Source of the DNA: Actinomycetospora lutea
GTDB taxonomy: Bacteria; Actinomycetota; Actinomycetes; Mycobacteriales; Pseudonocardiaceae
Reading direction: 5' to 3'
Length of the DNA: 64,000 nucleotides
Assembly (NCBI RefSeq): GCF_028737205.1
Contig: NZ_JAQZAL010000012.1
Span: forward strand, 1-64,000
A program made the translations under genes and the position numbers. This document shows positions 1 through 64,000 of the stretch, piece after piece. The notes under the pieces are model-generated. The model worked only from the letters and a program-made list of their open reading frames with translations. It was not told the DNA's origin and did no database searches. Position 1 is the first letter of the stretch; each line of letters begins with the position of its first letter.

Positions 1-2
1 CG

Positions 3-161
3 GTCTCGTTCTCGATCATGATCGGGCTGCTGATCATCGGGTTCGTGGCCAACGAGCTGATCCGCCCGATCAACCCGAAGCACTACGTCAGTGACGCCGA
101 GCGTGCCGCGCCCGAGGGCTCGGACGCCGCCGAGGAGCGCAGGCAGGGAGCATCCCGATGA
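3..161 (+). CDS. OFA-family MFS transporter, C-terminal end (partial)
   Basis: This is the last 52 codons of a gene that begins before the window. It encodes a hydrophobic segment (SFSIMIGLLIIGFVANELI) followed by a charged tail beginning RPINPKHYV. A last membrane helix followed by an RP(I/V)(N/D)P tail is typical of the OFA (oxalate:formate antiporter) family of major facilitator carriers. The stop overlaps the next start as ATGA, and that next gene looks like the small protein usually encoded beside OFA carriers, which strengthens the call. Together with the DUF6457 gene downstream, it suggests a formate or oxalate locus to the left of the window. The substrate is inferred from the family only. 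Confidence 0.7.
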   Translation, partial: VSFSIMIGLLIIGFVANELIRPINPKHYVSDAERAAPEGSDAAEERRQGASR

Positions 162-304
162 GCAACCCGACCAGCAACGAGAGCGGGGCCGGTTCGCCGT
201 CCGCCGGCCGCGTCGCCCTGACCGTCGTCGTGTGGCTGTGGGTGGTGATCCCGTTCCTGTACGGGGTGTGGTCGCTGCTGCAGAACGTCGGGGCCCTTTT
301 CTGA
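158..304 (+). CDS. MFS transporter small subunit (single-TM microprotein)
   Basis: A 48-residue protein with a polar Ser/Asn-rich N-terminus and one hydrophobic helix (about residues 19-41, VALTVVVWLWVVIPFLYGVW). The ATG overlaps the stop of the preceding carrier gene by 4 bp, so the two are translationally coupled. The WLWVxxPxxYGV pattern matches the small membrane proteins encoded directly after OFA-type transporters in actinobacteria, annotated as MFS transporter small subunit. A role in stabilising or modulating the carrier is inferred from coupling and family context. No biochemical role can be read from the sequence. Confidence 0.7.
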   Translation: MSNPTSNESGAGSPSAGRVALTVVVWLWVVIPFLYGVWSLLQNVGALF

Positions 305-340
305 GGAACCTCCGGGTCGGCGGCGTGGGAGGGTCGTGAG

Positions 341-616
341 GTGAGCACGCTCTCCGACTGGATCGACGAGGTCGTCCGCGAGCTCGGCATCGACGAGCTC
401 GGCGACCTCGTCGCCCCCGAGGTCGTCACGCCCCTGGTGCTCGACATGACCAAGGACGTCGCCCACGGCGTGGCCCGGCCCGCGGCGCCCGTCAGCGCCT
501 ACCTGCTGGGCCTCGCCGTGGGACGGGCGGCCGGGTCGGGGCCGGGGGAGCGCGAGCTCGCGCAGGGCTTCGCGGACCGGCTGGCGGCGCGCGCCCGCGG
601 CGAGACCCCGCCGTAG
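341..616 (+). CDS. DUF6457 domain-containing protein
   Basis: A 91-residue soluble protein starting at GTG 341, 36 bp after the small transporter subunit. It opens with a Trp-Ile-Asp segment (SDWIDEVVRELG) and contains the conserved block DVAHGVARPAAPVSAYLLGLAVGR, diagnostic of DUF6457. Members are usually found beside molybdenum-cofactor or formate dehydrogenase accessory genes in actinobacteria. With the OFA carrier upstream, a link to formate metabolism is plausible but inferred. Its stop codon lies inside the likely -10 element of folC. Confidence 0.65.
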   Translation: MSTLSDWIDEVVRELGIDELGDLVAPEVVTPLVLDMTKDVAHGVARPAAPVSAYLLGLAVGRAAGSGPGERELAQGFADRLAARARGETPP

Positions 617-619
617 CAT
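614..619 (+). promoter_or_regulatory. probable -10 element of folC (leaderless or near-leaderless)
   Basis: TAGCAT fits the TAnnnT -10 consensus and ends 5 bases before GTG 625 and 8 before ATG 628, so transcription would start at or next to the start codon. No convincing -35 hexamer is visible. It overlaps the stop codon of the preceding gene. Confidence 0.35.
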
Positions 620-627
620 CAGGGGTG

Positions 628-2196
628 ATGAGCAGCGACGACCGATGGGGTCCGGTGGGGGCCGACCAGGACGCGTCGGGCGACGCCGACGCCGACGAGC
701 TCGCCCAGCTCCTGGCGATGGCCGGGGGCGCCGACGACGCGGGCTCCGGCCCGGGGGGTGGGGCGCTCGCCGACGCGCTGAGCCAGGGCGTCACCACCGG
801 CGCCATCGAGGGTGCGCCCGGCCACGAGCCCGACGACGCCGAGTCGCTCGCCGCGCTGCGCGCCGTCGAGGCCGAGCTCGACCAGCGCTGGCCCGAGACC
901 CGCATCGAGCCCTCGCTCGAGCGCATCCGCGCGCTCGTCGAGGTGCTCGGCGACCCGCAGCGCTCGTACCCGGCGATCCACGTGGCCGGCACCAACGGCA
1001 AGAGCTCGGTCACGCGCATGATCGACGCCCTGCTCACCCGCATCGGACCGCGCACCGGGCGCTACACGAGCCCGCACCTGCAGCGGGCCACCGAGCGCAT
1101 CGCCATCGACGGCGTCCCGATCAGCGCGCGCCGCTACGTCGAGGTCTACCAGGAGATCGCCCCCTTCCTCGGGATCGTCGACCGGGCGCAGGGCGATGGT
1201 CCGAAGCTCTCGAAGTTCGAGGTCCTCACCGGCATGGCGTTCGCCGCGTTCGCCGACGCGCCGGTCGACGTCGCCGTCCTCGAGGTCGGGCTGGGCGGGA
1301 GCTGGGACGCCACGAACCTCGCCGACGCCGCGGTCGCCGCGATCACGCCGATCGACATCGACCACGTGAACTATCTGGGCCCGGAGCTCGGCGGGATCGC
1401 CGCCGAGAAGGCCGGCGTCATCAAGCAGGGGGCCGTCGCCCTCATGGCCGAGCAGTCGCCCGAGGCGGCCACGGTGCTGCTCGAGCGCGCGGTGGCGATG
1501 GACGCCGAGGTCGCCCGGGCCGGGATGGAGTTCGGGGTGCTCGGCCGCGAGGTCGCCGTGGGCGGCCAGCAGCTGCGCCTGCAGGGCCTCGGCGGCGAGT
1601 ACGACGACATCTACCTGCCGCTCTTCGGCGAGCACCAGGCCAAGAACGCCGCGCTGGCGCTCGCGACCGTGGAGGCGTTCTTCGGCGCGGGGGCATCGCG
1701 CAAGCTCGACATCGCCGCCGTGCGCGACGCGTTCGCCTCGGTGCGGGTGCCCGGGCGCCTCGAGCGGCTGCGCTCGGCGCCGACCGTCGTGGTCGACGCC
1801 GCCCACAACCCCCACGGGGCCCGGGCGGCCGCGGCCGCGGTGCGCGAGGAGTTCTCGTTCCGCCGCCTCGTCGGGGTCGTCGCCGTGATGCGCGACAAGG
1901 ACGCCGAGGGCATCCTCACCGCGCTCGAGCCGGTGCTCGACGAGGTCGTCGTCACCGCCGTCGCCTCGCCGCGCGCGATGGACGCCGACGAGCTCGCGAG
2001 CCTCGCGGTCGGGTTCTTCGGCGCCGACCGGGTCGTCGTCGAGACCCGGATGGACGCGGCGCTGGAGACAGCGATCGGGCTGGCCGAGGAGACCGACGAC
2101 CCGGAGACCCCGGTCGCGGGCGCGGGCGTGCTCGTCGTCGGCTCGGTGGTGGCCGCGGGCGAGGCCCGCACGCTGCTGGGGAGGGAGCCGGCGTGA
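628..2196 (+). CDS. folC: bifunctional folylpolyglutamate/dihydrofolate synthase
   Basis: Cytosolic Mur-ligase-superfamily enzyme that adds glutamate to dihydropteroate and tetrahydrofolate using ATP. It is about 522 residues, with the P-loop AGTNGKSS at about residues 120-127, then SPHLQ, the central DxxNVxYLGP-type block and the C-terminal ligase domain with VVDAAHNPHGARA. The first 65-70 residues are an acidic, Ala/Asp/Gly-rich extension absent from most FolC proteins, so either this N-terminus is dispensable or the true start is further in. GTG 625 is in frame just upstream and is an equally possible leaderless start. The stop overlaps the GTG of the next gene (GTGA). Confidence 0.93.
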   Translation: MSSDDRWGPVGADQDASGDADADELAQLLAMAGGADDAGSGPGGGALADALSQGVTTGAIEGAPGHEPDDAESLAALRAVEAELDQRWPETRIEPSLERIRALVEVLGDPQRSYPAIHVAGTNGKSSVTRMIDALLTRIGPRTGRYTSPHLQRATERIAIDGVPISARRYVEVYQEIAPFLGIVDRAQGDGPKLSKFEVLTGMAFAAFADAPVDVAVLEVGLGGSWDATNLADAAVAAITPIDIDHVNYLGPELGGIAAEKAGVIKQGAVALMAEQSPEAATVLLERAVAMDAEVARAGMEFGVLGREVAVGGQQLRLQGLGGEYDDIYLPLFGEHQAKNAALALATVEAFFGAGASRKLDIAAVRDAFASVRVPGRLERLRSAPTVVVDAAHNPHGARAAAAAVREEFSFRRLVGVVAVMRDKDAEGILTALEPVLDEVVVTAVASPRAMDADELASLAVGFFGADRVVVETRMDAALETAIGLAEETDDPETPVAGAGVLVVGSVVAAGEARTLLGREPA

Positions 2197-2618
2197 GCTC
2201 GGGAGACGGAGCGGAGCGGAGCTCGACCATCGGGACGAGCCCCGACGGCGGCGCCGCCGCGAAGAAGGCGTTCCGGGGTCCGGCCAGCGCGTGCCTGTCG
2301 CTCGAGGTGGTCATCGTGCCGCTCGGGCTGCTCGTCATGGACAAGGTCGAGGGCGGCCTGACGCCCGCCAAGATCGCCTGGGTGGTCGTGCTGACCGTCG
2401 GCATGATCGTCGCGATCGCGACCTTCTCGCGGCCGTGGGGCCTGCCGCTGGCCCTGGGCCTGCAGGTGCTCATGCTGCTGGGCTGGGTCGTCTCGCCGTC
2501 GCTCGGCGTGCTCGGGCTGGTCTTCTGCCTCGTCTGGGCGCTGATGCTGTGGATGCGCCACGAGGTGCTGCGCCGCCAGCGACTGTTCGCGGAGCGCAGC
2601 GGAGCCGGACCCGAGTAG
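2193..2618 (+). CDS. DUF4233 domain-containing membrane protein
   Basis: 141 residues starting at GTG 2193, overlapping the folC stop by 4 bp. After a 25-residue polar N-terminus it has about four hydrophobic helices ([64 protein letters not shown]) and ends in an Arg-rich tail. This is the DUF4233 pattern, a small membrane protein habitually encoded between folC and ndk in actinobacteria. Function is unknown. The N-terminal codons 3-12 lie inside copy 1 of a 28-bp dispersed repeat described separately, so this extension is probably not part of the ancestral protein. Confidence 0.8.
2201..2228 (+). repeat. 28-bp dispersed repeat, copy 1
   Basis: Starts GGGAGACG and ends GAGCTCGACC. It shares the frame GGGAGACG-(G/C)AGC-N5-(G/C)-GAGCTCG-N-CC with copies at 5673, 24943 and 31146, all on the plus strand and all inside coding sequence. 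This copy encodes part of the N-terminus of the DUF4233 protein. Confidence 0.55.
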
Positions 2619-2652
2619 CAGTGGGCGGAGCAGGGCGGCCGAGCGCGCTCGT

Positions 2653-2658
2653 TACCCT
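2653..2658 (+). promoter_or_regulatory. probable -10 element of ndk
   Basis: TACCCT in the context GTTACCCT, 36 bases before the ndk start. The same context precedes the radical SAM gene (3175) and, as GGTACCCT, the rplU operon (10075). The leader carries a GAGAGGA ribosome binding site. Confidence 0.4.
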
Positions 2659-2694
2659 CGGCGTCGAACTGCGGTCCACCCTGAGAGGAACCAC

Positions 2695-3099
2695 GTGAAC
2701 GAGCGCACCCTGGTGCTGGTCAAGCCCGACGGCGTCGAGCGGGGCCTGATCGGCGAGGTCGTCTCGCGCATCGAGCGCAAGGGTCTGCGCCTCGTGTCGC
2801 TGGAGCTGAAGTCGGTCGACCGCGACCTCGCGTCGCAGCACTACGCCGAGCACGAGGGCAAGGGCTTCTACGAGGAGCTCATCTCGTTCATCACCTCGGC
2901 CCCGGTGGCCGCGATGGTCGTCGAGGGCCCGCGCGCCATCGCCGCGTTCCGCCAGATCGCGGGCGGCACCGACCCCGTCGAGAAGGCCGTGCCCGGCTCG
3001 ATCCGCGGCGACCTGGCCCTCGAGACCGGCTCGAACATCGTGCACGGCTCCGACTCGCCCGAGTCCGCCGAGCGCGAGATCAAGCTCTGGTTCGGCTGA
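2695..3099 (+). CDS. ndk: nucleoside diphosphate kinase
   Basis: 134 residues, the usual length for the family. It transfers the gamma phosphate of ATP to nucleoside diphosphates through a phosphohistidine. The nucleotide-binding start [18 protein letters not shown] is intact, and the catalytic His is residue 117 in NIVHGSDS. The GTG start follows GAGAGGA with 5-base spacing. It follows DUF4233 and is closed by a strong hairpin at 3117. Confidence 0.97.
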
Positions 3100-3116
3100 C
3101 GGCCGACGCCGCGTGA

Positions 3117-3148
3117 GTGGTTCGGGTCGCTCCGGCGACCCGAACCAC
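3117..3148. terminator. hairpin terminator after ndk
   Basis: A perfect 14-bp inverted repeat (3117-3130 with 3135-3148) with a 4-base TCCG loop, 17 bases after the ndk stop. There is no U-tract, as is usual in high-GC actinobacteria. It separates ndk from the leaderless promoter of the next gene. Confidence 0.75.
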
Positions 3149-3174
3149 GCACGAGGCGGGGCCATCGCGATCGT

Positions 3175-3180
3175 TACCCT
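3175..3180 (+). promoter_or_regulatory. -10 element of a leaderless transcript
   Basis: TACCCT ends 6 bases before GTG 3187. The expected transcription start therefore coincides with the start codon, and no ribosome binding site lies between. Confidence 0.45.
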
Positions 3181-3186
3181 GGGTCC

Positions 3187-5163
3187 GTGGTCGAGTCCGT
3201 GTTCGAACGCCTGGAGCCGCTGCTGCCCCGGGTCCGCAAGCCCGTCCAGTACGTCGGCGGCGAGCGCAACGCGGGGACCAAGCCGTGGGAGTCGGTGCCG
3301 GTCCACTGGGCGCTCTGCTACCCCGACGCCTACGAGGTGGGTCTGCCCAACCAGGGCCTGATGATCCTCTACGAGGTCCTCAACGAGCGCCCCGACGCGC
3401 TCGCCGAGCGCACCTACGCCGTGTGGCCGGATCTCGCCGAGCTCATGCGCGAGCACGGGGTCCCGCAGTTCACCGTCGACGGGCACCGCCCGGTCGGCGC
3501 GTTCGACGTCCTCGGCGTCAGCTTCGCCACCGAGCTCGGGTACACGAACCTGCTCTCGATCCTCGACCTCGCCGGGATCCCGCTGCGCAGCGCCGACCGC
3601 GACACCTCCCACCCGCTCGTGCTCGCCGGCGGTCACGCCGCGTTCAACCCCGAGCCGATCGCCGACTTCGTCGACATCGTCGCCCTGGGCGACGGCGAGG
3701 AGGTCGTCGGCGACATCACGGACGCGGTCAAGGAGGCCACGGCGTCGGGGCTGACGCGGCGGCAGACCCTCGAGCGCCTCGCGGCCGTGCCCGGCGTGTA
3801 CGTCCCGGGGCTCTACGAGGTCTCCTACGGCGCGGACGGCGCCATCGTGGCGGTCACGCCGACCAGCGACGCGGCTCCCGCGCGTGTCCACAAGCGCACC
3901 ACCAGCGACCTCGACGACTGGCCCTACCCGAAGAAGCCGCTGGTCCCGATGGCCGAGACCGTCCACGAGCGGATGAGCGTCGAGATCTTCCGCGGGTGCA
4001 CGCGGGGCTGCCGGTTCTGCCAGGCCGGCATGATCACCCGGCCGGTGCGGGAGCGCTCGCCGCAGGGCGTGGGGGAGATGGTCGAGGAGGGCCTGAAGAA
4101 CTCCGGCTACCACGAGGTCGGGCTGCTCTCGCTCTCCAGCGCCGATCACTCCGGCATCGGCGAGATCGCGACCTCGCTCGCCGACCGCTACGAGGGCACC
4201 GGCACCGGCCTGAGCCTGCCGTCCACGCGGGTGGACGCGTTCAACGTGACGCTGGCCGAGGAGCTGACCCGCAGCGGCCGCCGCTCCGGGCTCACCTTCG
4301 CCCCCGAGGGCGGGTCGGAGCGCCTCCGCAAGGTGATCAACAAGATGGTCTCCGAGGAGGAGCTCATCAGGACCGTCGCCACCGCCTACGAGCACGGGTG
4401 GCGGCAGGTCAAGCTCTACTTCATGTGCGGTCTGCCCACCGAGACCGACGAGGACGTCCTGCAGATCGCGTCGATGGCCCACGAGGTCATCCGCGCCGGG
4501 CGCCAGGCCGCGGGCCGCGGGGACATCCGCACGACGGTGTCGATCGGCGCCTTCGTGCCCAAGCCGCACACCCCGTTCCAGTGGGCCGGGCAGACCCCGC
4601 CCGACGTGGTCGACCAGCGGCTGCGCAAGCTCCGCGAGGCCATCAACAGCGACCGGTCGCTGGGCCGCAACATCGGTCTGCGCTACCACGACGGGCAGCC
4701 CAGCCTCGTCGAGGGCCTGCTCAGCCGGGGTGACCGCCGCATCGGGCGGGTCATCGAGCGGGCGTGGCGCGATGGCCAGCAGTTCGACGGCTGGAGCGAG
4801 CACTTCTCGTTCGAGAGGTGGATGGACGCCGCCGCGGCGGAGCTGGACGGCGTCGACGTCGACTGGTTCACCACCCGCGAGCGCGACGACCGCGAGATCC
4901 TGCCCTGGGACCACCTCGACTCCGGGCTCGACCGGGGCTGGCTGTGGGACGACTGGCAGGACGCGCTCGCCGCCGAGGAGCAGGACGACTGCCGCTGGAC
5001 GCCGTGCTTCGACTGCGGCGTGTGCCCCACGATGGGCACCGAGATCCAGATCGGCCCAAGCCCGGTAGCACAGTCGGGGCGCCCGTCGCTGCCCATCACC
5101 CCCGTCGAGCACCGCACGTCGACCCCGGTCCACAACCCCGCGCTCGCCGCCGACCGTCGGTGA
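3187..5163 (+). CDS. TIGR03960-family B12-binding-domain radical SAM protein
   Basis: 658 residues. The N-terminal half carries a cobalamin-binding-like fold (VGLPNQGLMILYEVLN, VLGVSFATELGYTN). The radical SAM core has the CxxxCxxC cluster motif at Cys271, Cys275 and Cys278 (GCTRGCRFCQAG), which binds a 4Fe-4S cluster and S-adenosylmethionine. A Cys-rich segment near the C-terminus (CFDCGVCP) may bind a second cluster. Family TIGR03960 is found beside TIGR03936/DUF2344 proteins just upstream of RNase E and rplU, as here. The substrate is not established to my knowledge; an RNA or ribosome-linked role is inferred from context. The start GTG is 6 bases after a -10 box. Confidence 0.9.
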   Translation: MVESVFERLEPLLPRVRKPVQYVGGERNAGTKPWESVPVHWALCYPDAYEVGLPNQGLMILYEVLNERPDALAERTYAVWPDLAELMREHGVPQFTVDGHRPVGAFDVLGVSFATELGYTNLLSILDLAGIPLRSADRDTSHPLVLAGGHAAFNPEPIADFVDIVALGDGEEVVGDITDAVKEATASGLTRRQTLERLAAVPGVYVPGLYEVSYGADGAIVAVTPTSDAAPARVHKRTTSDLDDWPYPKKPLVPMAETVHERMSVEIFRGCTRGCRFCQAGMITRPVRERSPQGVGEMVEEGLKNSGYHEVGLLSLSSADHSGIGEIATSLADRYEGTGTGLSLPSTRVDAFNVTLAEELTRSGRRSGLTFAPEGGSERLRKVINKMVSEEELIRTVATAYEHGWRQVKLYFMCGLPTETDEDVLQIASMAHEVIRAGRQAAGRGDIRTTVSIGAFVPKPHTPFQWAGQTPPDVVDQRLRKLREAINSDRSLGRNIGLRYHDGQPSLVEGLLSRGDRRIGRVIERAWRDGQQFDGWSEHFSFERWMDAAAAELDGVDVDWFTTRERDDREILPWDHLDSGLDRGWLWDDWQDALAAEEQDDCRWTPCFDCGVCPTMGTEIQIGPSPVAQSGRPSLPITPVEHRTSTPVHNPALAADRR

Positions 5164-5666
5164 GCGCGGCCGAGGTCCCCGACGCCGAGGTGCGTGTCCG
5201 CCGGGCCGGCACCACGGACGGCGACGCGGTCGCCGCATTGCGCCGGGCCTGGGTCGAGCAGCGCGGCCGGATCGCGCCCGGCGCCGACCCGGGTTTCGAG
5301 CACGGGTTCGCCACCTGGTGGCGCGCCGAGCTCTCGCACCACGCGGTGTGGGTCGCCGAGGCGATGCACGGTGCGCAGTGGCGGGCCGTCGGGTCGCTCG
5401 ACGTCGCCGAGGTGGCCGCCATGCCGGCGCCCGGGCGGCCGGGGGAGCGGTGGGGCTACGTCGGCAGCCTCGTCGCGCTCGGGGCCGCGCCGCGCGGCGT
5501 GCCCCGCAGGCTCCTGGGCGCCGCGGTGACCCACGCGCGCGAGCGCGGGCTGGTCCGCCTGGTGCTGCGCCCGTCGGCCTCGGGGGCGGCCTTCTACCGC
5601 GCGGCGGGGTTCCGCCCGGCCGGCGAGGAGATGATGGTGCTGTCGACCGGTGGAGGGGGAGCGTGA
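5160..5666 (+). CDS. GNAT family N-acetyltransferase
   Basis: 168 residues starting at GTG 5160, overlapping the radical SAM stop by 4 bp. The N-terminus VRVRRAGTTDGDAVAAL and the C-terminal LVRLVLRPSASGAAFYRAAGF match the first and last strands of the GNAT fold. The acetyl-CoA pyrophosphate loop is unusual: the RxxGxG/A segment is replaced by GAAPRGVPRRLLGAAVTHA. Coupling on both sides (its stop overlaps the next ATG) places it inside the radical SAM/DUF2344 operon. The acceptor substrate is unknown. Confidence 0.75.
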   Translation: MSAAEVPDAEVRVRRAGTTDGDAVAALRRAWVEQRGRIAPGADPGFEHGFATWWRAELSHHAVWVAEAMHGAQWRAVGSLDVAEVAAMPAPGRPGERWGYVGSLVALGAAPRGVPRRLLGAAVTHARERGLVRLVLRPSASGAAFYRAAGFRPAGEEMMVLSTGGGGA

Positions 5667-6496
5667 TGGCGGGGGAGACGGAGCAGAAGGGAGCTCGCCC
5701 GGGTCGGGGCACCAAGCCCGGGGAGGCGGCGCACCCGTCCGCGCCGACGGTGGCGAAGCTGCGGATGCAGTTCGCCAAGCGCGGGCGCGCCCGCTTCAGC
5801 TCGCACCGTGATGTCGCGCGGACGATGGAGTGGACGCTGCGCCGCGCCGGGGTGCCGGTGTCCCTGTCGCACGGCTTCAGCCCGCACCCGCGGCTCTCGT
5901 GGATCGGGGCCGCCCCGACGGGCGCCGCCAGCGAGGCCGAGTACGTCGAGATCGGCGTCACCGAGCACCTCGACCCCGCCCTCGTCGCGCGCGAGGTCGA
6001 CGCGGTGCTCCCCGAGGGGATCGCCGTGGTCGAGGTGGTGGTCGCCGGTCCCGGGGCGCTCGCCGACCGGATCGACGCGAGCCGTTGGGAGATCGAGACC
6101 CCCGGCGTGGGCGACGAGGAGCTCGCCCGCGCCATCGAGGCGTTCCTCGCCGCCCCGGAGGTGTCGGTGGAGCGGGTCACCAAGAACGGTCCCAAGCCGC
6201 TGGACGTGCGAGCGGCCGTCGCCGAACTCCGTCTTTCGCTCACCCGGACGGACGAACCGGCGAGCCCGGACCGGGAGGACCGTGCACGAGCGGCGACGTG
6301 TGGGAGACTGGCGGCGGTCGTACGGCACACCACGCCGGCCGCACGACCCGACGACGTGTGCAGTGCCCTCCGTGCCGTCGCCGGTCTCGAGTTCCCGGAG
6401 CCCGTCAGGGCCACCCGGTGGGCCCAGGGTCGGCTCGACGATCGCGGAGAGCTGATCGACCCGCTCGCGGCGGACCGCGCGGCCACCCCCGCGTAG
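5666..6496 (+). CDS. TIGR03936-family DUF2344 domain protein
   Basis: 276 residues starting at ATG 5666 (GTG 5663 is also in frame). The conserved core begins LRMQFAKRGRARFSSHRDVA and continues with SLSHGFSPHPRLSW, the hallmark of TIGR03936/DUF2344. This family is encoded with, or fused to, TIGR03960 radical SAM proteins and is thought to act with them. The first 30 residues are Gly/Lys-rich and contain copy 2 of the dispersed 28-bp repeat. Function is unknown; partnership with the radical SAM protein is inferred from pairing. Confidence 0.85.
   Translation: MAGETEQKGARPGRGTKPGEAAHPSAPTVAKLRMQFAKRGRARFSSHRDVARTMEWTLRRAGVPVSLSHGFSPHPRLSWIGAAPTGAASEAEYVEIGVTEHLDPALVAREVDAVLPEGIAVVEVVVAGPGALADRIDASRWEIETPGVGDEELARAIEAFLAAPEVSVERVTKNGPKPLDVRAAVAELRLSLTRTDEPASPDREDRARAATCGRLAAVVRHTTPAARPDDVCSALRAVAGLEFPEPVRATRWAQGRLDDRGELIDPLAADRAATPA
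5673..5700 (+). repeat. 28-bp dispersed repeat, copy 2
   Basis: Begins GGGAGACGGAGC and ends GGAGCTCGCCC. It lies two codons after the ATG of the DUF2344 gene, in the same position relative to a coupled start as copies 1 and 4. Confidence 0.55.
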
Positions 6497-6680
6497 CCCC
6501 CCGGACGGGCCCGGTCGGCCTCGGTGCTGGTCGCGTCGCCGCACCGCACGACGAGACGGCCACCCGATCCGTCGGTCGTGCCGCAGTCGGCGACCGTCCC
6601 CGGCGGCCGCCCAGGCGAGACCACGCGAGGTCCCCGTGTGGCCGCGACATCCGTGTCGCGCCCGGGGACGGAGGAGATGG

Positions 6681-9600
6681 ATGACCGACACCGACACCCC
6701 CTCCGGCGGCTCCGTCGCCGCGGGGGGTTCCGTCGCACCCGGACGCCCCGACGACGCGGCCCTGGCCGCGCTCCCGGACAAGGTCAGGGTGCACGCGCTC
6801 GCCCGCGTCGTGGGCACGTCCAGCCGTGAGCTGCTGGCGGTGCTCGCCCGGCTCGGCGTCGGGGCGCGCAGCGCACAGTCCAGCGTCGACCGCGGCGTCG
6901 TGAACCAGGTCGTCGAGGACCTGTTCCCGGCGCCCGGCGCGCGGGCGGCGACCCCGGTCGCCGAGGCGAGCGCCTCGGCCGCGGCCGTGCTCGGCGACGC
7001 GCCGGCGCCCTCGGACGCGGCCGGCGACCTCGCGCTGCCCGAGACGGGCCGCGACACCACCGCCGACGCCGGTCCTGACACCGCGCACGACACCCCGCTC
7101 GACACCGCGCCCGACTCCGGCGACACCACCGGCCACGTCACCGCGTCGGCCGCCGCGCCGGCCTTCGCCGCGCCGATGTTCCTCGCGCCGGAGTCGACGG
7201 CCTCCGACACCGAGGCCGTCCCGACGCGCACCCGCCGGCGTCGCGGCAGCCGCTCCACCGGCGTCGTCACCCCCGGCGAGTCCACCGAGACCGAGACCAC
7301 CGGCGAGCCCGCGCCGGACGCCGAGGAGCAGCCCGCGGCGGCCCCGGCGGCGGACACGGCGGCGGACACGGACGAGGACGCGTCGACCGACTCCTCGTCC
7401 GAGTCGGACGCGACGGGCGACGGGTCCGAGGACGACGACGACAACGGCCGCCGGCGCCGCCGCCGGGGTCGCCGCGGACGCGGGCGCGGCCGGGGCGGCA
7501 GCGACGACGCCGAGTCGGGCGACTCCGACGACTCGGGCGACACCGACGACGCGGGCGAGCAGACGGACCAGAGCGACGACGGCGAGTCCGACGGCGACAC
7601 CGACGACGGCGCCGAGGGCGACGAGGCGACCGGCGACGGCTCCTCGGGCGGCTCGCGGCGCCGGCGTCGGCGTCGGCGCCGCTCCTCCGACGACGGTTCG
7701 TCGGGCGACGGCTCCTCCGAGGGCGACGACCCGCCGGACACCGTCACCCACGTCCGCGACCGGGTCGAGCGCCCCGAGGGCGGCAAGTCCTCGAACGACG
7801 AGGTGCGCGGCGTCAAGGGCTCGACCCGCCTGGAGGCCAAGCGCCAGCGCCGCCGCGACGGCCGCGAGTCGGGCCGCCGCCGCCCGTCGATCCTCTCGGA
7901 GTCCGAGTTCCTCGCCCGGCGGGAGGCCGTCGAGCGCACGATGGTGGTGCGCCAGCAGGCCGGGCGCAGCCAGATCGGGGTGCTCGAGGACGGCGTGCTC
8001 GTCGAGCACTTCGTCGCCGGCGACGGCCAGAACTCCATGGTCGGCAACGTCTACCTCGGCCGGGTGCAGAACGTGCTCCCGTCGATGGAGGCGGCGTTCG
8101 TCGACATCGGCCGCGGGCGCAACGCCGTCCTCTACGCCGGCGAGGTCAACTGGGACGCGTCGGGCCTCGAGGGCAAGCAGCGCAAGATCGAGCAGGCGCT
8201 GTCCACCGGCGACCAGGTGCTCGTCCAGGTCACCAAGGACCCGGTCGGCCACAAGGGCGCGCGCCTGACCACCCAGATCAGCCTGCCCGGGCGCTTCCTC
8301 GTGTTCGTGCCCGCGGGCGGCGCCACCGGGATCAGCCGCAAGCTGCCCGACACCGAGCGCAAGCGGCTCAAGGAGATCCTCAAGCGGATCGTCCCGGACG
8401 AGTCGGGCGTCATCATCCGCACGGCGGCCGAGGGCGTCAGCGAGCCCGACCTCGAGCGCGACGTCCGCCGGCTCACCGCGCAGTGGGAGGTCATCGAGTC
8501 CTCGGCCGCCGGCGCGAAGGGCTCGAAGGGCCCGACGCTGGTCTACGAGGAGCCCGACCTCCTCATCCGCGTCGTGCGCGACATGTTCAACGAGGACTTC
8601 TCCTCGCTCGTCGTCTCGGGCGAGCGGGCGTGGGAGACCCTCGAGGACTACGTCGCGCACGTCGCCCCCGAGCTCGCCGGGCGCCTGTCCCGCCACACCG
8701 GACCCGAGGACGTGTTCGCCGCGTACCGCATCGACGAGCAGCTGATCAAGGCGCTCGACCGCAAGGTCTGGCTGCCCTCCGGCGGCACCCTGGTGATCGA
8801 CCGGACCGAGGCGATGACCGTCGTCGACGTCAACACCGGCAAGTTCACCGGCTCCGGCGGAAACCTCGAGGAGACGGTCACCCGCAACAACCTCGAGGCC
8901 GCCGAGGAGATCGTCCGCCAGCTCCGGCTGCGCGACATCGGCGGCATGATCGTCATCGACTTCATCGACATGGTCCTGGAGTCGAACCGCGACCTCGTTC
9001 TGCGCCGCCTCACCGAGTGCCTCGGCCGCGACCGCACCCGTCACCAGGTCTCCGAGGTCACCTCGCTCGGCCTGGTGCAGATGACGCGCAAGCGCGTCGG
9101 GCAGGGTCTGCTCGACGAGTTCTCCACGACGTGCGAGCACTGCCGCGGCCGTGGCGTCATCGTCTCGACCGAGCCGGTGATGGGCTCCGATCAGGGGGCG
9201 TCGTCCGGCAACGGCGGCGGCCCCAAGGACGCCAAGGACGCCAAGGAGTCGAAGGACCAGCAGAAGGACGCCAAGGAGGGTGGGTCGGGACGGCGGGGGC
9301 GCCGCGGCCGCCGGTCCGAGCGCTCCGAGGGCGGCTCGCCGGCGACCGTCGCGGCGGCCAGCGGCCTCGTCCCGTCGGGCGACGAGGACAGCGAGGACGC
9401 GGAGTCCGAGGCCCTCGACGCTACCGCGGGCACCGAGGTCCTCGATCCGGGCGCGGAGACCGTCGTCGAGTCCGAGACCGTCGAGTCCGAGACCGTCGAG
9501 TCCGGGACCGTCGAGTCCGAGACCGTCGTCGAGGCGGACGAGGCCGAGGTCGAGCTGGAGGCGGGCCTCGCCGCGGCGAGCGGCGCCGAGCAGGACGGCG

Positions 9601-10013
9601 CCGAGGTCGCGGACGGGACCGAGGACGGATCGGTCGAGACCGTCGAGTCGGTCGAGGAGACCATCCACGAGGCCGTGCAGGCGGAGGTCGCGCTCGAGGC
9701 CGACCTCGCGGAGCACGCCCCCGGCAGCAACGGCACCGGGCCGGACGCCGGGGCCGGCGGACCGGCCGACGCGCCGGCCGGAGCACCGGCGGACACCCCG
9801 CCGGCGCCCCGCATCACCGGTGCCATCGGGGCCGCCCATGGCAACGGGCAGGGCCGGGACGAGGCGCTCGTGACGCCCGCGGGGCCCGCCCCCGAGGTCG
9901 CCGAGGAGCCCGCCGCGTCGCCGGAGCCCGCCGCGGCCCCCACCGGCACCGGGACCGCCCGTCGGGGCCGCCGCCGCGCGGCCTCGCGCCCGGCGGGACC
10001 GCCCACCGACTGA
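6681..10013 (+). CDS. rne: Rne/Rng family ribonuclease with N-terminal IF2-N-like domain
   Basis: 1110 residues starting at ATG 6681, with GAGGAG 4 bases upstream. Order: IF2-N-like helical domain (about 20-85, RVHALARVVGTSSRELLAVL); a long low-complexity region (about 90-400) alternating Asp/Glu/Ser runs with Arg clusters; S1 RNA-binding domain (GNVYLGRVQNVLPSMEAAFV); RNase E/G core with catalytic metal-binding Asp716 (VDVNTG) and Asp760 (VIDFIDM); zinc-link Cys818/Cys821 (TTCEHCRGRG); then a Lys/Asp/Ala-rich and Val-Glu-Ser-rich disordered tail. It is a single-strand-specific endoribonuclease for mRNA decay and rRNA maturation. The disordered arms probably recruit partners or RNA. The 184-bp gap upstream (6497-6680) shows no other gene. 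Confidence 0.93.
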   Translation: MTDTDTPSGGSVAAGGSVAPGRPDDAALAALPDKVRVHALARVVGTSSRELLAVLARLGVGARSAQSSVDRGVVNQVVEDLFPAPGARAATPVAEASASAAAVLGDAPAPSDAAGDLALPETGRDTTADAGPDTAHDTPLDTAPDSGDTTGHVTASAAAPAFAAPMFLAPESTASDTEAVPTRTRRRRGSRSTGVVTPGESTETETTGEPAPDAEEQPAAAPAADTAADTDEDASTDSSSESDATGDGSEDDDDNGRRRRRRGRRGRGRGRGGSDDAESGDSDDSGDTDDAGEQTDQSDDGESDGDTDDGAEGDEATGDGSSGGSRRRRRRRRRSSDDGSSGDGSSEGDDPPDTVTHVRDRVERPEGGKSSNDEVRGVKGSTRLEAKRQRRRDGRESGRRRPSILSESEFLARREAVERTMVVRQQAGRSQIGVLEDGVLVEHFVAGDGQNSMVGNVYLGRVQNVLPSMEAAFVDIGRGRNAVLYAGEVNWDASGLEGKQRKIEQALSTGDQVLVQVTKDPVGHKGARLTTQISLPGRFLVFVPAGGATGISRKLPDTERKRLKEILKRIVPDESGVIIRTAAEGVSEPDLERDVRRLTAQWEVIESSAAGAKGSKGPTLVYEEPDLLIRVVRDMFNEDFSSLVVSGERAWETLEDYVAHVAPELAGRLSRHTGPEDVFAAYRIDEQLIKALDRKVWLPSGGTLVIDRTEAMTVVDVNTGKFTGSGGNLEETVTRNNLEAAEEIVRQLRLRDIGGMIVIDFIDMVLESNRDLVLRRLTECLGRDRTRHQVSEVTSLGLVQMTRKRVGQGLLDEFSTTCEHCRGRGVIVSTEPVMGSDQGASSGNGGGPKDAKDAKESKDQQKDAKEGGSGRRGRRGRRSERSEGGSPATVAAASGLVPSGDEDSEDAESEALDATAGTEVLDPGAETVVESETVESETVESGTVESETVVEADEAEVELEAGLAAASGAEQDGAEVADGTEDGSVETVESVEETIHEAVQAEVALEADLAEHAPGSNGTGPDAGAGGPADAPAGAPADTPPAPRITGAIGAAHGNGQGRDEALVTPAGPAPEVAEEPAASPEPAAAPTGTGTARRGRRRAASRPAGPPTD
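9465..9524 (+). repeat. in-frame 15-bp tandem repeat inside rne (4 copies)
   Basis: Four direct copies of GTCGAGTCCGAGACC (one with a single change), each encoding Val-Glu-Ser-Glu-Thr in the disordered acidic C-terminal tail of the RNase. Copy number could vary between strains. Confidence 0.75.
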
Positions 10014-10026
10014 TCGATCGGACCCA

Positions 10027-10066
10027 CCGTGGCGGGTCCGGCCCCCGGGGTCGGACCCGCACCACG
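10027..10066 (+). terminator. hairpin after the RNase gene
   Basis: A 9-bp perfect stem (10032-10040 with 10052-10060) around a GC-rich 11-base loop, with further partial pairing outside. It lies 15-50 bases after the RNase stop and before the rplU promoter. Confidence 0.5.
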
Positions 10067-10074
10067 GGGGCGGG

Positions 10075-10080
10075 TACCCT
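10075..10080 (+). promoter_or_regulatory. probable -10 of the rplU-rpmA-obgE operon
   Basis: TACCCT in GGGTACCCTAGG gives a leader of about 107 bases before rplU. The leader is GC-rich. I do not recognise a known L21 leader motif in it with confidence. Confidence 0.4.
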
Positions 10081-10193
10081 AGGAGATCGGCGCCCGCCGG
10101 GTCGTCACCCCGCGGCGCCAGCGCGCCGGGCTCGCACCGCACGAGCCGCGCGCCGGAGCCGGAAGCCCACGCAGACAGGAGTCCACGCGGAAG

Positions 10194-10493
10194 ATGTACG
10201 CGATCGTGAAGACCGGCGGCAAGCAGTACAAGGTCGCGGTCGGCGACGTCATCGACGTGGAGCTCCTCGACGGTGACAGTGTCGACCTCCAGCCCGTCCT
10301 GGTCGTCGACGGCAGCACCGTGCTCAGCTCGGCCAAGGACCTCGAGAAGGTCTCCATCACCGGCAGCATCGTCGGTGACACCAAGGGCCCGAAGATCAAG
10401 ATCCTGAAGTACAAGAACAAGACCGGGTACAAGCGGCGCGTCGGCCACCGCCAGCGCTACAGCCGCCTCGAGGTCACGGACATCTCCAAGTAG
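10194..10493 (+). CDS. rplU: 50S ribosomal protein L21
   Basis: 99 residues, full length. It begins [18 protein letters not shown] and ends with the 23S-rRNA-binding segment [13 protein letters not shown]21 binds 23S rRNA in the large subunit. It is followed by rpmA after 10 bases, the conserved L21-L27 order. Confidence 0.98.
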
Positions 10494-10503
10494 GGGGAGC
10501 AAG

Positions 10504-10773
10504 ATGGCTCACAAGAAGGGTGCGTCCAGCTCCCGCAACGGTCGCGACTCCAACGCCCAGCGGCTCGGGGTCAAGCGCTTCGGCGGCCAGGTCGTCAAGG
10601 CCGGCGAGATCCTCGTCCGCCAGCGCGGCACCAAGTTCCACCCGGGCGTCGGTGTCGGCCGCGGCGGCGACGACACGCTGTTCGCCCTGGTCGCGGGCTC
10701 GGTGACCTTCGGGTCGAAGCGCGGCCGCAAGACCGTCGGCGTCCTCCCGGCGGAGGAGACCGTCTCCGCCTGA
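10504..10773 (+). CDS. rpmA: 50S ribosomal protein L27
   Basis: 89 residues. The N-terminus [20 protein letters not shown] reaches the peptidyl-transferase centre in the family. There is no N-terminal cleavable extension of the Firmicutes type. The [20 protein letters not shown] block is intact. It is preceded by GGGGAGC and followed by obgE, the standard arrangement. Confidence 0.98.
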
Positions 10774-10916
10774 GGCGGCACGGAGCGCGGCGGAGCTGCC
10801 GCGCCGAAGGCCGACGACAGTCAGCAGTACCGTCAGGGGTGGGTCCGGGATCGGGCCCACCCCTTTCGGTCGTCACGACCCCCGACAACAGCACCCCGGG
10901 AAGGACCGAGCACGCG

Positions 10917-12401
10917 ATGGCCCGCTTCGTCGACCACGTGACGCTGCACGTCACGGCGGGCAGCGGCGGCCACGGCTGCGCCTCGATCCGCCGCGAGAAG
11001 TTCGTGCCGCTCGGCGGCCCGGACGGCGGCAACGGCGGACGCGGCGGCGACGTCGTGCTGGTCGTCGACCCCGGCGTGCACACGCTGCTCGACTTCCACC
11101 ACCGCCCGCACGCCACGGCCGGCAACGGCCGCCCGGGCATGGGCAGCTTCCGCAACGGCGCCAACGCCGAGGACATCGAGCTCGCGGTCCCCGAGGGGAC
11201 GGTCGTGCTCGACACCGACGGCGAGGTCCTCGGTGACCTCACCGGCCCCGGCACGCGGTTCGTCGCCGTCCGCGGCGGCCGGGGCGGCCTCGGCAACGCC
11301 GCGCTCGCCGGCCCGTCGCGCAAGGCCCCCGGGTTCGCGCTGCTGGGCGAGGAGGGGGAGTCGCGCGACCTGGTGCTCGAGCTGCGCTCGATGGCCGACG
11401 TCGGGCTCGTCGGCTACCCGAGCGCCGGCAAGTCCTCGCTGGTCAGCGCGCTCAGCGCCGCCAAGCCGAAGATCGCCGACTACCCCTTCACCACGCTGGC
11501 GCCCAACCTCGGCGTCGTCTCGGCCGGCGGGAGCACCTTCACCGTCGCCGACGTCCCGGGGCTCATCCCGGGGGCGAGCAGCGGCAAGGGCCTCGGCCTG
11601 GACTTCCTGCGCCACATCGAGCGCTGCTCGGTGCTCGTGCACGTCGTCGACTGCGCGACGTTCGAGGCCGACCGCGACCCGGTCTCCGACATCCGCGCCC
11701 TCGAGCACGAGCTCGCCGCCTACACCCCGGCGCTCGGCACCGACCTCGCCGCCCGGCCCCGGATCGTCGCCCTGAACAAGATCGACGTGCCGGACGCCGC
11801 CGACCTCGCGGAGATGGTCCGCGAGGACGTGGCCGCCTTCGGCTGGCCGGTCGTCGAGATCTCCACGGCGAGCCACGCCGGGCTCGACAAGCTCGCCTAC
11901 ACGATGGCCGCCGCCGTCGACGACGCCCGCGCCGCCGCGGTGCCCTCGACCGCGCCGCGGGTCGTGCTGCGCCCCACCGCCGTCGACGACACCGGCTTCA
12001 CCGTCGAGCCCGACCCCGAGGAGGGGTTCGTCGTGACGGGCGAGAAGCCCGAGCGGTGGGTCCGCCAGACCGACTTCGCCAACGACGAGGCGGTCGGCTA
12101 CCTGGCCGACCGGCTCGCCCGCCTCGGCGTCGAGGAGGCCCTTGCCGAGGCCGGCGCGCGGCCGGGCGACAGGGTGACGATCGGCATCCACACCTTCGAC
12201 TGGGAGCCCTCGACCCCGGCCGGCGTCGCCGCGATGCGCGGCAACCGCGGCACCGACCCCCGCCTCGAGGGCGCCGAGCGGGTCGACCGCCCGTCGGCCA
12301 CCGACCGCCGCGCCGCCCGCGACGAGCGCCGCCGGCACCAGAGCGACTTCGAGCTCGGCATCGCGCCGTGGCACGAGGACTACGAGGACGACCCTCGGTG
12401 A
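10917..12401 (+). CDS. obgE: Obg family GTPase (ObgE/CgtA)
   Basis: 494 residues starting at ATG 10917 after AAGGA. The Gly-rich Obg fold (about 1-160, with [13 protein letters not shown]) is followed by the G domain with P-loop GYPSAGKSS, switch and [10 protein letters not shown], and NKID, and then the actinobacterial C-terminal OCT domain. It continues into a charged tail ending YEDDPR. It is a ribosome-assembly and stress-linked GTPase acting on the 50S subunit. The upstream in-frame extension lacks Obg homology. The stop overlaps proB (GTGA), so ribosome assembly and proline synthesis genes are co-transcribed. Confidence 0.96.
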
Positions 12402-13537
12402 GCGCGCGCGAGGCCGTGGCCGGCGCCCGCCGGCTCGTCGTCAAGGTCGGCTCGACGTCGCTGACCAGCGTCGACGGCGGCCTGGACGTCGCCCGTCTCG
12501 AGGCCCTGGTCGACGCGGTCGCCGCGCGGGCGACCGTCACGCAGGTCGTGCTCGTGTCCTCGGGGGCGATCGCCGCGGGGCTGCGCCCGCTCGGGCTCCC
12601 GCGCCGGCCCCGCGACCTCGCGACGCAGCAGGCGGCGGCCGGTGTCGGGCAGCTGCACCTCACCCACGCCTATGCCGAGGCGTTCGCACGCCACGGGCGC
12701 ACGGTCGGCCAGGTGCTGCTGACCTCGCACGACGTGGTGCGCCGCCAGCCCTATCGCAACGCCCAGCGCACCTTCGAGCGCCTGCTCGGGCTGGGTGTCG
12801 TGCCGGTGGTCAACGAGAACGACACCGTGGCCACCGACGAGATCCGCTTCGGCGACAACGACCGGCTCGCCGCGCTCGTCGCCCACGTCATCTCCGCCGA
12901 CGCCCTGGTCCTGCTCTCCGACGTGGACGGGCTGTACGACGCCGACCCGAGGACCCCGGGCGCGACGCTGGTCCGCGAGGTCACCGGCGGCGCCGACCTC
13001 GCCGGCGTCCGCGTCGGCAAGGCGTCCTCGCTCGGCACCGGTGGCATGGCGTCGAAGCTCGCCGCGGCCGACCTCGCCAGCGGCGCCGGGGTGCCCGTGC
13101 TCGTCGCCGCCGCCGCCGACGCGCCCGCGGCGCTCGACGGCGCCGGGGTGGGCACGGTGTTCGCGCCGCACGGGCCACGGCTCTCGGCGCGCCGGTTCTG
13201 GCTGCGCCACATGGCCGGCACGCGCGGGCGTCTGCACCTCGACGCGGGCGCGGTCCGCGCCGTCGTCGGGCGACGCCGCTCGCTGCTCGCGGCCGGGATC
13301 GTCGGCTCCGACGGCGACTTCGAGGCCGGCGACGTCGTCGACCTCGTCGACCCGCGCGGCGAGGTCGTCGCCCGCGGCGTCGTCGCGTTCGATGCCGAGG
13401 AGCTGCCCGAGATCTCCGGACGCTCCAGCGACGACCTCCCGGCGGAGCTGCGCCGCGAGGTGGTGCACGCCGACGACCTGGTGCCCGTCGTCACGACGGT
13501 CCCGTCCCCCGAATCCGCCGAGGTGAGCTCGCCGTGA
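12398..13537 (+). CDS. proB: glutamate 5-kinase
   Basis: 379 residues. It catalyses ATP-dependent phosphorylation of glutamate, the first step of proline synthesis. The amino-acid kinase domain shows [32 protein letters not shown] and GTGGMASK. The C-terminal 100 residues are a PUA domain ([14 protein letters not shown]). GTG 12398 overlaps the obgE stop, and the proB stop overlaps proA. Confidence 0.96.
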
Positions 13538-14811
13538 CCACCGCACCCCCCGTCGCCGCGGATCCCGCCGCGATCGTCACCGACTGCGGCCGCCGCGCCG
13601 CCGCCGCGGCCCCGCGCATGGCCGCGGCGAACGACCACGAGGTCGCCGAGGCCCTGCGGGGCATGGCCCGGCTGCTCACCGAGGCCGCGGACACGGTGCT
13701 CACCGCCAACCTCGCCGACCTCGAGGCCGCCGAGCAGGCCGGCACCACGGCCGCGCTCGTCGACCGCCTGCGCCTCGACCGGCCGCGCCTCGACGCGATG
13801 GCCGCGACGCTGCGCGAGCTCGCCGACGTGCCCTCGCCCGCGATCGACACCGTGCTCGAGGAGCGTCCCGACGGCCTGCGGCTGATCGAGCGGCGGCGGC
13901 CGGTCGGGGTGATCGGCGCGAACTTCGAGGCCCGGCCGAACGTGGTCGTCGACGTCGCGTCGCAGCTGGTGAAGTCCCGCAACGCCGGGGTCCTGCGCAC
14001 CGGGGGCGCCGCGCTCGCCTCGGCCACCGCGCTCATGGAGACCGTCGTGGCCCCGGCCCTGGCCGGCGCGGGCCTCGACCCCGACGCGGTCGTGCTGGTC
14101 ACCGACCCGCGCCGGGAGTGCGCCGTCGAGCTCGTGCGCCGCCCCGCGCTCATCCCGCTGGTGATCCTGCGCGGTTCCGGCGACACCACCCGCTCGCTCG
14201 GCCTCGAGGCCGCCCAGCACGGCGTGCGCACCCTCGCCCACGCCGACGGCGGCGGCGTCCTCTACATCGACCGCGCCGCCCCGCCGGACCTGACGCGCTC
14301 GATGGTCACCGCGTCGATCGACCGGCTCGGCGTCTGCAACCGGCTCAATCTCCTCCTCGTCGAGCGCCACCGGTGGGACGAGGTCGTCCCGGGGCTCGTC
14401 GAGCTGCTCGAGGGGCACGGGCTGCGCGCCTCGCTGCCCCCGCACGACCACGCGCTCGGGCACGAGTGGGCGCTCGACGACGGCCACGAGGCGACGGTGA
14501 CGGTCGCGCCCGCCGAGGGGCCCGCCGACGCCGCCGCCATCGCCAACCGGGAGACCTCGGGGCTGGCGGCCGCGATCGCCACCGCCGACGAGGCCGCGGC
14601 GCGTGCGTTCCTCGACACCTACGCCGGCACCGGCGCCTTCTGGAACGCGACGACCCGGCTCCTCGACGGCGTGAAGCTGCGCCGCGTGCCGGAGACCGGG
14701 ATCAACGTCGACCACGTCCCCGGCCCGCGCGGCCCGGTGGTGTTCACCGACCTGTGCCTGCGCCAGTACGTGGTCGTGCCCGCGTCGACGGCGATCGGGC
14801 ACCCGGAGTAG
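13534..14811 (+). CDS. proA: gamma-glutamyl phosphate reductase
   Basis: 425 residues. NADPH-dependent aldehyde-dehydrogenase-fold enzyme that converts glutamyl phosphate to the semialdehyde. The N-terminal [21 protein letters not shown], the [18 protein letters not shown] block and [11 protein letters not shown] are visible, and the catalytic Cys lies in [14 protein letters not shown]. It is coupled to proB by a GTGA overlap. A hairpin follows at 14922. Confidence 0.95.
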
Positions 14812-14921
14812 TCCCGGGGTCGGCTGTGGGCTCCACAGTCCGTGGCGCACGCCCATCCCCCGATCGGTTGCCCACGAGGAGGACGCGGGGCACGGCGGGG
14901 GATGCGGCCGTCGGGCCCGGG

Positions 14922-14949
14922 CGACCCGTGGTCCCGCGGACACGGGTCG
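14922..14949. terminator. bidirectional hairpin between proA and the minus-strand membrane gene
   Basis: A stem of 12 bp with one bulged G (14922-14934 with 14938-14949) and a 3-base CGC loop, ending 6 bases from the stop of the convergent gene. The arm GGACACGGGTCG recurs in the hairpin at 35594, so this is probably a reused terminator sequence. Confidence 0.65.
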
Positions 14950-14954
14950 GGGGC

Positions 14955-15664
14955 TCAGAGCAGGTCGCGGGTGGCGCGCCCGTTCTCGAGGGCCTCCGCG
15001 GACAGGGCGCGGGCCCGTGCGGTCGGCTCCTTCGCGCTGATCCGCTCGTGCACCGCGGCCGTGCCGTACTCGCGGCGGTGGTCGAGATCGCGGGCGACGC
15101 GCAGGAGCTCGCGCAGGTTCTCGGTGACCACGGCGACGTCCTCGGCGTCCTCGTCGGTGCTGTGGGCGGCGTCCTTGGAGACGGCGGACCACACGATGGC
15201 GGCCAGGTGGCGCGGCGCGTCGAGGATCCCGTCCTGCCAGGCCAGGGTGGAGGCGATCTCCTCGGCGAGCGAGCACACCGTGGCCCGCGGGTCGTCGGCC
15301 GGGATCTCGGCCCAGGGGTCGGTGTCGCGGTGGTCCTCGCGGTACTCCTTCTCCCGGTCCGGGCCGATGATCCCGGCGATGATCCCGCCCACGACGAAGC
15401 CGCCGACGACGCCCGCGACGAACCAGAGGACGTAGCTCAGCAGGGACGTCCCGAGCAGCAGCGGGAGCCCGATGCCGCCGAGGATCGTCATCGTCCAGAA
15501 CAGGGAGTCCTCGGGCCCGTTGTTCTGGTACCGGAGGTCGCTGCGGACGACCGTCTCCTGCAGGTCCTTGCGGTCCTTCACGAGCTCGGGCGCGAACACC
15601 CGGACCCGCCGGGCGTGACGACGAGCTGGGGCAGCGGTGTGCGTCGGTCCTTCTCGCGGCTCAT
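14955..15664 (-). CDS. two-TM membrane protein, frameshifted as written
   Basis: The reading frame from 14955 upward covers about 220 residues. It has two hydrophobic stretches (MTILGGIGLPLLLGTSLLS and VLWFVAGVVGGFVVGGIIAGIIG), then an acidic linker and a helical C-terminal domain (about 130 residues). In this frame the N-terminus runs into implausible Arg/His-rich sequence up to GTG 15689. In the neighbouring frame, ATG 15664 has a strong GGGGGG ribosome site and encodes MSREKDRRTPLPQLVVTPGG. Adding one base in the CCC at 15604-15606 (GGG on this strand) joins it to VRVFAPELVKDRKDL. I take 15664 as the true start and a one-base loss as an error or lesion. No family recognised. Confidence 0.65.
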
Positions 15665-15765
15665 GGACGTCCCCCCTGTGGTTGCTCACCCTCAGTGAAA
15701 CCCACCAGGGCTGCCGGCGGTAGCGCCGGTGCGGACGGCCGCCGACCGGTTGCGCAGGGTGAGCG

Positions 15766-16464
15766 TCAGCGACCCAGGACCACGCCCCGGTCGCGGACCT
15801 GGTCCCACACCTCGTAGGGCAGGTCCGCCCAGGCGAAGACGTCGTCGACGGCGGCGAACCGGCCGGCCGCCGCCCGGCACCCGACGATGCGCTCGGCGTG
15901 GACAGGGGCGATGCCGAGGGTCCGGGCGATCACGGGGCCCGGCGCGGTGTTGAGGTCGACGAGGCCGCCGTCGTCGTAGGTGCGCGCCAGGTCCGGGCGC
16001 CCGATGCGCAGCTCGCGCGCGAGCAGCGGGTCCTCCGCGGCCAGGCGCCGGGCCTCGGCGCGGCGGTCGCGGGCGGCCAGCACCGCGGCGATGGCGGGGT
16101 CCGGCGGCGGCCGGTCCCACCCGGTGGGCCGGGCCGGGCGCGGGAAGACCCGCGGGCGGATGAGGATCAGCAGCACGAGGCCCCCGATGAGGCCGGTGAC
16201 CAGCCCGAGGGACGAGAGGGCCGACGCGAGGCCGTGGTACTGCCCGTCCGGCGTGCGGTCGGCGGCCTGGTTCAGCGCGAACGACCCGACGACGAGGACC
16301 ACCGAGGCGACGGTGAGCGCGACGTAGGGCGCCCGGCGGGTCCGCACGGCCGCGTGCGCGAGCGGCACGGGCAGCAGGAGACCCATGCTGAGCACGTGCA
16401 CGAAGAACCACCAGCCGCCGCGGGTGAACCAGTTCCCGGAGTGCGGCGGCGCCGGGGTTGTCAC
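15766..16464 (-). CDS. membrane protein with ComEA-type helix-hairpin-helix domain
   Basis: 232 residues starting at GTG 16464, overlapping the acyl-CoA synthetase stop by 4 bp. The N-terminal half has three to four hydrophobic helices (WWFFVHVLSMGLLLPVPLA, YVALTVASVVLVVGSFAL, LGLVTGLIGGLVLLILI). The C-terminal half carries a helix-hairpin-helix unit (VDLNTAPGPVIARTLGI, HAERIVGCRAAAGRF) like that of ComEA and PulK/GspK. In other HhH proteins this unit binds DNA or structures a complex. It is distinct from the comEA gene at 32051. Function is unknown. Confidence 0.65.
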   Translation of the reverse strand: MTTPAPPHSGNWFTRGGWWFFVHVLSMGLLLPVPLAHAAVRTRRAPYVALTVASVVLVVGSFALNQAADRTPDGQYHGLASALSSLGLVTGLIGGLVLLILIRPRVFPRPARPTGWDRPPPDPAIAAVLAARDRRAEARRLAAEDPLLARELRIGRPDLARTYDDGGLVDLNTAPGPVIARTLGIAPVHAERIVGCRAAAGRFAAVDDVFAWADLPYEVWDQVRDRGVVLGR

Positions 16465-17966
16465 CCCGGCACCTGGTCGCGCAGGACGCGCTTGAGCAGC
16501 TTGCCCGACTGGTTGCGGGGCAGCTCGTCGATGAAGTGGACGTGCTTCGGCGTCTTGTAGCCCGCGAGCCGGCCGCGGACGTGGGTGATCAGCTCGTCCG
16601 CGGAGACCTCGCTCCTCGGGACGACGAACGCCGTGACGGCCTCGATCCACCGGTCGTCCGGCGTGCCGATCACCGCCACCTCGGCGACGGCCTCGTGGGT
16701 GTAGAGCGCGTCCTCCACCTCGCGGGACGCGACCAGCACCCCGCCGGTGTTGATCACGTCCTTGATCCGGTCGACCACGGTGATGTAGCCCTGCTCGTCG
16801 ATCCGCACCAGGTCGCCGGAGTGGAACCACCCGTCGCGGAAGGCCTCGGCGGTCTCCTCGGGCTTGTCCCAGTAGCCCTCGCAGAGCTGCGGCGACCGGT
16901 ACACCACCTCGCCGGTGCCGCCCGGCTCGACGTCGTGCCCGTCGTCGTCGACCACCCGCAGCTCGACGAACAGCACCGGGCGCCCGCACGACTCGGGGCG
17001 CTCGTCGTGCTCCTCGGGCTGCAGGACCGTGGCCAGCGGGCCGATCTCGGACTGCCCGAAGCAGTTGTAGACCCCGAGGGCGGGCAGCGCCTCGCGCAGC
17101 CTGTTCAGGATCGGCACCGGCATGATCGAGGCGCCGTAGAACGCCTTGCGCAGGCTGGCGAGGTCGCGCGTGCCGAAGTCGGCGTGGTTGACCAGCGGCA
17201 CCCACACGGTCGGCGCCAGGAAGATCGCGCCGATGCCGTCCGCCTCGATCCGGCGCAGGATCTCGGGGATGTCCGGTGCCTCCATGAGGTGGTTGGTCGC
17301 GCCGACCATCAGGTAGGGCATGAGGAAGAGCTGCATGCCCGCCGAGTGGTAGAGCGGCATCGGGTGCAGCGGGCGGTCGTCCTGCGACATCGCCAGGGAG
17401 TGCACGCCCGAGACGTACTCGTGCACCAGCCCGCGGTGGGTCATCATCGCGCCCTTGGGCCGCGACGTGGTGCCCGACGTGTAGAGCAGCTGGACGAGGT
17501 CGGTGTCGGCGACCGTCGTCGTCAGCTCCGGGATGTCCCCGGTGCGGGCCCGGTCGAGCAGCGAGCCGGGGGCGTCGCGCAGCGGCACCACCTGTTTGGG
17601 CTGCTCGGGCAGGGCGTCCACCGGGCCGGCCAGCGCCGGGTCGATGAGCAGCAGGCGGCTGCCGGACTGCTCGACCAGGTAGCCGAGCTCCTCGCCGGTC
17701 AGCGCGTAGTTGATCGGCACGTGCACCGCGCCGAGCCGCGAGCAGCCCAGGAACGCGAGCAGGTAGGCGTCGGAGTTCTTGCCGTAGGTGGCGACGCGGT
17801 CGCCCGCGCCGACGCCGAGCTCCGCGAGGAACCCGGCCGGGGTGACGGCGTCGTCGAGCTCCCGGTAGGTCCAGGTGCGGTCCGAGAAGTGCAGCGCGAC
17901 GCGGTGCGGGGCGCGGCGGGCGCTGCGGGCGAGCACGCCGTCGACGGTGCTCGAGCGGGTGTCCAC
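16461..17966 (-). CDS. long-chain acyl-CoA synthetase (FadD-type AMP-binding enzyme)
   Basis: 501 residues. It activates a carboxylic acid as acyl-AMP and transfers it to CoA. The P-loop motif is YTSGTTSRPKGAMMTHRG (about 171-188), then YNCFGQSEIG, the SGDLVRIDEQGYITVVDRIKD hinge region and the catalytic Lys near the end in NQSGKLLKRVLRD. It is a single-domain enzyme of the usual length. It is translationally coupled to the HhH membrane protein. The acyl chain cannot be told from sequence. Confidence 0.88.
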   Translation of the reverse strand: MDTRSSTVDGVLARSARRAPHRVALHFSDRTWTYRELDDAVTPAGFLAELGVGAGDRVATYGKNSDAYLLAFLGCSRLGAVHVPINYALTGEELGYLVEQSGSRLLLIDPALAGPVDALPEQPKQVVPLRDAPGSLLDRARTGDIPELTTTVADTDLVQLLYTSGTTSRPKGAMMTHRGLVHEYVSGVHSLAMSQDDRPLHPMPLYHSAGMQLFLMPYLMVGATNHLMEAPDIPEILRRIEADGIGAIFLAPTVWVPLVNHADFGTRDLASLRKAFYGASIMPVPILNRLREALPALGVYNCFGQSEIGPLATVLQPEEHDERPESCGRPVLFVELRVVDDDGHDVEPGGTGEVVYRSPQLCEGYWDKPEETAEAFRDGWFHSGDLVRIDEQGYITVVDRIKDVINTGGVLVASREVEDALYTHEAVAEVAVIGTPDDRWIEAVTAFVVPRSEVSADELITHVRGRLAGYKTPKHVHFIDELPRNQSGKLLKRVLRDQVPG

Positions 17967-17999
17967 GGGTGCTGGTCTCCTCGGGGTGGACCGGGTGCG

Positions 18000-18893
18000 T
18001 CAGGCGTGGGCGTCGCCGACGGCGACCTCGCCGCCGGCGCTCACGTCGGCGTACACCCCAGCACAGGCCCACTTGCCCGCGACCTCGGGCTTCTCGATCA
18101 TGATCCGGTTGTTCTTCGCCACCGTGCGCAGGGTGTCGCGGTCGTCGGGCAGGTCGCCCTGGGCCATCGTGGTCATGACGCAGCGCATGGTCTGGAAGGT
18201 GTAGGACACCCGCACGTCGTCGCCCAGCGTCATCTCCCGGCCCGGCCAGTCGTTCTCGACGAACCCGGGCTCGGTGTCGGCGAGGACGATGTTGGGGCGG
18301 TAGCGGCGGACGTCGAAGTCGCTCTCGGGGGCGAGCTCGGCGAGCCGGGCGAGCGTCGACTCGGTGACGACGTGCAGGGCGGCGAGGTCGTAGAACCGCC
18401 CGGGCGGGGCGAACGCGGCGACGTCGAAGCTGCTGATGGCCTCGCCGGTGTCCTCCTGGCGCGACGTCGTGGCGTCGATGATGTGCTCGGGGGCCAGGCT
18501 CTCCCGGTCCAGGCCGTCGAGGTCGGCCCACAGCTCCTCGAACTTGGCCGCGTCCGGCGCGGTGGTCACCAGCCGGACCTCGCGGCCCAGGACGTCGGAG
18601 AGGGCCTGGTCGATGTCCGGGTCGTCGCTGCGCCGGGTCGACCCGTCCGGGAAGGTGATCACGACGGGCGGGGCGGCCTCGCCGACCACCGGCTCGCCCG
18701 CGAACGCCGCCGAGAACTCCAGCAGCTTCGCCCACCGCTTCGGCACCTTGGCGCTCGCGATGATGCCGGACTCGACGTCGAGGACGGCGTAGGCGCGGTC
18801 GCCCGCGACCCCCCGCTCATCGACCACGGCACGGCTGAGGGACTCTCCGAGCATCGACTTGACGGGGTAGCGGAACAGCGCGGCGATCGTCAC
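18000..18893 (-). CDS. MOSC domain-containing protein (MOSC-N / mARC-YcbX type)
   Basis: 297 residues. The N-terminal beta-barrel opens with ALFRYPVKSMLGESL, the typical MOSC-N start, followed by DRAYAVLDVESGIIASAKVP. The C-terminal MOSC part has RPNIVLADTEPGFVENDW and the conserved Cys in QTMRCVMTT, which in this family coordinates molybdenum. Members reduce N-hydroxylated compounds or transfer sulfur. The substrate is unknown here. Confidence 0.82.
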   Translation of the reverse strand: MTIAALFRYPVKSMLGESLSRAVVDERGVAGDRAYAVLDVESGIIASAKVPKRWAKLLEFSAAFAGEPVVGEAAPPVVITFPDGSTRRSDDPDIDQALSDVLGREVRLVTTAPDAAKFEELWADLDGLDRESLAPEHIIDATTSRQEDTGEAISSFDVAAFAPPGRFYDLAALHVVTESTLARLAELAPESDFDVRRYRPNIVLADTEPGFVENDWPGREMTLGDDVRVSYTFQTMRCVMTTMAQGDLPDDRDTLRTVAKNNRIMIEKPEVAGKWACAGVYADVSAGGEVAVGDAHA

Positions 18894-18956
18894 CCGCAGG
18901 GCATACCACCCCGGACACGGCGACGGGAACCGGCCGTCCGGTCGGGTCGCGGGCTC

Positions 18957-19277
18957 TCAGGGGTCGCGCTCTGCGCGCCGGGCCGCCATCACCGCGAGCG
19001 CGCCGGGTACCGCGATGAGCGTGACCACCACGATGGCCGTCGCCCACGGCGTCGGGAGCACGACGACGAGCAGCACGAGCACGACCCCGACCTGGATCGC
19101 CAGGTTGAGCGTCCGGTCCGGGAGGTGCTCGCGCCAGGCGGCGGACCGGCGCAGGCTCATGCTCAGCGCCGGGTCGTCGTCGGCCAGGCGGTGCTCGAGG
19201 TCCTGGAGGGCGCGTTTCTCGTGATCGGAGAGCGGGCGCGGTTCGTCGGACGGCTCGGGCAGGCGAGGCGTCGTCAT
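18957..19277 (-). CDS. DUF3040 domain-containing membrane protein
   Basis: 106 residues. The LSDHEKRALQDLEHRLADDDPALS segment (about 16-40) is diagnostic of DUF3040, a family of small actinobacterial proteins. It is followed by two hydrophobic helices (LNLAIQVGVVLVLLVVVLP and AIVVVTLIAVPGALAVMAA) and a basic tail. Function is unknown. The 132-bp gap to recQ (19278-19409) shows nothing. Confidence 0.78.
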   Translation of the reverse strand: MTTPRLPEPSDEPRPLSDHEKRALQDLEHRLADDDPALSMSLRRSAAWREHLPDRTLNLAIQVGVVLVLLVVVLPTPWATAIVVVTLIAVPGALAVMAARRAERDP

Positions 19278-19409
19278 GCTCGGGTCCTCTCGTCGGCGGG
19301 AGGGCGCAGCGAGGCCGGGAAAGGGGCGATCCCGACGATTCGCCCTCGAGTCTCGGCGGCGGGGCTGATGGGGGCCTGAGAGCAGGGCGAGAAGCCGACG
19401 AGGACCGGA

Positions 19410-21539
19410 TCAGTTCGTGGTGGCCAGCACCAGCGGGAGCACCGCCGGCGCGCCCGCGCGGCGCAGCAGGGCGGCCGCGACCGTGAGCGTCCAGCCGGAG
19501 TCGGCGACGTCGTCGACGAGCAGGACCGGCCCGGCGCTCGGGTCCGTGCCCGCCGGCACCGCGAGCCGCGACCACACCTCGGCGAGGCGCTGCGCGGAGT
19601 TCGGCTGCTCGGGCTCCGCTCCGTTGTCGGGGTCCTCCGGGTCCTCGTAGATCGGGGGAGCCGTGTCGGCCAGCGCGCCGAGCAGCGGCAGGCGCCCGAT
19701 GCGCGCGATGCGCTGGGCGAAGCTCTCGACGAGCACCGGGCGCCGTCGCGAGGGCAGCCACACGACGCTCGCCGGGCGCTGCGCCCAGTCCCAGCCCTTG
19801 AGCACCTCGACGACGGCGTCGACCGCGGCGTCGGGCACGAGGTCGTCGGCGCGCAGCAGCGGGCGCAGGCGCGGGCCCCAGCCGACGTCGGTGAGCCGGC
19901 CCAGCGCGCGGCCCTCCTCGGCGGCGTCGCCGGGCGCGATCTTGCCCTTGAGCGGCACGTCGAGCGCGTCCATGCCGCTGGGCCACTGCTTGCGGGGCGC
20001 CAGCGGCACGCCGGGGCGGTCGAGCGTCGTCTGCGCCTGCACGCGGACGTCCTCGCCGATCGTGGGGTCGGCGTGGCGGCCGGTGCAGTTGTCGCAGCGT
20101 CCGCACGGGGCGGCGCCCGGGTCGTCGAGCTGGCGGCGCAGGAACTCCATGCGACAGCCGTCGGTGGCGATGTAGTCGAGCATCGCCTGCTGCTCGGCGC
20201 GGCGGGCCTTCGCGAGCCCGGTGTAGCGGGCGCCGTCGTACTCCCACGGCCTCCCGGTGGCCTCCCAGCCGCCCTTGACCCGCCGCACGGCGCCGTCGGT
20301 GTCGAGGACCTTGAGCATCATCTCGAGGCGCCCGCGGCTGAGCTCCACGCGGGGCTCGAGCGCCGCGGTGGACAGCGGGCGCCCGGCGTCGCCGAGCACC
20401 GACAGCGCGACGCGGACCTGCGGCTCGGCGGGGAAGGCCAGCGAGGCGAAGTAGGCCCAGATGTCGCGGTCCTCGGGACCGGGGAGCAGCAGCACCTCGG
20501 CGCGCTCGACACCACGGCCGGCGCGGCCGATCTGCTGGTAGTACGCCACCGGCGACTGCGGGGCGCCGAGGTGCACCACGAACCCGAGGTCGGGCTTGTC
20601 GAACCCCATGCCCAGCGCGCTCGTCGCCACCAGCGCCTTGACGCGGTTGGCCAGCAGGTCGTCCTCGGCGCGCTCGCGCTCGGCCGGGTCGGTCTTGCCG
20701 GTGTAGGCGGCGACGGCGTGGCCCCGCTCGCGCAGGAAGGCCGCGAGCTCGTCGGCGGCGCTCACGGTCAGCGTGTAGACGATGCCCGAGCCCGGCAGGT
20801 CGTCGAGGTGCTGGGCGAGCCAGGCGAAGCGGTCGGCCCCCTTGTCCAGCGGCAGCACCCCGAGGCGCAGCGACTCGCGGTCGAGCTCGCCGCGCAGCAC
20901 CAGTGCGTGGTCGTGGCTGCTGGACACCCCGAGCTGGTCCGCCACGTCGGTGGTCACCCGGTCGTTGGCCGTCGCCGTGGTGGCGAGCACGGGCACGCCG
21001 TCGGGCAGCTCGGCGATGAGGGTGCGCAGCCGCCGGTAGTCGGGCCGGAAGTCGTGCCCCCAGTCGGAGATGCAGTGCGCCTCGTCGACGACGAGCATGC
21101 CGGCGGTGCGGCTGAGCTCGGGGAGCACCTGGTCGCGGAACTCGGGGTTGTTGAGCCGCTCCGGGCTGACGAGCAGCACGTCGACCGCGCCGGCCTGGAC
21201 CTCGGCGTAGACGTCCCTCCAGTCGTCGGTGTTGGCGGAGTTGACCGTCACCGCGTGGATGCCCGCCCGGGCGGCCGCGTCGATCTGGTTGCGCATGAGG
21301 GCGAGCAGGGGGCTGACGATGACCGTCGGGCCGCCGCCCCGCTGCCGGACCAGGGCCGTGGCGACGAAGTAGACCGCGCTCTTGCCCCACCCCGTGCGCT
21401 GGACGACGAGCGCGCGCCGCCCCTCGGCCACGAGCGCGTGGATCGCGGCCCACTGGTCCTCGCGTAGTGCGGCGTCGGGGCCGGCGAGGCGCTGCAGGGT
21501 GGCCTCGGCGTCCGCGCGGAGGTCGGTGGTCGCCGTCAT
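19410..21539 (-). CDS. recQ: RecQ family ATP-dependent DNA helicase fused to a phosphoribosyltransferase-like domain
   Basis: 709 residues from ATG 21539; an upstream in-frame ATG at 21587 adds 16 unlikely residues. Helicase motifs: Walker A TGWGKS (49-54), SPLLALMRNQ, DEAH box (152-155), LATTATAND, YTLTVSAADEL, ALGMGFDKPDLGFVVHLGAPQS, IGRAGRG. The RecQ zinc cluster is CRMEFLRRQL plus CGRCDNC. In place of the HRDC domain, the C-terminal third ends in VLLVDDVADSGWTLTVAAA, the PRPP-loop signature of type I phosphoribosyltransferases, near residues 665-700. It is a 3'-5' DNA helicase. The extra domain occurs in actinobacterial RecQ-like proteins, and its role is not established to my knowledge. 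Confidence 0.88.
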   Translation of the reverse strand: MTATTDLRADAEATLQRLAGPDAALREDQWAAIHALVAEGRRALVVQRTGWGKSAVYFVATALVRQRGGGPTVIVSPLLALMRNQIDAAARAGIHAVTVNSANTDDWRDVYAEVQAGAVDVLLVSPERLNNPEFRDQVLPELSRTAGMLVVDEAHCISDWGHDFRPDYRRLRTLIAELPDGVPVLATTATANDRVTTDVADQLGVSSSHDHALVLRGELDRESLRLGVLPLDKGADRFAWLAQHLDDLPGSGIVYTLTVSAADELAAFLRERGHAVAAYTGKTDPAERERAEDDLLANRVKALVATSALGMGFDKPDLGFVVHLGAPQSPVAYYQQIGRAGRGVERAEVLLLPGPEDRDIWAYFASLAFPAEPQVRVALSVLGDAGRPLSTAALEPRVELSRGRLEMMLKVLDTDGAVRRVKGGWEATGRPWEYDGARYTGLAKARRAEQQAMLDYIATDGCRMEFLRRQLDDPGAAPCGRCDNCTGRHADPTIGEDVRVQAQTTLDRPGVPLAPRKQWPSGMDALDVPLKGKIAPGDAAEEGRALGRLTDVGWGPRLRPLLRADDLVPDAAVDAVVEVLKGWDWAQRPASVVWLPSRRRPVLVESFAQRIARIGRLPLLGALADTAPPIYEDPEDPDNGAEPEQPNSAQRLAEVWSRLAVPAGTDPSAGPVLLVDDVADSGWTLTVAAALLRRAGAPAVLPLVLATTN

Positions 21540-21788
21540 GGCTCCACGAAAGCACAGGGGTCCGACGGCGTGGGGCCGGACGTCCACCCCTGCGGACCTC
21601 CCGGGGGTGGTGGCGCGTCGCGGGCCGGTGTCAGGGTCCTCGCGGTGAGCGAAGGCGCGTTCCTGCGTTCCTCGCTCCGGGACCCGGGGAGCTGGCCGTC
21701 CGGCGCGGACGTCCCCTCGGCGGGGACGATCGCAACGGCCGGTCGGTCCGCACGTGTCATGGAACGCCCGAGTATCTCGACGAGCGGC

Positions 21789-23285
21789 TCAGGGACGCGT
21801 GACGGGGTGGTGGGCAACCACGGGGATGGCCTCGGTCGGCCGCTCGGTGATGTCCGCGTCTGCCGGGCCGTCGTCGGCGACCTCGGAGGCGACGCCGAGC
21901 ACGCCGGTGTAGCGGACATCGAGGCCACGCTCGCGACGCCGGAGGGCCAGCGCGCTCGTGGCGGCACCGAGGAGCAGCAGCGCGCCGAGGTTCTCGCCCA
22001 GCTCCTCGACGTGATAGGCCACCACCTCCAGGACCCGCCCGCCGCCCCCGCTCGCGAGGATTGCGCCCTGGACACCTTCGAGCCCGAGGGCGAAGAAGAA
22101 CAGCACGCCGAGCCCTGTCACGAGCAGGCGCCGAGGTCGGCCGTGCAACGTCAGGGCGAGCAGACCAACGGCAATCGCGATCACGAGTGCGACACCGGCG
22201 CCGGGCACCACCCAGAAGAAGGAGAAGTCACCTGCCGGGTCCCCCGAGGCCGCGGCTCCCTCGGGGCGGACCAGGTCGCCGACCCGCTCGTGGATCGAGG
22301 TCATGTCGTCCAACGACATGCCTGCCAAGATCGTGGCGGTGACCAGCCATCCGACGGAGCCGCCGGCACCCGCCACCCTTCCGGCGATGCCGGCCGCCAG
22401 GTGCGCGGCGGCCGCCGTCACCAAGAGGCCGATGCTCCACCAGGTCGGCAAGTTTCCTTCACTGTTGACGTCGAGATAGCCGACCCACTGGGCCAGCTTC
22501 GGGCCGGGAGTGGGAATCGCCAGGTTCACGGCCAGGCTCAGCGCGCTCAGGACCAGCGTGATGGCGATCACGATGGACCAGACCGTCCGACGACTCGGCG
22601 TCGCAGCGAGGTCCCGCGGGCGTTCGTCATTGAGGTCGGACGTCGCGCGGAGCTCTCGTCCGCGCCGGGTCGCGTGGAGCGCGACCACGACGACCATGAG
22701 GAGCAGGGCTGCCCCGATCGCCTGCAGCCCCTCGGCGACCGCTCCGAGAAATCGTGCGTCGTCGCCGAGTCTCCGGCCCACGAGCTCGCTGCCGAGAGCG
22801 CCGGCGGCGAACGTCACCACGGCGATGATCATCGATCGACCATCTCGTAGGCGCCGGGCGAGGAGCGCGAACGGCACCGCGAGCAGGACACCGACCACGA
22901 CGGCCGTCAGGAGCCAGTCCGTGGTCAGAGGGTTGGTCCCCACCACCTGACGGGCGAGTCCGTCGAGGCGGGTGTGCAGGCGGGTCGTGGTGCACAGCGA
23001 TGCCGCGGCCGCTCCCGTCGCGGCCCCGACCCACAGCCGGGTGGCCGACCGGCCACGCTCTCCGGCGACCAGCCCGTTCGCGAGGCAACCGAGGGAGGTC
23101 AGGAGCAGGGTCGTTGCCGCGAACCATGTCGGGAGGTTGTAGGGCTCGAGCACGTCGACGTAGGCCCAGAGCCCCGGAGGTGTCGGGCGGACGAGGGCGA
23201 TGACGACCGACAGGGCAGTCAGAGCCACGGCCACCGTGACGAGGACCACCAGGAGCAACCGTGGTGCGGTTCCGGACGGCTTCAC
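21789..23285 (-). CDS. internally duplicated polytopic membrane protein
   Basis: About 498 residues from GTG 23285 (GTG 23291 also in frame; GAGGTG lies just upstream of 23285). There are about 12 hydrophobic helices in two similar halves. The loop PTPPGLWAYVDVLEPYNLPT in half one matches PTPGPKLAQWVGYLDVNSEG followed by NLPTWWS in half two, each after a first helix and before a second. A basic cytoplasmic linker (HATRRGRELRATSDLNDERP) joins the halves. Half two also has TSIHERVGDLV and a His/Glu-rich helix (VVAYHVEELGENLGALLLL). No family recognised. It is divergent from the moxR-like gene. Confidence 0.6.
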   Translation of the reverse strand: MKPSGTAPRLLLVVLVTVAVALTALSVVIALVRPTPPGLWAYVDVLEPYNLPTWFAATTLLLTSLGCLANGLVAGERGRSATRLWVGAATGAAAASLCTTTRLHTRLDGLARQVVGTNPLTTDWLLTAVVVGVLLAVPFALLARRLRDGRSMIIAVVTFAAGALGSELVGRRLGDDARFLGAVAEGLQAIGAALLLMVVVVALHATRRGRELRATSDLNDERPRDLAATPSRRTVWSIVIAITLVLSALSLAVNLAIPTPGPKLAQWVGYLDVNSEGNLPTWWSIGLLVTAAAAHLAAGIAGRVAGAGGSVGWLVTATILAGMSLDDMTSIHERVGDLVRPEGAAASGDPAGDFSFFWVVPGAGVALVIAIAVGLLALTLHGRPRRLLVTGLGVLFFFALGLEGVQGAILASGGGGRVLEVVAYHVEELGENLGALLLLGAATSALALRRRERGLDVRYTGVLGVASEVADDGPADADITERPTEAIPVVAHHPVTRP

Positions 23286-23313
23286 GTTCACCTCACGTTC
23301 AACGAGGTGAACG
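23285..23313. promoter_or_regulatory. 10-bp inverted repeat at the start of the duplicated membrane protein gene
   Basis: CGTTCACCTC and GAGGTGAACG flank a 9-base spacer, in the divergent promoter region between the membrane protein (minus) and the moxR-like gene (plus). It covers the ribosome site of the former, so it could be an operator or an mRNA hairpin masking the start. Confidence 0.4.
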
Positions 23314-23425
23314 CGGAGAGGTTGCTCGGCACGCAGCCCGCGGTCGATCGATGAGCGATCAGCGTGCCGCAGGCGTCGACCACATCGCCGGGACAACACG
23401 GGGCGGGCGAGGCAGGATGCGGCGC

Positions 23426-24307
23426 GTGAGCACCGAGCCGGTCGGCCAGAAGACGTTGTTCGACTCCGTCGACGACGTCATGACCCGGCTCACCGACGTC
23501 GGCTACCTGCCCTCCACCGCGGTCGCGACGACCGTCTTCCTCGCCGACCGGCTCGGCAAGCCGCTGCTGGTCGAGGGCCCGGCGGGCGTGGGGAAGACGG
23601 AGCTGGCGCGCGCGGTCGCCGACGCGACGGGCTCGGGGCTGGTGCGCCTGCAGTGCTACGAGGGCATCGACGAGGCCCGCGCGCTCTACGAGTGGAACCA
23701 CGCCAAGCAGCTGCTGCGCATCACCGCGAGCCAGGGCGAGTCGTGGGACGCGACGCGCGACGACGTGTTCTCCGAGGAGTTCCTGCTGCCGCGCCCGCTG
23801 CTCACCGCGATCCGGCGCACCGACCCGACCGTGCTGCTGGTCGACGAGACCGACAAGGCCGACGTCGAGGTCGAGGGCCTGCTGCTCGAGGTGCTCGGCG
23901 ACTTCCAGGTCACCGTCCCCGAGTGGGGCACGATCACGGCGAACCAGCGCCCGTTCACCCTGCTCACCTCGAACGCCACCCGCGAGCTGTCCGAGGCGCT
24001 CAAGCGCCGGTGCCTGTTCCTGCACCTCGACTTCCCCGACCCCGAGCTCGAGCGCCGCATCGTGCTGACCCGCGTGCCGCAGCTGCCCGAGGCCCTCGCC
24101 GAGGAGCTCGTGCGCATCGTCGGCGTCCTGCGCGGCATCCAGCTCCGCAAGGCGCCCTCGGTGTCGGAGACGATCGACTGGGGCCGCACGCTGCTCGCGC
24201 TGGGCCTGGACACCCTCGACGACGACACCGTGCGCTCCACCCTCGGCGTCGTCCTCAAGCACCAGGCCGACGCCCAGCGCGCCATGGCCGAGCTGCGGCT
24301 GAACTGA
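23426..24307 (+). CDS. MoxR-family AAA+ ATPase
   Basis: 293 residues from GTG 23426, with AGGA 8 bases upstream; ATG 23417 is an alternative. Walker A GPAGVGKTE (51-59), Walker B VLLVDETDKAD, sensor-1 LLTSNATRELSEAL and the Arg finger region RRCLFLHLDFP are intact. MoxR ATPases act as chaperones that insert cofactors or remodel partner complexes, usually with a VWA protein. A VWA/CoxE-type gene follows after 55 bases, so the two form the standard pair. The client is unknown; no CO dehydrogenase genes lie in the window. Confidence 0.88.
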   Translation: MSTEPVGQKTLFDSVDDVMTRLTDVGYLPSTAVATTVFLADRLGKPLLVEGPAGVGKTELARAVADATGSGLVRLQCYEGIDEARALYEWNHAKQLLRITASQGESWDATRDDVFSEEFLLPRPLLTAIRRTDPTVLLVDETDKADVEVEGLLLEVLGDFQVTVPEWGTITANQRPFTLLTSNATRELSEALKRRCLFLHLDFPDPELERRIVLTRVPQLPEALAEELVRIVGVLRGIQLRKAPSVSETIDWGRTLLALGLDTLDDDTVRSTLGVVLKHQADAQRAMAELRLN

Positions 24308-24362
24308 TCATGAGCCCGGACGCGAAGCTTTCAGGGGAGCACGCCGATAGGGGAGCTGGACC

Positions 24363-25877
24363 ATGAGTCCGGTCGTCACCGGCGGTCTGCCCGCCCACCT
24401 CGTCGACTTCGTCGGCGCGCTGCGGCGGGCCGGGATCGCGGTGGGGCCGGGGGAGTCGGTGGACGCCGCCGCGGTGGTCGCCGAGCTCGACCTCCTGCAG
24501 CGCGAGCAGCTGCGCGAGGGCCTCGCCGCGGCCATGCTGCGCCGCTCGGGGCAGCGGGCGGTGTTCGACGCGCTGTTCGACCTGTGGTTCCCGCTCGGGC
24601 AGGGTGCCGCGCTCGGCGAGGTCGCGCTGCCCTACGCCGAGGACGGGTCGGTGGACGTCGAGGCGCTGCGCGACCTGCTGGCCGGCCTGCTGCGCGACGG
24701 CGACACCGCCGCCATGGCCGAGCTCGCCCGCGCGATCGTCGACGGGCTCGGTGCCGTCGGACGCGGCCAGGGGCAGGGCGGGCAGGGTCAGGGCGGGCCG
24801 GGCCAGGGCCAGGGCGGCGGGGGCGGCGACCGCGGAGAGGGCGGCGGCGGGCGCCCGTCGACGTGGTCGGCATACCAGGCGCTCAATGCGGTGCGCCCCG
24901 AGACGCTGCTGGCGCGGGTGCTCGCCGATCTGCGCCGGGGGCGGGAGACGCAGCGCAGCGGAGCTCGACCCGGGGACACCGACGCGGACGGGGACAGCCC
25001 GTTCGCCGAGGAGGTCTTGCGACGCCAGGTCCGCGAGCGGATCTCGTCGTTCCGGCGCATGGTCACCGACGAGGCCCGCCGGCGCGGCGCGGAGATTCGG
25101 GGGCGGGAGGCGGCCGCGCGCACCGGCGTGCCGAAGCAGGGCGACCGGGTCGACTTCCTCACCGCCAACTCCGAGCAGCTCGCCGACCTGCGCCGCCGCG
25201 TCGCCCCGCTCGCGCGCCCCCTCGCCTCCCGGCTCGCCGCCCGCCGCCGTCGCGCCCGCCGCGGCCCCATCGACCTGCGCCGCACGCTGCGCCGGTCGAT
25301 GTCCACCGGCGGCGTGCCGATGCGCCCGGCGTTCCGCCGCCCCCGGCCCGGGCGCCCCGAGCTGGTGCTGTTCTGCGACGTGTCGGGGTCGGTGGCCGGG
25401 TTCAGCCACTTCACGATGATGCTGGTCCAGGCCCTGCGCGAGCAGTTCTCCCGCATCCGGATCTTCTGTTTCGTCGACGGGTGCGTCGAGGTCACCGACC
25501 TGTTCGGCCCCAACGCCGACCTCGGCGGCGTCATGGCCGAGATCACCGCCCGCCCCGGGCTCATCGCCTTCGACGGGCACAGCGACTACGGCTCGGCGCT
25601 CGGGCGCTTCCGCGAGGGCTGGCCCGACGTGGTCGGCCCGCGCACCTCCCTGCTCGTCCTCGGCGACGCCCGCACCAACTACCGCGACCCGAACCTCGGC
25701 GTCCTCGGCACCCTCGCCGAGCAGGCCCGCCACGTGCACTGGCTCAACCCGGAGCCCCAGGCCCAGTGGGGCACCGGCGACTCGGCGGCCCGCAGCTACG
25801 GGCAGGTCGTCCCCATGCACGAGTGCCGCACCGCCGCGCAGCTCGCCGGTGTGGTGTCGGGACTGCTGCCGGTGTGA
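24363..25877 (+). CDS. VWA domain-containing CoxE-like protein
   Basis: 504 residues. The N-terminal helical domain (about 1-130) begins GLPAHLVDFVGALRRAGIAV. A Gly/Gln-rich linker (about 135-160) and a basic middle follow. The VWA domain begins near residue 335 with the metal site DVSGS (from Asp339). It continues through FSRIRIFCFVDGCVEVTD, GHSDYGSALGRF and LLVLGDARTNYRDP. This is the CoxE family, partner of MoxR AAA+ ATPases. Copy 3 of the dispersed 28-bp repeat encodes part of the middle linker (TQRSGARPGD). The client complex is not identifiable. Confidence 0.85.
   Translation: MSPVVTGGLPAHLVDFVGALRRAGIAVGPGESVDAAAVVAELDLLQREQLREGLAAAMLRRSGQRAVFDALFDLWFPLGQGAALGEVALPYAEDGSVDVEALRDLLAGLLRDGDTAAMAELARAIVDGLGAVGRGQGQGGQGQGGPGQGQGGGGGDRGEGGGGRPSTWSAYQALNAVRPETLLARVLADLRRGRETQRSGARPGDTDADGDSPFAEEVLRRQVRERISSFRRMVTDEARRRGAEIRGREAAARTGVPKQGDRVDFLTANSEQLADLRRRVAPLARPLASRLAARRRRARRGPIDLRRTLRRSMSTGGVPMRPAFRRPRPGRPELVLFCDVSGSVAGFSHFTMMLVQALREQFSRIRIFCFVDGCVEVTDLFGPNADLGGVMAEITARPGLIAFDGHSDYGSALGRFREGWPDVVGPRTSLLVLGDARTNYRDPNLGVLGTLAEQARHVHWLNPEPQAQWGTGDSAARSYGQVVPMHECRTAAQLAGVVSGLLPV
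24943..24970 (+). repeat. 28-bp dispersed repeat, copy 3
   Basis: Begins GGGAGACGCAGC and ends GGAGCTCGACC. Unlike the other copies it lies in the middle of a gene, in an unstructured linker of the CoxE-like protein. Confidence 0.55.
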
Positions 25878-25893
25878 GCCGCGCGCGACGATC

Positions 25894-25899
25894 TAGGCT
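25894..25899 (+). promoter_or_regulatory. -10 element of nadD (leaderless)
   Basis: TAGGCT ends 6 bases before ATG 25906, so transcription should begin at the A of the start codon. No ribosome binding site is present, consistent with a leaderless mRNA. Confidence 0.45.
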
Positions 25900-25905
25900 G
25901 AACGG

Positions 25906-26541
25906 ATGAGCGGCCGCCGGATCGGGGTCATGGGCGGCACCTTCGACCCCATTCACCACGGGCACCTCGTGGCCGCCAGCGAGGCGCAGATCCGGTTCGC
26001 GCTCGACGAGGTCGTGTTCGCCCCCACCGGGCAGCCCTACCGCAAGGACAGCGAGTCGGTCAGCCCCGCCGAGGACCGCTACCTCATGACCGTCATCGCG
26101 ACCGCGTCGAACCCGCGGTTCACCGTGAGCCGCGTCGACGTCGACCGCGAGGGCGCGACGTACACGGTGGACACCCTCGCCGACCTCGCGAAGATCTTCC
26201 CCGACGACGAGCTCTTCTTCATCACCGGCGCCGACGCCCTCGAGCAGATCCTGTCGTGGCACCGCGCCGACGAGATGTTCCGGCTCGCCCACTTCGTCGG
26301 CGTCACCCGGCCCGGCTTCGAGCTCGACGGCGACCACCTCCCGCGCGGCGCGGTCAGCCTCCTCGAGGTGCCGGCCATGGCGATCTCGTCGACCGCCTGC
26401 CGGGAACGCGTCGCCGCGGGGGAGCCGGTCTGGTACCTCGTGCCCGACGGCGTCGTGCAGTACATCGCCAAGCGCGGGCTCTACCAGCCGCGGGGACACG
26501 GATGGGTGCTCGGGCCGACGGAGCACGTGGCCTCCGAGTAG
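25906..26541 (+). CDS. nadD: nicotinate-nucleotide adenylyltransferase
   Basis: 211 residues. It forms deamido-NAD from nicotinate mononucleotide and ATP. The nucleotidyltransferase start [12 protein letters not shown] has the HxGH motif at residues 17-20 region, and [14 protein letters not shown] carries the ISSTxxR motif. In mycobacteria nadD, rsfS, gpgP and octT are adjacent. Here the DUF6777, PPOX and FIST genes separate nadD from rsfS. Confidence 0.95.
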
Positions 26542-26687
26542 CCGTCGGCGTCCTCCGTCCGGACGCACCGCGACACGGACGAGTGACATGACGGCGCGGT
26601 GACTAACACGCTGCGTCGACCCACCGAGATCCGTCCCGAACGCCGTGCCCGTCCGTGGGTGCGGCACCCATCGGGGGAGTGATCTCG

Positions 26688-27889
26688 GTGCCGATGCCGC
26701 CGCCCGTCGCCGTCGAGCCAGCGCGGCGACCAGCACCGCGACGCACCTCGCGGGGAGCACTCGTCGCCGTCGTCGTGCTCGCGGTGCTGGTCGCCGCGCT
26801 CGGGGGCGTCGTCGTCGCCCGGGAGCTGGCCGCGCCGACCGACGTCACGCTCGAGCCGGTGGCCACCGCGGGCGCCAACCCCTTCATGGCGAGCGTCGGC
26901 ACTGACGTCCCCGACGTCCGCCCGGTCGCCCACACCGGCGGCAGCTGGTCGGGCACCACGCCGGGCCTCTACGGCGGGTCGGGGAGCACCGCGGTGTGCG
27001 ACCGGGCGCGCCTGAGCCGCTTCCTCGGCGAGCACCCCGACCGCGCCGCCGGCTGGGCCGCGGTCCTCGGTCTGCGCGACGGTTCCGCCTCGACGGTGTC
27101 GAGCTACGTCGACGGCCTCACCTCGGTGGTCCTGCGCTCGGACACCTACGTCACCAACCACGGCTGGGCCGGCGGCCACGTCACGTCCTGGCCCGCGGTC
27201 CTGCAGGCCGGCACCGCGGTGCTCGTCGACCAGCACGGCAACCTCGTCACCCGCTGCGCCTGCGGCAACCCGCTCACCGCGGCGCAGTCGTTGCGCACCG
27301 TCGCCTACGTCGGCCCGCGCTGGTCCTCGTTCACGTCCACCTCGATCACCGTGATCACGCACCGGACCACGCAGGTCACCACCGACCTCACGATCATCGA
27401 CGTGCACACCGGCCGCGGGCACGACCGCCCGCACGGCTCGGACGGCGAGGAGGACACCGAGAACGCGTCGGTGCGGGCGGTCGTGCCGGAGAGCCCGGAC
27501 CCGGCGGCGGGCCCGACGTCGGAGGGCCCGCCGGCGGCGGTCGGCTCGACGGGTCCGACGACGTCCGGCACGACCACGGGCACGACGACCACGGGCACGA
27601 CGACCACGGGCACGACGACCACGACGCCTCCGTCGAGCACGACGACGACGTCGGCGAGTGCGCCGTCCGGGGACTACACCGCACGGGGTGCCGGTTCGCG
27701 ACCTGGACCCTGACGTTGTCGGGCGCCGGGACCTACACCTCGGCGGCCGGCGACGCCGGGTCGTGGGCGATGGAGGGCGGCGACCTGGTCGTCACGCCCA
27801 CCGGCGGCTCGCCCGTCACGTTCACCGGGTCCCCGAGCGCGTGGACCTCGCCGTCCGGCAGCTGCTCGCTCACCTCGGTCGCGTCGTGA
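26688..27889 (+). CDS. DUF6777 domain membrane-anchored protein, frameshifted as written
   Basis: From GTG 26688 (GGGGGA 9 bases upstream). One N-terminal helix (LVAVVVLAVLVAALGGVVVA), then an extracellular domain with VTLEPVATAGANPFMASVG, TPGLYGGSGSTAVCDRARL and VLVDQHGNLVTRCACGNPL, as in DUF6777. A Thr/Gly-rich linker with tandem repeats follows. As written the frame stops at 27713 after ARGAGSRPGP. The neighbouring frame continues CRFATWTLTLSGAGTYTSA to TGA 27889, which overlaps the next GTG by 4 bp. Restoring one G near 27685-27688 joins them into a 400-residue protein. I treat the full span as one gene. Ligand and role are unknown. Confidence 0.65.
27570..27623 (+). repeat. 15-bp tandem repeat (3.6 copies) coding a Thr/Gly linker
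   Basis: Direct repeats of ACGACCACGGGCACG, encoding Thr-Thr-Thr-Gly-Thr units between the folded part and the C-terminal segment of the DUF6777 protein. Such arrays are prone to slippage and lie just before the frameshift. Confidence 0.8.
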
Positions 27890-28355
27890 GCCGGCACCGC
27901 GTGGAGGACGCCGGCGAGCTCGAGGCGCCCGTCGTCGAGGACGTCGCGGTCGACGACGCGCCGACCGGTCCGATCCGGGTGCCCTCGCCGCGGGTCGCCC
28001 TGGTCACCCTCCGGGACCGTGCGCCCGCCTGGTCCGACGCCCCGGGGGAGTTCGCGCGCACCGACGGCATCCCGATCGCCCGGATCGAGCCCCCGCGCGT
28101 GCTCCCGTGGGGGCCGCGGACGGCTGGGGGCCGTGGCCCGCCGACCCCGAGGTGGCCCGCCCGCGCTCGGTGCCGCTGCCGGTCGTGCCGCCCCCGGCGC
28201 CGGCGCGGCGGAGCACGAGTGCGCTGCTGATGTCGACGATCGTGCTGCTCGTGGCCATGCTCGCCGTCCTCGGCGTGGCGCTCGTGCGCCCCGACCTGCT
28301 CGGGCTGTCGGCCACCTCGCCGTTCGCCACCGTGAGCGAGCCGGGGCCCCGCTAG
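27886..28355 (+). CDS. single-TM hypothetical protein, frameshifted as written
   Basis: GTG 27886 overlaps the end of the DUF6777 gene by 4 bp. The first 75 residues are acidic and proline-rich (VEDAGELEAPVVEDVAVDD, IPIARIEPPRVLPWG). The original frame then becomes Arg-rich and stops at 28230. The frame shifted by one base after the GGGGG at 28109-28113 gives ADGWGPWPADPEVARPRSV, then a transmembrane helix (LLMSTIVLLVAMLAVLGVALV) and a stop at 28355. One extra G gives a plausible protein of about 156 residues. It probably acts with the DUF6777 protein. Family unknown. Confidence 0.55.
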
Positions 28356-28359
28356 GGCG

Positions 28360-28776
28360 TCAGGAGCCGGGGCGGTGCACGGCCGTCGGCGCGATCCGCA
28401 GGATCAGCCGCGTCTGGTCGGGGCGGTGCCAGGGGTAGGGCCGGCCGAGGTAGCGGCGGGCGAGCGACTCGATGTGCTCGGCGGCGCCGTGCGGTGTCAC
28501 CTCGACGACGCGGCCGCGCACCGCCACGTAACGGCCCGGCCGGCCGGTGTCGGCGATCGCGACGGACACGCGCGGGTCCCGGCGGACGTTCTCGACGTCC
28601 TGCAGGCCCTCGACGGCGTTGAGGACGACGTGGGTGCCGTCGGTGTCCACCCAGCTCTCGGTGGTCTCCGGCGACCCGTCGTGCCGCACGGTCGCGACGA
28701 AGCACGTGGTCGGGCTGCGGAGCAGGGAGACGACGTCCTCCGGGAGGCGTACGTCCGGCCGTGGCTCGACGCTCAT
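28360..28776 (-). CDS. PPOX-class pyridoxamine-5'-phosphate-oxidase-like flavin/F420 oxidoreductase
   Basis: 138 residues from ATG 28776. The split-barrel fold is indicated by TTCFVATVRHDGSPETTESW, HVVLNAVEGLQDVENVRRDP, RVSVAIADTGRPGRYVAVRG and the YLGRPYPWH segment common in actinobacterial F420-dependent PPOX proteins. It is likely an F420- or FMN-dependent reductase of unknown substrate. It converges on the preceding plus-strand gene with a 4-base gap. Confidence 0.8.
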   Translation of the reverse strand: MSVEPRPDVRLPEDVVSLLRSPTTCFVATVRHDGSPETTESWVDTDGTHVVLNAVEGLQDVENVRRDPRVSVAIADTGRPGRYVAVRGRVVEVTPHGAAEHIESLARRYLGRPYPWHRPDQTRLILRIAPTAVHRPGS

Positions 28777-28858
28777 CGCGCGATCGTGGTCCTCCGTGGT
28801 GGGCTCGCGGGCGCCCACCACGGTAGGACCGGCGCCGACGAGCCGTGCGAGGGGTCCC

Positions 28859-30016
28859 TCAGCTGCCGAACGCGAGCACCGACGCGGTGAACGCGTGCAG
28901 GTGGTTGCGGGCCGCGACCGGGCCGATCTCGCCGGCGGCGAAGAACCCGGCGACGCCCTCGGGGCCGAGCCCGCGCCGCACCGCGACCACGTCGTGGTCG
29001 GCGTCGGGGAACATGGCCCGCCCGCGCCCGTTGCACGAGAACAGCAGCGCGCCCGCGGTGTCGCCGTCGCCGCGGTGCCGCGTCATGAGCCAGTCGAGGT
29101 CGGCGTCCGCGCTCGCCGCGTCGCGGACCTGGAAGCGCACGGTGCGCCCGACCTCCACGACGTCACCGACCGTCACGGTGCCCTGCTCGGGGTCGGCGCC
29201 GACGACGCCGCGGATGAGGAAGTCGCCCTGACGGTGGTCGTCGGCGTACTCGTCCATCACGACGCCGAGGTGCAGACCCTGCGCCACCATCTGCTGCTCG
29301 GCCTCGTCGAGCTCGCCCACGATCTGCTCGAGCTTGCGGTAGGCGGGCTGCCCGGCGAGGCCCTGCAGGTGCGGGCCCTCGGCGGCCGTGACGGTCATCG
29401 CCGGCCCGACCGGCCGGCACCCCTGGCTGACCAGCGTGCGGACCCGGACGTCGCCGCCGATGGTGACGCCGACGACGCCGCGCTCGTGCACGGCGCCGTC
29501 GAGGAACAGCCGGGTCGCGCCGGCCCCGCCCGGACCCGACGCGAGCCCGCCCACCAGCGGCAGGCCCCGCAGCGCCTCGGCGGACTGCTCGACGAAGCCC
29601 TGGATCGGGAACGTGTAGGGGTCGGCGAGCACCAGCGCGACCTCGTCGGCGTCGGTGCGCTGCGGCATCCCGCCGACGACGATGCCGGTCTCGGTGCGGC
29701 TCGCGTCGAGGCGGAACGGGGTCAGCGTGGCGTCGGGCAGCGCGCCCGCCCACGCCGCGACCGCGGGCTGCGCCTCGACACCGCGACCGTCGCCGATCAC
29801 CCCGCCGGCGCTGCAGCCGACGGCGACCCGCGCGCCCGCCACCTCCATCGCCCGCTCGCCGGCCCGCGCGACCACGTCCGGGTCGGGGTGGCAGACGAAG
29901 ACCGCGAGCAGGTCGGGACGCCGGCCCCCGAGCGGGGCCGTGGCCTGGGCGACGGCGTTCTCGGCGGCGGCCACCAGGTCGGCACCCTGGGCCAGCCCGT
30001 CCCCGTAGTGCGACAT
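28859..30016 (-). CDS. FIST domain sensory protein
   Basis: 385 residues from ATG 30016. The N-terminal FIST_N domain (about 1-200) has LLAVFVCHPDPDVVARAG, GCSAGGVIGDGRGVE and FVEQSAEALRGLPLVGGLAS. The C-terminal FIST_C domain has FLIRGVVGADPEQGTVTVGD and ALLFSCNGRGRAMFP. FIST domains are predicted to sense small ligands such as amino acids and usually join signalling output domains. This protein has no visible output domain and no membrane segment. It diverges from rsfS. Confidence 0.87.
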   Translation of the reverse strand: MSHYGDGLAQGADLVAAAENAVAQATAPLGGRRPDLLAVFVCHPDPDVVARAGERAMEVAGARVAVGCSAGGVIGDGRGVEAQPAVAAWAGALPDATLTPFRLDASRTETGIVVGGMPQRTDADEVALVLADPYTFPIQGFVEQSAEALRGLPLVGGLASGPGGAGATRLFLDGAVHERGVVGVTIGGDVRVRTLVSQGCRPVGPAMTVTAAEGPHLQGLAGQPAYRKLEQIVGELDEAEQQMVAQGLHLGVVMDEYADDHRQGDFLIRGVVGADPEQGTVTVGDVVEVGRTVRFQVRDAASADADLDWLMTRHRGDGDTAGALLFSCNGRGRAMFPDADHDVVAVRRGLGPEGVAGFFAAGEIGPVAARNHLHAFTASVLAFGS

Positions 30017-30085
30017 CGGACCAGTATGCGCCGCGGCCCCGACGGCGTGGGCGGTCGCGACGGAGAGACCACGGGGTGGAGTCGA

Positions 30086-30091
30086 GTACCA
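30086..30091 (+). promoter_or_regulatory. probable -10 of the rsfS operon
   Basis: TACCAT within GAGTACCATCGCC, 37 bases before the rsfS GTG. Next to the start there is only a weak purine stretch (CTGAAGGG). Confidence 0.3.
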
Positions 30092-30128
30092 TCGCCAGCG
30101 CCGTTGTCGTCGACCCCTGAAGGGTTTC

Positions 30129-30527
30129 GTGGCCGTCACCGATCGCGCGCGCCGTCTCGCCGAGACCGCCGCACTCGCCGCCGCCGACAAGCTCGCGCAG
30201 GACGTCGTCGCCATCGACGTGTCCGAGCGGCTCCCGCTCACCGACGCGTTCGTCATCGCCTCGGCGCCCAACGAGCGCCAGGTGCAGGCCGTCGTCGACA
30301 GCGTCGAGGAGAAGCTCCGCGACCTCGACGCGAAGGCGGTGCGCCGCGAGGGCACCCAGGAGGCCCGCTGGGTACTCCTGGACTTCGCCGACATCGTCGT
30401 CCACGTCTTCCACACCGAGGAGCGGGAGTTCTACGGCCTGGAGCGGCTGTGGAAGGACTGCCCGGCCGTGCCGCTGCCCGCCGAGGTCCACGGGCCGCCC
30501 GCCGATCAGACCACCGCGGGCGAGTGA
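30129..30527 (+). CDS. rsfS: ribosome silencing factor RsfS
   Basis: 132 residues. It binds ribosomal protein L14 and blocks subunit joining under starvation. The family core is visible: VVAIDVSERLPLTDAFVIAS, ERQVQAVVDSVEEKL, WVLLDFADIVVHVFH and FYGLERLWKDCP. It is coupled to the next gene by a GTGA overlap, keeping the mycobacterial order rsfS-gpgP-octT. Confidence 0.95.
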   Translation: MAVTDRARRLAETAALAAADKLAQDVVAIDVSERLPLTDAFVIASAPNERQVQAVVDSVEEKLRDLDAKAVRREGTQEARWVLLDFADIVVHVFHTEEREFYGLERLWKDCPAVPLPAEVHGPPADQTTAGE

Positions 30528-31138
30528 GCCTGCACCGGCTGGTCCTCGCCCGGCACGGGCGGACGTTGTGGAACGCCGAGAGCCGGATGCAGGGACGGCT
30601 CGACCCCGATCTCGACGAGGTCGGCCGCGCCCAGGCGCTCGCGGCCGCGCCGCTGCTCGCGGCGTACGCGCCGGCGCTGCTCGTCGCGTCCGACCAGGTC
30701 CGCGCCTGGCGCACGGCCGAGGCCGTCGCCAAGGAGGCCGAGCTGGTGCCGCGCCCCGAGCCGCGGCTGCGCGAGACGTCGCTGGGCGACTGGGAGGGCC
30801 TGACCGGCGCCGAGGTCGAGGCCGGCTGGCCCGGCGGGCTCTCGTCCTGGGGCAGCGATCCCGCGTGGGCGCCGCCGGGCGGGGAGTCCCGGGTCGCGGT
30901 GGCCGAACGCGCCCTTCCGGTGCTCGCGGAGCTGGACGAGGAGCTGGCCGGCAGTGACGAGCGGCAGACCGCGATGGTCGTGGCCCACGGCGGCACGATC
31001 AGCGCGCTGACGGCGTCCACGCTGGGCTGGCCGGTCTCGGCGTGGCACTCGCTCCAGCCGCTGCACAACTGCGCGTGGGCGATCCTCGAGCGTCGCTTCG
31101 ATCGCTGGCGCCTGCGCGCCTGGGGGCTCGCGGCGTGA
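30524..31138 (+). CDS. gpgP: histidine phosphatase, likely glucosyl-3-phosphoglycerate phosphatase
   Basis: 204 residues. The phosphohistidine motif is LARHGRTLWNAESRMQGRLD near the N-terminus, and the second catalytic His is in VVAHGGTISA. In mycobacteria the homologue between rsfS and octT is GpgP, which dephosphorylates glucosyl-3-phosphoglycerate in methylglucose lipopolysaccharide synthesis. Position, the RMQG context and the OctT-like neighbour support that role. Another phosphoglycerate-mutase-like phosphatase cannot be excluded from sequence alone. GTGA overlaps occur at both ends. Confidence 0.7.
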   Translation: MSLHRLVLARHGRTLWNAESRMQGRLDPDLDEVGRAQALAAAPLLAAYAPALLVASDQVRAWRTAEAVAKEAELVPRPEPRLRETSLGDWEGLTGAEVEAGWPGGLSSWGSDPAWAPPGGESRVAVAERALPVLAELDEELAGSDERQTAMVVAHGGTISALTASTLGWPVSAWHSLQPLHNCAWAILERRFDRWRLRAWGLAA

Positions 31139-31899
31139 CGTCCGGGGGAGACGGAGCTCGGCCGAGCTCGGCCCTCGACACCGCTCCCGTCCTCGTCGTC
31201 CTCGCCGATTCCCTGTCCTTCCACGGTCCCGACCGCGCCGAGCCCGCCGACGAGCCCCGCCTGTGGCCGCACGTCGCCGGGCGGGTGGCCGGCGGTCGCG
31301 CCGAGCTGCACGCGGGCCTGGGGTGGACCGCGCGGCACGCCTGGCGGGCGATGATCGGCGACCCGCGCATCTGGGCGTCGCTGCGCCACGCCGACGCCGT
31401 CGTGCTGGGGGTCGGCGGGATGGACACGCTCCCGTCGCCGGTGCCGACGGCGCTGCGCGAGCTGATCCCGGCGGTGCACTCGCCGCGTGTCCGGCACGCG
31501 GCCCGGGACGCGCACGCGTGGGTGGTGCCGCGCGCGGCGCGGGTGCTCGGACGCGCCGGCCCGGTGGCGCTGCCGCCGGGGGAGACCGTGCGCCACCTCG
31601 AGCGCCTGCGCGTCGCGGTGACCACCCTGATCCCCCGCCTGCCCGTGGTCGGGATGCTGCCCGCGGTGCACCGGTCCCCGTTCTACGGCGGCGTGCACGC
31701 GGGGCGCGACCGGCACGTGACGGCGATGACGGCCTGGGCGGGCGAGCGCGGGGTGCGGCTGGTGGACCCGGCCCCGCTCGTCGCCGACCACGTGCTCGGC
31801 GGGCACGGCAACCCCGACGGCATCCACTGGGGCTGGTCGGCGCACGAGGCGGTCGGCGAGGCCGTGGGCACCGAGGTGGCGGCAGCGCTGGGTCGTTGA
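31135..31899 (+). CDS. octT: SGNH-type acyltransferase, likely diglucosylglycerate octanoyltransferase
   Basis: 254 residues from GTG 31135. The nucleophile block VLVVLADSLSFHGPD replaces the usual GDS, and the Asp/His pair lies in HGNPDGIHWGWSAHEAV. Both fit the OctT family, which adds octanoate to diglucosylglycerate in methylglucose lipopolysaccharide synthesis. It follows the GpgP-like gene as in mycobacteria. Copy 4 of the 28-bp repeat supplies residues 4-13 (GGDGARPSSA), an N-terminal extension before the catalytic start. Confidence 0.7.
   Translation: MTSGGDGARPSSALDTAPVLVVLADSLSFHGPDRAEPADEPRLWPHVAGRVAGGRAELHAGLGWTARHAWRAMIGDPRIWASLRHADAVVLGVGGMDTLPSPVPTALRELIPAVHSPRVRHAARDAHAWVVPRAARVLGRAGPVALPPGETVRHLERLRVAVTTLIPRLPVVGMLPAVHRSPFYGGVHAGRDRHVTAMTAWAGERGVRLVDPAPLVADHVLGGHGNPDGIHWGWSAHEAVGEAVGTEVAAALGR
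31146..31173 (+). repeat. 28-bp dispersed repeat, copy 4
   Basis: Begins GGGAGACGGAGC and ends GAGCTCGGCC. It lies three codons after the coupled GTG start of the octT-like gene. It is the most divergent of the four copies in its central 5 bases. Confidence 0.5.
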
Positions 31900-32050
31900 G
31901 CGACGCTCCGCCGGTCGGCCGCTCGTCCTCGTCTGCTCCGGCGACTCCCGACGCGGGCGCGGCGCCGGTCCGTCCCCACCCCGTGGGGTTGTCCCCAGGC
32001 GCGCGCCCGGTCCTGGGCTGCTGGTCGGGGCGATTCCTAGCGTCCCGCGC

Positions 32051-33118
32051 ATGGCCCGTCCCGCACCGCCCGACACCGACGACGCCCGCGCCCGCCTGCG
32101 CTCCCTCGGGGGCGGCGGCCGTGCCGGTGGCTGGGGCGGGCGGGACGCGGTGGAGGTCGGGGAGCCGGCGTCCGACGACGGCGCGCGGGTCGGGTGGCCC
32201 GGAGCGGCGCCGGGCACGCCGGCCGCGCGTCTGCGTCTGGGACCGCAGGCGCCGGTCCGGGCGCGGGAACCGGTGCGGGACGACCCGCCGGCGCGGGACG
32301 ACCGGCCGGCGCGTGATGACCCGTGGTGGGACGACGAGGACGACGAGCCGCTCCCGGGCGCGCGCCGGGGCAGCGCGTGGGACCCGCCGGAGCGGGGTGA
32401 GCGCGCACGGCGGTGGGTGACGCGCTGGCTGCCGTCGTCGTGGGTGGGCGCGCGGTGGGACCCGGGCCGGACCGGAGGGCTCGCCCTCGCGGCGGTCGCC
32501 GCCGTCGCGGCCGTGGTCGCCGCGGTGGGGGTGTGGTCCGACCGTCCGGTCGCCGAGCCGGTGCCCGCGCTGCCGCTGGTGGCGGGCGCGCCCGTGGCGC
32601 CCTCGCCGGTGCCGGTCCTCCCGGGCGGCCCGGCGGCCGACACCGGACCGATCGTGGTCTCGGTGTCCGGGAAGGTCGCGCGCCCCGGGCTCGTGCGGCT
32701 CCCGCCGGGCAGCCGCGTCGGCGAGGCCGTCGACGCGGCGGGCGGGGCGTCACCCGACGCGGACATGACCGGCCTCAACCTCGCGGCGCGTCTCTCCGAC
32801 GGCGAGCAGGTGGTCGTGGGCGTGCCGGCGGCGGCCGCGGCGGCCCCGGCCGCGGGTTCGGCGGGTGCCGCACCGGCGGGCGGTGGTGCCGGTGGCTCCG
32901 GTGGTGCCGGTGCCGCCGCGCCCGGCGGGCCGGTGAACCTCAACACCGCGACGCTGGAGCAGCTCGACCAGCTCCCCGGCGTCGGGCCGGTCACCGCCCA
33001 GCGGATCCTCGAGTGGCGCACCCAGAACGGGCGCTTCGGCGCGGTCGAGCAGCTGCAGGAGGTCAGCGGGATCGGGGACGCCCGCTTCGCGACCCTGCGC
33101 GACCTGGTCACGGTGTGA
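32051..33118 (+). CDS. comEA: ComEA-family DNA-binding competence protein
   Basis: 355 residues. A long disordered Arg/Asp/Pro-rich cytoplasmic N-terminus (about 1-135) leads to one membrane helix (LALAAVAAVAAVVAAVGVW). An SLBB domain (about 200-255, VVSVSGKVARPGLVRLPPGS), a Gly/Ala linker and a C-terminal helix-hairpin-helix (NLNTATLEQLDQLPGVGPVT, RFGAVEQLQEVSGIGDARF) follow. ComEA binds incoming double-stranded DNA at the cell surface in competent bacteria. It is coupled to comEC by GTGA. The 151-bp gap upstream (31900-32050) shows no gene. Confidence 0.9.
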   Translation: MARPAPPDTDDARARLRSLGGGGRAGGWGGRDAVEVGEPASDDGARVGWPGAAPGTPAARLRLGPQAPVRAREPVRDDPPARDDRPARDDPWWDDEDDEPLPGARRGSAWDPPERGERARRWVTRWLPSSWVGARWDPGRTGGLALAAVAAVAAVVAAVGVWSDRPVAEPVPALPLVAGAPVAPSPVPVLPGGPAADTGPIVVSVSGKVARPGLVRLPPGSRVGEAVDAAGGASPDADMTGLNLAARLSDGEQVVVGVPAAAAAAPAAGSAGAAPAGGGAGGSGGAGAAAPGGPVNLNTATLEQLDQLPGVGPVTAQRILEWRTQNGRFGAVEQLQEVSGIGDARFATLRDLVTV

Positions 33119-35535
33119 GCGGCCGCCCCGCGCGCGGCGACCCGGCGGAGGAGCCGCCGCCCGCGCCGCCCGATCTGCGGCTCGTGCCGGCGGCGCTGGC
33201 GTCGTGGGGTGTGGCGATCGCGGCGCTCACGGCCGGGTGGGGCGCCGCCCTCGTGCTCGTCGCGCTCGCCGCCGTGGCGGCCGTGATCGCGGCCCGGCGG
33301 GCCACCGGTCGTCGCGGCCCGGGGCGCCCCGGACTGCGCGCGGTCGTGGTGGCGGCGGGCGGGTGCACGGCCGCCGTGGGGCTGGTGGCCGGGCTCGGGG
33401 CGTTCGCGGTGGCGAGCCACCCGCTGCGCCCGGCGACCGGCGCCGGGGTGTCGGCACGCCTCGACCTCGTCGTCACCGCCGACCCCCGGCCCGTCCGGTC
33501 CTCGGTACCGGGCCCGGGGCGGGTGGTGGTGCGGGGGGAGCTGGTCGGCGGCCAGGTCGGCGCGGGACCGGGCTGGCGTGCCGGCGGTCGCGTGGTGCTC
33601 CTCGCGCCGGCCGAGGACTGGGCCGGCCTGCTGCCCGGCCAGCTCGTCAGCGCACGGGGCCGGCTCGGCCCGCCCGACCGCGCCGACCTCACGGTCGCGG
33701 TGCTGCAGGTCCGCGGACCCCCGCGCGCGGTGGGCCCGGTGCCCGCAGTGCAGCGGGTCGCCGGCGACCTGCGCGGTGGCCTGCGGGACGCGGCGCGTGC
33801 CGTGCTGGCCGAGGACCCGGCGGGCCTGCTGCCGGGGCTCGTGGTCGGCGACACCTCGGGCGTCTCCCCGGGGCTCGCCGACGACTTCCGCACCGCCGGC
33901 CTCACGCACCTCACGGCGGTGTCCGGCACGAACGTGGCGATCGTGTGCGGGGCGGTGCTGCTCCTCGCGCGGCTGGGGCGGCTGGGTCCACGGACCGCGG
34001 CGGTGCTGGCGGGGCTGGCGCTGATCGGCTTCGTGGTCCTCGCGCGGCCCTCGCCGAGCGTGCTGCGCGCGGCCGTGATGGGCGGGGTCACGGTGCTGGC
34101 GCTCGCGGTCGGTCGGCGGCGCTCGGTGGTGCCGGCCCTGTGCGCGGCGGTGATCGTGCTGCTGCTCGTCGACCCGGGCCTGGCGACCGATCCGGGGTTC
34201 GCGCTCTCGGTGCTCGCCACCGGGGCCCTGGTGCTGCTGGCGCCCGGGTTCGTCGCGCGGATGCGGGCGCGCCGGGTGCCGCCGGGCGTGGCGGAGGCGC
34301 TGGCGGTGCCGGTGGCCGCGCACGTGGTGACCGCGCCGGTGATCGCCGGGCTGTCGGGCGAGGTCAGCCTCGTCGCGGTCGTCGCGAACCTGGTCGCCGC
34401 GCCGGTGATCGCCCCCGTGACGGTGCTCGGGGTGACGGCCGCGGCGGTGGCGCCGTGGTGGACCGCGGGCGCCCACGCGCTCGTCGGGGCGGCCGGGCCC
34501 GGGGTGTCGTGGCTGGTCTGGGTGGCGCGCCGGTGCGCCGCGGTCCCGGGTGCGACGCTGGACTGGCCGGCCGGCGTGCCGGGCGCGCTCGCGCTCGCCG
34601 CGGCCGTCGTGCTGGTCGGGGCCGCGCTGCGCTGGCGGCGGCTGCGCGCGGTGGTCGCCGCGGTGCTCGTCGGCGCGCTGCTGGTCCTCGTCCCGACCCG
34701 CGTCGCACCACCGGGCTGGCCGCCCGCGCGGTGGACCCTCGTCGCCTGCGACGTCGGCCAGGGCGACGCCCTGGTCCTCGCGACGGGGGAGCCGGGCCGG
34801 GCGGTCCTCGTCGACGTCGGCCCGGACGCGGGCGCGATCGACGGGTGCCTGGTGCGGCTCGGGGTCCGCTCGCTGGCGCTCGTGGTGCTGACCCACCTGC
34901 ACGCCGACCACGTGGGCGGGCTCGCCGGGGCGCTCGCGGGACGGTCGGTCGGCGGGGTCGCGCTGGGCCCGGCCCGCGAGCCGGCGGACACGCTCGGGCA
35001 GGTGGCCCGGCGGGCGGCGGCGGCGCGTGCCCCGCTGGTCGGCCTCGCGCGCGGCACCGTCCTGCGCTGGCCGGGACTCGTGCTCGAGGTGCTGGGCCCG
35101 GTGCGCCCGGCCGCGTTCGTCGACGGCGAGGACGGGTCCGCGGTGAACGACACCTCGGTGGTGGTCCGCGCGCACACCCCGGTGGGGCGGGTCATGCTCC
35201 CCGGCGACGCGGAGCTCTCCGCGCAGTCCTCCCTGCTCGGGTCGGGCGCCGATCTCCACGCGGAGATCCTCAAGGTGCCTCACCACGGGTCGCGGTCGTC
35301 GCTGCCGACCTTCCTGACCGCGGCCCGCGCCTCGCTCGCCCTGGTCAGCGTCGGGCGCGGCAACACCTACGGGCACCCGAACCCGCAGGTGGTGGGCCTG
35401 CTCGCCCGCACCGGCGCGCTCGTGCGCCGCACCGACGAGTCGGGCGACCTGGCCGTGGTCGCCGGCGCCGGCCCGCGCGCCGGCCCCGGCGTCGTCGCGC
35501 GCGGCGACCCGCGCCCCGATCCGCGGAAGCGGTGA
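33115..35535 (+). CDS. comEC: ComEC/Rec2 family DNA uptake channel
   Basis: 806 residues from GTG 33115. Order: N-terminal helices; OB-fold-like DUF4131 region (GRVVVRGELVGGQVGAG); the competence channel domain with LTHLTAVSGTNVAIVCGAV and about 8-10 helices; a C-terminal metallo-beta-lactamase domain with HLHADH (THLHADHVGG), CDVGQGDA and KVPHHGS. It forms the inner-membrane channel for single-stranded DNA, and the MBL domain may degrade the non-transported strand. With comEA it forms a competence pair common in actinobacteria, where natural transformation is mostly undemonstrated. Confidence 0.92.
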   Translation: MSGRPARGDPAEEPPPAPPDLRLVPAALASWGVAIAALTAGWGAALVLVALAAVAAVIAARRATGRRGPGRPGLRAVVVAAGGCTAAVGLVAGLGAFAVASHPLRPATGAGVSARLDLVVTADPRPVRSSVPGPGRVVVRGELVGGQVGAGPGWRAGGRVVLLAPAEDWAGLLPGQLVSARGRLGPPDRADLTVAVLQVRGPPRAVGPVPAVQRVAGDLRGGLRDAARAVLAEDPAGLLPGLVVGDTSGVSPGLADDFRTAGLTHLTAVSGTNVAIVCGAVLLLARLGRLGPRTAAVLAGLALIGFVVLARPSPSVLRAAVMGGVTVLALAVGRRRSVVPALCAAVIVLLLVDPGLATDPGFALSVLATGALVLLAPGFVARMRARRVPPGVAEALAVPVAAHVVTAPVIAGLSGEVSLVAVVANLVAAPVIAPVTVLGVTAAAVAPWWTAGAHALVGAAGPGVSWLVWVARRCAAVPGATLDWPAGVPGALALAAAVVLVGAALRWRRLRAVVAAVLVGALLVLVPTRVAPPGWPPARWTLVACDVGQGDALVLATGEPGRAVLVDVGPDAGAIDGCLVRLGVRSLALVVLTHLHADHVGGLAGALAGRSVGGVALGPAREPADTLGQVARRAAAARAPLVGLARGTVLRWPGLVLEVLGPVRPAAFVDGEDGSAVNDTSVVVRAHTPVGRVMLPGDAELSAQSSLLGSGADLHAEILKVPHHGSRSSLPTFLTAARASLALVSVGRGNTYGHPNPQVVGLLARTGALVRRTDESGDLAVVAGAGPRAGPGVVARGDPRPDPRKR

Positions 35536-35577
35536 GCGGTGTTCCCGGTCCCGACTCGAGGGCGGGCGGTGGGAGAG

Positions 35578-35606
35578 CCGACCCCTGTCCCGAGGACACG
35601 GGTCGG
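35578..35606. terminator. bidirectional hairpin between comEC and thrC
   Basis: A 13-bp stem with one C/C mismatch (35578-35590 with 35594-35606) and a 3-base CGA loop, in the 129-bp convergent gap. It shares the arm GGACACGGGTCGG with the hairpin after proA. Confidence 0.65.
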
Positions 35607-35664
35607 GCTCGGCGATCAGCGTCCCCGCAGGTCCGAGCTGTCGGTCACGCGGACCCGCGACGGA

Positions 35665-36924
35665 CTACAGGCCCAGCGCCTCGCGCACGGCCGTCGACGT
35701 CGCCGGGATCGTCGCCGTCGGCCCGACCTGGTGCTCGATCGCGTCGAGGGTCTTCAGGCCGTCGCCCGTGATCAGCAGGACCGTGTCGGCGTCGGGGTCG
35801 AGGTCGCCGGACTCGACCATCTTCTTGGCGTTGGCCACGGTCACGCCGCCGGCCGTCTCCGCGAACACGCCCTCGGTGCGGGCGAGCAGCCGGATGCCGT
35901 CGCGGACCTCCTCGTCGGTGACGTCGGTGACCGTGCCGCCGCAGCGGCGCACGGCGTCGAGGACGTAGGGCCCGTCGGCGGGGTTCCCGATGGCCAGCGA
36001 GCGGGCGATCGTGTCCGGCTTCTGCGGGCGGACCACGTCGGTGCCCTCGCGGAAGGCGGTCGAGACCGGCGAGCAGCCGGCGGCCTGGGCGCCGAACACC
36101 TTGTACGCGGCGTCGTCCACGAGGCCGAGGGAGATCAGCTCGCCGTACGCCTTGTCGACCTTGGTCAGCTGCGAGCCCGAGGCGATCGGGATGACGGTCT
36201 GGGCCGGGATGCGCCAGCCGAGCTGCTCGGCGACCTCGTAGCCGAGGGTCTTCGAGCCCTCCGCGTAGTACGGGCGGACGTTGACGTTGACGAACGCCCA
36301 GTCCTCCTGATCGAACGCGAGCTCGGTGGCGAGGCGGTTGACGTCGTCGTAGGTGCCCTCGCAGGCCAGCAGGTTGGTGTCGTACACCGCGGTCATGAGG
36401 ATCTTCGCGCGCTCGAGGGAGGCGGGGATCAGCACGACCGAGTCCCAGCCGGCGCGGGCGGCCGCGGCGGCGGTGGCGTTGGCGAGGTTGCCGGTCGAGG
36501 GGCAGGCCAGGACGCTGAAGCCGAGCTCGCGGGCCGCGGCGAGGGCGACGGCGACGACCCGGTCCTTGAAGGAGTGGGTCGGGTTGCCGGTGTCGTCCTT
36601 GATCCACAGGTTGCGGATGCCGAGCTCGGCGCCGAGCCGGTCGGCGCGCAGCAGGCGGGTCAGGCCCGGGTCGGTGTTCGGGTAGGCCTCGACGGTGCTG
36701 GGCACCGGCAGCAGCGCCTTGTAGCGCCAGATGCTGCGCGGGCCGCGCTCGATGTCCTCGCGGGTCACGCGGCCGAAGTCGTAGGCGATCTCGAGCGGGC
36801 CGAAGCACTGCGGACAGGCGAACTCGGCGGCGAGGTCCAGGCGGTGGCCGCAGGCGCGGCAGGCGAGCGCAGAGGCGGGACCGAGGTCGAGCCCGGTGGT
36901 CGTGGGCTGGGCGGTCAGCGTCAT
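35665..36924 (-). CDS. thrC: threonine synthase
   Basis: 419 residues from ATG 36924 with GAGGAGG 9 bases upstream. PLP enzyme converting O-phosphohomoserine to threonine. The N-terminal zinc-ribbon-like cysteines are Cys22, 25, 37 and 40 (ACRACGHRLD, CPQCFGPL). The PLP lysine is Lys120 in DTGNPTHSFKDR, and the phosphate loop is STGNLANA. The length and Cys-rich start match the class typical of plants and actinobacteria. A SAM riboswitch lies in the leader. ThrC competes with methionine synthesis for its substrate, so control by SAM is metabolically meaningful. Confidence 0.95.
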   Translation of the reverse strand: MTLTAQPTTTGLDLGPASALACRACGHRLDLAAEFACPQCFGPLEIAYDFGRVTREDIERGPRSIWRYKALLPVPSTVEAYPNTDPGLTRLLRADRLGAELGIRNLWIKDDTGNPTHSFKDRVVAVALAAARELGFSVLACPSTGNLANATAAAAARAGWDSVVLIPASLERAKILMTAVYDTNLLACEGTYDDVNRLATELAFDQEDWAFVNVNVRPYYAEGSKTLGYEVAEQLGWRIPAQTVIPIASGSQLTKVDKAYGELISLGLVDDAAYKVFGAQAAGCSPVSTAFREGTDVVRPQKPDTIARSLAIGNPADGPYVLDAVRRCGGTVTDVTDEEVRDGIRLLARTEGVFAETAGGVTVANAKKMVESGDLDPDADTVLLITGDGLKTLDAIEHQVGPTATIPATSTAVREALGL

Positions 36925-36949
36925 GGAAGGAATCCTCCTCATCTTCCCC

Positions 36950-37055
36950 GCGAACGGGTCGGAATTGGCACCGTGATCGCCAGCAGAACACTGACGCCGG
37001 TTGCCGGGGTGTCGTCGGGCCGGTCCCTCTACCCCTCTGGATGAGCCGTATTCGG
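36950..37055 (-). ncRNA. SAM-I (S-box) riboswitch in the thrC leader
   Basis: Read on the minus strand, the 37045-36955 stretch contains in order the S-box core blocks CTCATCCAGAGGGG, GAGGGACCGGCCCG, CCCCGGCAACC and GGTGCCAATTCCGACC. These are the conserved P1/P2, P2-P3 junction, P3/P4 and P4-P1 elements of the SAM-I aptamer, with intact spacing. It begins about 120 bases and ends about 30 bases before the thrC ATG, leaving little room for a separate terminator. Control is probably by access to the GAGGAGG ribosome site. Ends are approximate. Confidence 0.88.
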
Positions 37056-37201
37056 TTGTGCGGGCACCCTCGGGTGTCCGGCGGAGAACACTACGGGACC
37101 CGGACCGGGCCGACCACCGAGGAGCACCCGCCGAGACGTGCCTCACGCGGGTGCGCACGAGGCGCGCCCGGGGTGTCGGCGGGCCGTGGAACGATGGCGC
37201 C

Positions 37202-38254
37202 GTGAGCCCGACCAGCGCGCCCGAGGCCCCCGCGCCCGTGCACCTCGTCGTCGGCGACGAGGCGCTGCTGGTCGAGCGGGCCGTGGTGCGGGCGATCGCG
37301 GCGGCCCGCGAGGCCGACCCGGCGGTCGAGGTCAGCAGGCTGCCGGCCGGCGAGCTGACCGCCGGGGTGCTGGGCGAGCTGGTCAGCCCGTCGCTGTTCG
37401 CCGAGTCGCGCGTGGTCGTGGTGGAGAACGGCCACGACGCGGGCGCCGAGGTCACCACCCTGCTGCTCGACTACGCGAAGGCACCCAGCGAGGGCGTCAC
37501 GCTCGTCGTCGTCCACCGCGGCCCGCCCAAGGGCGCGAAGGGATGCCGTCCGGCCGGGCGCGGCGGCGCCAGGGGCGCGGCGGCCAAGGGCGGCGGTGCG
37601 AAGGGCGACGCGCTGCTCGAGGGCCTGCGCGCCGCGGGCGCCTCTGAGGCGTCGGCGGCGTCCCTGTCCGATGACCAGCGGGCCGACTTCGTGCGCGCCG
37701 AGGTCCGCCAGGCCGGCGGCAAGATCACCGGCGAGGCGCTGGGCCTGCTGATGGACGCCGTCGGGTCCGATCTGCGCGAGCTCGCCGCCGCCGCGTCCCA
37801 GCTCTCCTCCGACGCGGGCGGGCACGTCGACGCCGACGCCGTGCGGCGGTTCCACCGCGGGCGCGCCGAGGTGACGGGGTTTGCGGTGGCCGACCGTGCG
37901 ATGACCGGCGACCGCGCCGGGGCGCTCGAGGCGCTGCGCTGGGCGCTCGACACCGGGGTGCCGCACGTGGTGGTGGCCGACGCGATCGCCGACGGCGTGC
38001 GCACCGCGGCGCGGGTCACGGCCGCCGGGCGCGGCGATCCGTACAGCCTCGCGTCCTCGCTGCGGATGCCGCCGTGGAAGGTCAAGCGGGGCCAGCAGAA
38101 CGGCCGCGGCTGGTCGGGCGAGGGGCTGACGCGCGCCATGGGCGTCGTCGCCGATCTGAACGCCGACGTCAAGGGCGCCGCGGCCGATCCGTCCTACGCG
38201 CTCGAGCACGCCGTCGAGCAGGTCGTCGCCGCCCGGGGCGCGTCGCGCCGCTGA
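37202..38254 (+). CDS. holA: DNA polymerase III subunit delta
   Basis: 350 residues from GTG 37202. Clamp-loader subunit. It has the family start APVHLVVGDEALLVERAV, a strand VVVVENGHDAG, a Gly/Lys/Ala-rich insertion (about 108-140) and the C-terminal collar helices (DLRELAAAASQLSSDAG, WKVKRGQQNGRGWSGEGL). A possible -10 (AACGAT, 37190-37195) lies 6 bases before the start, so the mRNA may be leaderless. It converges with rpsT. Confidence 0.92.
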   Translation: MSPTSAPEAPAPVHLVVGDEALLVERAVVRAIAAAREADPAVEVSRLPAGELTAGVLGELVSPSLFAESRVVVVENGHDAGAEVTTLLLDYAKAPSEGVTLVVVHRGPPKGAKGCRPAGRGGARGAAAKGGGAKGDALLEGLRAAGASEASAASLSDDQRADFVRAEVRQAGGKITGEALGLLMDAVGSDLRELAAAASQLSSDAGGHVDADAVRRFHRGRAEVTGFAVADRAMTGDRAGALEALRWALDTGVPHVVVADAIADGVRTAARVTAAGRGDPYSLASSLRMPPWKVKRGQQNGRGWSGEGLTRAMGVVADLNADVKGAAADPSYALEHAVEQVVAARGASRR

Positions 38255-38260
38255 CACGAC

Positions 38261-38298
38261 GACGGCCCGCCCCCAACGCGCTGCGGGGACGGGCCGTC
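38261..38298. terminator. bidirectional terminator between holA and rpsT
   Basis: GACGGCCCG (38261-38269) pairs with CGGGCCGTC (38290-38298), and the CCCC/GGGG inside extends the stem with a bulge. It lies between convergent stops, 7 bases after holA and 17 before rpsT. Confidence 0.7.
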
Positions 38299-38314
38299 GG
38301 AGTACTGGGCCGGC

Positions 38315-38608
38315 TCAGGCCGGGGTCTTGCCCGCCTTGGCATCGACGGTGAAGCGCTCGGCGCGGTGGGCCATGCGCGACTTCTTGTTCGCCGCCTGGT
38401 TCTTGTGGATGACGCCCTTGGAGACGGCCTTGTCGAGCAGGCGCGCGGCCTCGCGCTGGCGGGTGGTGGCCTGCTCCTGGTCGCCCGCCTGGACGGCCTC
38501 GCGGTAGCGGCGGATCGCGGTCTTGATGCGCGACTTGACCGCCTTGTTGCGCTGGCGCGCCTCTTCGCTCTTGCGGATGCGCTTGACCTGCTGCTTGATG
38601 TTCGCCAC
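38315..38608 (-). CDS. rpsT: 30S ribosomal protein S20
   Basis: 97 residues from GTG 38608. The Lys/Arg-rich helical protein begins [20 protein letters not shown] and contains [20 protein letters not shown], the conserved S20 block that binds 16S rRNA. It is divergent from lepA and convergent with holA, the mycobacterial arrangement. A likely -10 (TAACCT, minus strand 38697-38692) gives a 77-base leader. Confidence 0.97.
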
Positions 38609-38790
38609 GGAGTCTTCGAACCTCGTCTGTCGGTGCTGTCTGGCGTCACGGGAGCGCGCGGGGGCGCTCGACCGCCTCACACGTGTCCCCAAGGTTAGCA
38701 ACACCGCTGCGCGCAGATCGCGGGCGGGCCTCATGGGACGATGGTGACGAGCCGTCGCGAGCAGGAACGTCCAGAACCGTGAGGAACCCG

Positions 38791-40704
38791 TTGAGCCAGA
38801 CCACCCAGCAGTCCGCCAGCACGCCTGGACGGCCGGGCACGCAGGGCTTCGCGGACGAGACGTTCACGCCGCCCCCGCAGATCCGCAACTTCTGCATCAT
38901 CGCCCACATCGACCACGGCAAGTCGACGCTGGCCGACCGGATGCTGCAGATGACCGGCGTGCTGGGCGACCGGGCGTACCGCGCGCAGTACCTCGACCGC
39001 ATGGACATCGAGCGCGAGCGGGGCATCACCATCAAGGCGCAGAACGTGCGCCTGCCCTGGTACGCCGCGGGTCCCGACGGCGAGATGCGCGACCACGTCC
39101 TGCACCTCATCGACACCCCGGGCCACGTCGACTTCACCTACGAGGTGAGCCGCTCGCTGGCCGCGTGCGAGGGCGCGATCCTGCTGGTCGACGCCGCGCA
39201 GGGCATCGAGGCGCAGACCCTGGCCAACCTCTACCTGGCCATGGAGCACGACCTCGAGATCATCCCGGTGCTCAACAAGATCGACCTGCCGGCGGCCGAG
39301 CCCGAGCGCTACGCCGAGGAGCTCGCCCACCTCATCGGCTGCGAGCCCGACGAGGTGCTGCGCATCTCGGCCAAGACCGGCGCCGGCGTCGAGGCCGTCC
39401 TCGACGAGGTCGTGCGCCGCGTCCCCGCCCCGGTCGGCGACGCCGACGCGCCGGCCCGGGCCATGATCTTCGACTCGGTGTACGACACCTACCGCGGCGT
39501 CGTCACCTACATCCGCGTCGTCGACGGCCGCATCACCCCGCGCGAGCGCATCCGCATGATGTCGACGAACGCCGTGCACGAGCTGCTCGAGGTCGGGATC
39601 ATCTCGCCGGACCAGAAGCCCTGCCGGGGTCTCGGCGTCGGCGAGGTCGGCTACCTCATGACCGGCGTGAAGGACGTCCGCCAGTCCCGCGTCGGCGACA
39701 CCATCACGTGGGAGCGCAAGGGCGCCACCGAGCCGCTCGGCGGCTACCGCGATCCGCAGCCGATGGTCTACTCCGGGCTCTACCCGATCGATGGGTCGGA
39801 CTTCCCGCTCCTGCGTGACGCCCTGGACCGCCTGCGTCTCAACGACGCCGCGCTGTCGTACGAGCCGGAGACCTCGGCGGCGCTGGGCTTCGGGTTCCGC
39901 TGCGGGTTCCTCGGCCTGCTGCACCTCGAGATCACCCGCGACCGGCTCGAGCGCGAGTACGGGCTCGACCTCATCTCCACGGCGCCCAACACCGTGTACC
40001 GCCTCGTGCTCGACGACGGCTCCGAGGCCGAGGTCACCAACCCCGCCGACTGGCCCGAGGGCAAGGTCGCGACGATCTACGAGCCGATCACCAAGGTCTC
40101 GGTGCTCGCCCCGGCGGACTTCGTCGGCCCGATCATGGAGCTCTGCCAGTCGCGACGCGGGTCGCTCGAGGGCATGGACTACCTCTCCGACAGCCGCGTC
40201 GAGCTCCGCTACACGATGCCGCTCGCCGAGATCATCTTCGACTTCTTCGACATCCTGAAGTCGCGCACCCGCGGGTACGCCTCGCTGAACTACGAGCCCG
40301 CCGGCGAGCAGGCCGCCGACCTGGTGAAGGTCGACATCCTGCTGCAGGGCGAGCCGGTGGACGCGTTCTCGGCGATCGTCCACCGCGACGCGGCCTACGA
40401 GTACGGCAACTCGATGGCCACGAAGCTGCGCGAGCTCATCCCGCGCCAGCAGTTCGAGGTGCCGATCCAGGCCGCCATCGGGGCGAAGATCATCGCCCGC
40501 GAGACCATCCGCGCGATCCGCAAGGACGTGCTCTCCAAGTGCTACGGCGGGGACATCACCCGCAAGCGCAAGCTGCTCGAGAAGCAGAAGGAGGGCAAGA
40601 AGCGGATGAAGACCATCGGACGGGTCGACGTCCCGCAGGAGGCCTTCGTCGCGGCCCTGTCCACCGACCAGAACGCGGTCGAGAAGAACAAGGCCAAGAA
40701 GTAG
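38791..40704 (+). CDS. lepA: elongation factor 4 (LepA)
   Basis: About 637 residues. I choose TTG 38791 because GAGGAA lies 5 bases upstream; GTG 38779 is an alternative. Translational GTPase: P-loop AHIDHGKST (about 39-47), switch [25 protein letters not shown]. The LepA-specific C-terminal domain ends in [20 protein letters not shown]. It back-translocates or remodels ribosomes under stress. A perfect hairpin follows. Confidence 0.96.
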
Positions 40705-40706
40705 CG

Positions 40707-40725
40707 CCGCCCACGCGGTGGGCGG
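40707..40725 (+). terminator. hairpin terminator after lepA
   Basis: Perfect 8-bp stem CCGCCCAC/GTGGGCGG with a 3-base GCG loop, starting 2 bases after the lepA stop. Confidence 0.65.
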
Positions 40726-40744
40726 GCGGGAATGCCTGATCGCG

Positions 40745-40816
40745 TAGACTGGTTGTCAACGCCGAGCTGTCGGCCTGGGTGGGACCTCTCAGTGTGACCG
40801 GGTCCGCGGACAGCTC
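40745..40816 (+). promoter_or_regulatory. promoter and structured 5' leader of the DEAD-box helicase gene
   Basis: TAGACT (40745-40750) is a likely -10, giving a leader of about 93 bases. The leader folds into nested stems: GAGCTGTC (40764-40771) with GACAGCTC (40809-40816), and GGACC (40782-40786) with GGTCC (40801-40805). Structured leaders are common on cold-shock helicase genes. I recognise no named RNA family. Confidence 0.4.
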
Positions 40817-40849
40817 TCGTGTCCGAGTTCCCTCTCCTGAAAGATCTAC

Positions 40850-42745
40850 GTGACCAACGCTGCTGTCCTGTCCGATCATGACGTCGAGCTCGTCGACGTG
40901 ATCTCCCCCTCCTCCTCCGACACCGAGGACCCGAACACCGAGAGCCTCGAGGACGTCGCGAACGACGCCGAGGACACCGAGGTCGACGACACCGACGACA
41001 CCGACGACACCGAGGACGAGGCGCCCGCCTCGGGCTTCGCCGCGCTCGGGGTCGCCGAGCGCCTGCTCCCCACACTGGTCGAGTCCGGGTTCGACACCCC
41101 GACGCCGATCCAGGCCGAGACGATCCCGCTGCTGCTCTCGGGGCGCGACGTCCTCGGGCTCGCGCAGACCGGCACCGGCAAGACCGCCGCGTTCGCGCTG
41201 CCGATGCTCTCGGCGATCGACCCCGCGCAGCGCTCGGTCCAGGCCCTGGTGCTGACGCCGACCCGCGAGCTGGCGATCCAGGTCGCCGAGGCCATCGAGC
41301 GCCTCGGCGCCGGCGTCCCCGGCCTGAACGTCGTCCAGCTCTACGGCGGCGCGCCCTACGGCCCGCAGCTGCACGGGCTGCGCCGCGGCGGCCAGATCGT
41401 CGTCGGCACCCCCGGCCGCATCTCCGACCACCTCGAGAAGGGCACCCTCGACCTCACCGACGTCGCGCACTTCGTGCTCGACGAGGCCGACGAGATGCTG
41501 CAGATGGGCTTCCTCGAGGAGGTCGAGCACATCTTCGACCTGCTGCCCGCCGACCGGCAGGTGGCGCTGTTCTCGGCGACGATGCCCGGCGCCATCCGCG
41601 AGGTCTCGCGGCGGCACCTCAACGCGCCCGCCGAGGTCTCGATCAAGTCGAAGACGCAGACCGGCGTCAACACCCGCCAGCGCTACGTCGTGCTGCCCGA
41701 GCGGCAGAAGGCCGACGCGCTGTCGCGGGTCCTGCAGGTCGAGGACTTCGACGCCTGCCTGGTGTTCGTGCGCACCCGCCAGAACACCACCGACGTCACC
41801 GACGCCCTCAACCGTCGCGGCTTCGCCGCCGTGGCGATCTCGGGCGACCTCTCGCAGCCGCAGCGCGAGAAGACGATCGGCGACCTGCGCGCCGGGAAGA
41901 TCGACGTGCTGGTCGCCACGGACGTCGCCGCGCGCGGCCTCGACGTCGACCGCATCTCGCTGGTGGTCAACCACGACCTGCCCACCGACCCCGAGTCCTA
42001 CGTGCACCGCATCGGTCGCACCGGCCGGGCGGGCCGCAGCGGCGAGGCGATCTCGTTCGTCACCCGCGGCCAGATCCGCACGATGCGGATGATCGAGGGC
42101 GTCACCAAGCAGAAGGCCGAGGAGATGTCGGTGCCCGGCACCGACGAGGTGAACGCGGTGCGCAAGCGCCGGTTCGCCGAGCGGATCACCGGCACCCTCG
42201 ACGGCACCGTCGCCGGCGGGGACCCGATGGACGTCTTCCGCGGCATCGTCGGCGACTACGTCGCCGAGACCGGCGCCGACCCGCTGGAGCTCGCCGCCGC
42301 GCTGGCCAAGATGGTCCAGGGCGACAAGCCGCTGCTGGTCGAGGACCTGCCCGCCCCGCCCCCGCGCGGCGACCGGGGCGACAAGCGCGGGCCGAAGCCC
42401 GAGCGCGGCCAGGGCCGCGGCAAGGCGCCCGACTGGAGCGTCGGGTCCGGCACCGACACCTACCGCATCGACGTCGGCCACAACCAGCGCGTGCGGCCGG
42501 GCGCCATCGTCGGGGCCATCGCCAACGAGGCGGGGCTGGACTCGGCGCACATCGGGCACATCGACATCCGCACCGACCACACGCTGGTCGAGCTGCCCGC
42601 CGACGTGCCCGGCCCGGTGGTCAAGCGCCTGCAGCGCGCCCGCGTCGCCGGCCGCCCGATGGGCCTGCGTCGCGCGTCGGGGGACGAGGCGGCGTCCGCG
42701 CGCAGCGGCCGCGGTCCCGGCCGCCCGCAGCGCCGCCCGCGCTAG
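40850..42745 (+). CDS. deaD: DEAD/DEAH-box RNA helicase with DbpA-type RNA-binding domain
   Basis: 631 residues from GTG 40850. The first 60 residues are acidic (DDTDDTDDTED repeats). Helicase motifs: Q motif GFDTPTPIQAE, Walker A AQTGTGKT, PTRELAIQV, DEAD near residues 210-213, FSATM, DVAARGLDVD and HRIGRTGRAGR. The C-terminal part has a DbpA RNA-binding domain (about 535-600, YRIDVGHNQRVRPGAIVGAI) and an Arg/Gly-rich end. It unwinds structured RNA in ribosome assembly and cold adaptation. Transcription ends at the hairpin at 42776. Confidence 0.93.
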   Translation: MTNAAVLSDHDVELVDVISPSSSDTEDPNTESLEDVANDAEDTEVDDTDDTDDTEDEAPASGFAALGVAERLLPTLVESGFDTPTPIQAETIPLLLSGRDVLGLAQTGTGKTAAFALPMLSAIDPAQRSVQALVLTPTRELAIQVAEAIERLGAGVPGLNVVQLYGGAPYGPQLHGLRRGGQIVVGTPGRISDHLEKGTLDLTDVAHFVLDEADEMLQMGFLEEVEHIFDLLPADRQVALFSATMPGAIREVSRRHLNAPAEVSIKSKTQTGVNTRQRYVVLPERQKADALSRVLQVEDFDACLVFVRTRQNTTDVTDALNRRGFAAVAISGDLSQPQREKTIGDLRAGKIDVLVATDVAARGLDVDRISLVVNHDLPTDPESYVHRIGRTGRAGRSGEAISFVTRGQIRTMRMIEGVTKQKAEEMSVPGTDEVNAVRKRRFAERITGTLDGTVAGGDPMDVFRGIVGDYVAETGADPLELAAALAKMVQGDKPLLVEDLPAPPPRGDRGDKRGPKPERGQGRGKAPDWSVGSGTDTYRIDVGHNQRVRPGAIVGAIANEAGLDSAHIGHIDIRTDHTLVELPADVPGPVVKRLQRARVAGRPMGLRRASGDEAASARSGRGPGRPQRRPR

Positions 42746-42775
42746 CCTCCCCGCACGACAACACCGCACGACACC

Positions 42776-42810
42776 CCGCGCCCGTCCGTGCCCCGCACGG
42801 GCGGGCGCGG
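42776..42810. terminator. strong bidirectional terminator
   Basis: A 16-bp stem (42776-42791 with 42795-42810) with a single G-U wobble and a 3-base loop, between the convergent stops of the helicase and glutamine-amidotransferase-like genes. Confidence 0.8.
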
Positions 42811-42824
42811 TCGTGTGTGCGGGG

Positions 42825-43496
42825 TCAGCAGGCGCCGACCAGCCAGCGGAACTCGGGCTGCGGCACGTCGTCGAGCTGCTCGGGGTGCCACTGCACGCAC
42901 ACCAGCCCGTCCGCCTCGAGCCCCTCGACCTGGCCGTCGGGGGCGCGGGCGGTCACGACCAGGCCGTCGCCGACGCGGTCGACGCCCTGGTGGTGGAGGC
43001 TGTTGACGCGCGCCGCGGTGCCGTGGAGCCCGGCCAGCACGCTGCCGGGTGTGACGGCGACGTCGTGCCACCGGGTGTGGGCGTGCTCCTCGAGGTGCAG
43101 GTGCAGCGTCCCGCCCCACGCGACGTTCACGAGCTGGATGCCGCGGCAGATCGCCAGCACCGGGCGGCCGCGCTCGCGCGCCGCGGCGAGCAGCGCGACC
43201 TCGACGGCGTCGCGCGCGGGCTCGACCGCGGACGTGTGGGCGTCGGGGACGGCTCCGTAGCGCGCCGGGTCGACGTCGTTGCCGCCGGTCAGCAGGAGGG
43301 CGTCCGCGCGGTCCATCACGGCGGCCGCGTCGACGTCGCCGGGCACGTGCAGGGGCAGGCCGCCGGCGGCGGCGACGTGGGCGGCGTAGCCGGTGAAGTA
43401 GGCGTCGATCTCGAGCGCGTCCAGCGCCGGCGGGCCGCTGTGCAGGCCCGCGGCCCCGCGCCGACGGCCGGTGACGGCGACCAGAGGAGTGTCCAT
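42825..43496 (-). CDS. gamma-glutamyl-gamma-aminobutyrate hydrolase family protein (class I glutamine amidotransferase-like)
   Basis: 223 residues. LLLTGGNDVDPARYG and ARDAVEVALLAAARERGRPV lead to the nucleophile Cys in LAICRGIQLVNVAWGG, and VCVQWHPEQ provides the catalytic His. This is the peptidase C26 / PuuD pattern. PuuD-like enzymes hydrolyse gamma-glutamyl-GABA in putrescine breakdown, but no other Puu gene lies nearby. The substrate is therefore uncertain. It diverges from the next gene. Confidence 0.85.
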   Translation of the reverse strand: MDTPLVAVTGRRRGAAGLHSGPPALDALEIDAYFTGYAAHVAAAGGLPLHVPGDVDAAAVMDRADALLLTGGNDVDPARYGAVPDAHTSAVEPARDAVEVALLAAARERGRPVLAICRGIQLVNVAWGGTLHLHLEEHAHTRWHDVAVTPGSVLAGLHGTAARVNSLHHQGVDRVGDGLVVTARAPDGQVEGLEADGLVCVQWHPEQLDDVPQPEFRWLVGAC

Positions 43497-43570
43497 CGTC
43501 GCCCGAGCCTCCCACTGGGCCGTACGTCACGCCGGGCCGCCGATCGGTGGCCGGGTCGGTGGGCCCCGCC

Positions 43571-43576
43571 TACGGT
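43571..43576 (+). promoter_or_regulatory. probable -10 of the FAD/NAD(P)-protein operon
   Basis: TACGGT, 30 bases before ATG 43607, which has GGAGG at 43596-43600 as ribosome site. Confidence 0.35.
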
Positions 43577-43606
43577 TGATGTCGAGGCGGACGTCGGAGG
43601 GTGCAG

Positions 43607-45586
43607 ATGCCACGGTCGGTGGTGATCGTCGGGGGCGGGCCGCGGGGCACCGGTGTGCTCGAACGCCTCGCGGCGAGCGCGCCCGAGTTCGTCGACGACC
43701 TCGACGTCCACCTCGTCGACCCCTACCCGGACGGCGCGGGCCGCATCTGGCGCGAGGACCAGTCGGCGCTGCTGTGGATGAACTCCATGGCCGCCGACGT
43801 CACGATGTTCACCGACGACAGCGTGCGCTGCGAGGGCCCGATCGTGCCCGGCCCGTCCCTCTACGACTGGGCGGTGGCGGTCCGCGACGGCGACCTCGAC
43901 GGCGAGGAGGTCCCGGCCGGCCCGGTCGGCGACGAGCTGCGCGCCCTCGGACCGGCCACCTTCGCCACCCGGCGCCTGCAGAGCCACTACCTGGACTACG
44001 TGCTGCGCCGCGTGCTCGCGACCCTCCCGCCGCAGGTCCGCGTGCACCGGCACCGCACGCGTGCGATCGGGCTGCGCCGCGGCGCGCCGGACACCGTGCT
44101 GCTCGACGGCGGCCCGGGAGACAGCCCCGGCGAGCTGCCCGCCGACGTGCTCGTCCTCGCCTCGGGGCACCTCGACGCCGCGCCGACCGAGGCCGAGGCC
44201 GCGCTGGCCGCGCACGCCCAGCAGCACGGGCTGCTGTACTTCCCGCCCGAGCAGACCACCGACTCGGACCTCGACCGCATCCCGGCGGGCGAGACGGTGA
44301 TCGCTCGCGGGATGGGCCTGGCGTTCATCGACCTCATGGTCCTGCTCTTCGAGGGCCGCGGCGGGACGTTCCACGACCGCGGCGACGGGACGCTGGACTA
44401 CCGGCCCTCGGGCCGCGAGCCCGTCGTGCACGTCGGCTCCGGGCGCGGCGTGCCGTACCACGCGAAGACCGAGTACGGGCTGCGCGGACCACGCCCCCCG
44501 CTGCCGCGGTTCCTCGGCCCCGACGAGATCGCGGCGTTCGTCCGCCGCGGCGACGTCGACCTGCGCCGCGACGTGTGGCCGCTTATGGCCAAGGAGGTCG
44601 GCTGGGCGTACTACCACGAGCTCTTCGCCGGCCACCCCGACCGCGTGCGCGGCGTGTGGGACGACTTCGCGCTCCGCTACGCCGCGCTCGACTGGTACAC
44701 GCCGGCGATGCACGAGCTCGTCGCCGGGTTCGTGCCCGACGCAGGAGACCGGCTCGACTTCGAGCGCATCGACCGGCCCCTCGAGGACGTGTGCGCGCCC
44801 GACATCGCGAGCCTGCAGGAGCGCCTGCGCAGCTACGTCCTCGACGACCTCGCCCGCCACGTCGACGACCGCTACACCGCCGAGCTCGGGGCGTTCGTGG
44901 GCCTGCTCTCGGTGTTCGCGCAGGTCGCGGAGCTGGCGGGCACCCCGGCGCTGACGCCGCGCTCGCGGGCCCAGGACCTCGCGTGGTGGCAGAACTTCTT
45001 CAGCTCGCTCGCCAGCGGCCCGCCCGGACCGCGCCTGCGCCAGCTGCTCGCGCTCTCGCGCGCCGGGTACGTCGTGTTCCTCGGTGCCGGCCTGCAGGTC
45101 ACCCCCGTCGACGGCGGCTTCCGGGCCACCAGCGCCTCGCTCGACCGCATCGACGTCACCGCGCGGACCTTCGTCGAGGCGCGCCTGTCCTCGCCGAGCG
45201 TGAGCCGCAGCGACGACCCGATGCTCGCCGGGCTGCACGCCGAGGGCCTGCTCGACGAGGAGACCCTGCGCGAGGAGCACGCCGACGACGCGGGGACCGC
45301 CGTGCACGCCGCCGACGCCGCGGTCGCGCACTCCGGGGTGTCGGTGACCCTGCACAACACCGGGCTCGTGCGGGTGCGCACGTCGGACTTCCGGCTCGTC
45401 GACGCCGCGGGCAACCCCGACCCGTGCCGCTTCGCGATCGGGCCGCACACGAACGTCCGGCTCCCGGGCGCCTTCACCCGCCCGAACACCAACGCGCTGA
45501 GCTTCCGGGCCAACGACGCGCTCGCCCGGGCCGTGCTCACCGTGCTCGCCGACGTGGCCCCGGCAGCCGGACGGCTCTCGGCGTGA
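43607..45586 (+). CDS. FAD/NAD(P)-binding protein (NAD_binding_9 family)
   Basis: 659 residues from ATG 43607 (GTG 43601 is closer to the ribosome site and less likely). The N-terminal dinucleotide-binding loop VVIVGGGPRGTGVLERL is followed by ALLWMNSMAADVTMFTDDS and VLVLASGHLD, typical of PF13454 proteins related to FAD-dependent hydroxylases. The C-terminal half (about 400-650) is helical with no motif I recognise. The stop overlaps the GTG of an alpha/beta hydrolase, so the two are co-expressed. The reaction is unknown. Confidence 0.75.
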   Translation: MPRSVVIVGGGPRGTGVLERLAASAPEFVDDLDVHLVDPYPDGAGRIWREDQSALLWMNSMAADVTMFTDDSVRCEGPIVPGPSLYDWAVAVRDGDLDGEEVPAGPVGDELRALGPATFATRRLQSHYLDYVLRRVLATLPPQVRVHRHRTRAIGLRRGAPDTVLLDGGPGDSPGELPADVLVLASGHLDAAPTEAEAALAAHAQQHGLLYFPPEQTTDSDLDRIPAGETVIARGMGLAFIDLMVLLFEGRGGTFHDRGDGTLDYRPSGREPVVHVGSGRGVPYHAKTEYGLRGPRPPLPRFLGPDEIAAFVRRGDVDLRRDVWPLMAKEVGWAYYHELFAGHPDRVRGVWDDFALRYAALDWYTPAMHELVAGFVPDAGDRLDFERIDRPLEDVCAPDIASLQERLRSYVLDDLARHVDDRYTAELGAFVGLLSVFAQVAELAGTPALTPRSRAQDLAWWQNFFSSLASGPPGPRLRQLLALSRAGYVVFLGAGLQVTPVDGGFRATSASLDRIDVTARTFVEARLSSPSVSRSDDPMLAGLHAEGLLDEETLREEHADDAGTAVHAADAAVAHSGVSVTLHNTGLVRVRTSDFRLVDAAGNPDPCRFAIGPHTNVRLPGAFTRPNTNALSFRANDALARAVLTVLADVAPAAGRLSA

Positions 45587-46422
45587 TCCCGGAGCCGGTC
45601 CGCGTCACCCTGCCCGACGTCACGCTCTCGGTGATCGATGCGGGGGAGGGGCCCGCGGTGCTCCTGCTGCACGGGTTCCCCGACCGCGCGACGCTCTGGC
45701 GCCCGCAGATCGCGGCGCTGGTGGCGGCCGGGTACCGCGTCATCGCGCCCGACCTGCGGGGCTTCGGTGACAGCGACCGCCCCGACGACGTCGCGTCCTA
45801 CCGCCTGCACCGCTCGGTGGCCGACGTGCTCGCGCTGCTCGACGAGCGCGGGATCGAGCGGGCCGCGGTGGCCGGCCACGACTTCGGCTCGGTGGTCGGG
45901 TGGGCGCTGGCGATGCGCAGCGAGCGGGTCACGCGCTACGCCGCCCTGTCCGTCGGGCACCCCGAGGCGTTCCGCGCCGCGGGACTCGAGCAGCGCGCCC
46001 GGTCCTGGTACATGCTCTGGTTCCAGTTCCCGGGCGTGGCCGAGGAGGCCCTGCCCGCCGACGACTGGGCCCTGCTGCGCCGCTGGTTGCACCGGGACGC
46101 CGACGACGAGCTGGTGCGCACCCAGATCGCCGACCTCGCGCGGCCGGGCGCGCTCGTCGCCGGGCTGAACTGGTACCGGGCGACCGTCGACCCGAGGACC
46201 TTCGCCGACGAGGCGCCGCTCGGGCTGCCGCGCCTGGCGATCCCGGTGCTGGGCATGCTGGGGACGGCCGACGTGGCGCTGGGCGAGGCGCAGATGACCG
46301 GGTCGGCGCGCTACCTCGACGGCCCGTTCACCTACGTCCCGGTCCCCGGCGGCGACCACTGGCTCCCCGCCCGCCACCCCGACACCGTCACCGACGCCCT
46401 GCTGCGCTTCCTGACCACGTGA
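45583..46422 (+). CDS. alpha/beta hydrolase, epoxide-hydrolase-like
   Basis: 279 residues from GTG 45583. The oxyanion motif LLHGFPDRATLW, the APDLRGFGDSDRP strand and the nucleophile elbow AGHDFGSVVGW with Asp rather than Ser indicate the epoxide hydrolase/haloalkane dehalogenase branch. The His is in GGDHWLPARHPD. It is coupled to the FAD/NAD(P) protein, so the pair may form and open an epoxide; this is inferred. Its stop codon lies inside the stem of the following terminator. Confidence 0.82.
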   Translation: MIPEPVRVTLPDVTLSVIDAGEGPAVLLLHGFPDRATLWRPQIAALVAAGYRVIAPDLRGFGDSDRPDDVASYRLHRSVADVLALLDERGIERAAVAGHDFGSVVGWALAMRSERVTRYAALSVGHPEAFRAAGLEQRARSWYMLWFQFPGVAEEALPADDWALLRRWLHRDADDELVRTQIADLARPGALVAGLNWYRATVDPRTFADEAPLGLPRLAIPVLGMLGTADVALGEAQMTGSARYLDGPFTYVPVPGGDHWLPARHPDTVTDALLRFLTT

Positions 46423-46458
46423 GCGAACTTCGGGGCGATAGCCCCGAAGTTCGCTCAC
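46419..46458. terminator. perfect 18-bp bidirectional terminator containing a stop codon
   Basis: GTGAGCGAACTTCGGGGC (46419-46436) pairs perfectly with 46441-46458 around a GATA loop. The first arm contains the TGA of the hydrolase, and the second ends 7 bases before the stop of the convergent reductase. Confidence 0.85.
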
Positions 46459-46464
46459 ATGGGT

Positions 46465-47430
46465 CTAACGAGTGAAGACGATCTTGCCGGCGGTGACGCC
46501 GTCGAGCATCGACCGGAAGCCGTCCTTCGCCTCGGTCATCGGCAACTCCTGGCCGATCTCGGGGGCGATGCCGGTGGCGGCGACGAAGTCGAGCAGGTCG
46601 CGCAGCTCGGAGAGCGTGCCCATCGTCGAGCCGACCAGGTTCTTCTGCAGGAAGAACATCTGGGCGAGCTCGGCGGGCGGCTGGTTGCCCGACGTCGCGC
46701 CCGAGCAGACGATCGTGCCGCCGGGCACGAGCGCGCGCACCGAGTGCTTCCAGGTCGCCTCGCCGACGGTCTCGAAGACCGCCTGGACCTTGCCGGGCAG
46801 CTTGCCGTTCGACTCGAACACCTGGTGGGCGCCGAGGCGCAGGGCCAGCTCGCGCTTCTCGTCGCTGCGCCCGGTGACCCAGACCTGCATGCCGGCCGCG
46901 CGCCCGAGCTGGATCAGCGCCGTCGACACCCCGCCGGAGGCGCCCTGCACGAGCATCGTCTGCCCGCCGCGCAGCCCGGACTTGGTGAACAGCATCCGGT
47001 AGGCGGTGAGCCACGCGGTGCCCATGACCGCGCCGGCCGTGGCCGTCATGCCCTCCGGGCGGGGCAGGGCGTTGCGCTGCGGGACGACGACGTAGTCGGC
47101 GAAGCTGCCCTGCGCCCACTCGGTGAGCATCTTGCGCTTCGGGTCGAGGGTCTCGTCGTCCTTCCAGTCCGGGTCGCCCATGAGCGAGTGCAGGACGACC
47201 GGCGTGCCGTCGTCGAGCGTCCCGGCGCCGTCGCAGCCCAGGATCATGGGGAACTGGTCCTCCTTGATCCCGACGCCGCGCAGCGTCCACAGGTCGTGCA
47301 TGTTGAGGCTCGCCGCCTCGACCTTGACCCGCACCCAGCCCTCGGGGACCTCGGGATCGGGCCGCTCGCCCACCACCAGGGAGGCGATCGGGTCGTCGGC
47401 GTTGGGCTCGGAGGCGTAGACCGCGAACAT
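46465..47430 (-). CDS. zinc-binding dehydrogenase / quinone oxidoreductase-like MDR protein
   Basis: 321 residues from ATG 47430. GroES-like N-terminus (VRVKVEAASLNMHDLWTLRG, ILGCDGAGTLDDGT), then a Rossmann domain with LVQGASGGVSTALIQLGRA and WVTGRSDEKRELALRLGA. The classic catalytic-zinc Cys/His of alcohol dehydrogenases is absent, as in the quinone oxidoreductase/enoyl reductase branch, so it is likely NADPH-dependent. It is a single gene, convergent with the hydrolase. Substrate unknown. Confidence 0.8.
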   Translation of the reverse strand: MFAVYASEPNADDPIASLVVGERPDPEVPEGWVRVKVEAASLNMHDLWTLRGVGIKEDQFPMILGCDGAGTLDDGTPVVLHSLMGDPDWKDDETLDPKRKMLTEWAQGSFADYVVVPQRNALPRPEGMTATAGAVMGTAWLTAYRMLFTKSGLRGGQTMLVQGASGGVSTALIQLGRAAGMQVWVTGRSDEKRELALRLGAHQVFESNGKLPGKVQAVFETVGEATWKHSVRALVPGGTIVCSGATSGNQPPAELAQMFFLQKNLVGSTMGTLSELRDLLDFVAATGIAPEIGQELPMTEAKDGFRSMLDGVTAGKIVFTR

Positions 47431-47533
47431 GCCCCGCAACCTATCCGGGACGAGTCGGCCGGTGCCCGATGAGTTCGGCGAGCGGGAGCGGTTCCACCGA
47501 TGACGACCCCGACGATCCCCCTGGAGGACCCCC

Positions 47534-48277
47534 GTGTACGCCTCGCTGCCCGGCATCGACGTCTACTTCGAGGACCACGGCGCCGGCGACCCGCTGGTGC
47601 TGCTGCACGGCGGCATGCTGACCCTCGACCTGAGCTTCGGCGCCCTCATGCCGCTGCTCACCCCGCACCGCCGGCTGATCCCCATCGAGCTCCAGGGACA
47701 CGGGCGCACCGCCGCCCCCGAGGGCCGCGAGATCACCCTGGCGCGGATGGCCGACGACGTGGTCGGGGTGCTCGACCACCTCGGCCTCGCGCGCGCCGAC
47801 GTCCTGGGCTCCAGCTGGGGCGGCCTGGTCGCCCTCGAGACGGCCGTCCGCCACCCCGGGCGCGTGGACCGCCTCGTCCTGGCGGCGGTGCACACCCGCA
47901 AGGACGGCTACCACGCCGAGATCCACGACCCGTCGACCTACGCCACCTCCACGCGCATGCCCACCGAGGCCGAGTTCGGCGCCATGGTCGCCGAGTACGA
48001 GCGCTACGGGCTCAGCACCTTCGAGCAGGTGGTGGCCGAGCTCGACCCGATCGTCACGGCCGAGGAGAACTGGACGCCCGCGCAGCTCGCGACGGTCGCC
48101 GCCCCGACGCTGGTGATGATCGGCGACCACGACTTCGTGCGCGTCGACCACGCGGTCGCGATGCAGGAGACCATCCCGGACGCCGCCCTCGCCGTCCTGC
48201 CCCGGACGAAGCACACCGAGGTCGTCAGCCGGGTCGGGCTCGTCGCCCCGCTGCTGGAGGACTTCCTGGGGCGGTGA
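47534..48277 (+). CDS. alpha/beta hydrolase (serine nucleophile)
   Basis: 247 residues from GTG 47534. LVLLHGGMLTLDLSFGALM, the nucleophile elbow LGSSWGGLVALE and the charge-relay segments MIGDHDFVRVDHAVAM and LPRTKHTEVV are intact. It is a likely esterase or related hydrolase. It diverges from the reductase upstream. The substrate cannot be told. Confidence 0.82.
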   Translation: MYASLPGIDVYFEDHGAGDPLVLLHGGMLTLDLSFGALMPLLTPHRRLIPIELQGHGRTAAPEGREITLARMADDVVGVLDHLGLARADVLGSSWGGLVALETAVRHPGRVDRLVLAAVHTRKDGYHAEIHDPSTYATSTRMPTEAEFGAMVAEYERYGLSTFEQVVAELDPIVTAEENWTPAQLATVAAPTLVMIGDHDFVRVDHAVAMQETIPDAALAVLPRTKHTEVVSRVGLVAPLLEDFLGR

Positions 48278-48311
48278 CGGGCGACGCGCCCACCGGCGTA
48301 CCGTCCGGGGG

Positions 48312-48542
48312 GTGCTGCGTGCCGTCGCGACCTGGTGGGACGGCGTCGAGCTGTGGCTGACGCAGCTCGACTTCGCCGCCCAGGTCGTTCTCGTCGTGGC
48401 CGTCGTGGGCCCGGTGTGCTGGGTCGTGGCGGCCGTCATCGACACGGTCGTCGAGCGCTCGGTGGCCGCCCGGCTGGAGGCCGCCGAGCGTCGCGCCCGG
48501 CGCCGTGAGCAGGACCGGGCGTCGACGACCCCCGAGGCCTGA
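48312..48542 (+). CDS. small single-TM hypothetical protein
   Basis: 76 residues from GTG 48312. One long hydrophobic helix (AAQVVLVVAVVGPVCWVVAAVI) is followed by a charged helical tail (RLEAAERRARRREQDR). It lies 34 bases after the hydrolase and probably shares its mRNA. No family recognised. Confidence 0.55.
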   Translation: MLRAVATWWDGVELWLTQLDFAAQVVLVVAVVGPVCWVVAAVIDTVVERSVAARLEAAERRARRREQDRASTTPEA

Positions 48543-48547
48543 GCGGG

Positions 48548-48631
48548 ATGGACCGGCGCGCCGCCCGGCTCTGGGTCACCGCGACGCTGGTCGCGCTGCT
48601 CGTCCTCGTGATCGTGGTGAACCTGGCCTGA
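48548..48631 (+). CDS. 27-residue membrane microprotein
   Basis: ATG 48548 follows the previous stop by 5 bases. After six charged residues (MDRRAAR), the rest is a single hydrophobic helix (LWVTATLVALLVLVIVVNLA). Basic N-terminus plus helix is typical of real membrane microproteins, but a frame this short can arise by chance. Confidence 0.35.
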   Translation: MDRRAARLWVTATLVALLVLVIVVNLA

Positions 48632-48734
48632 CCCCGGCGCACCACGCGTGCTCCCCCGGACGACCCGATATGTCCTGATCATCGGCCGGATGACCGAATC
48701 CTGAAGAGCCGCGGAGATCACGATCGCGTGCTGG

Positions 48735-49517
48735 TCAGCCCTCCGGGACCCAGGAGGGCGCGCGCTTCTCGGCGAACGCCGCCATGCCCTCCTGGCCCTC
48801 CTCGGAGGCGAAGAACTCCGACGACAGCGCGAGCATGGCCTCGAGGTCCTGCTGGAGCTGCTCGCCACGGTCACGGCGCAGCATCGCCTTCGTGGCGGCG
48901 AGGGCGTTCGGGCCCCCGCGGGCGAGCATCGCGGTGTACCGGGCGACCTCGGCGTCGAGCCCGTCGGCGTCGACCGCGCTGTTGATCAGCCCGACGGCGG
49001 CGGCGCGGTCGGCGTCGAAGGTCTCGCCGGTGAGCATCAGCTCGTGCGCGGCGCGGGGGAGCAGCCGGGGGAGCACGGTCGCCGAGATCACCGCCGGAAC
49101 GACGCCGATGCGCACCTCGCTGAAGGCGAACGTCGCCTCCCGCGCGGCGACGGCGATGTCACACGCCGAGACGAGGCCGACCCCGCCCGCCCGCGCCGGT
49201 CCGGCCAGGCGCGCGACGACGGGCTTGTCGGAGTACCAGAGCGCGGTGAGGATCGCCGGGAACTCGTTGACGCCCTGGTCCGACGAGCCGGCGCCGCGCG
49301 ACTCGCGCAGGTCCATGCCGGAGCAGAACACCGGCCCGGTGTGCGTCAGCACGATCACGCGCACGGCCTCGTCGTCGACGGCCGCGTCGAGGTGTGCCGA
49401 CAGCTCGCGGCGCAGCTGCGCGGAGAGCGCGTTGCGGTTGCGCGGCGAGTCGAGCGTGATCGTCGCGGTGCCGCCGGTGACGTCGAGGTGCACCAGTTCG
49501 CCGGTGTCCGGGTCCAT
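48735..49517 (-). CDS. enoyl-CoA hydratase/isomerase family protein
   Basis: 260 residues from ATG 49517 (GTG 49526 also possible; neither has a clear ribosome site). The crotonase fold is shown by VFCSGMDLRES, AGPARAGGVGLVSACDIAVA and ATFAFSEVRIGVVPAVIS. The two catalytic Glu positions of classical hydratases (GGGxE and PEI) appear as AGGVG and VRI, while SEVRIG is kept. This places it with the methylglutaconyl-CoA-hydratase-like branch or an isomerase rather than classical hydratase. Minus-strand group with the next two genes. Confidence 0.8.
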   Translation of the reverse strand: MDPDTGELVHLDVTGGTATITLDSPRNRNALSAQLRRELSAHLDAAVDDEAVRVIVLTHTGPVFCSGMDLRESRGAGSSDQGVNEFPAILTALWYSDKPVVARLAGPARAGGVGLVSACDIAVAAREATFAFSEVRIGVVPAVISATVLPRLLPRAAHELMLTGETFDADRAAAVGLINSAVDADGLDAEVARYTAMLARGGPNALAATKAMLRRDRGEQLQQDLEAMLALSSEFFASEEGQEGMAAFAEKRAPSWVPEG

Positions 49518-49542
49518 GACCGTCACTGTGACACGGGGCGGA

Positions 49543-50541
49543 TCAGCGGGGCCGCGGGCGCCAGCGCAGCGGGCGGGGCAGGACGACGATCTTGCCCGTC
49601 GCCCGGTCCGCTTCCATGATCGAGTGGGCGTCGCGGATCCGTTCGATGGGGAGGACCTGGCCGAGCGGGACGCTGGCGCGCCCGGCGGCGACGTCGTCGA
49701 GGAACGTCTGCAGCACGGCGGCGGGGAGGTCGGAGGCGTCGCCGGCGTACGCGGTGAGCCGCACGCCGCGGGGCAGGTAGTCGATGGGGTAGAAGTCCGG
49801 CACCGTCCACTCGTTGGACAGCATCCCCGCGAAGCACACGACCCCGTGGCGCCGGGTGGCGCGCAGCGTGTCGGGCAGGGTCGGGGTGCCGACGAGCTCC
49901 AGCGCGGCGTCGACCCCGCCGCCGAGCGCGTCGTGGACCTGGCGGGCGACCTCGCCGTCGTCGATGAGCACGTGGTCGACCCCGACCGCCCGCAGCCGGG
50001 CGATCTTCGCGCCGGTGCGGGTGGTCGCGACGACGGTGAGCCCGCGGGCCTTCGCGAGCGCCGCGGCGGCGAGGCCCACCGACGACGTGCCGCCCCGGAC
50101 GAGCAGCGTCTGGCCGGCCTGCACGTCGAGCCCGTCGGTGAGCGCGCCGTACGCGGTCTGCAGCATCTCCGGGACCGCGCCGAGCGTCGGCCAGTCGAGG
50201 TCGCTGGTGAACGGGATGACCTGCGCGGCGGGCACGCAGGTGTACTCGGCGTAGCCGCCGTCGAAGGTGCGGCCCATCCCGCCCATCATCGTGACCACCT
50301 GCTGGCCCGGGGTGAACTCGCCGCCCGGGCACACGGCCACGACTCCGGCGGCCTCGATCCCGGGCACGCGGGGGAACGTCACGCCCTCGGCGAGCCCGAG
50401 CCGGGTGTGCAGCTCGGAGCGGTTGACCCCGAACGCCTTCACCGCGATGAGCACCTGGCCGGGCTCCGGCTCGGGGACGATCAGCTCCTTGATCTGCAGG
50501 GCCTTGAGGTCCCCCGGACCGCTGAGCACGACGGCACGCAT
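49543..50541 (-). CDS. zinc-binding dehydrogenase / NADPH:quinone reductase-like
   Basis: 332 residues from ATG 50541. GroES-like domain (GQVLIAVKAFGVNRSELHTR, VPGIEAAGVVAVCPGGEFTP), then a nucleotide-binding segment with LLVRGGTSSVGLAAAALAKA. There is no structural zinc Cys cluster. It is the quinone-oxidoreductase branch of medium-chain reductases, with an unknown substrate. It lies 25 bases before the hydratase gene on the same strand. Confidence 0.8.
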   Translation of the reverse strand: MRAVVLSGPGDLKALQIKELIVPEPEPGQVLIAVKAFGVNRSELHTRLGLAEGVTFPRVPGIEAAGVVAVCPGGEFTPGQQVVTMMGGMGRTFDGGYAEYTCVPAAQVIPFTSDLDWPTLGAVPEMLQTAYGALTDGLDVQAGQTLLVRGGTSSVGLAAAALAKARGLTVVATTRTGAKIARLRAVGVDHVLIDDGEVARQVHDALGGGVDAALELVGTPTLPDTLRATRRHGVVCFAGMLSNEWTVPDFYPIDYLPRGVRLTAYAGDASDLPAAVLQTFLDDVAAGRASVPLGQVLPIERIRDAHSIMEADRATGKIVVLPRPLRWRPRPR

Positions 50542-50608
50542 CCTCGCCACGGGGACGATCCTGCCGCGCGTCGGGCGCCCGTCAACGTGTGGACGCGCGT
50601 CCGCCCCG

Positions 50609-51382
50609 TCAGGCCGGAGCCGGGGAACGCTCCAGTGGCAGGCACTCGGCGAGCAGCCCGACCACGTCGTCCCAGGCCCGCTGCGCGTGGCGGGCGTGGT
50701 ACCCGACACCGGGGAGCAGCGTCTGGCCGTACTCGCCGTCCTCGGCGATGCTCCCGTCGGGGTGCGTGGGCGGGTGGTGGAAGGCGTGCTGCGCGCCGCC
50801 GTAGACCACGAGGCGCCAGTCGACGCCGGCCTCCTGCATCTCGGCGGTGAAGGCCTCGCGCTGCGCCGGCGGCTGGATCGGGTCCTGCGACCCGACGCCC
50901 GCCCACACCGGGCAGCGGATGGCCGCGGCCTCGCCGGGCCGGCCCGTGATCAGCCCGTTCACCGTCGCGACGGCGCGCAGAGGCACGCCGGCGCGGGCCA
51001 GCTCGAGCCCGATCGCGCCGCCGGTGCCGTAGCCGATCGCGGCGATCCGGTCGGGGTCGGTGCGGGGTTCGGCGCGCAGCGCGTCCAGCGCCGCGTGCCC
51101 GATGGCGCGCATCCGCTCGGGGTCCTCGAGCAGCGGCAGGCAGCGCGCCAGCATCTCCTGCGGGTCGGAGAACCACCGCCCGCCGTGGATGTCGAAGGCC
51201 AACGCGACGTACCCGAGCTCGGCGAGGGCGTCGGCGCGGCGGCGCTGGAACGCGTTGAGCCCCGGTCCCTCCGGCCCGATCAGCACCGCGGGACGCCGGT
51301 CGTCGCCCGCCGGGAGCGCGAGGTGGGAGACCATCGTCAGGCCGTCCGCCGGGTAGGAGACCGTGCGCGTCGTGACCGTCAT
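50609..51382 (-). CDS. dienelactone hydrolase family protein lacking the catalytic Cys
   Basis: 257 residues from ATG 51382. The fold is that of dienelactone hydrolases (VLIGPEGPGLNAFQRRRADA, VALAFDIHGG, with Asp167 in GSQDPIQ and His199 in GGAQHAFHHP). The nucleophile elbow reads AAIGYGTGGAIG, so the Cys of the GYCxGG motif is Gly119. The Asp and His of the triad remain. It may be a non-catalytic or altered-chemistry member. Not in an obvious operon. Confidence 0.78.
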   Translation of the reverse strand: MTVTTRTVSYPADGLTMVSHLALPAGDDRRPAVLIGPEGPGLNAFQRRRADALAELGYVALAFDIHGGRWFSDPQEMLARCLPLLEDPERMRAIGHAALDALRAEPRTDPDRIAAIGYGTGGAIGLELARAGVPLRAVATVNGLITGRPGEAAAIRCPVWAGVGSQDPIQPPAQREAFTAEMQEAGVDWRLVVYGGAQHAFHHPPTHPDGSIAEDGEYGQTLLPGVGYHARHAQRAWDDVVGLLAECLPLERSPAPA

Positions 51383-51496
51383 GCCCGTCGACGCTAGGCA
51401 GGCGACGGGCCCTCCGGGGCCGTGTTCGCGGCCGGCGGACGATCGGGCTCCGGTCCCCAGCACTCCTCCGGACCCGGCCGCTGCGCTGAGCCCACC

Positions 51497-52834
51497 TCAC
51501 CGCGACGCCGCGACCACCGACGTCTCGACGTCGTCGGTGAGCGACCGGTTCCTGGTCTCGGGCAGGACGCGGACCAGGACGAGGCCCACGACCAGCGCGA
51601 TCACCGCCAGGTAGAGCGCGGAGGCGACGGCGCTGCCGACGGCGCTGCCCGCCGAGGAGGCGAGTGCGGCCGCGACGAGGGGCGCCGTCCCCGCGACCGG
51701 ACCGACTCCCAGGCTGAACGCCACGGCCGCGCCGCTGGAGCGGGTGCGGGCCGGGAAGAGCTCGACCAGCACGATCGAGGACATCACGTTGAGGCCCGAC
51801 TGCGGGATCGCGAACAGGACCATGCCGACCAGCGCGAGCCACGCCGACCCGGACCCGATGAGCAACAGCACCGGGATCGCGAGCACCGCGTGAGCGAGCG
51901 CGGCGCCGATGTACACCGGACGCCGGCCGATCCGATCGGAGACCCACCCGGCGAGCGGGCAGAGCGCGCTGTAGAAGACCATCGCGACCGAGGTGACGAC
52001 GAGTGCGGTGTGGCGGTCGCCCCCGACCGACATGGCGTTCGCGAAGTAGGTCGCGAGGTAGTAGAAGCCGACCCCGGTCACCGAGGTGCACGCGAACGCC
52101 ACGAACATGGCGGGCCGCTCGGTGCGCCAGGCGTCGCGCAGGGGAGTGGCCGACACCTCGTCCTGCTCGCGGAGCTCGCGGTACACCGGCGTCTCGTCGA
52201 GCTTCGAGCGCAGGTAGAACCCGACGAGCCCGAGCGGGGCGGCCGCCAGGAACGGCAGTCGCCAGCCCCAGGCCTGCATCGACGCGGGGTCGAGCACCGT
52301 CTCCAGCACGAGCACCGCCACGACGCCCACGACGATGGCCAGCCCGGCGGAGGCCGAGATGAGGGCGGCACGGGCCCCGCGTCGGCCTGCCGGTGCGTAC
52401 TCGGCGAGGAAGGCCGACGCGCTCGTCCACTCACCACCGGCGGAGAGCCCCTGGACCGAGCGCAGCAGCACGAGCAGGGCCGGGGCCCAGAAGCCGATGG
52501 CGGCGTAGGACGGCAGCAGGCCGATCAGCGTCGTGGCCCCGCTGATGCCCAGCACCGCGGCGGACAGCGCCACCCGCCGCCCGAGCCGGTCGCCGATCGA
52601 GCCCAGCAGGGCACCCCCGAGGGGGCGGAACACGTACGCGACACCGAAGACGGCGAGCGAGGCCAGCAACGAACCGACCGCGTCGCCGGACGGGAAGAAG
52701 ACCTTCCCGAGGGTCACGGCGACCGCACCGTAGACGGCGAAGTCGAACCACTCGGTGAAGTTGCCGATGAGGGTCGCGGCGACGACCCGGCGGGGCACGG
52801 CGGAGGCGGGGGAGGAGGTCATCGGCGTGCTCAC
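51497..52834 (-). CDS. MHS-family MFS transporter
   Basis: 445 residues from GTG 52834, overlapping the stop of the alcohol dehydrogenase by 4 bp. There are twelve hydrophobic helices. GNFTEWFDFAVYGAVAVTLG near the N-terminus and GDRLGRRVAL in loop 2-3 are typical of the metabolite:H+ symporter (ProP/ShiA-like) group. It presumably imports the substrate of the downstream pathway. It is co-transcribed with the dehydrogenase from the promoter near 54010, which carries operator 1. Confidence 0.87.
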   Translation of the reverse strand: MSTPMTSSPASAVPRRVVAATLIGNFTEWFDFAVYGAVAVTLGKVFFPSGDAVGSLLASLAVFGVAYVFRPLGGALLGSIGDRLGRRVALSAAVLGISGATTLIGLLPSYAAIGFWAPALLVLLRSVQGLSAGGEWTSASAFLAEYAPAGRRGARAALISASAGLAIVVGVVAVLVLETVLDPASMQAWGWRLPFLAAAPLGLVGFYLRSKLDETPVYRELREQDEVSATPLRDAWRTERPAMFVAFACTSVTGVGFYYLATYFANAMSVGGDRHTALVVTSVAMVFYSALCPLAGWVSDRIGRRPVYIGAALAHAVLAIPVLLLIGSGSAWLALVGMVLFAIPQSGLNVMSSIVLVELFPARTRSSGAAVAFSLGVGPVAGTAPLVAAALASSAGSAVGSAVASALYLAVIALVVGLVLVRVLPETRNRSLTDDVETSVVAASR

Positions 52835-53946
52835 TTCGTGTGGTCGATGACGCCGCGAATGATCTTGCCGTCGCGAAGGTCCTGGTAGCCCTCGTTGATC
52901 TCGTCGAGGCTGTAGCGCTGGGTGATGAGCTCGTCGAGCTTGAGCTGACCCGCGTCGTAGAGCCGCAGCATGCGGACGATGTCGTACTGCGGGTTGGACG
53001 AGCCGAAGAGCGTGCCCTTGATCGTCTTCTGGTGGAACACCATCTCCGAGCCCGAGACGTGCACGGTGAGATCGTTCGGGTTCGCGACGCCGGTGACGAC
53101 CACGGTGCTGCCCTTGCCGATGACGGCGAAGGCGTCGCTGATGACCTGCTCGGTCATCACGCCGACGACGCAGATGGCCTGGTCGGCACCCTCACCCCAG
53201 GTCAGCTGGTGGGTGGCCTGCGCGGCCTCCGCCGCCGTGGCGAAGACGTGGGTGGCGCCGAACTCCAGGGCCGTGTCGCGCTTGAACGCGACCGGGTCCA
53301 CGCCGACGACGTACTTCGCGCCGGCGTGGGCCGCGCCCTGCACGGCGTTCATCCCGACCCCGCCGAGGCCGTAGATCACCACTGTGTCCCCGGCGCGGAC
53401 GCCGCCCGCGTTGACGGCGCTGCCCCACCCGGTCGGGACCCCGCAGCCGACGAGCACCGCCTTGTCGAGCGGCAGCCAGTCGTCGACCTTGACGCACGAG
53501 AACTCGTGGACCGTGGCGTGTTCGGCGAAGGCGCCCAGCATGCACAGGGCGCCGATGTCGCCGAGCTCGTCGTCGTGGGCGCGGAAGGTGCCGTCGGGCA
53601 TCGAGCCCTCGAGGATGGTCGCCCCGGCGTTGCAGAGGTTCTGCTTGCCGGTGGAGCAGTACCGGCACGTCCCGCAGGACGGGGTGAAGCTGCAGACCAC
53701 GTGGTCGCCCGGCTGCACGCGGGTGACGCCCGGACCGACCCGCTCGACGACGCCGGCGGCCTCGTGGCCACCGATGATCGGGAACCGGACGATGTTGTCT
53801 CCGTCGACCATGTGCAGGTCGGAGTGGCACAGCCCGGCCGCCGACATCCGCATCAGGACCTCGCCGGCGCGGGGTTCGTCGAGCTCGATCTCGCGGATCT
53901 GGAAGGGCTGGTGATAGCCGGTGAGGACGGCGGCGCGTGTCTTCAT
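52831..53946 (-). CDS. NDMA-dependent-type zinc alcohol dehydrogenase
   Basis: 371 residues. Catalytic zinc ligands in GLCHSDLHMVDG and GGHEAAGVVERVG, structural zinc cluster SCGTCRYCSTGKQNLC, then LVGCGVPTGWGSAV and the Rossmann loop VIYGLGGVGMNAVQGAA. The sequence pattern is that of the actinobacterial NDMA-dependent alcohol dehydrogenases. Their bound nicotinamide does not exchange freely and is thought to be reoxidised through mycofactocin. No mycofactocin gene lies in the window. Oxidation of a primary alcohol to an aldehyde is the likely reaction. Confidence 0.88.
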   Translation of the reverse strand: MKTRAAVLTGYHQPFQIREIELDEPRAGEVLMRMSAAGLCHSDLHMVDGDNIVRFPIIGGHEAAGVVERVGPGVTRVQPGDHVVCSFTPSCGTCRYCSTGKQNLCNAGATILEGSMPDGTFRAHDDELGDIGALCMLGAFAEHATVHEFSCVKVDDWLPLDKAVLVGCGVPTGWGSAVNAGGVRAGDTVVIYGLGGVGMNAVQGAAHAGAKYVVGVDPVAFKRDTALEFGATHVFATAAEAAQATHQLTWGEGADQAICVVGVMTEQVISDAFAVIGKGSTVVVTGVANPNDLTVHVSGSEMVFHQKTIKGTLFGSSNPQYDIVRMLRLYDAGQLKLDELITQRYSLDEINEGYQDLRDGKIIRGVIDHTK

Positions 53947-54000
53947 GGGGCGCTCCCTGGAACGGAGGTCGACGGTGACACCGAGGACGCGGTGACGGCC

Positions 54001-54018
54001 AATATTTGATACAAAAAC
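54001..54018. promoter_or_regulatory. GntR-type operator 1 (dehydrogenase/transporter promoter)
   Basis: On the minus strand this reads GTTTTTGTATCAAATATT, sharing TTGTATCAAA with operators 2 and 3. It lies 55-72 bases upstream of the dehydrogenase start. AT-rich sequence of this kind stands out sharply in the local GC background. Confidence 0.65.
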
Positions 54019-54132
54019 ATGAGGAGAACGGTGAACACAAGCCCGCCGTCCTGGTCGTGGTCTGCACGTCCCAGCGGCTTAGCCTCGCCGAACCGGACGG
54101 CCGGGGCGTTGACGCGCACGCCAAGAACCTGC

Positions 54133-54150
54133 ATCTTGTATCAAACATTG
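54133..54150. promoter_or_regulatory. GntR-type operator 2 (DUF35/thiolase operon promoter)
   Basis: ATCTTGTATCAAACATTG, 30-47 bases before ATG 54180. The core TGTATCAAACA is an imperfect palindrome, as for FadR/FCD-type GntR proteins. It is 131 bases from operator 1 in the same divergent region. Confidence 0.7.
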
Positions 54151-54179
54151 ACCTCTGCTCCTGGCCCTTGGAGGCGTCG

Positions 54180-54623
54180 ATGCCCTGCCCCGCGAGTCCC
54201 CCGGGCGATCCGCAGCACGTCGCTCGCCCGTTCCGTGAAGGGCTGCTGTCCCTCGATCCGCCGCATCTGATCGGCGCGCGGTGCGGCGCTTGCGGTGTCA
54301 CGACGTTCCCCGCCCGCGACGTCTGCCCGTCCTGCCGCGCCGAGGACGCCCCCGCACCCACCGCGCTCTCGACCGAGGGGCGGGTGCACTCGTTCACCGT
54401 GGTGCGTCAGGCGCCGGCCGGGACTCCGGTGCCGTACGTCCTGGCCTGGATCGACCTGCCCGCCGACGACGTCCGGCTGATGGCCCAGGTCGTGGGGCCG
54501 GCGCCCGAGGACGTCGTGCTCGGCCTGCCGGTGACCCTCGAGCTCGTCCCGTTCGGGACCGGCGACGATGGTGTCGAGCTGCTCGGACACCGCTTCCGCG
54601 CGACGCAGGAGGCTCCGGCATGA
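54180..54623 (+). CDS. DUF35 Zn-ribbon/OB-fold protein (thiolase partner 1)
   Basis: 147 residues from ATG 54180 with GGAGG 5 bases upstream. The N-terminal rubredoxin-like zinc ribbon is ARCGACGVTTFPARDVCPSC (about 36-55). The OB fold follows (GRVHSFTVVRQAPAGTPVPY, PVTLELVPFG). DUF35 proteins bind and activate thiolase-like enzymes such as SCP-x/Ltp proteins. ATGA overlap with the thiolase supports a complex. First gene of an operon under operator 2. Confidence 0.88.
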   Translation: MPCPASPPGDPQHVARPFREGLLSLDPPHLIGARCGACGVTTFPARDVCPSCRAEDAPAPTALSTEGRVHSFTVVRQAPAGTPVPYVLAWIDLPADDVRLMAQVVGPAPEDVVLGLPVTLELVPFGTGDDGVELLGHRFRATQEAPA

Positions 54624-55774
54624 CCCTGGCCCCCGCCCACGTGGCCGGCGTCGGCATGGTCCGCTTCGGCAAGTACCCCGCCGACGTCACCCTCGAGCAC
54701 CTCGCCGTCGGCGCGGCCCGCCGCGCCCTCGGCGACGCCGGCGCGCCGCGGACCGCGGTCGACGGGCTCTACGTCGGCCACGTCTTCGGCGGTCCGGTCG
54801 CGGGGCAGCGGATCGCCGCCCGTCTCGGCATCGACGGCCTGCCCGTCTCCAACCACGAGAACTACTGCGCCAGCGGGGCGACCGCGCTCCGCGAGGCCTG
54901 GGTCGCGTTGGCGGCGGGCCTGCACGACGTGGTCCTGGTGGTCGGCGTCGAGAAGATGACCGACCGTGTCGCCGGCGGCGTCCGGCCCGACCCGGGCGAC
55001 CTCGACGCGGCGGTCGGCTACGTCATGGCTGCCGGACACGCGATGAGCGCCCGCCGCTACATGGCCGACCACGGCGCGACCCGCGAGCAGGTCGCGGCCG
55101 TCGCGGTGAAGAACCACGCCCACTCGGTGCACAACCCGTACGCGCAGTACCAACGGCCGATCACCCTCGAGCAGGTGCTCGGCGCCCGCCCGATCGCCGA
55201 GCCGCTCGGCCTGCTCGACTGCAGCCCCATCTCCGACGGCGCCGCGGCGGTGCTGCTGGCCGGCCCGGCCGGGCTGCGCCGCCTCGGCATCGACGATCCC
55301 GTGCCGCGGGTGCTCGGCGTCGGCCTGGTCAGCGGGTCGGTGCAGAGCGGCACCGGTGACCTCAACGCGGAGGAGGTCTCGCGACGCGCCGGCGCGGAGG
55401 CCTGGAAGCTCTCCGGGGTCGGCCCCGAGGACCTCGACCTGGTCGAGATGCACGACTGCTTCACCATCGCGGAGATCGTGCGCCTGGAGGGGCTCGGCCT
55501 GCTCCCGCACGGCGGAGGGGCCGCCCTGACCGCCGAGGGGCACACCACGCTGGGCGGCCGGCTGCCGGTCAACCCGAGCGGGGGGCTGCTGTCCCGCGGC
55601 CACCCGGTCGGAGCCACCGGCGCCGCCCAGGTCTGCGAGCTGACCTGGCAGCTGCGCGGCGTCGCCGGCGGGCGGCAGGTCGACGGCGCCCGGACCGGGC
55701 TGGCCTACTGCAAGGGCGGCACCGTGAACGGCACGGACGGCGGGTCGGTCACCACGGTGGTGATGGCCCGATGA
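54620..55774 (+). CDS. thiolase / SCP-x-type acetyl-CoA acyltransferase
   Basis: 384 residues. The nucleophilic Cys83 is in HENYCASGATAL, HDCFTIAEIV follows, and the C-terminal catalytic block is GGLLSRGHPVGATGAAQ. All thiolase residues are present, so it is probably an active 3-oxoacyl-CoA thiolase. Pairing with DUF35 is typical of the SCP-x/lipid-transfer-protein branch, which handles branched or sterol side-chain acyl-CoAs. Coupled to its neighbours by ATGA overlaps on both sides. Confidence 0.87.
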   Translation: MTLAPAHVAGVGMVRFGKYPADVTLEHLAVGAARRALGDAGAPRTAVDGLYVGHVFGGPVAGQRIAARLGIDGLPVSNHENYCASGATALREAWVALAAGLHDVVLVVGVEKMTDRVAGGVRPDPGDLDAAVGYVMAAGHAMSARRYMADHGATREQVAAVAVKNHAHSVHNPYAQYQRPITLEQVLGARPIAEPLGLLDCSPISDGAAAVLLAGPAGLRRLGIDDPVPRVLGVGLVSGSVQSGTGDLNAEEVSRRAGAEAWKLSGVGPEDLDLVEMHDCFTIAEIVRLEGLGLLPHGGGAALTAEGHTTLGGRLPVNPSGGLLSRGHPVGATGAAQVCELTWQLRGVAGGRQVDGARTGLAYCKGGTVNGTDGGSVTTVVMAR

Positions 55775-56286
55775 GCACCCCCGTCGTCGAGGTCGCCGTA
55801 CGCGGCGAGGGCAGCGTCCTGTCCGCGGTCCGGGCCGCGCTCTCGACCGTGCGCCCGGCGGCCCCGGCCGCGGTCGTGGTCCCCGCCGTGCCCGGCCCCG
55901 GACCGCTCGCCGAGCTGGGTGACGACCGGCTCGACGCGCTGGTCGGCGACACGCTCGACGCGGTGCTCGCCGATGTCCGGGCCACGCTCGGGCAGCCGCT
56001 GGACCGCCTGGTGTTCGTGCTCCCGCACGCCCCGCTGATGGGCGTCGCCGACGGCGTCGCCGCCTCCGCGGTGGCCCACGGCGTGCTGTCGATGGCGCGG
56101 ACGCTCGCGATCGAGCTGGCCCGCGACGGCGTCACCGTCAACGTCGTCGCGGCCGACGTGGACGCCCCCGCTCCCGGTGCGCTGGCCGCTCAGCTCGGCG
56201 CGCTGCTGGGCGCCGGCGGCGAGGCCATCACCGGGCAGGAGATCTACCTGACCGCGGGCACCGACCTGGGGAGGGCGCGGCCGTGA
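55771..56286 (+). CDS. degenerate short-chain dehydrogenase paralogue (likely non-catalytic)
   Basis: 171 residues, much shorter than an SDR. The C-terminal two thirds align with SDRs: SMARTLAIELARDGVTVNVVA corresponds to RSLALELGRHGITVNAVAPG of the next gene. The N-terminal TGxxxGIG cofactor loop is missing. The catalytic Tyr and Lys of YSTAK are both Ala in the aligned ASAVA. It is coupled to the thiolase and to the intact SDR by 4-bp overlaps. A structural or regulatory partner of the intact SDR is the simplest reading. Confidence 0.7.
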   Translation: MSTPVVEVAVRGEGSVLSAVRAALSTVRPAAPAAVVVPAVPGPGPLAELGDDRLDALVGDTLDAVLADVRATLGQPLDRLVFVLPHAPLMGVADGVAASAVAHGVLSMARTLAIELARDGVTVNVVAADVDAPAPGALAAQLGALLGAGGEAITGQEIYLTAGTDLGRARP

Positions 56287-57023
56287 CGACCACGACGCGG
56301 ACGGCACTGGTCACCGGCGGCGCCGGCGGCATCGGACGGGGCATCGGTGCCCGGCTGGCACGCGACGGGTTCCGCGTCCTGCTCGCCGACCGGGACGCGA
56401 CGGCGGTGCGCGAGGCCGCCGAGGCGGTCGGGGCCGAGCCCTGGGTGCTCGACGTCGCCGACCCCGACTCCCGGCGCGAGGCGGTGACCAGGACCGGCGG
56501 GTGCGACCTGCTGGTCAACTGCGCGGGTGTGCTGCGCGACGCCCGCGTGCGCCGGCTGGAACCCCCGGTGTTCCGGCGGCTGACCGAGATCAACCTCCTG
56601 GGCCCGATCGCGCTGGCGCGCCTGGTCGCACCGGACATGGCCGCGCGCGGTGCGGGGGCGATCGTCAACATCGCCTCCCGGGCGTGGCTGGGGACCTTCG
56701 GCTCGACCGCCTACTCCACCGCCAAGGGCGGGCTGGTCGGCGCCACCCGCTCGCTGGCTCTCGAGCTGGGCCGCCACGGGATCACGGTCAACGCCGTCGC
56801 GCCCGGATTCGTCGAGACACCCATGACCGAGGGCCTCCCGCCGGAGGTCCGCCGACGCACGCTCGAGGCCATCCCCGTCGGACGCGCCGGCCGCCCCGAC
56901 GACGTCGCCGACGCCGTCTCCTACCTGGCCGGCGCCGGCTACGTCACCGGGCAGGTGCTGGTCGTGTGCGGCGGGCGCAGCATCGGCGCGCCCTACGCCA
57001 CGCCCGTCGAGGAGGCATCGTGA
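56283..57023 (+). CDS. SDR family NAD(P)-dependent oxidoreductase
   Basis: 246 residues from GTG 56283. Cofactor loop TGGAGGIGRGIG (about 11-22), NCAGVL, catalytic Ser/Tyr/Lys in IASRAWLGTFGSTAYSTAKG, and NAVAPGFVETPM. It is a classical SDR resembling 3-hydroxyacyl-CoA dehydrogenases and 3-oxoacyl-ACP reductases. In this operon it probably oxidises a 3-hydroxyacyl-CoA to feed the thiolase; this is inferred. Confidence 0.88.
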   Translation: MTTTTRTALVTGGAGGIGRGIGARLARDGFRVLLADRDATAVREAAEAVGAEPWVLDVADPDSRREAVTRTGGCDLLVNCAGVLRDARVRRLEPPVFRRLTEINLLGPIALARLVAPDMAARGAGAIVNIASRAWLGTFGSTAYSTAKGGLVGATRSLALELGRHGITVNAVAPGFVETPMTEGLPPEVRRRTLEAIPVGRAGRPDDVADAVSYLAGAGYVTGQVLVVCGGRSIGAPYATPVEEAS

Positions 57024-58123
57024 CCAGAGCCGGTACGGACGGTCCCCTGGCCGGAGTCCGGGTCGTCGAGTTCGCGGGCCTCGGGCCGGGACCCTTCGCT
57101 GCGATGCTGCTGGCGGACGCCGGCGCGGACGTCGTCCGGGTCGACCGGCCGTCGGGGCCGGTCGACGGCGGGGCGCTCACCCGCGGGCGGCCGTGGCTGG
57201 GCCTGGACCTGAAGTCGGACCGCGGGCGGGACACCGCACGGGACCTGGTGCGCCGGGCCGACGTGCTCGTCGAGGGCTTCCGGCCGGGCGTCATGGAGCG
57301 CCTGGGTCTCGGCCCGCAGGAGTGCCTGGCCGAGAACCCCGGCCTGGTGTACGGCCGGATGACCGGCTGGGGCCAGGACGGGCCCCGCGCCCACCAGGCC
57401 GGCCACGACATCAACTACCTGGCGCTGACCGGGGCGCTGCGCTCGATCGCCCGCCGCGGCGAGGCACCGCTCCCGCCGCTGAACCTGGTGGGCGACTACG
57501 GCGGTGGCGGCATGCTGCTCGCCTTCGGCATCGTCACCGGGCTGCTCGAGCGCCGCACGGGAGGCCGGGGCCAGGTGGTGGACGCCGCCATGGTCGACGG
57601 CGTGAGTCTGCTGATGACCGGCATCTGGAGCCGGGCGGCGCAGGGCCGCTGGTCCGGCGAGCCGGGCACCAACGACATCGACTCCGGTGCCCCGTTCTAC
57701 GACGTCTACGCCACCGCGGACGGCGAGTACATGGCCGTCGGCAGCATCGAACCGCCGTTCTGGGCCCGGCTCCTGGACGGACTCGGGATCGACCCCGCCG
57801 GGATGCCCGACCAGTGGGACCGGCCGCGCTGGCCGCAGATGAAGGAGACGGTCGGGGCCGCGTTCGCGACACGCACCCGGGCCGCCTGGACCGAGGTCTT
57901 CGACGCCCTCGACGCGTGCGTGACCCCGGTGCTGTCGATGGCCGAGGCACCGGCCGACGCCCACCTGCACGCTCGCGGCACGCTCGTCTCCGGGCCCGGC
58001 GGGGTGCAGCCGGCCCCGGCGCCCCGGCTGGACCGGACGCCCCTGCGCACCGGCGACGCCGAGCCGTCGGCGCAGGACGTGTTGGCGCGCTGGGGCCTGC
58101 GGCAGGAGGTGCTCGCGCGGTGA
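57020..58123 (+). CDS. alpha-methylacyl-CoA racemase-type family III CoA transferase
   Basis: 367 residues from GTG 57020 after GAGGAGG. It begins LAGVRVVEFAGLGPGPFAAM, the family III CoA-transferase start. All three residues of the alpha-methylacyl-CoA racemase active site are present with the expected spacing: His129 and Asp130 in AGHDINYLALTG, Asp159 in NLVGDYGGGGM, and Glu244 in GSIEPPFWA. In the mycobacterial racemase they are His126, Asp156 and Glu241. It would convert 2R- to 2S-methylacyl-CoA so that beta-oxidation can proceed. A CoA-transferase role is the alternative. Confidence 0.82.
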   Translation: MTRAGTDGPLAGVRVVEFAGLGPGPFAAMLLADAGADVVRVDRPSGPVDGGALTRGRPWLGLDLKSDRGRDTARDLVRRADVLVEGFRPGVMERLGLGPQECLAENPGLVYGRMTGWGQDGPRAHQAGHDINYLALTGALRSIARRGEAPLPPLNLVGDYGGGGMLLAFGIVTGLLERRTGGRGQVVDAAMVDGVSLLMTGIWSRAAQGRWSGEPGTNDIDSGAPFYDVYATADGEYMAVGSIEPPFWARLLDGLGIDPAGMPDQWDRPRWPQMKETVGAAFATRTRAAWTEVFDALDACVTPVLSMAEAPADAHLHARGTLVSGPGGVQPAPAPRLDRTPLRTGDAEPSAQDVLARWGLRQEVLAR

Positions 58124-58136
58124 CCACCACCCGATG

Positions 58137-58158
58137 CGCGGTGATAGTTTATCCGCGA
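58137..58158. promoter_or_regulatory. AT-rich palindrome before the GntR gene
   Basis: GCGG-T-GATA-GTT-TATC-CGC is an imperfect palindrome 25-45 bases before GTG 58183. It does not carry the TGTATCAAA core of the other operators. It could be an autoregulatory site or the promoter. Confidence 0.3.
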
Positions 58159-58182
58159 AGGGCGGGACCAGGAGGTGCGAGC

Positions 58183-58845
58183 GTGGCTGGACGAGCCCGT
58201 CTGCAACGCCGTGCCATGGGCGTCGAGGTGGCCGAGCACATCCGGTCCATGATCTTCGACGGCCGCCTGCAGGCGGGGCAGCGCGTCCCCCAGGACGCGA
58301 TCGCCGAGGAGCTCGGGGTCAGCCGGCTGCCGGTCCGCGAGGCGCTGATCGCCCTGGAGGCGGACGGGCTGGTCGCCACGGAGGCACACCGCGGCACGTT
58401 CGTCGTGCCGATCCGCTCCGAGGACATCAGCGACCACTACCGGCTCTACGGCATGGCGCAGGGCCTGGCCGCGTCCGGGGCGGTGCGCCGGATCACCGAA
58501 CCCGTGCTGGCCAGGCTCGACGAGCTGCACGCTCGGATGTGCGAGAGCGACGACGCGGACCTGCTCCACGATCTGAACTGGGAGTTCCACTCCCTGATCA
58601 ACAAGACCGGGGGGAGCCGGCGCACCCTCTCGGTGCTGCGGCAGCTCTCGCACAACCTGCCCCGCGAGGTCTACAGCCTCCCCGCGGCCGCGGGACCGGA
58701 GGCCAACCGCGGACACGCTCGCATCCTCGCCGCCCTGCGTCGCGGGGACGAGGCGGAGGTCGACCGGGCCAACCGGGAGCACGTCGAGCACGAGGGCGAC
58801 CAGGTGGTCGCCGCGCTGAAGCGCGACGGCGTCCTCGCCGACTGA
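58183..58845 (+). CDS. GntR-family transcriptional regulator with FCD domain
   Basis: 220 residues from GTG 58183 with AGGAGG 8 bases upstream. The winged HTH (about 15-75) contains IRSMIFDGRLQAGQRVPQDA and SRLPVREALIALEADGLV. The FCD effector domain (about 85-210) has YRLYGMAQGLAAS, NWEFHSLINKTGGS and the metal-binding His region RGHARILAALRRGD. FCD regulators usually repress catabolic genes until an acid or acyl-CoA ligand binds. It lies between two arms of the cluster and probably binds operators 1-3. Confidence 0.9.
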   Translation: MAGRARLQRRAMGVEVAEHIRSMIFDGRLQAGQRVPQDAIAEELGVSRLPVREALIALEADGLVATEAHRGTFVVPIRSEDISDHYRLYGMAQGLAASGAVRRITEPVLARLDELHARMCESDDADLLHDLNWEFHSLINKTGGSRRTLSVLRQLSHNLPREVYSLPAAAGPEANRGHARILAALRRGDEAEVDRANREHVEHEGDQVVAALKRDGVLAD

Positions 58846-58873
58846 TCGCGGCGGAGCAGCGCGTGATCGCGCG

Positions 58874-58895
58874 CTCTATGTATCAAACATCAGAC
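58874..58895. promoter_or_regulatory. GntR-type operator 3 (Ltp2-like operon promoter)
   Basis: Contains ATGTATCAAACAT, sharing TGTATCAAACA with operator 2. It ends 2 bases before the AGGAGGA ribosome site of the 58908 gene, so bound repressor would block transcription initiation. Confidence 0.7.
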
Positions 58896-58907
58896 TAGGA
58901 GGACGCC

Positions 58908-60050
58908 GTGGACACCTCCGTCGCCGTCGTCGGGCTCGGCAGCACGGCCTACGGGGCCCTGGGCCGCCGCGCCGACGACCTGGCCGGCGAGGCCCTGCGT
59001 GCCGCACTCGCCGACGCCCGGCTCGTCCCGGGCGAGGTCGACGGGCTGCTCACCCACCGCGTGGACAGCTACGAGGCGCTCGCCGCGGAGCACGGCCTCG
59101 ACCCGGCCTGGACGGCCGCCCTGCCGCCGGAGGGTCGCATGACCGGCCCGGCCCTCCAGCTGGCGGCCACCGCGCTGCGGGCGGGGCAGTGCCACACCGT
59201 CGCGCTCGTGTACGGCAACGACAGCCGGACGCGGGGCGCCACCTACGGATCGGGCGGATCGGGCTCCACGGCGGCCGGGGAGGGCTACGGCACGACACCC
59301 GCGCTGCTCGCGCCGTACGGCATGACCTCGCCCGGCGCGTTCTCGGCGCTGATGCTGGCCCGCCACCGGTACCGGTACGGCACGACCGAGCGCCAGCTCG
59401 GCGCCGTCGCGACGACGTGGCGTGCCCACGCCCGGCTGAACCCGGCGGCGATGCGTCGCGACGTGCTCACCGTCGACGACTACCTCGGCGCCCGCTTCGT
59501 CGTCGAACCCCTGCGGCTGTTCGACTACTGCCAGATCAACGACGGCGGGGTCGCGGTCGTGCTCACCACCCTCGACCGGGCCCGCGACCGTCCCCACGTG
59601 CCGGTGCAGGTGCTCGGCGCCGCTCAACGCGCCCGGCTGACCGGCTCGGACCTGCCCCCGGACGACTTCTGGGCCGGCGCGCTCGGAGAGGTCGGCCGCG
59701 CCGTCGCCCGCGCGAGCGGGCGGGACCGGGACGCCGTGGACGCCCTGATGGTCTACGACAACTTCAGCCCGAACGTGCTGTTCACCCTCGAGGGGCTGGG
59801 CTGGTGCGCACCCGGCGAGGCCGGCGGGTGGGTCGAGGACGGGCACGCCGCGCTCGGGGGCACGCTGCCCTGCAACACCTCCGGCGGCCAGCTCTCGGAG
59901 GGCTACCTGCAGGGCTGGGCGCTGGTCGCCGAGGCCGTCCGCCAGCTGCGCGGCGACGGCGGAGCGCGCCAGGTCCCCGGGGCGCGCACGATCCAGTACG
60001 CCTGTGCGGCGCCGGTCACCTCGACCGTGCTCTTCGGGAGGGAGGCCTGA
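58908..60050 (+). CDS. thiolase-fold protein without catalytic Cys (Ltp2-type aldolase candidate)
   Basis: 380 residues from GTG 58908 after AGGAGGA. The thiolase fold is clear (VAVVGLGSTAYGALGRRADD, CNTSGGQLSEGYLQGWALVA). The nucleophile region reads GRMTGPALQLAATAL with no Cys, and the C-terminal GHPxGATG block is replaced by LSEGYLQG. This is the pattern of lipid-transfer-protein/Ltp2-like enzymes, which with a DUF35 partner perform retro-aldol cleavage of branched 3-hydroxyacyl-CoAs. A DUF35 gene follows in TGATG overlap. Confidence 0.82.
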   Translation: MDTSVAVVGLGSTAYGALGRRADDLAGEALRAALADARLVPGEVDGLLTHRVDSYEALAAEHGLDPAWTAALPPEGRMTGPALQLAATALRAGQCHTVALVYGNDSRTRGATYGSGGSGSTAAGEGYGTTPALLAPYGMTSPGAFSALMLARHRYRYGTTERQLGAVATTWRAHARLNPAAMRRDVLTVDDYLGARFVVEPLRLFDYCQINDGGVAVVLTTLDRARDRPHVPVQVLGAAQRARLTGSDLPPDDFWAGALGEVGRAVARASGRDRDAVDALMVYDNFSPNVLFTLEGLGWCAPGEAGGWVEDGHAALGGTLPCNTSGGQLSEGYLQGWALVAEAVRQLRGDGGARQVPGARTIQYACAAPVTSTVLFGREA

Positions 60051-60439
60051 TGCACGTCTCGCGGACCGTCTCCGAGCACGTCGAGGGGCTGCGCCGCGGC
60101 GAGCTGCGCGTCTCCCGTTGCGGCGCGTGCGGTGTCCCGGCCTTCCCTCCGCCACGGCTGTGCCCGCGCTGCGGTGCCGCCGACGCCGCCACCTGGTTCA
60201 CCGCTTCCGGCCGGGGCGTGCTGTGGAGCGTGGCGGTGTTCCACCGGACCTACCTGCCCGAGCACCCTGCGCCCTACCCGGTCGCGGTGGTCGAGCTGGT
60301 CGAGGGTCCCCGCCTCGTCGCCACCCTCACCGACCCCACCGTCCCGGTGGGGTGCGCCGTGATCGCGGAGATCGACGCGCGCGCCGACCCTCCGCGCATC
60401 GCCTTCCGCCCCGACGACCACGAAGGAGCAGCGAGATGA
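60050..60439 (+). CDS. DUF35 Zn-ribbon/OB-fold protein (thiolase partner 2)
   Basis: 129 residues from ATG 60050. Zinc ribbon SRCGACGVPAFPPPRLCPRC (about 22-41), then an OB fold (GRGVLWSVAVFHRTYLPEH, PYPVAVVELVEGPRLVATL). It is the obligate partner type for Ltp2-like aldolases. The TTYLPEH-like loop and overall shape differ from partner 1 at 54180, so the two are not recent duplicates. Start overlaps the preceding stop. Confidence 0.88.
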   Translation: MHVSRTVSEHVEGLRRGELRVSRCGACGVPAFPPPRLCPRCGAADAATWFTASGRGVLWSVAVFHRTYLPEHPAPYPVAVVELVEGPRLVATLTDPTVPVGCAVIAEIDARADPPRIAFRPDDHEGAAR

Positions 60440-62058
60440 TCACTGGTACCCGGCCCGCCAGGGCCACCGACCCGATCCCCGGACCGCCGGGACCGACCGT
60501 GCCCGCCGTCCTCGACGACCTCGTCGCGCGGCGACCCCACGCGGAGGCGGTGGTCGGCCCGGAGGGGCGGATCACCTGGGCCGAGCTCGGCGACCGGGCA
60601 GCCCGGTTCGCCGCCGCTCTCGCCGACGCCGGTATCGGCCGCGGGGACCGCGTGGCGGTGCTGCTGCCCAACGGGGTGCGCTGGATCGTCGCCGCGTCCG
60701 CGGTGCTGCGGGTGGGCGCGGCGGTCGTCCCGGTCAACACCTGGTACCGGGCCGCCGAGCTGGAGCACGTCCTGGGCAGCTCCGGGGTGCGGATGGTCGT
60801 CACCGACACGCGCGTGCTCGGCCGGGACACTCTGGCCGAGCTCGACGGCGCCGGCTTCGCCCGCCCCTTCCGGCCCGGAGCGGCCCCGGGTGCCGACGGC
60901 TACCTCGGTGCGCTGCTCTGGCCGGCCACGCTCGACCTCCCCTCGGCCAGGGCGCCTCGCCCGCTGCCCGCACCCGACCCGGGCGACCTCGCCCTGCTGC
61001 TGTTCACCAGCGGGAGCACGGCGCGGCCGAAGCCGGTGCCGCTGCGGCACGGGAAGCTGGTGCGCAACGGCTACGAGATCGGGCGGCGCCAGCACCTGGT
61101 GCCCGGGGACCGGCTGTGGATCGCGGCCCCGTTCTTCTTCGGGTACGGCTGCTCCAACGCGCTGCCGGTGGCCCTGACGCACGGCGTCACCCTGTGCCTG
61201 CAGGAACGCGTCGCCGGCGACGAGTCGCTGGCGTTCATCGCCCGCGAGCGCTGCACCGTCTACTACGGGCTCGGGGCCACCACCCGCAACCTGGTGGGCG
61301 CGCCGTCGTTCGGGCGCCACGACATCTCCACGCTGCGCACCGGCACCACCGGTTTCACCCCGGAGGACAAGCGCCTGGTCGTCGAGGAGCTCGGCGTCAC
61401 CGAGATCTGCAGCATGTACGGGCTCACCGAGGCCTACGGCCACTCCACCGTCTCCGACGCCCACGATGACGTCGAGGTGCGCCTGCAGACATCCGGCACC
61501 GTCGTGCCCACCCAGGAGATCCGCATCACCGACCCCGACGGCACCCCGCTGCCCCGCGGCACCACCGGCGAGATCGAGCTGCGCGGCTGCGTCATCGACG
61601 GCTACCTGGGCCCTCCGGAGCTCGACGAGGGCAGCTTCCGCACAGGCGGCTGGCTGCGCACCGGCGACCTCGGGTTCCTCGACGACGCCGAGCGGTTGCA
61701 CGTCGTCGGGCGGCGCAAGGAGATGCTGAAGGTCAAGGGGATCAACATCGCCCCGCTCGAGATCGAGGAGCTGCTCGGCGGCCATCCCGCCGTCGACCAG
61801 GCCTACGTCGTCGGCGTGCCCGGTCCCGAGGGTGACGAGCAGATGGTCGCCGCCGTCGTGCCGCGCACCGACGCGACCGACGACGCGACCGACGAGCACC
61901 TGCCGGCCGTGCTGACCGACCACGTGAAGGCCCGGGCCGCGGGGTACAAGGTGCCGTCCCGGATCGTGGTCCTCACTCAGGGCCAGCTCCCCCTGACCGA
62001 CACCGGCAAGGTCAGCAAGCGCGCCCTGCGCGACGTCCTCGCCGGTGAGCAGGGATGA
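60436..62058 (+). CDS. acyl-CoA synthetase (AMP-forming)
   Basis: 540 residues from ATG 60436, ATGA-coupled to the DUF35 gene. The P-loop motif is LLFTSGSTARPKPVPLRHG, where Pro follows the Lys in place of the usual Gly. MYGLTEAYG, TGDLGFLDDAERLHVVGRRK and the catalytic Lys in TDTGKVSKRAL are intact. It activates the free acid for the pathway. Operon position under operator 3 links it to the branched-acid cluster. Confidence 0.88.
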   Translation: MITGTRPARATDPIPGPPGPTVPAVLDDLVARRPHAEAVVGPEGRITWAELGDRAARFAAALADAGIGRGDRVAVLLPNGVRWIVAASAVLRVGAAVVPVNTWYRAAELEHVLGSSGVRMVVTDTRVLGRDTLAELDGAGFARPFRPGAAPGADGYLGALLWPATLDLPSARAPRPLPAPDPGDLALLLFTSGSTARPKPVPLRHGKLVRNGYEIGRRQHLVPGDRLWIAAPFFFGYGCSNALPVALTHGVTLCLQERVAGDESLAFIARERCTVYYGLGATTRNLVGAPSFGRHDISTLRTGTTGFTPEDKRLVVEELGVTEICSMYGLTEAYGHSTVSDAHDDVEVRLQTSGTVVPTQEIRITDPDGTPLPRGTTGEIELRGCVIDGYLGPPELDEGSFRTGGWLRTGDLGFLDDAERLHVVGRRKEMLKVKGINIAPLEIEELLGGHPAVDQAYVVGVPGPEGDEQMVAAVVPRTDATDDATDEHLPAVLTDHVKARAAGYKVPSRIVVLTQGQLPLTDTGKVSKRALRDVLAGEQG

Positions 62059-63008
62059 GCCGGATGGGCTCCCGTCTCCTCGCCGAGGGCATCGGCTTCA
62101 CCGAGGGACCCCTGTGGACCGACGACGGACGCCTGCTGGTGGTGGCCATGTCCCGCGGGCTCGTCGTGGAGATCGATCTCGAGGGTGGGGTCGTCGACGG
62201 CACCGAGGTGGGCGGCGGGCCGAACGGGCTCGCGGAGGGGCCCGACGGAATGGTCTGGGTGGCCCAGAACGGGGGGACGATGCGTCCGAGCCGTTCCCCC
62301 CGGCCGGCCGGGCCGGGGCTGCAGCGTCTCGGCCAGGGGGAGGTGCACGACGTCCCGGTCCCGGGTGCGCTCGCGCCTAACGATCTCGTCACGGGCCCGG
62401 ACGGACGCCTCTGGTTCACCGACCCCGGGCTCGCCGATGACGTCGGCCGGTTGTGCGCCCACGACCCCGTCGACGGGACGACCTCGGTGCTCCTCGACGG
62501 TCTCGTCTTCCCGAACGGGTTGGCCTTCGGGCCCGAGGGCGACGTCCTCCACCTCGCCGACACCGCGGGCGGTGTCGTCACCCGGCACCGGTGGACCGGG
62601 GAGCGGCTGGTGCCCGACGGACCGCCCGCCGTCCTGCCCGCGGGCGGGCCGGACGGTCTGGCCGTCGACGCCGACGGTCGGCTCCACGCGGCGGCACCCG
62701 CCGCCGACGCCGTGTTCGTGTTCGCCCCGGACGGACGGCTCGAGGACGAGATCGACCTCGGTGGTCCGGCCTTCCCCACCAACCTGTGCTTCGCCGGGCC
62801 GGGGCTCGACGTGCTGGTCGTGACCGCGGCGCGCGGCGGGCGGGTGCTCGTCGTCGACCGCCCCGCCGCGGCACCGCAGCGGCCGCTGACCCGCGTCGCT
62901 CACGGTTGGCGACAGCGCAGCGCCCCCACCGTGTCCAGCGCGGCGGCGAGGTCCGCGATCAGGTCGTCGGGGTCCTCGAGCCCGACCGAGAACCGCAGGT
63001 GCCCGTAG
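62055..63008 (+). CDS. SMP-30/gluconolactonase/LRE-family protein with aberrant C-terminus
   Basis: 317 residues from ATG 62055, ATGA-coupled to the synthetase. Six-bladed propeller with the metal-site residues in GFTEGPLW (Glu), LAPNDLVTGPDGRLWFTDPG (Asn) and GGPDGLAVDADG (Asp). Lactonase or related hydrolase activity is typical. The last 36 residues (from about VAHGWRQRS) are read from the antisense of the convergent PLP gene and are Ser/Arg-rich. The natural stop appears to have been lost or shifted near 62890. Confidence 0.75.
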   Translation: MSRMGSRLLAEGIGFTEGPLWTDDGRLLVVAMSRGLVVEIDLEGGVVDGTEVGGGPNGLAEGPDGMVWVAQNGGTMRPSRSPRPAGPGLQRLGQGEVHDVPVPGALAPNDLVTGPDGRLWFTDPGLADDVGRLCAHDPVDGTTSVLLDGLVFPNGLAFGPEGDVLHLADTAGGVVTRHRWTGERLVPDGPPAVLPAGGPDGLAVDADGRLHAAAPAADAVFVFAPDGRLEDEIDLGGPAFPTNLCFAGPGLDVLVVTAARGGRVLVVDRPAAAPQRPLTRVAHGWRQRSAPTVSSAAARSAIRSSGSSSPTENRRCP

Positions 63009-64000
63009 CGGCGGAACTCCGCGGGCCAGTACGCGGCCCGCGCTGCCGTGGTGCCGACGTGCACGACGAGGCTCTCGTCGTGTCCCAGCGACACGGCCGA
63101 GGTGATGACGCGCAGGTCGGCGACGAAGCGGTTCTGCAGCGCGGCGTCCCCGTCGAGCGCGAAGGCCATCATCCAGCCCCCGCGCCCGCCGAACTGCCGC
63201 TGCGCGAGCGCGTGCTGCGGGTGGTCGGGCAGCCCCGGGTAGGTCACGTACGCGACGGCGGGGTGATCGGCGAGGAACTCCGCGACCCGCTGCGCCGAGG
63301 AGACGTGCTGGCGCAGGCGCAGCGGCAGGGTGATCGCGCCGCGGGAGATCAGCCAGGCGTTGAACGGCGAGACGACCCCGCCGACGTCGACCATCGCCTC
63401 GGCCCGGATCGCGTCGACGAGCTCGTGCGCGCCCACCACGACCCCGCCCATCGCGTCGCCGTGCCCGTTGATGACCTTGGTCAGGGAGTGCACGACGAGG
63501 TCGGCGCCGTCGGCGAGCGGCCGGTAGAGCGGCGGCGGGGTGAACGTGGAGTCCACCGACAGCAGCGCCCCGCCCGCGTGGGCGATCTCGGCGACGGCGG
63601 CGACGTCGCACACCCGCGTCGTCGGGTTGGCGATCACCTCGGTGTGCACGAGCTTCGTGGTCGGGCGCATCGCCGCGCGCACGGCGTCGGGGTCGCTGGT
63701 GTCGACGAACGTGGCCTGCACGTCGTAGCGCTGCGGGAGGATCTCGGCGAAGAGCCGGTACGACGCCTCGTAGGTGACGTCCGAGACCACCGCGTGGTCG
63801 CCCGTGCGCAGGAACGTGAAGAACACCCCGTGCAGGGCGGCGACACCGGTCGCGAGCACGACGGCGTCCTCGCCCTGCTCGAGCAGCGCGAGCTTCTGCT
63901 GCAGCGCGCGCTGGTTGGCCCCGGTGTTGCGGGTGTAGAGCGGCACGTCGAACCCCGACCAGAACAGCTCCTCGGGGTCGTCCGGCAGCGCGTAGGAGTT
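62900..64000 (-). CDS. trans-sulfuration-type PLP enzyme (cystathionine/methionine gamma-lyase family), partial
   Basis: 367 residues in the window, open at the right edge; the 5' end lies beyond 64000. Family motifs: FDVPLYTRNTGANQRALQQK, the substrate/phosphate loop ATGVAALHGVFFTFL, DSTFTPPPLYRPLADGADLV, the PLP lysine in VHSLTKVINGHGDAMGG, and a C-terminal block RFSVGLEDPDDLIADL. It cleaves or exchanges C-S bonds of cystathionine, methionine or related amino acids; which one cannot be told. Its 3' end overlaps the SMP-30 frame by 109 bases. Confidence 0.85.
   Translation of the reverse strand, partial: NSYALPDDPEELFWSGFDVPLYTRNTGANQRALQQKLALLEQGEDAVVLATGVAALHGVFFTFLRTGDHAVVSDVTYEASYRLFAEILPQRYDVQATFVDTSDPDAVRAAMRPTTKLVHTEVIANPTTRVCDVAAVAEIAHAGGALLSVDSTFTPPPLYRPLADGADLVVHSLTKVINGHGDAMGGVVVGAHELVDAIRAEAMVDVGGVVSPFNAWLISRGAITLPLRLRQHVSSAQRVAEFLADHPAVAYVTYPGLPDHPQHALAQRQFGGRGGWMMAFALDGDAALQNRFVADLRVITSAVSLGHDESLVVHVGTTAARAAYWPAEFRRYGHLRFSVGLEDPDDLIADLAAALDTVGALRCRQP

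Follow-up and report, generated by a model that had tools for sequence, protein, structure and literature searches.

The gene block in the last quarter of the window, by which we mean the whole 64,000-nucleotide stretch of Actinomycetospora lutea DNA analyzed here, raises the question of what a single GntR-type regulator could be controlling. A sequence-only reading had proposed a pathway for a methyl-branched alcohol or acid, resembling pristanate or sterol side-chain breakdown. Families, active-site residues, gene order, borders, and the operator pattern were read from the sequence (Table 1). Every family named in that reading was present, and profile matches confirmed the MHS-like importer, the NDMA-type alcohol dehydrogenase, the acyl-CoA synthetase, and the SMP-30 protein. 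Its gene list had overlooked one ORF, 55771-56286(+). This ORF encodes a shortened SDR, here called SDRdeg, between the thiolase and the active-type SDR and is a member of the unit.

Table 1. Coordinates of the block, its genes, and the predicted operators in the window.
Feature	Coordinates	Strand	Basis
Inserted block	51442..62927		Homology to relatives stops/resumes here
MHS-type MFS importer	51497..52834	-	TIGR00883 341 bits (below cut-off 443), Sugar_tr/MFS_1
NDMA-dependent alcohol dehydrogenase (ADH)	52831..53946	-	TIGR03989 546 bits, cut-off 440
Predicted GntR operator facing ADH-MHS	54005..54014	-	Exact TTGTATCAAA
Predicted GntR operator facing DUF35-thiolase operon	54136..54145	+	Exact TTGTATCAAA
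DUF35/ChsH2-type thiolase partner (OB_A)	54180..54623	+	zf-ChsH2, OB_ChsH2_C (Pfam)
SCP2/BbsB-type thiolase	54620..55774	+	Pfam; PDB matches
SDRdeg, shortened SDR	55771..56286	+	Lacks TGxxxGxG, Tyr and Lys; proposed to pair, as inactive subunit, with the product of the next gene
Active-type SDR, BbsD-like	56283..57023	+	TGGAGGIG, SRAWLG, YSTAK kept
AMACR/MCR-type acyl-CoA racemase (CaiB family, CoA_transf_3)	57020..58123	+	MCR 404 bits; H129, D159, E244
GntR-FCD regulator	58183..58845	+	Pfam GntR and FCD; operator-motif co-occurrence
Third predicted operator	58878..58887	+	One mismatch; 30 bp before Ltp2-like gene
Ltp2-like retro-aldolase	58908..60050	+	6ok1 201 bits; Y283, Y333; YDNF
DUF35 partner of Ltp2-like protein (OB_B)	60050..60439	+	zf-ChsH2, OB_ChsH2_C (Pfam)
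Acyl-CoA synthetase (ACS)	60436..62058	+	AMP-binding 248 bits (Pfam)
SMP-30/gluconolactonase-like protein	62055..63008	+	SGL 113 bits (Pfam)

The block appears to be a mobile island that has passed between soil bacteria together with a regulator of its own. Homology to seven relatives ended at 51,441-51,442 (four relatives) or near 50,565 (three) and resumed at 62,921-62,930. The flanks of the site that the block occupies in this genome lie 1.6-3.8 kb apart in the seven relatives. The island ends held no tRNA or long direct repeat, the longest common word near them being 10 bases. GC content was 74.3% in the island versus 74.9 and 73.7% alongside, so composition gives no island signal. The final ~80 bases of the SMP-30 ORF (62,928-63,008) are backbone DNA, and the C-terminal tail of this protein is therefore made at the junction. 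Six 4-base ATGA/GTGA overlaps between + strand genes (at 54620, 55771, 56283, 57020, 60436, and 62055) and a TGATG joining two more at 60050 suggest that these genes are transcribed together and translationally coupled. For the first DUF35 gene, the most likely start is ATG 54180, just 5′ of which lies GGAGG; the alternative start at 54168 is TTG. A neighborhood search found that the genes travel together, with SDRdeg carried by 12 of 249 family genomes and lying within the same block in all 12.

The operator pattern likewise favored one catabolic unit under predicted GntR control. In the 6.53 Mb genome, TTGTATCAAA occurred in two copies, both in the divergent island promoter. Across loci, it tracked the GntR gene (16/16 versus 1/17, in a survey that keeps the near-duplicate loci L104 and L127), in line with the proposed co-regulation. 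The regulator, whose gene starts at GTG 58183 or ATG 58216, would act on two or three operators.

Genes in relatives were predicted with a codon-usage script, which loses some in lower-GC records, and were assigned by phmmer at set thresholds. Locus L145 has annotated CaiB, SMP-30, SDR, and GntR genes and an aligned SDRdeg, and was conservatively scored as lacking in both surveys; the CaiB gene of L091 was called as two ORFs. The survey of 30 loci with the island-type thiolase omits L104 and L127, near-duplicates of L103 and L126. Its 16 control loci (L040, L044-L058) are hand-picked loci of paralogous thiolases, 43-51% identical.

The thiolase had been read as active together with its DUF35 partner, and its active site was complete, with C83, H278, C280, and H328 invariant over 11 sequences. 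Its PDB matches included SCP2 thiolase (249 bits) and BbsB (240 bits). Pfam found thiolase-type domains only, whereas SCPx/pristanate-type thiolases carry a fused SCP2 domain. In the CaiB protein, His129, Asp159, and Glu244 align with residues 126, 156, and 241 of Mycobacterium tuberculosis MCR, which we take to be catalytic. With all three positions kept, the racemase-type assignment held. A CoA-transferase role was rejected, as MCR scored 404 bits versus 93 and 65 bits for benzylsuccinate CoA-transferase subunits. Unlike mycobacterial MCR, this racemase sits inside a Bbs-like operon.

In anaerobic benzylsuccinate (toluene) degradation, the genes are ordered bbsABCD(EF), and BbsC is an inactive SDR. 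The island order DUF35-thiolase-pseudo SDR-SDR-CaiB mirrors bbsA-B-C-D-E/F, with a motif-less SDR placed between the thiolase and the active-type SDR with which it is predicted to pair. The active-type SDR shares SRAWLG with BbsD, its second-best PDB match, and the thiolase scores almost as high against BbsB as against SCP2 thiolase. The resemblance has limits. The NCBIfam models for BbsA and BbsB gave 54.5 of 250 and 257 of 750 bits, both far below cut-off; the CaiB protein is racemase-like rather than a BbsEF-type transferase; and SDRdeg is ~80 residues shorter than BbsC. The island also adds GntR, MHS, ADH, SMP-30, and Ltp2-like genes, and it contains no dedicated dehydrogenase or hydratase, as had been noted before. 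Judged by gene order, bbsABCD is the closest architectural parallel of the island.

SDRdeg homologues occur in Actinomycetota and Proteobacteria, at 19 of the 30 island-type thiolase loci versus 0/16 control loci. Searched against the PDB, the SDRdeg profile placed BbsC first (54.3 bits), BbsD second (52.7), and a FabG at 51.0. The single sequence scored actinorhodin ketoreductase (actKR) higher than BbsC, and Foldseek ranked actKR and FabG above BbsD, with BbsC absent among the best 50 matches. It is very unlikely that SDRdeg is a decaying duplicate or functionless frame next to an SDR that works alone. Its shortness, the loss of all catalytic motifs, an evolutionary rate that is the highest, or close to it, in the set of genes compared, and the 11/30 loci that score without it (one of which, L145, has it by alignment) would fit such decay. 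Twelve residues, however, are invariant over 20 homologues from two phyla, the C-terminal end is GR-x-[RKH]-P in 20/20, dN/dS was 0.25-0.62 in six pairs, and wherever SDRdeg was found it lay between the thiolase and the SDR.

The Ltp2-like aldolase with its own DUF35 partner was confirmed by family and by both tyrosines: Y283 and Y333 align with Y294 and Y344 of TcLtp2, the catalytic tyrosines according to the available part of PMC12329534. It differs from the Ltp2-ChsH2 steroid aldolase in having YDNF instead of YDHF with its oxyanion-hole His, in a free-standing DUF35 partner, and in being dispensable to the island. Ltp2 was missing from 19/30 loci of the island-type thiolase, including 4/11 islands of the same order, a distribution by which the gene is a variable, dispensable part of the island.

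The missing dehydrogenase and hydratase had been expected from elsewhere, and a candidate pair lies outside the block. On contig C22 of the same genome (L154, G000:C22), a gene resembling methylsuccinyl-CoA dehydrogenase (Mcd; 1118-2278) adjoins an itaconyl-CoA-hydratase-like gene (2275-3159) whose product is nearest to the itaconyl-CoA hydratase 8khg (206 bits). The search behind this find covered 8 of the 12 SDRdeg carriers. This locus has no operator copy and no CitE-like (citramalyl-CoA lyase) gene beside the pair; the best CitE homologues are on C10 and C33, 42 and 46% identical. A nearer candidate hydratase, the ECH_1 gene 48735-49526(-), was rejected because it sits in backbone common to genomes without the island at this site.

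In some relatives, Mcd- and itaconyl-CoA-hydratase-like genes lie next to the island. Within the genus, 4/4 carriers versus 6/14 non-carriers had an Mcd-like gene, which is not significant (one-sided p 0.069). Itaconate-type genes flanked 17/30 island-type thiolase loci versus 2/16 controls, the loci not being independent. The nearest solved relatives of these extra neighbors were itaconyl-CoA hydratase and a bacterial acyl-CoA lyase; Pfam was checked for 1/7 MaoC and 1/4 MmgE/PrpD proteins, and the others were grouped by similarity. The available part of PMC12290011 describes a Pseudomonas/Cupriavidus cluster of ict, ich, ccl, mcd, and mmgE, and a cluster of these families breaks down methylsuccinate. 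Mcd-like, itaconyl-CoA-hydratase-like, CitE-like, and MmgE/PrpD genes likewise recur beside the island-type thiolase in other bacteria. By contrast, none of the cluster's genes lies inside the block in the window, and the C22 pair lacks an adjacent CitE-like gene.

From these features, we infer the reactions, the SDR heteromer, the GntR binding, and the substrate class. The block is probably a mobile, single-regulator island whose enzymes cut an acyl-CoA bearing an alpha substituent and a beta-hydroxy (then beta-keto) group, much as BbsABCD do. That it carries out a regulated cleavage of alpha-branched substrates and uses a heteromeric SDR is likely, and a methylsuccinyl-type product is quite possible, short of probable. 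The substrate appears to be a branched acid or lactone, cut by way of a split enzyme with a degenerate, hitherto unannotated half. MHS would bring in an acid, SMP-30 would open a lactone, and the ADH would oxidize an alcohol or aldehyde group, to which many relatives add an ALDH. After ACS has formed the CoA ester, the racemase would epimerize the substituted alpha-carbon and the SDR, paired with an inactive SDRdeg, would oxidize the beta-hydroxyl. The thiolase and its DUF35 partner would then split the product into one acyl-CoA and a second, short one; where the Ltp2-like protein is present, a retro-aldol cut could instead produce an aldehyde or ketone. The piece set free is most likely succinyl- or methylsuccinyl-C4-CoA and would pass to the C22 dehydrogenase and hydratase-like protein. 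Only tentatively do we extend this to an undescribed aerobic route for substituted succinates or lactones (paraconic-acid-, alkylsuccinate-, or butyrolactone-like), in which lactone opening, activation to the CoA ester, and racemization would precede oxidation by a new kind of SDR heteromer, one subunit of which is a minimal Rossmann pseudo-subunit; BbsAB-like thiolysis would then give an acyl-CoA and methylsuccinyl-C4-CoA, the latter entering the itaconate/methylsuccinate route.

The pristanate- or sterol-like reading was not supported. In it, a 2-methyl-branched chain (pristanate-, terpenoid-, or side-chain-like) would go through a single beta-oxidation round: the racemase would set the 2-methyl centre, dehydrogenase and hydratase would be supplied from outside the block, the thiolase would release propionyl-CoA, and the Ltp2-like protein would cut at a tertiary beta-carbon. 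The known 2-methylacyl-CoA substrates of AMACR/MCR-type racemases (from PDB entry names), the slightly higher score of the thiolase to SCP2 thiolase than to BbsB, the retained Ltp2 tyrosines, and Azospirillum locus L118, with ACS, ACAD, DUF35, thiolase, SDRdeg, and SDR in one run, are consistent with it. We nevertheless consider it unlikely: the thiolase has no SCP2 domain, no steroid genes were seen within the block, Ltp2 is dispensable, and MHS transporters move small polar acids, by their family names. It also leaves the lactonase-type SMP-30 and the itaconate/mesaconate/methylsuccinate-type neighbors unexplained. Our preferred substrate is a substituted (methyl)succinate or a lactone, not a pristanate- or sterol-like chain, though it may still be methyl-branched in a broad sense.

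The BbsAB-like architecture would also suit the breakdown of an aromatic compound whose side chain has three carbons or is lignan-like, with the gamma-alcohol oxidized by ADH/ALDH and an alpha-aryl(oxy) beta-keto acyl-CoA cut to aroyl-CoA, as BbsAB cuts benzoylsuccinyl-CoA. Islands of Amycolatopsis and some Pseudonocardia add two genes, an MFS of the aromatic-acid type and an ALDH whose nearest models are those of phenylacetaldehyde dehydrogenase; both score below cut-off. Neither the window nor the other islands of Actinomycetospora have these genes, genes for aromatic ring cleavage were not noticed within the block, and among the openly licensed papers listed in a search for lignan clusters none was relevant. 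We consider this substrate very unlikely. An isoprene link was also dropped. Plasmid pVarWS11_iso of Variovorax sp. WS11 holds two loci of the thiolase clade, neither scoring SDRdeg, and the isoprene-linked enoyl-CoA hydratase and acyl-CoA dehydrogenase belong to a chromosomal cluster according to the available part of PMC9804861. In the openly licensed literature, where absence is weak evidence, no paper was found on this family combination or on pseudoenzyme SDRs, and no relevant pathway appeared among the other papers listed.

If right, this reading might help explain the origin of methylsuccinate, whose environmental importance was inferred from gene distribution in the available part of PMC12290011. 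The predicted operator (promoter 54,000-54,180) makes the inducer directly searchable without knowledge of the chemistry. If the proposed cleavage is correct, the Bbs-type scission of anaerobic hydrocarbon breakdown also exists in an aerobic form, carried on mobile islands of soil actinobacteria and with proteobacterial relatives. The small-protein family of SDRdeg would acquire a function open to testing, that of inactive subunits of SDRs. One member of this family is labelled 'hypothetical protein' in its record.

The block at 51,442–62,927 is a genuine catabolic island, mobile and with a single predicted regulator; it has a core resembling the benzylsuccinate degradation (Bbs) module and an overlooked pseudo-SDR, here called SDRdeg. 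Profile and Pfam searches of the window found every gene family named in the sequence-only reading, which had missed the SDRdeg ORF between the thiolase and the active-type SDR. The plus-strand genes are joined by six 4-base overlaps plus one TGATG. The window (C10:1–64000) belongs to a genome of 6.53 Mb in 106 contigs.

Coordinates of features in the window, in the window genome (G000) and at loci of relatives (L numbers)
Feature	Coordinates	Length	Remark
SDRdeg	55771–56286 (+)	171 aa	searched alone, gives only weak SDR matches
Left homology break	51,441–51,442		four of seven genomes
Left homology break	50,563–50,570		three of seven genomes
Right homology resumption	62,921–62,930		7/7 genomes
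End of SMP-30 ORF	62,928–63,008		enters backbone DNA, antisense to next gene; last residues lack a counterpart in most of four aligned relatives
Carboxymuconolactone-decarboxylase family gene	L099:18425–19228		A. straminea, directly after SMP-30; family also at L098 and L145
SnoaL-like and extra SDR genes	L090:4882–5379 and 5434–6198		Pseudonocardia-group island, between ADH and MHS; similar genes at L100 and at Rhodococcus L119, there on the SDR's other side
Another DUF35-thiolase pair	L040 (G000:C25:14000–33000)		48% identical; in another cluster that includes SDRs and an acyl-CoA synthetase

Homologues of SDRdeg (165–206 aa) lie between thiolase and SDR in same-order islands, an Arthrobacter, a Micrococcales MAG, two Azospirillum, Rhodococcus and a Burkholderiales MAG. 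None of the 20 aligned homologues has TGxxxGxG, the catalytic Tyr or the catalytic Lys; each of them has GR-x-[RKH]-P as its C-terminus, and twelve residues are invariant across the set. The adjoining SDR keeps YxxxK in 20/20 and the glycine motif in 19/20, the 20th sequence being shortened by gene calling. It carries SRAWLG in 19/20 (SRAFLG in the remaining one); among 84 SDR-like proteins of the loci examined, the 21 with SRAWLG were those beside SDRdeg. By alignment, BbsD likewise has SRAWLG. A profile search with SDRdeg placed BbsC at the top (1.7e-13) and BbsD second (5.6e-13), with FabG proteins close behind. BbsC is an inactive subunit. The AF2 model of SDRdeg (19 sequences; mean pLDDT 88.8, final five residues not confident) has two strands ahead of the long helix; a textbook SDR has four. 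Foldseek ranked actKR and FabG at the top and BbsD eighth, the latter under the entry title 'heterotetrameric SDR family member BbsCD'. SDRdeg is under constraint, though weaker than for most neighbour genes: of six close pairs, five gave a dN/dS of 0.25–0.45 and the other 0.62.

Eleven thiolase sequences all keep the active-site residues C83, H278, C280 and H328. The CaiB protein resembles MCR (404 bits), with benzylsuccinate CoA-transferase subunits at 93 and 65 bits. Both tyrosines described as catalytic in TcLtp2 by PMC12329534 are kept in the Ltp2-like protein, which has Asn in place of the oxyanion-hole His.

A neighbourhood search, proposed with the sequence-only reading, showed that the gene set recurs together. 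Across 249 genomes of the family, a search seeded by aligned SDRdeg sequences produced 12 strong matches (E at most 4e-39) and a thirteenth at 1.5e-17; remaining matches resemble ordinary SDRs. The other eleven strong genomes (loci L041–L043 and L090–L097, counting both of the almost identical L092 and L093) keep the order DUF35-thiolase-SDRdeg-SDR-CaiB-GntR-[Ltp2-DUF35]-ACS-SMP30 with ADH divergent; the Ltp2-DUF35 pair is absent from L042, L043, L090 and L091. Within the genus, the thiolase was found at at least 85% identity in 4/18 genomes, three of the 18 being less than 85% complete. A named scan gave 46 thiolase relatives, 30 at at least 67% identity, followed by a drop to 44%. Neighbours were counted at 30 loci (28 of the relatives at at least 67%, plus L098 and L145) and at 16 control loci of paralogous thiolases. 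SDRdeg (19/30), ACS (20/30), racemase-type CaiB (18/30), SMP-30 (18/30), GntR (14/30) and Ltp2 (11/30) were found at 0/16 controls each. The corresponding counts were 21/30 versus 1/16 for MHS, 16/30 versus 1/16 for ALDH, and 12/30 versus 3/16 for ADH.

Close homologues of the flanking quinone-oxidoreductase-like and PLP-enzyme genes lie near each other in 7/17 other genus genomes, 1.6–3.8 kb apart versus 12.4 kb in the window. Borders drawn from the homology breaks are consistent with the 51,497–63,008 originally proposed. Other genes occupy the site in relatives, including an MFS-transporter-looking gene in two genomes (by eye); the position is therefore a variable site, not an empty one. 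A search for a tRNA or repeat at the island ends found none. Two of the seven genomes with the flank pair (G005, G011) carry the island at a different place.

Co-regulation of the island genes by GntR is predicted from an operator motif that tracks the GntR gene, which upholds the earlier proposal as a prediction from sequence. TTGTATCAAA has two copies in the whole genome (reversed-pattern control, 0), both between ADH and DUF35 in opposite orientations, and a one-mismatch copy lies upstream of the Ltp2-like gene. Among 33 loci, the motif occurred outside called genes in 16/16 with a GntR homologue (>200 bits) versus 1/17 without; the count includes the near-duplicates L103 and L104, and the record of the single exception, L145, does show a GntR gene.

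A pristanate- or sterol-side-chain-like substrate, as first suggested, is not favoured; itaconate/methylsuccinate-type neighbours point to substituted succinates or lactones, which we prefer. Such itaconate/mesaconate-type neighbours occurred at 17/30 loci versus 2/16 controls (p 0.004, loci not independent). Beside the thiolase elsewhere are MmgE/PrpD proteins, a MaoC protein matching Pfam mesaconyl-CoA hydratase, and CitE-like lyases for which the acyl-CoA lyase 8khl is the nearest relative. In genome G007 (L042), ADH-MHS is followed by a same-strand gene for an acyl-CoA dehydrogenase. One clear orthologue (at least 78%; next best at most 53%) was present in each of 8 carriers tested and also in 6/14 non-carriers of the genus. 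In the window genome this dehydrogenase gene overlaps one for a FAS1-type hydratase; among solved structures, the hydratase is closest to an itaconyl-CoA hydratase (206 bits), and similar hydratases lie beside the thiolase in other loci. Three plasmid neighbourhoods of related dehydrogenases were compared. In Streptomyces and in Azospirillum the neighbourhood is a CoA ester lyase-MaoC-dehydrogenase-CoA-transferase cluster, with MmgE/PrpD added in one of the two; in Rhodococcus BX2, only GntR and CaiB genes lie near the dehydrogenase. As PMC12290011 shows, genes of these families form a methylsuccinate pathway that includes a methylsuccinyl-C4-CoA dehydrogenase; PMC9875883 adds a 2-hydroxyparaconate lactonase. 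Scission of 2-acyl-3-methylsuccinyl-CoA in the BbsAB manner would release precisely methylsuccinyl-C4-CoA, and the beta-hydroxyl would come from a lactone, with dehydrogenase and hydratase not needed; we put this route forward tentatively, as somewhat short of probable.

The thiolase also has a second context (L114, L115, L116 and L125; 70–74% identical), ordered MmgE/PrpD-ALDH-ADH-CaiB-DUF35-thiolase-MHS, with neither SDRdeg nor the operator. Two further loci of its clade, L121 and L122, are carried by plasmid pVarWS11_iso of Variovorax sp. WS11. Judged by eye, molybdenum-hydroxylase-like genes are present at L121 and ABC transporter genes at both.
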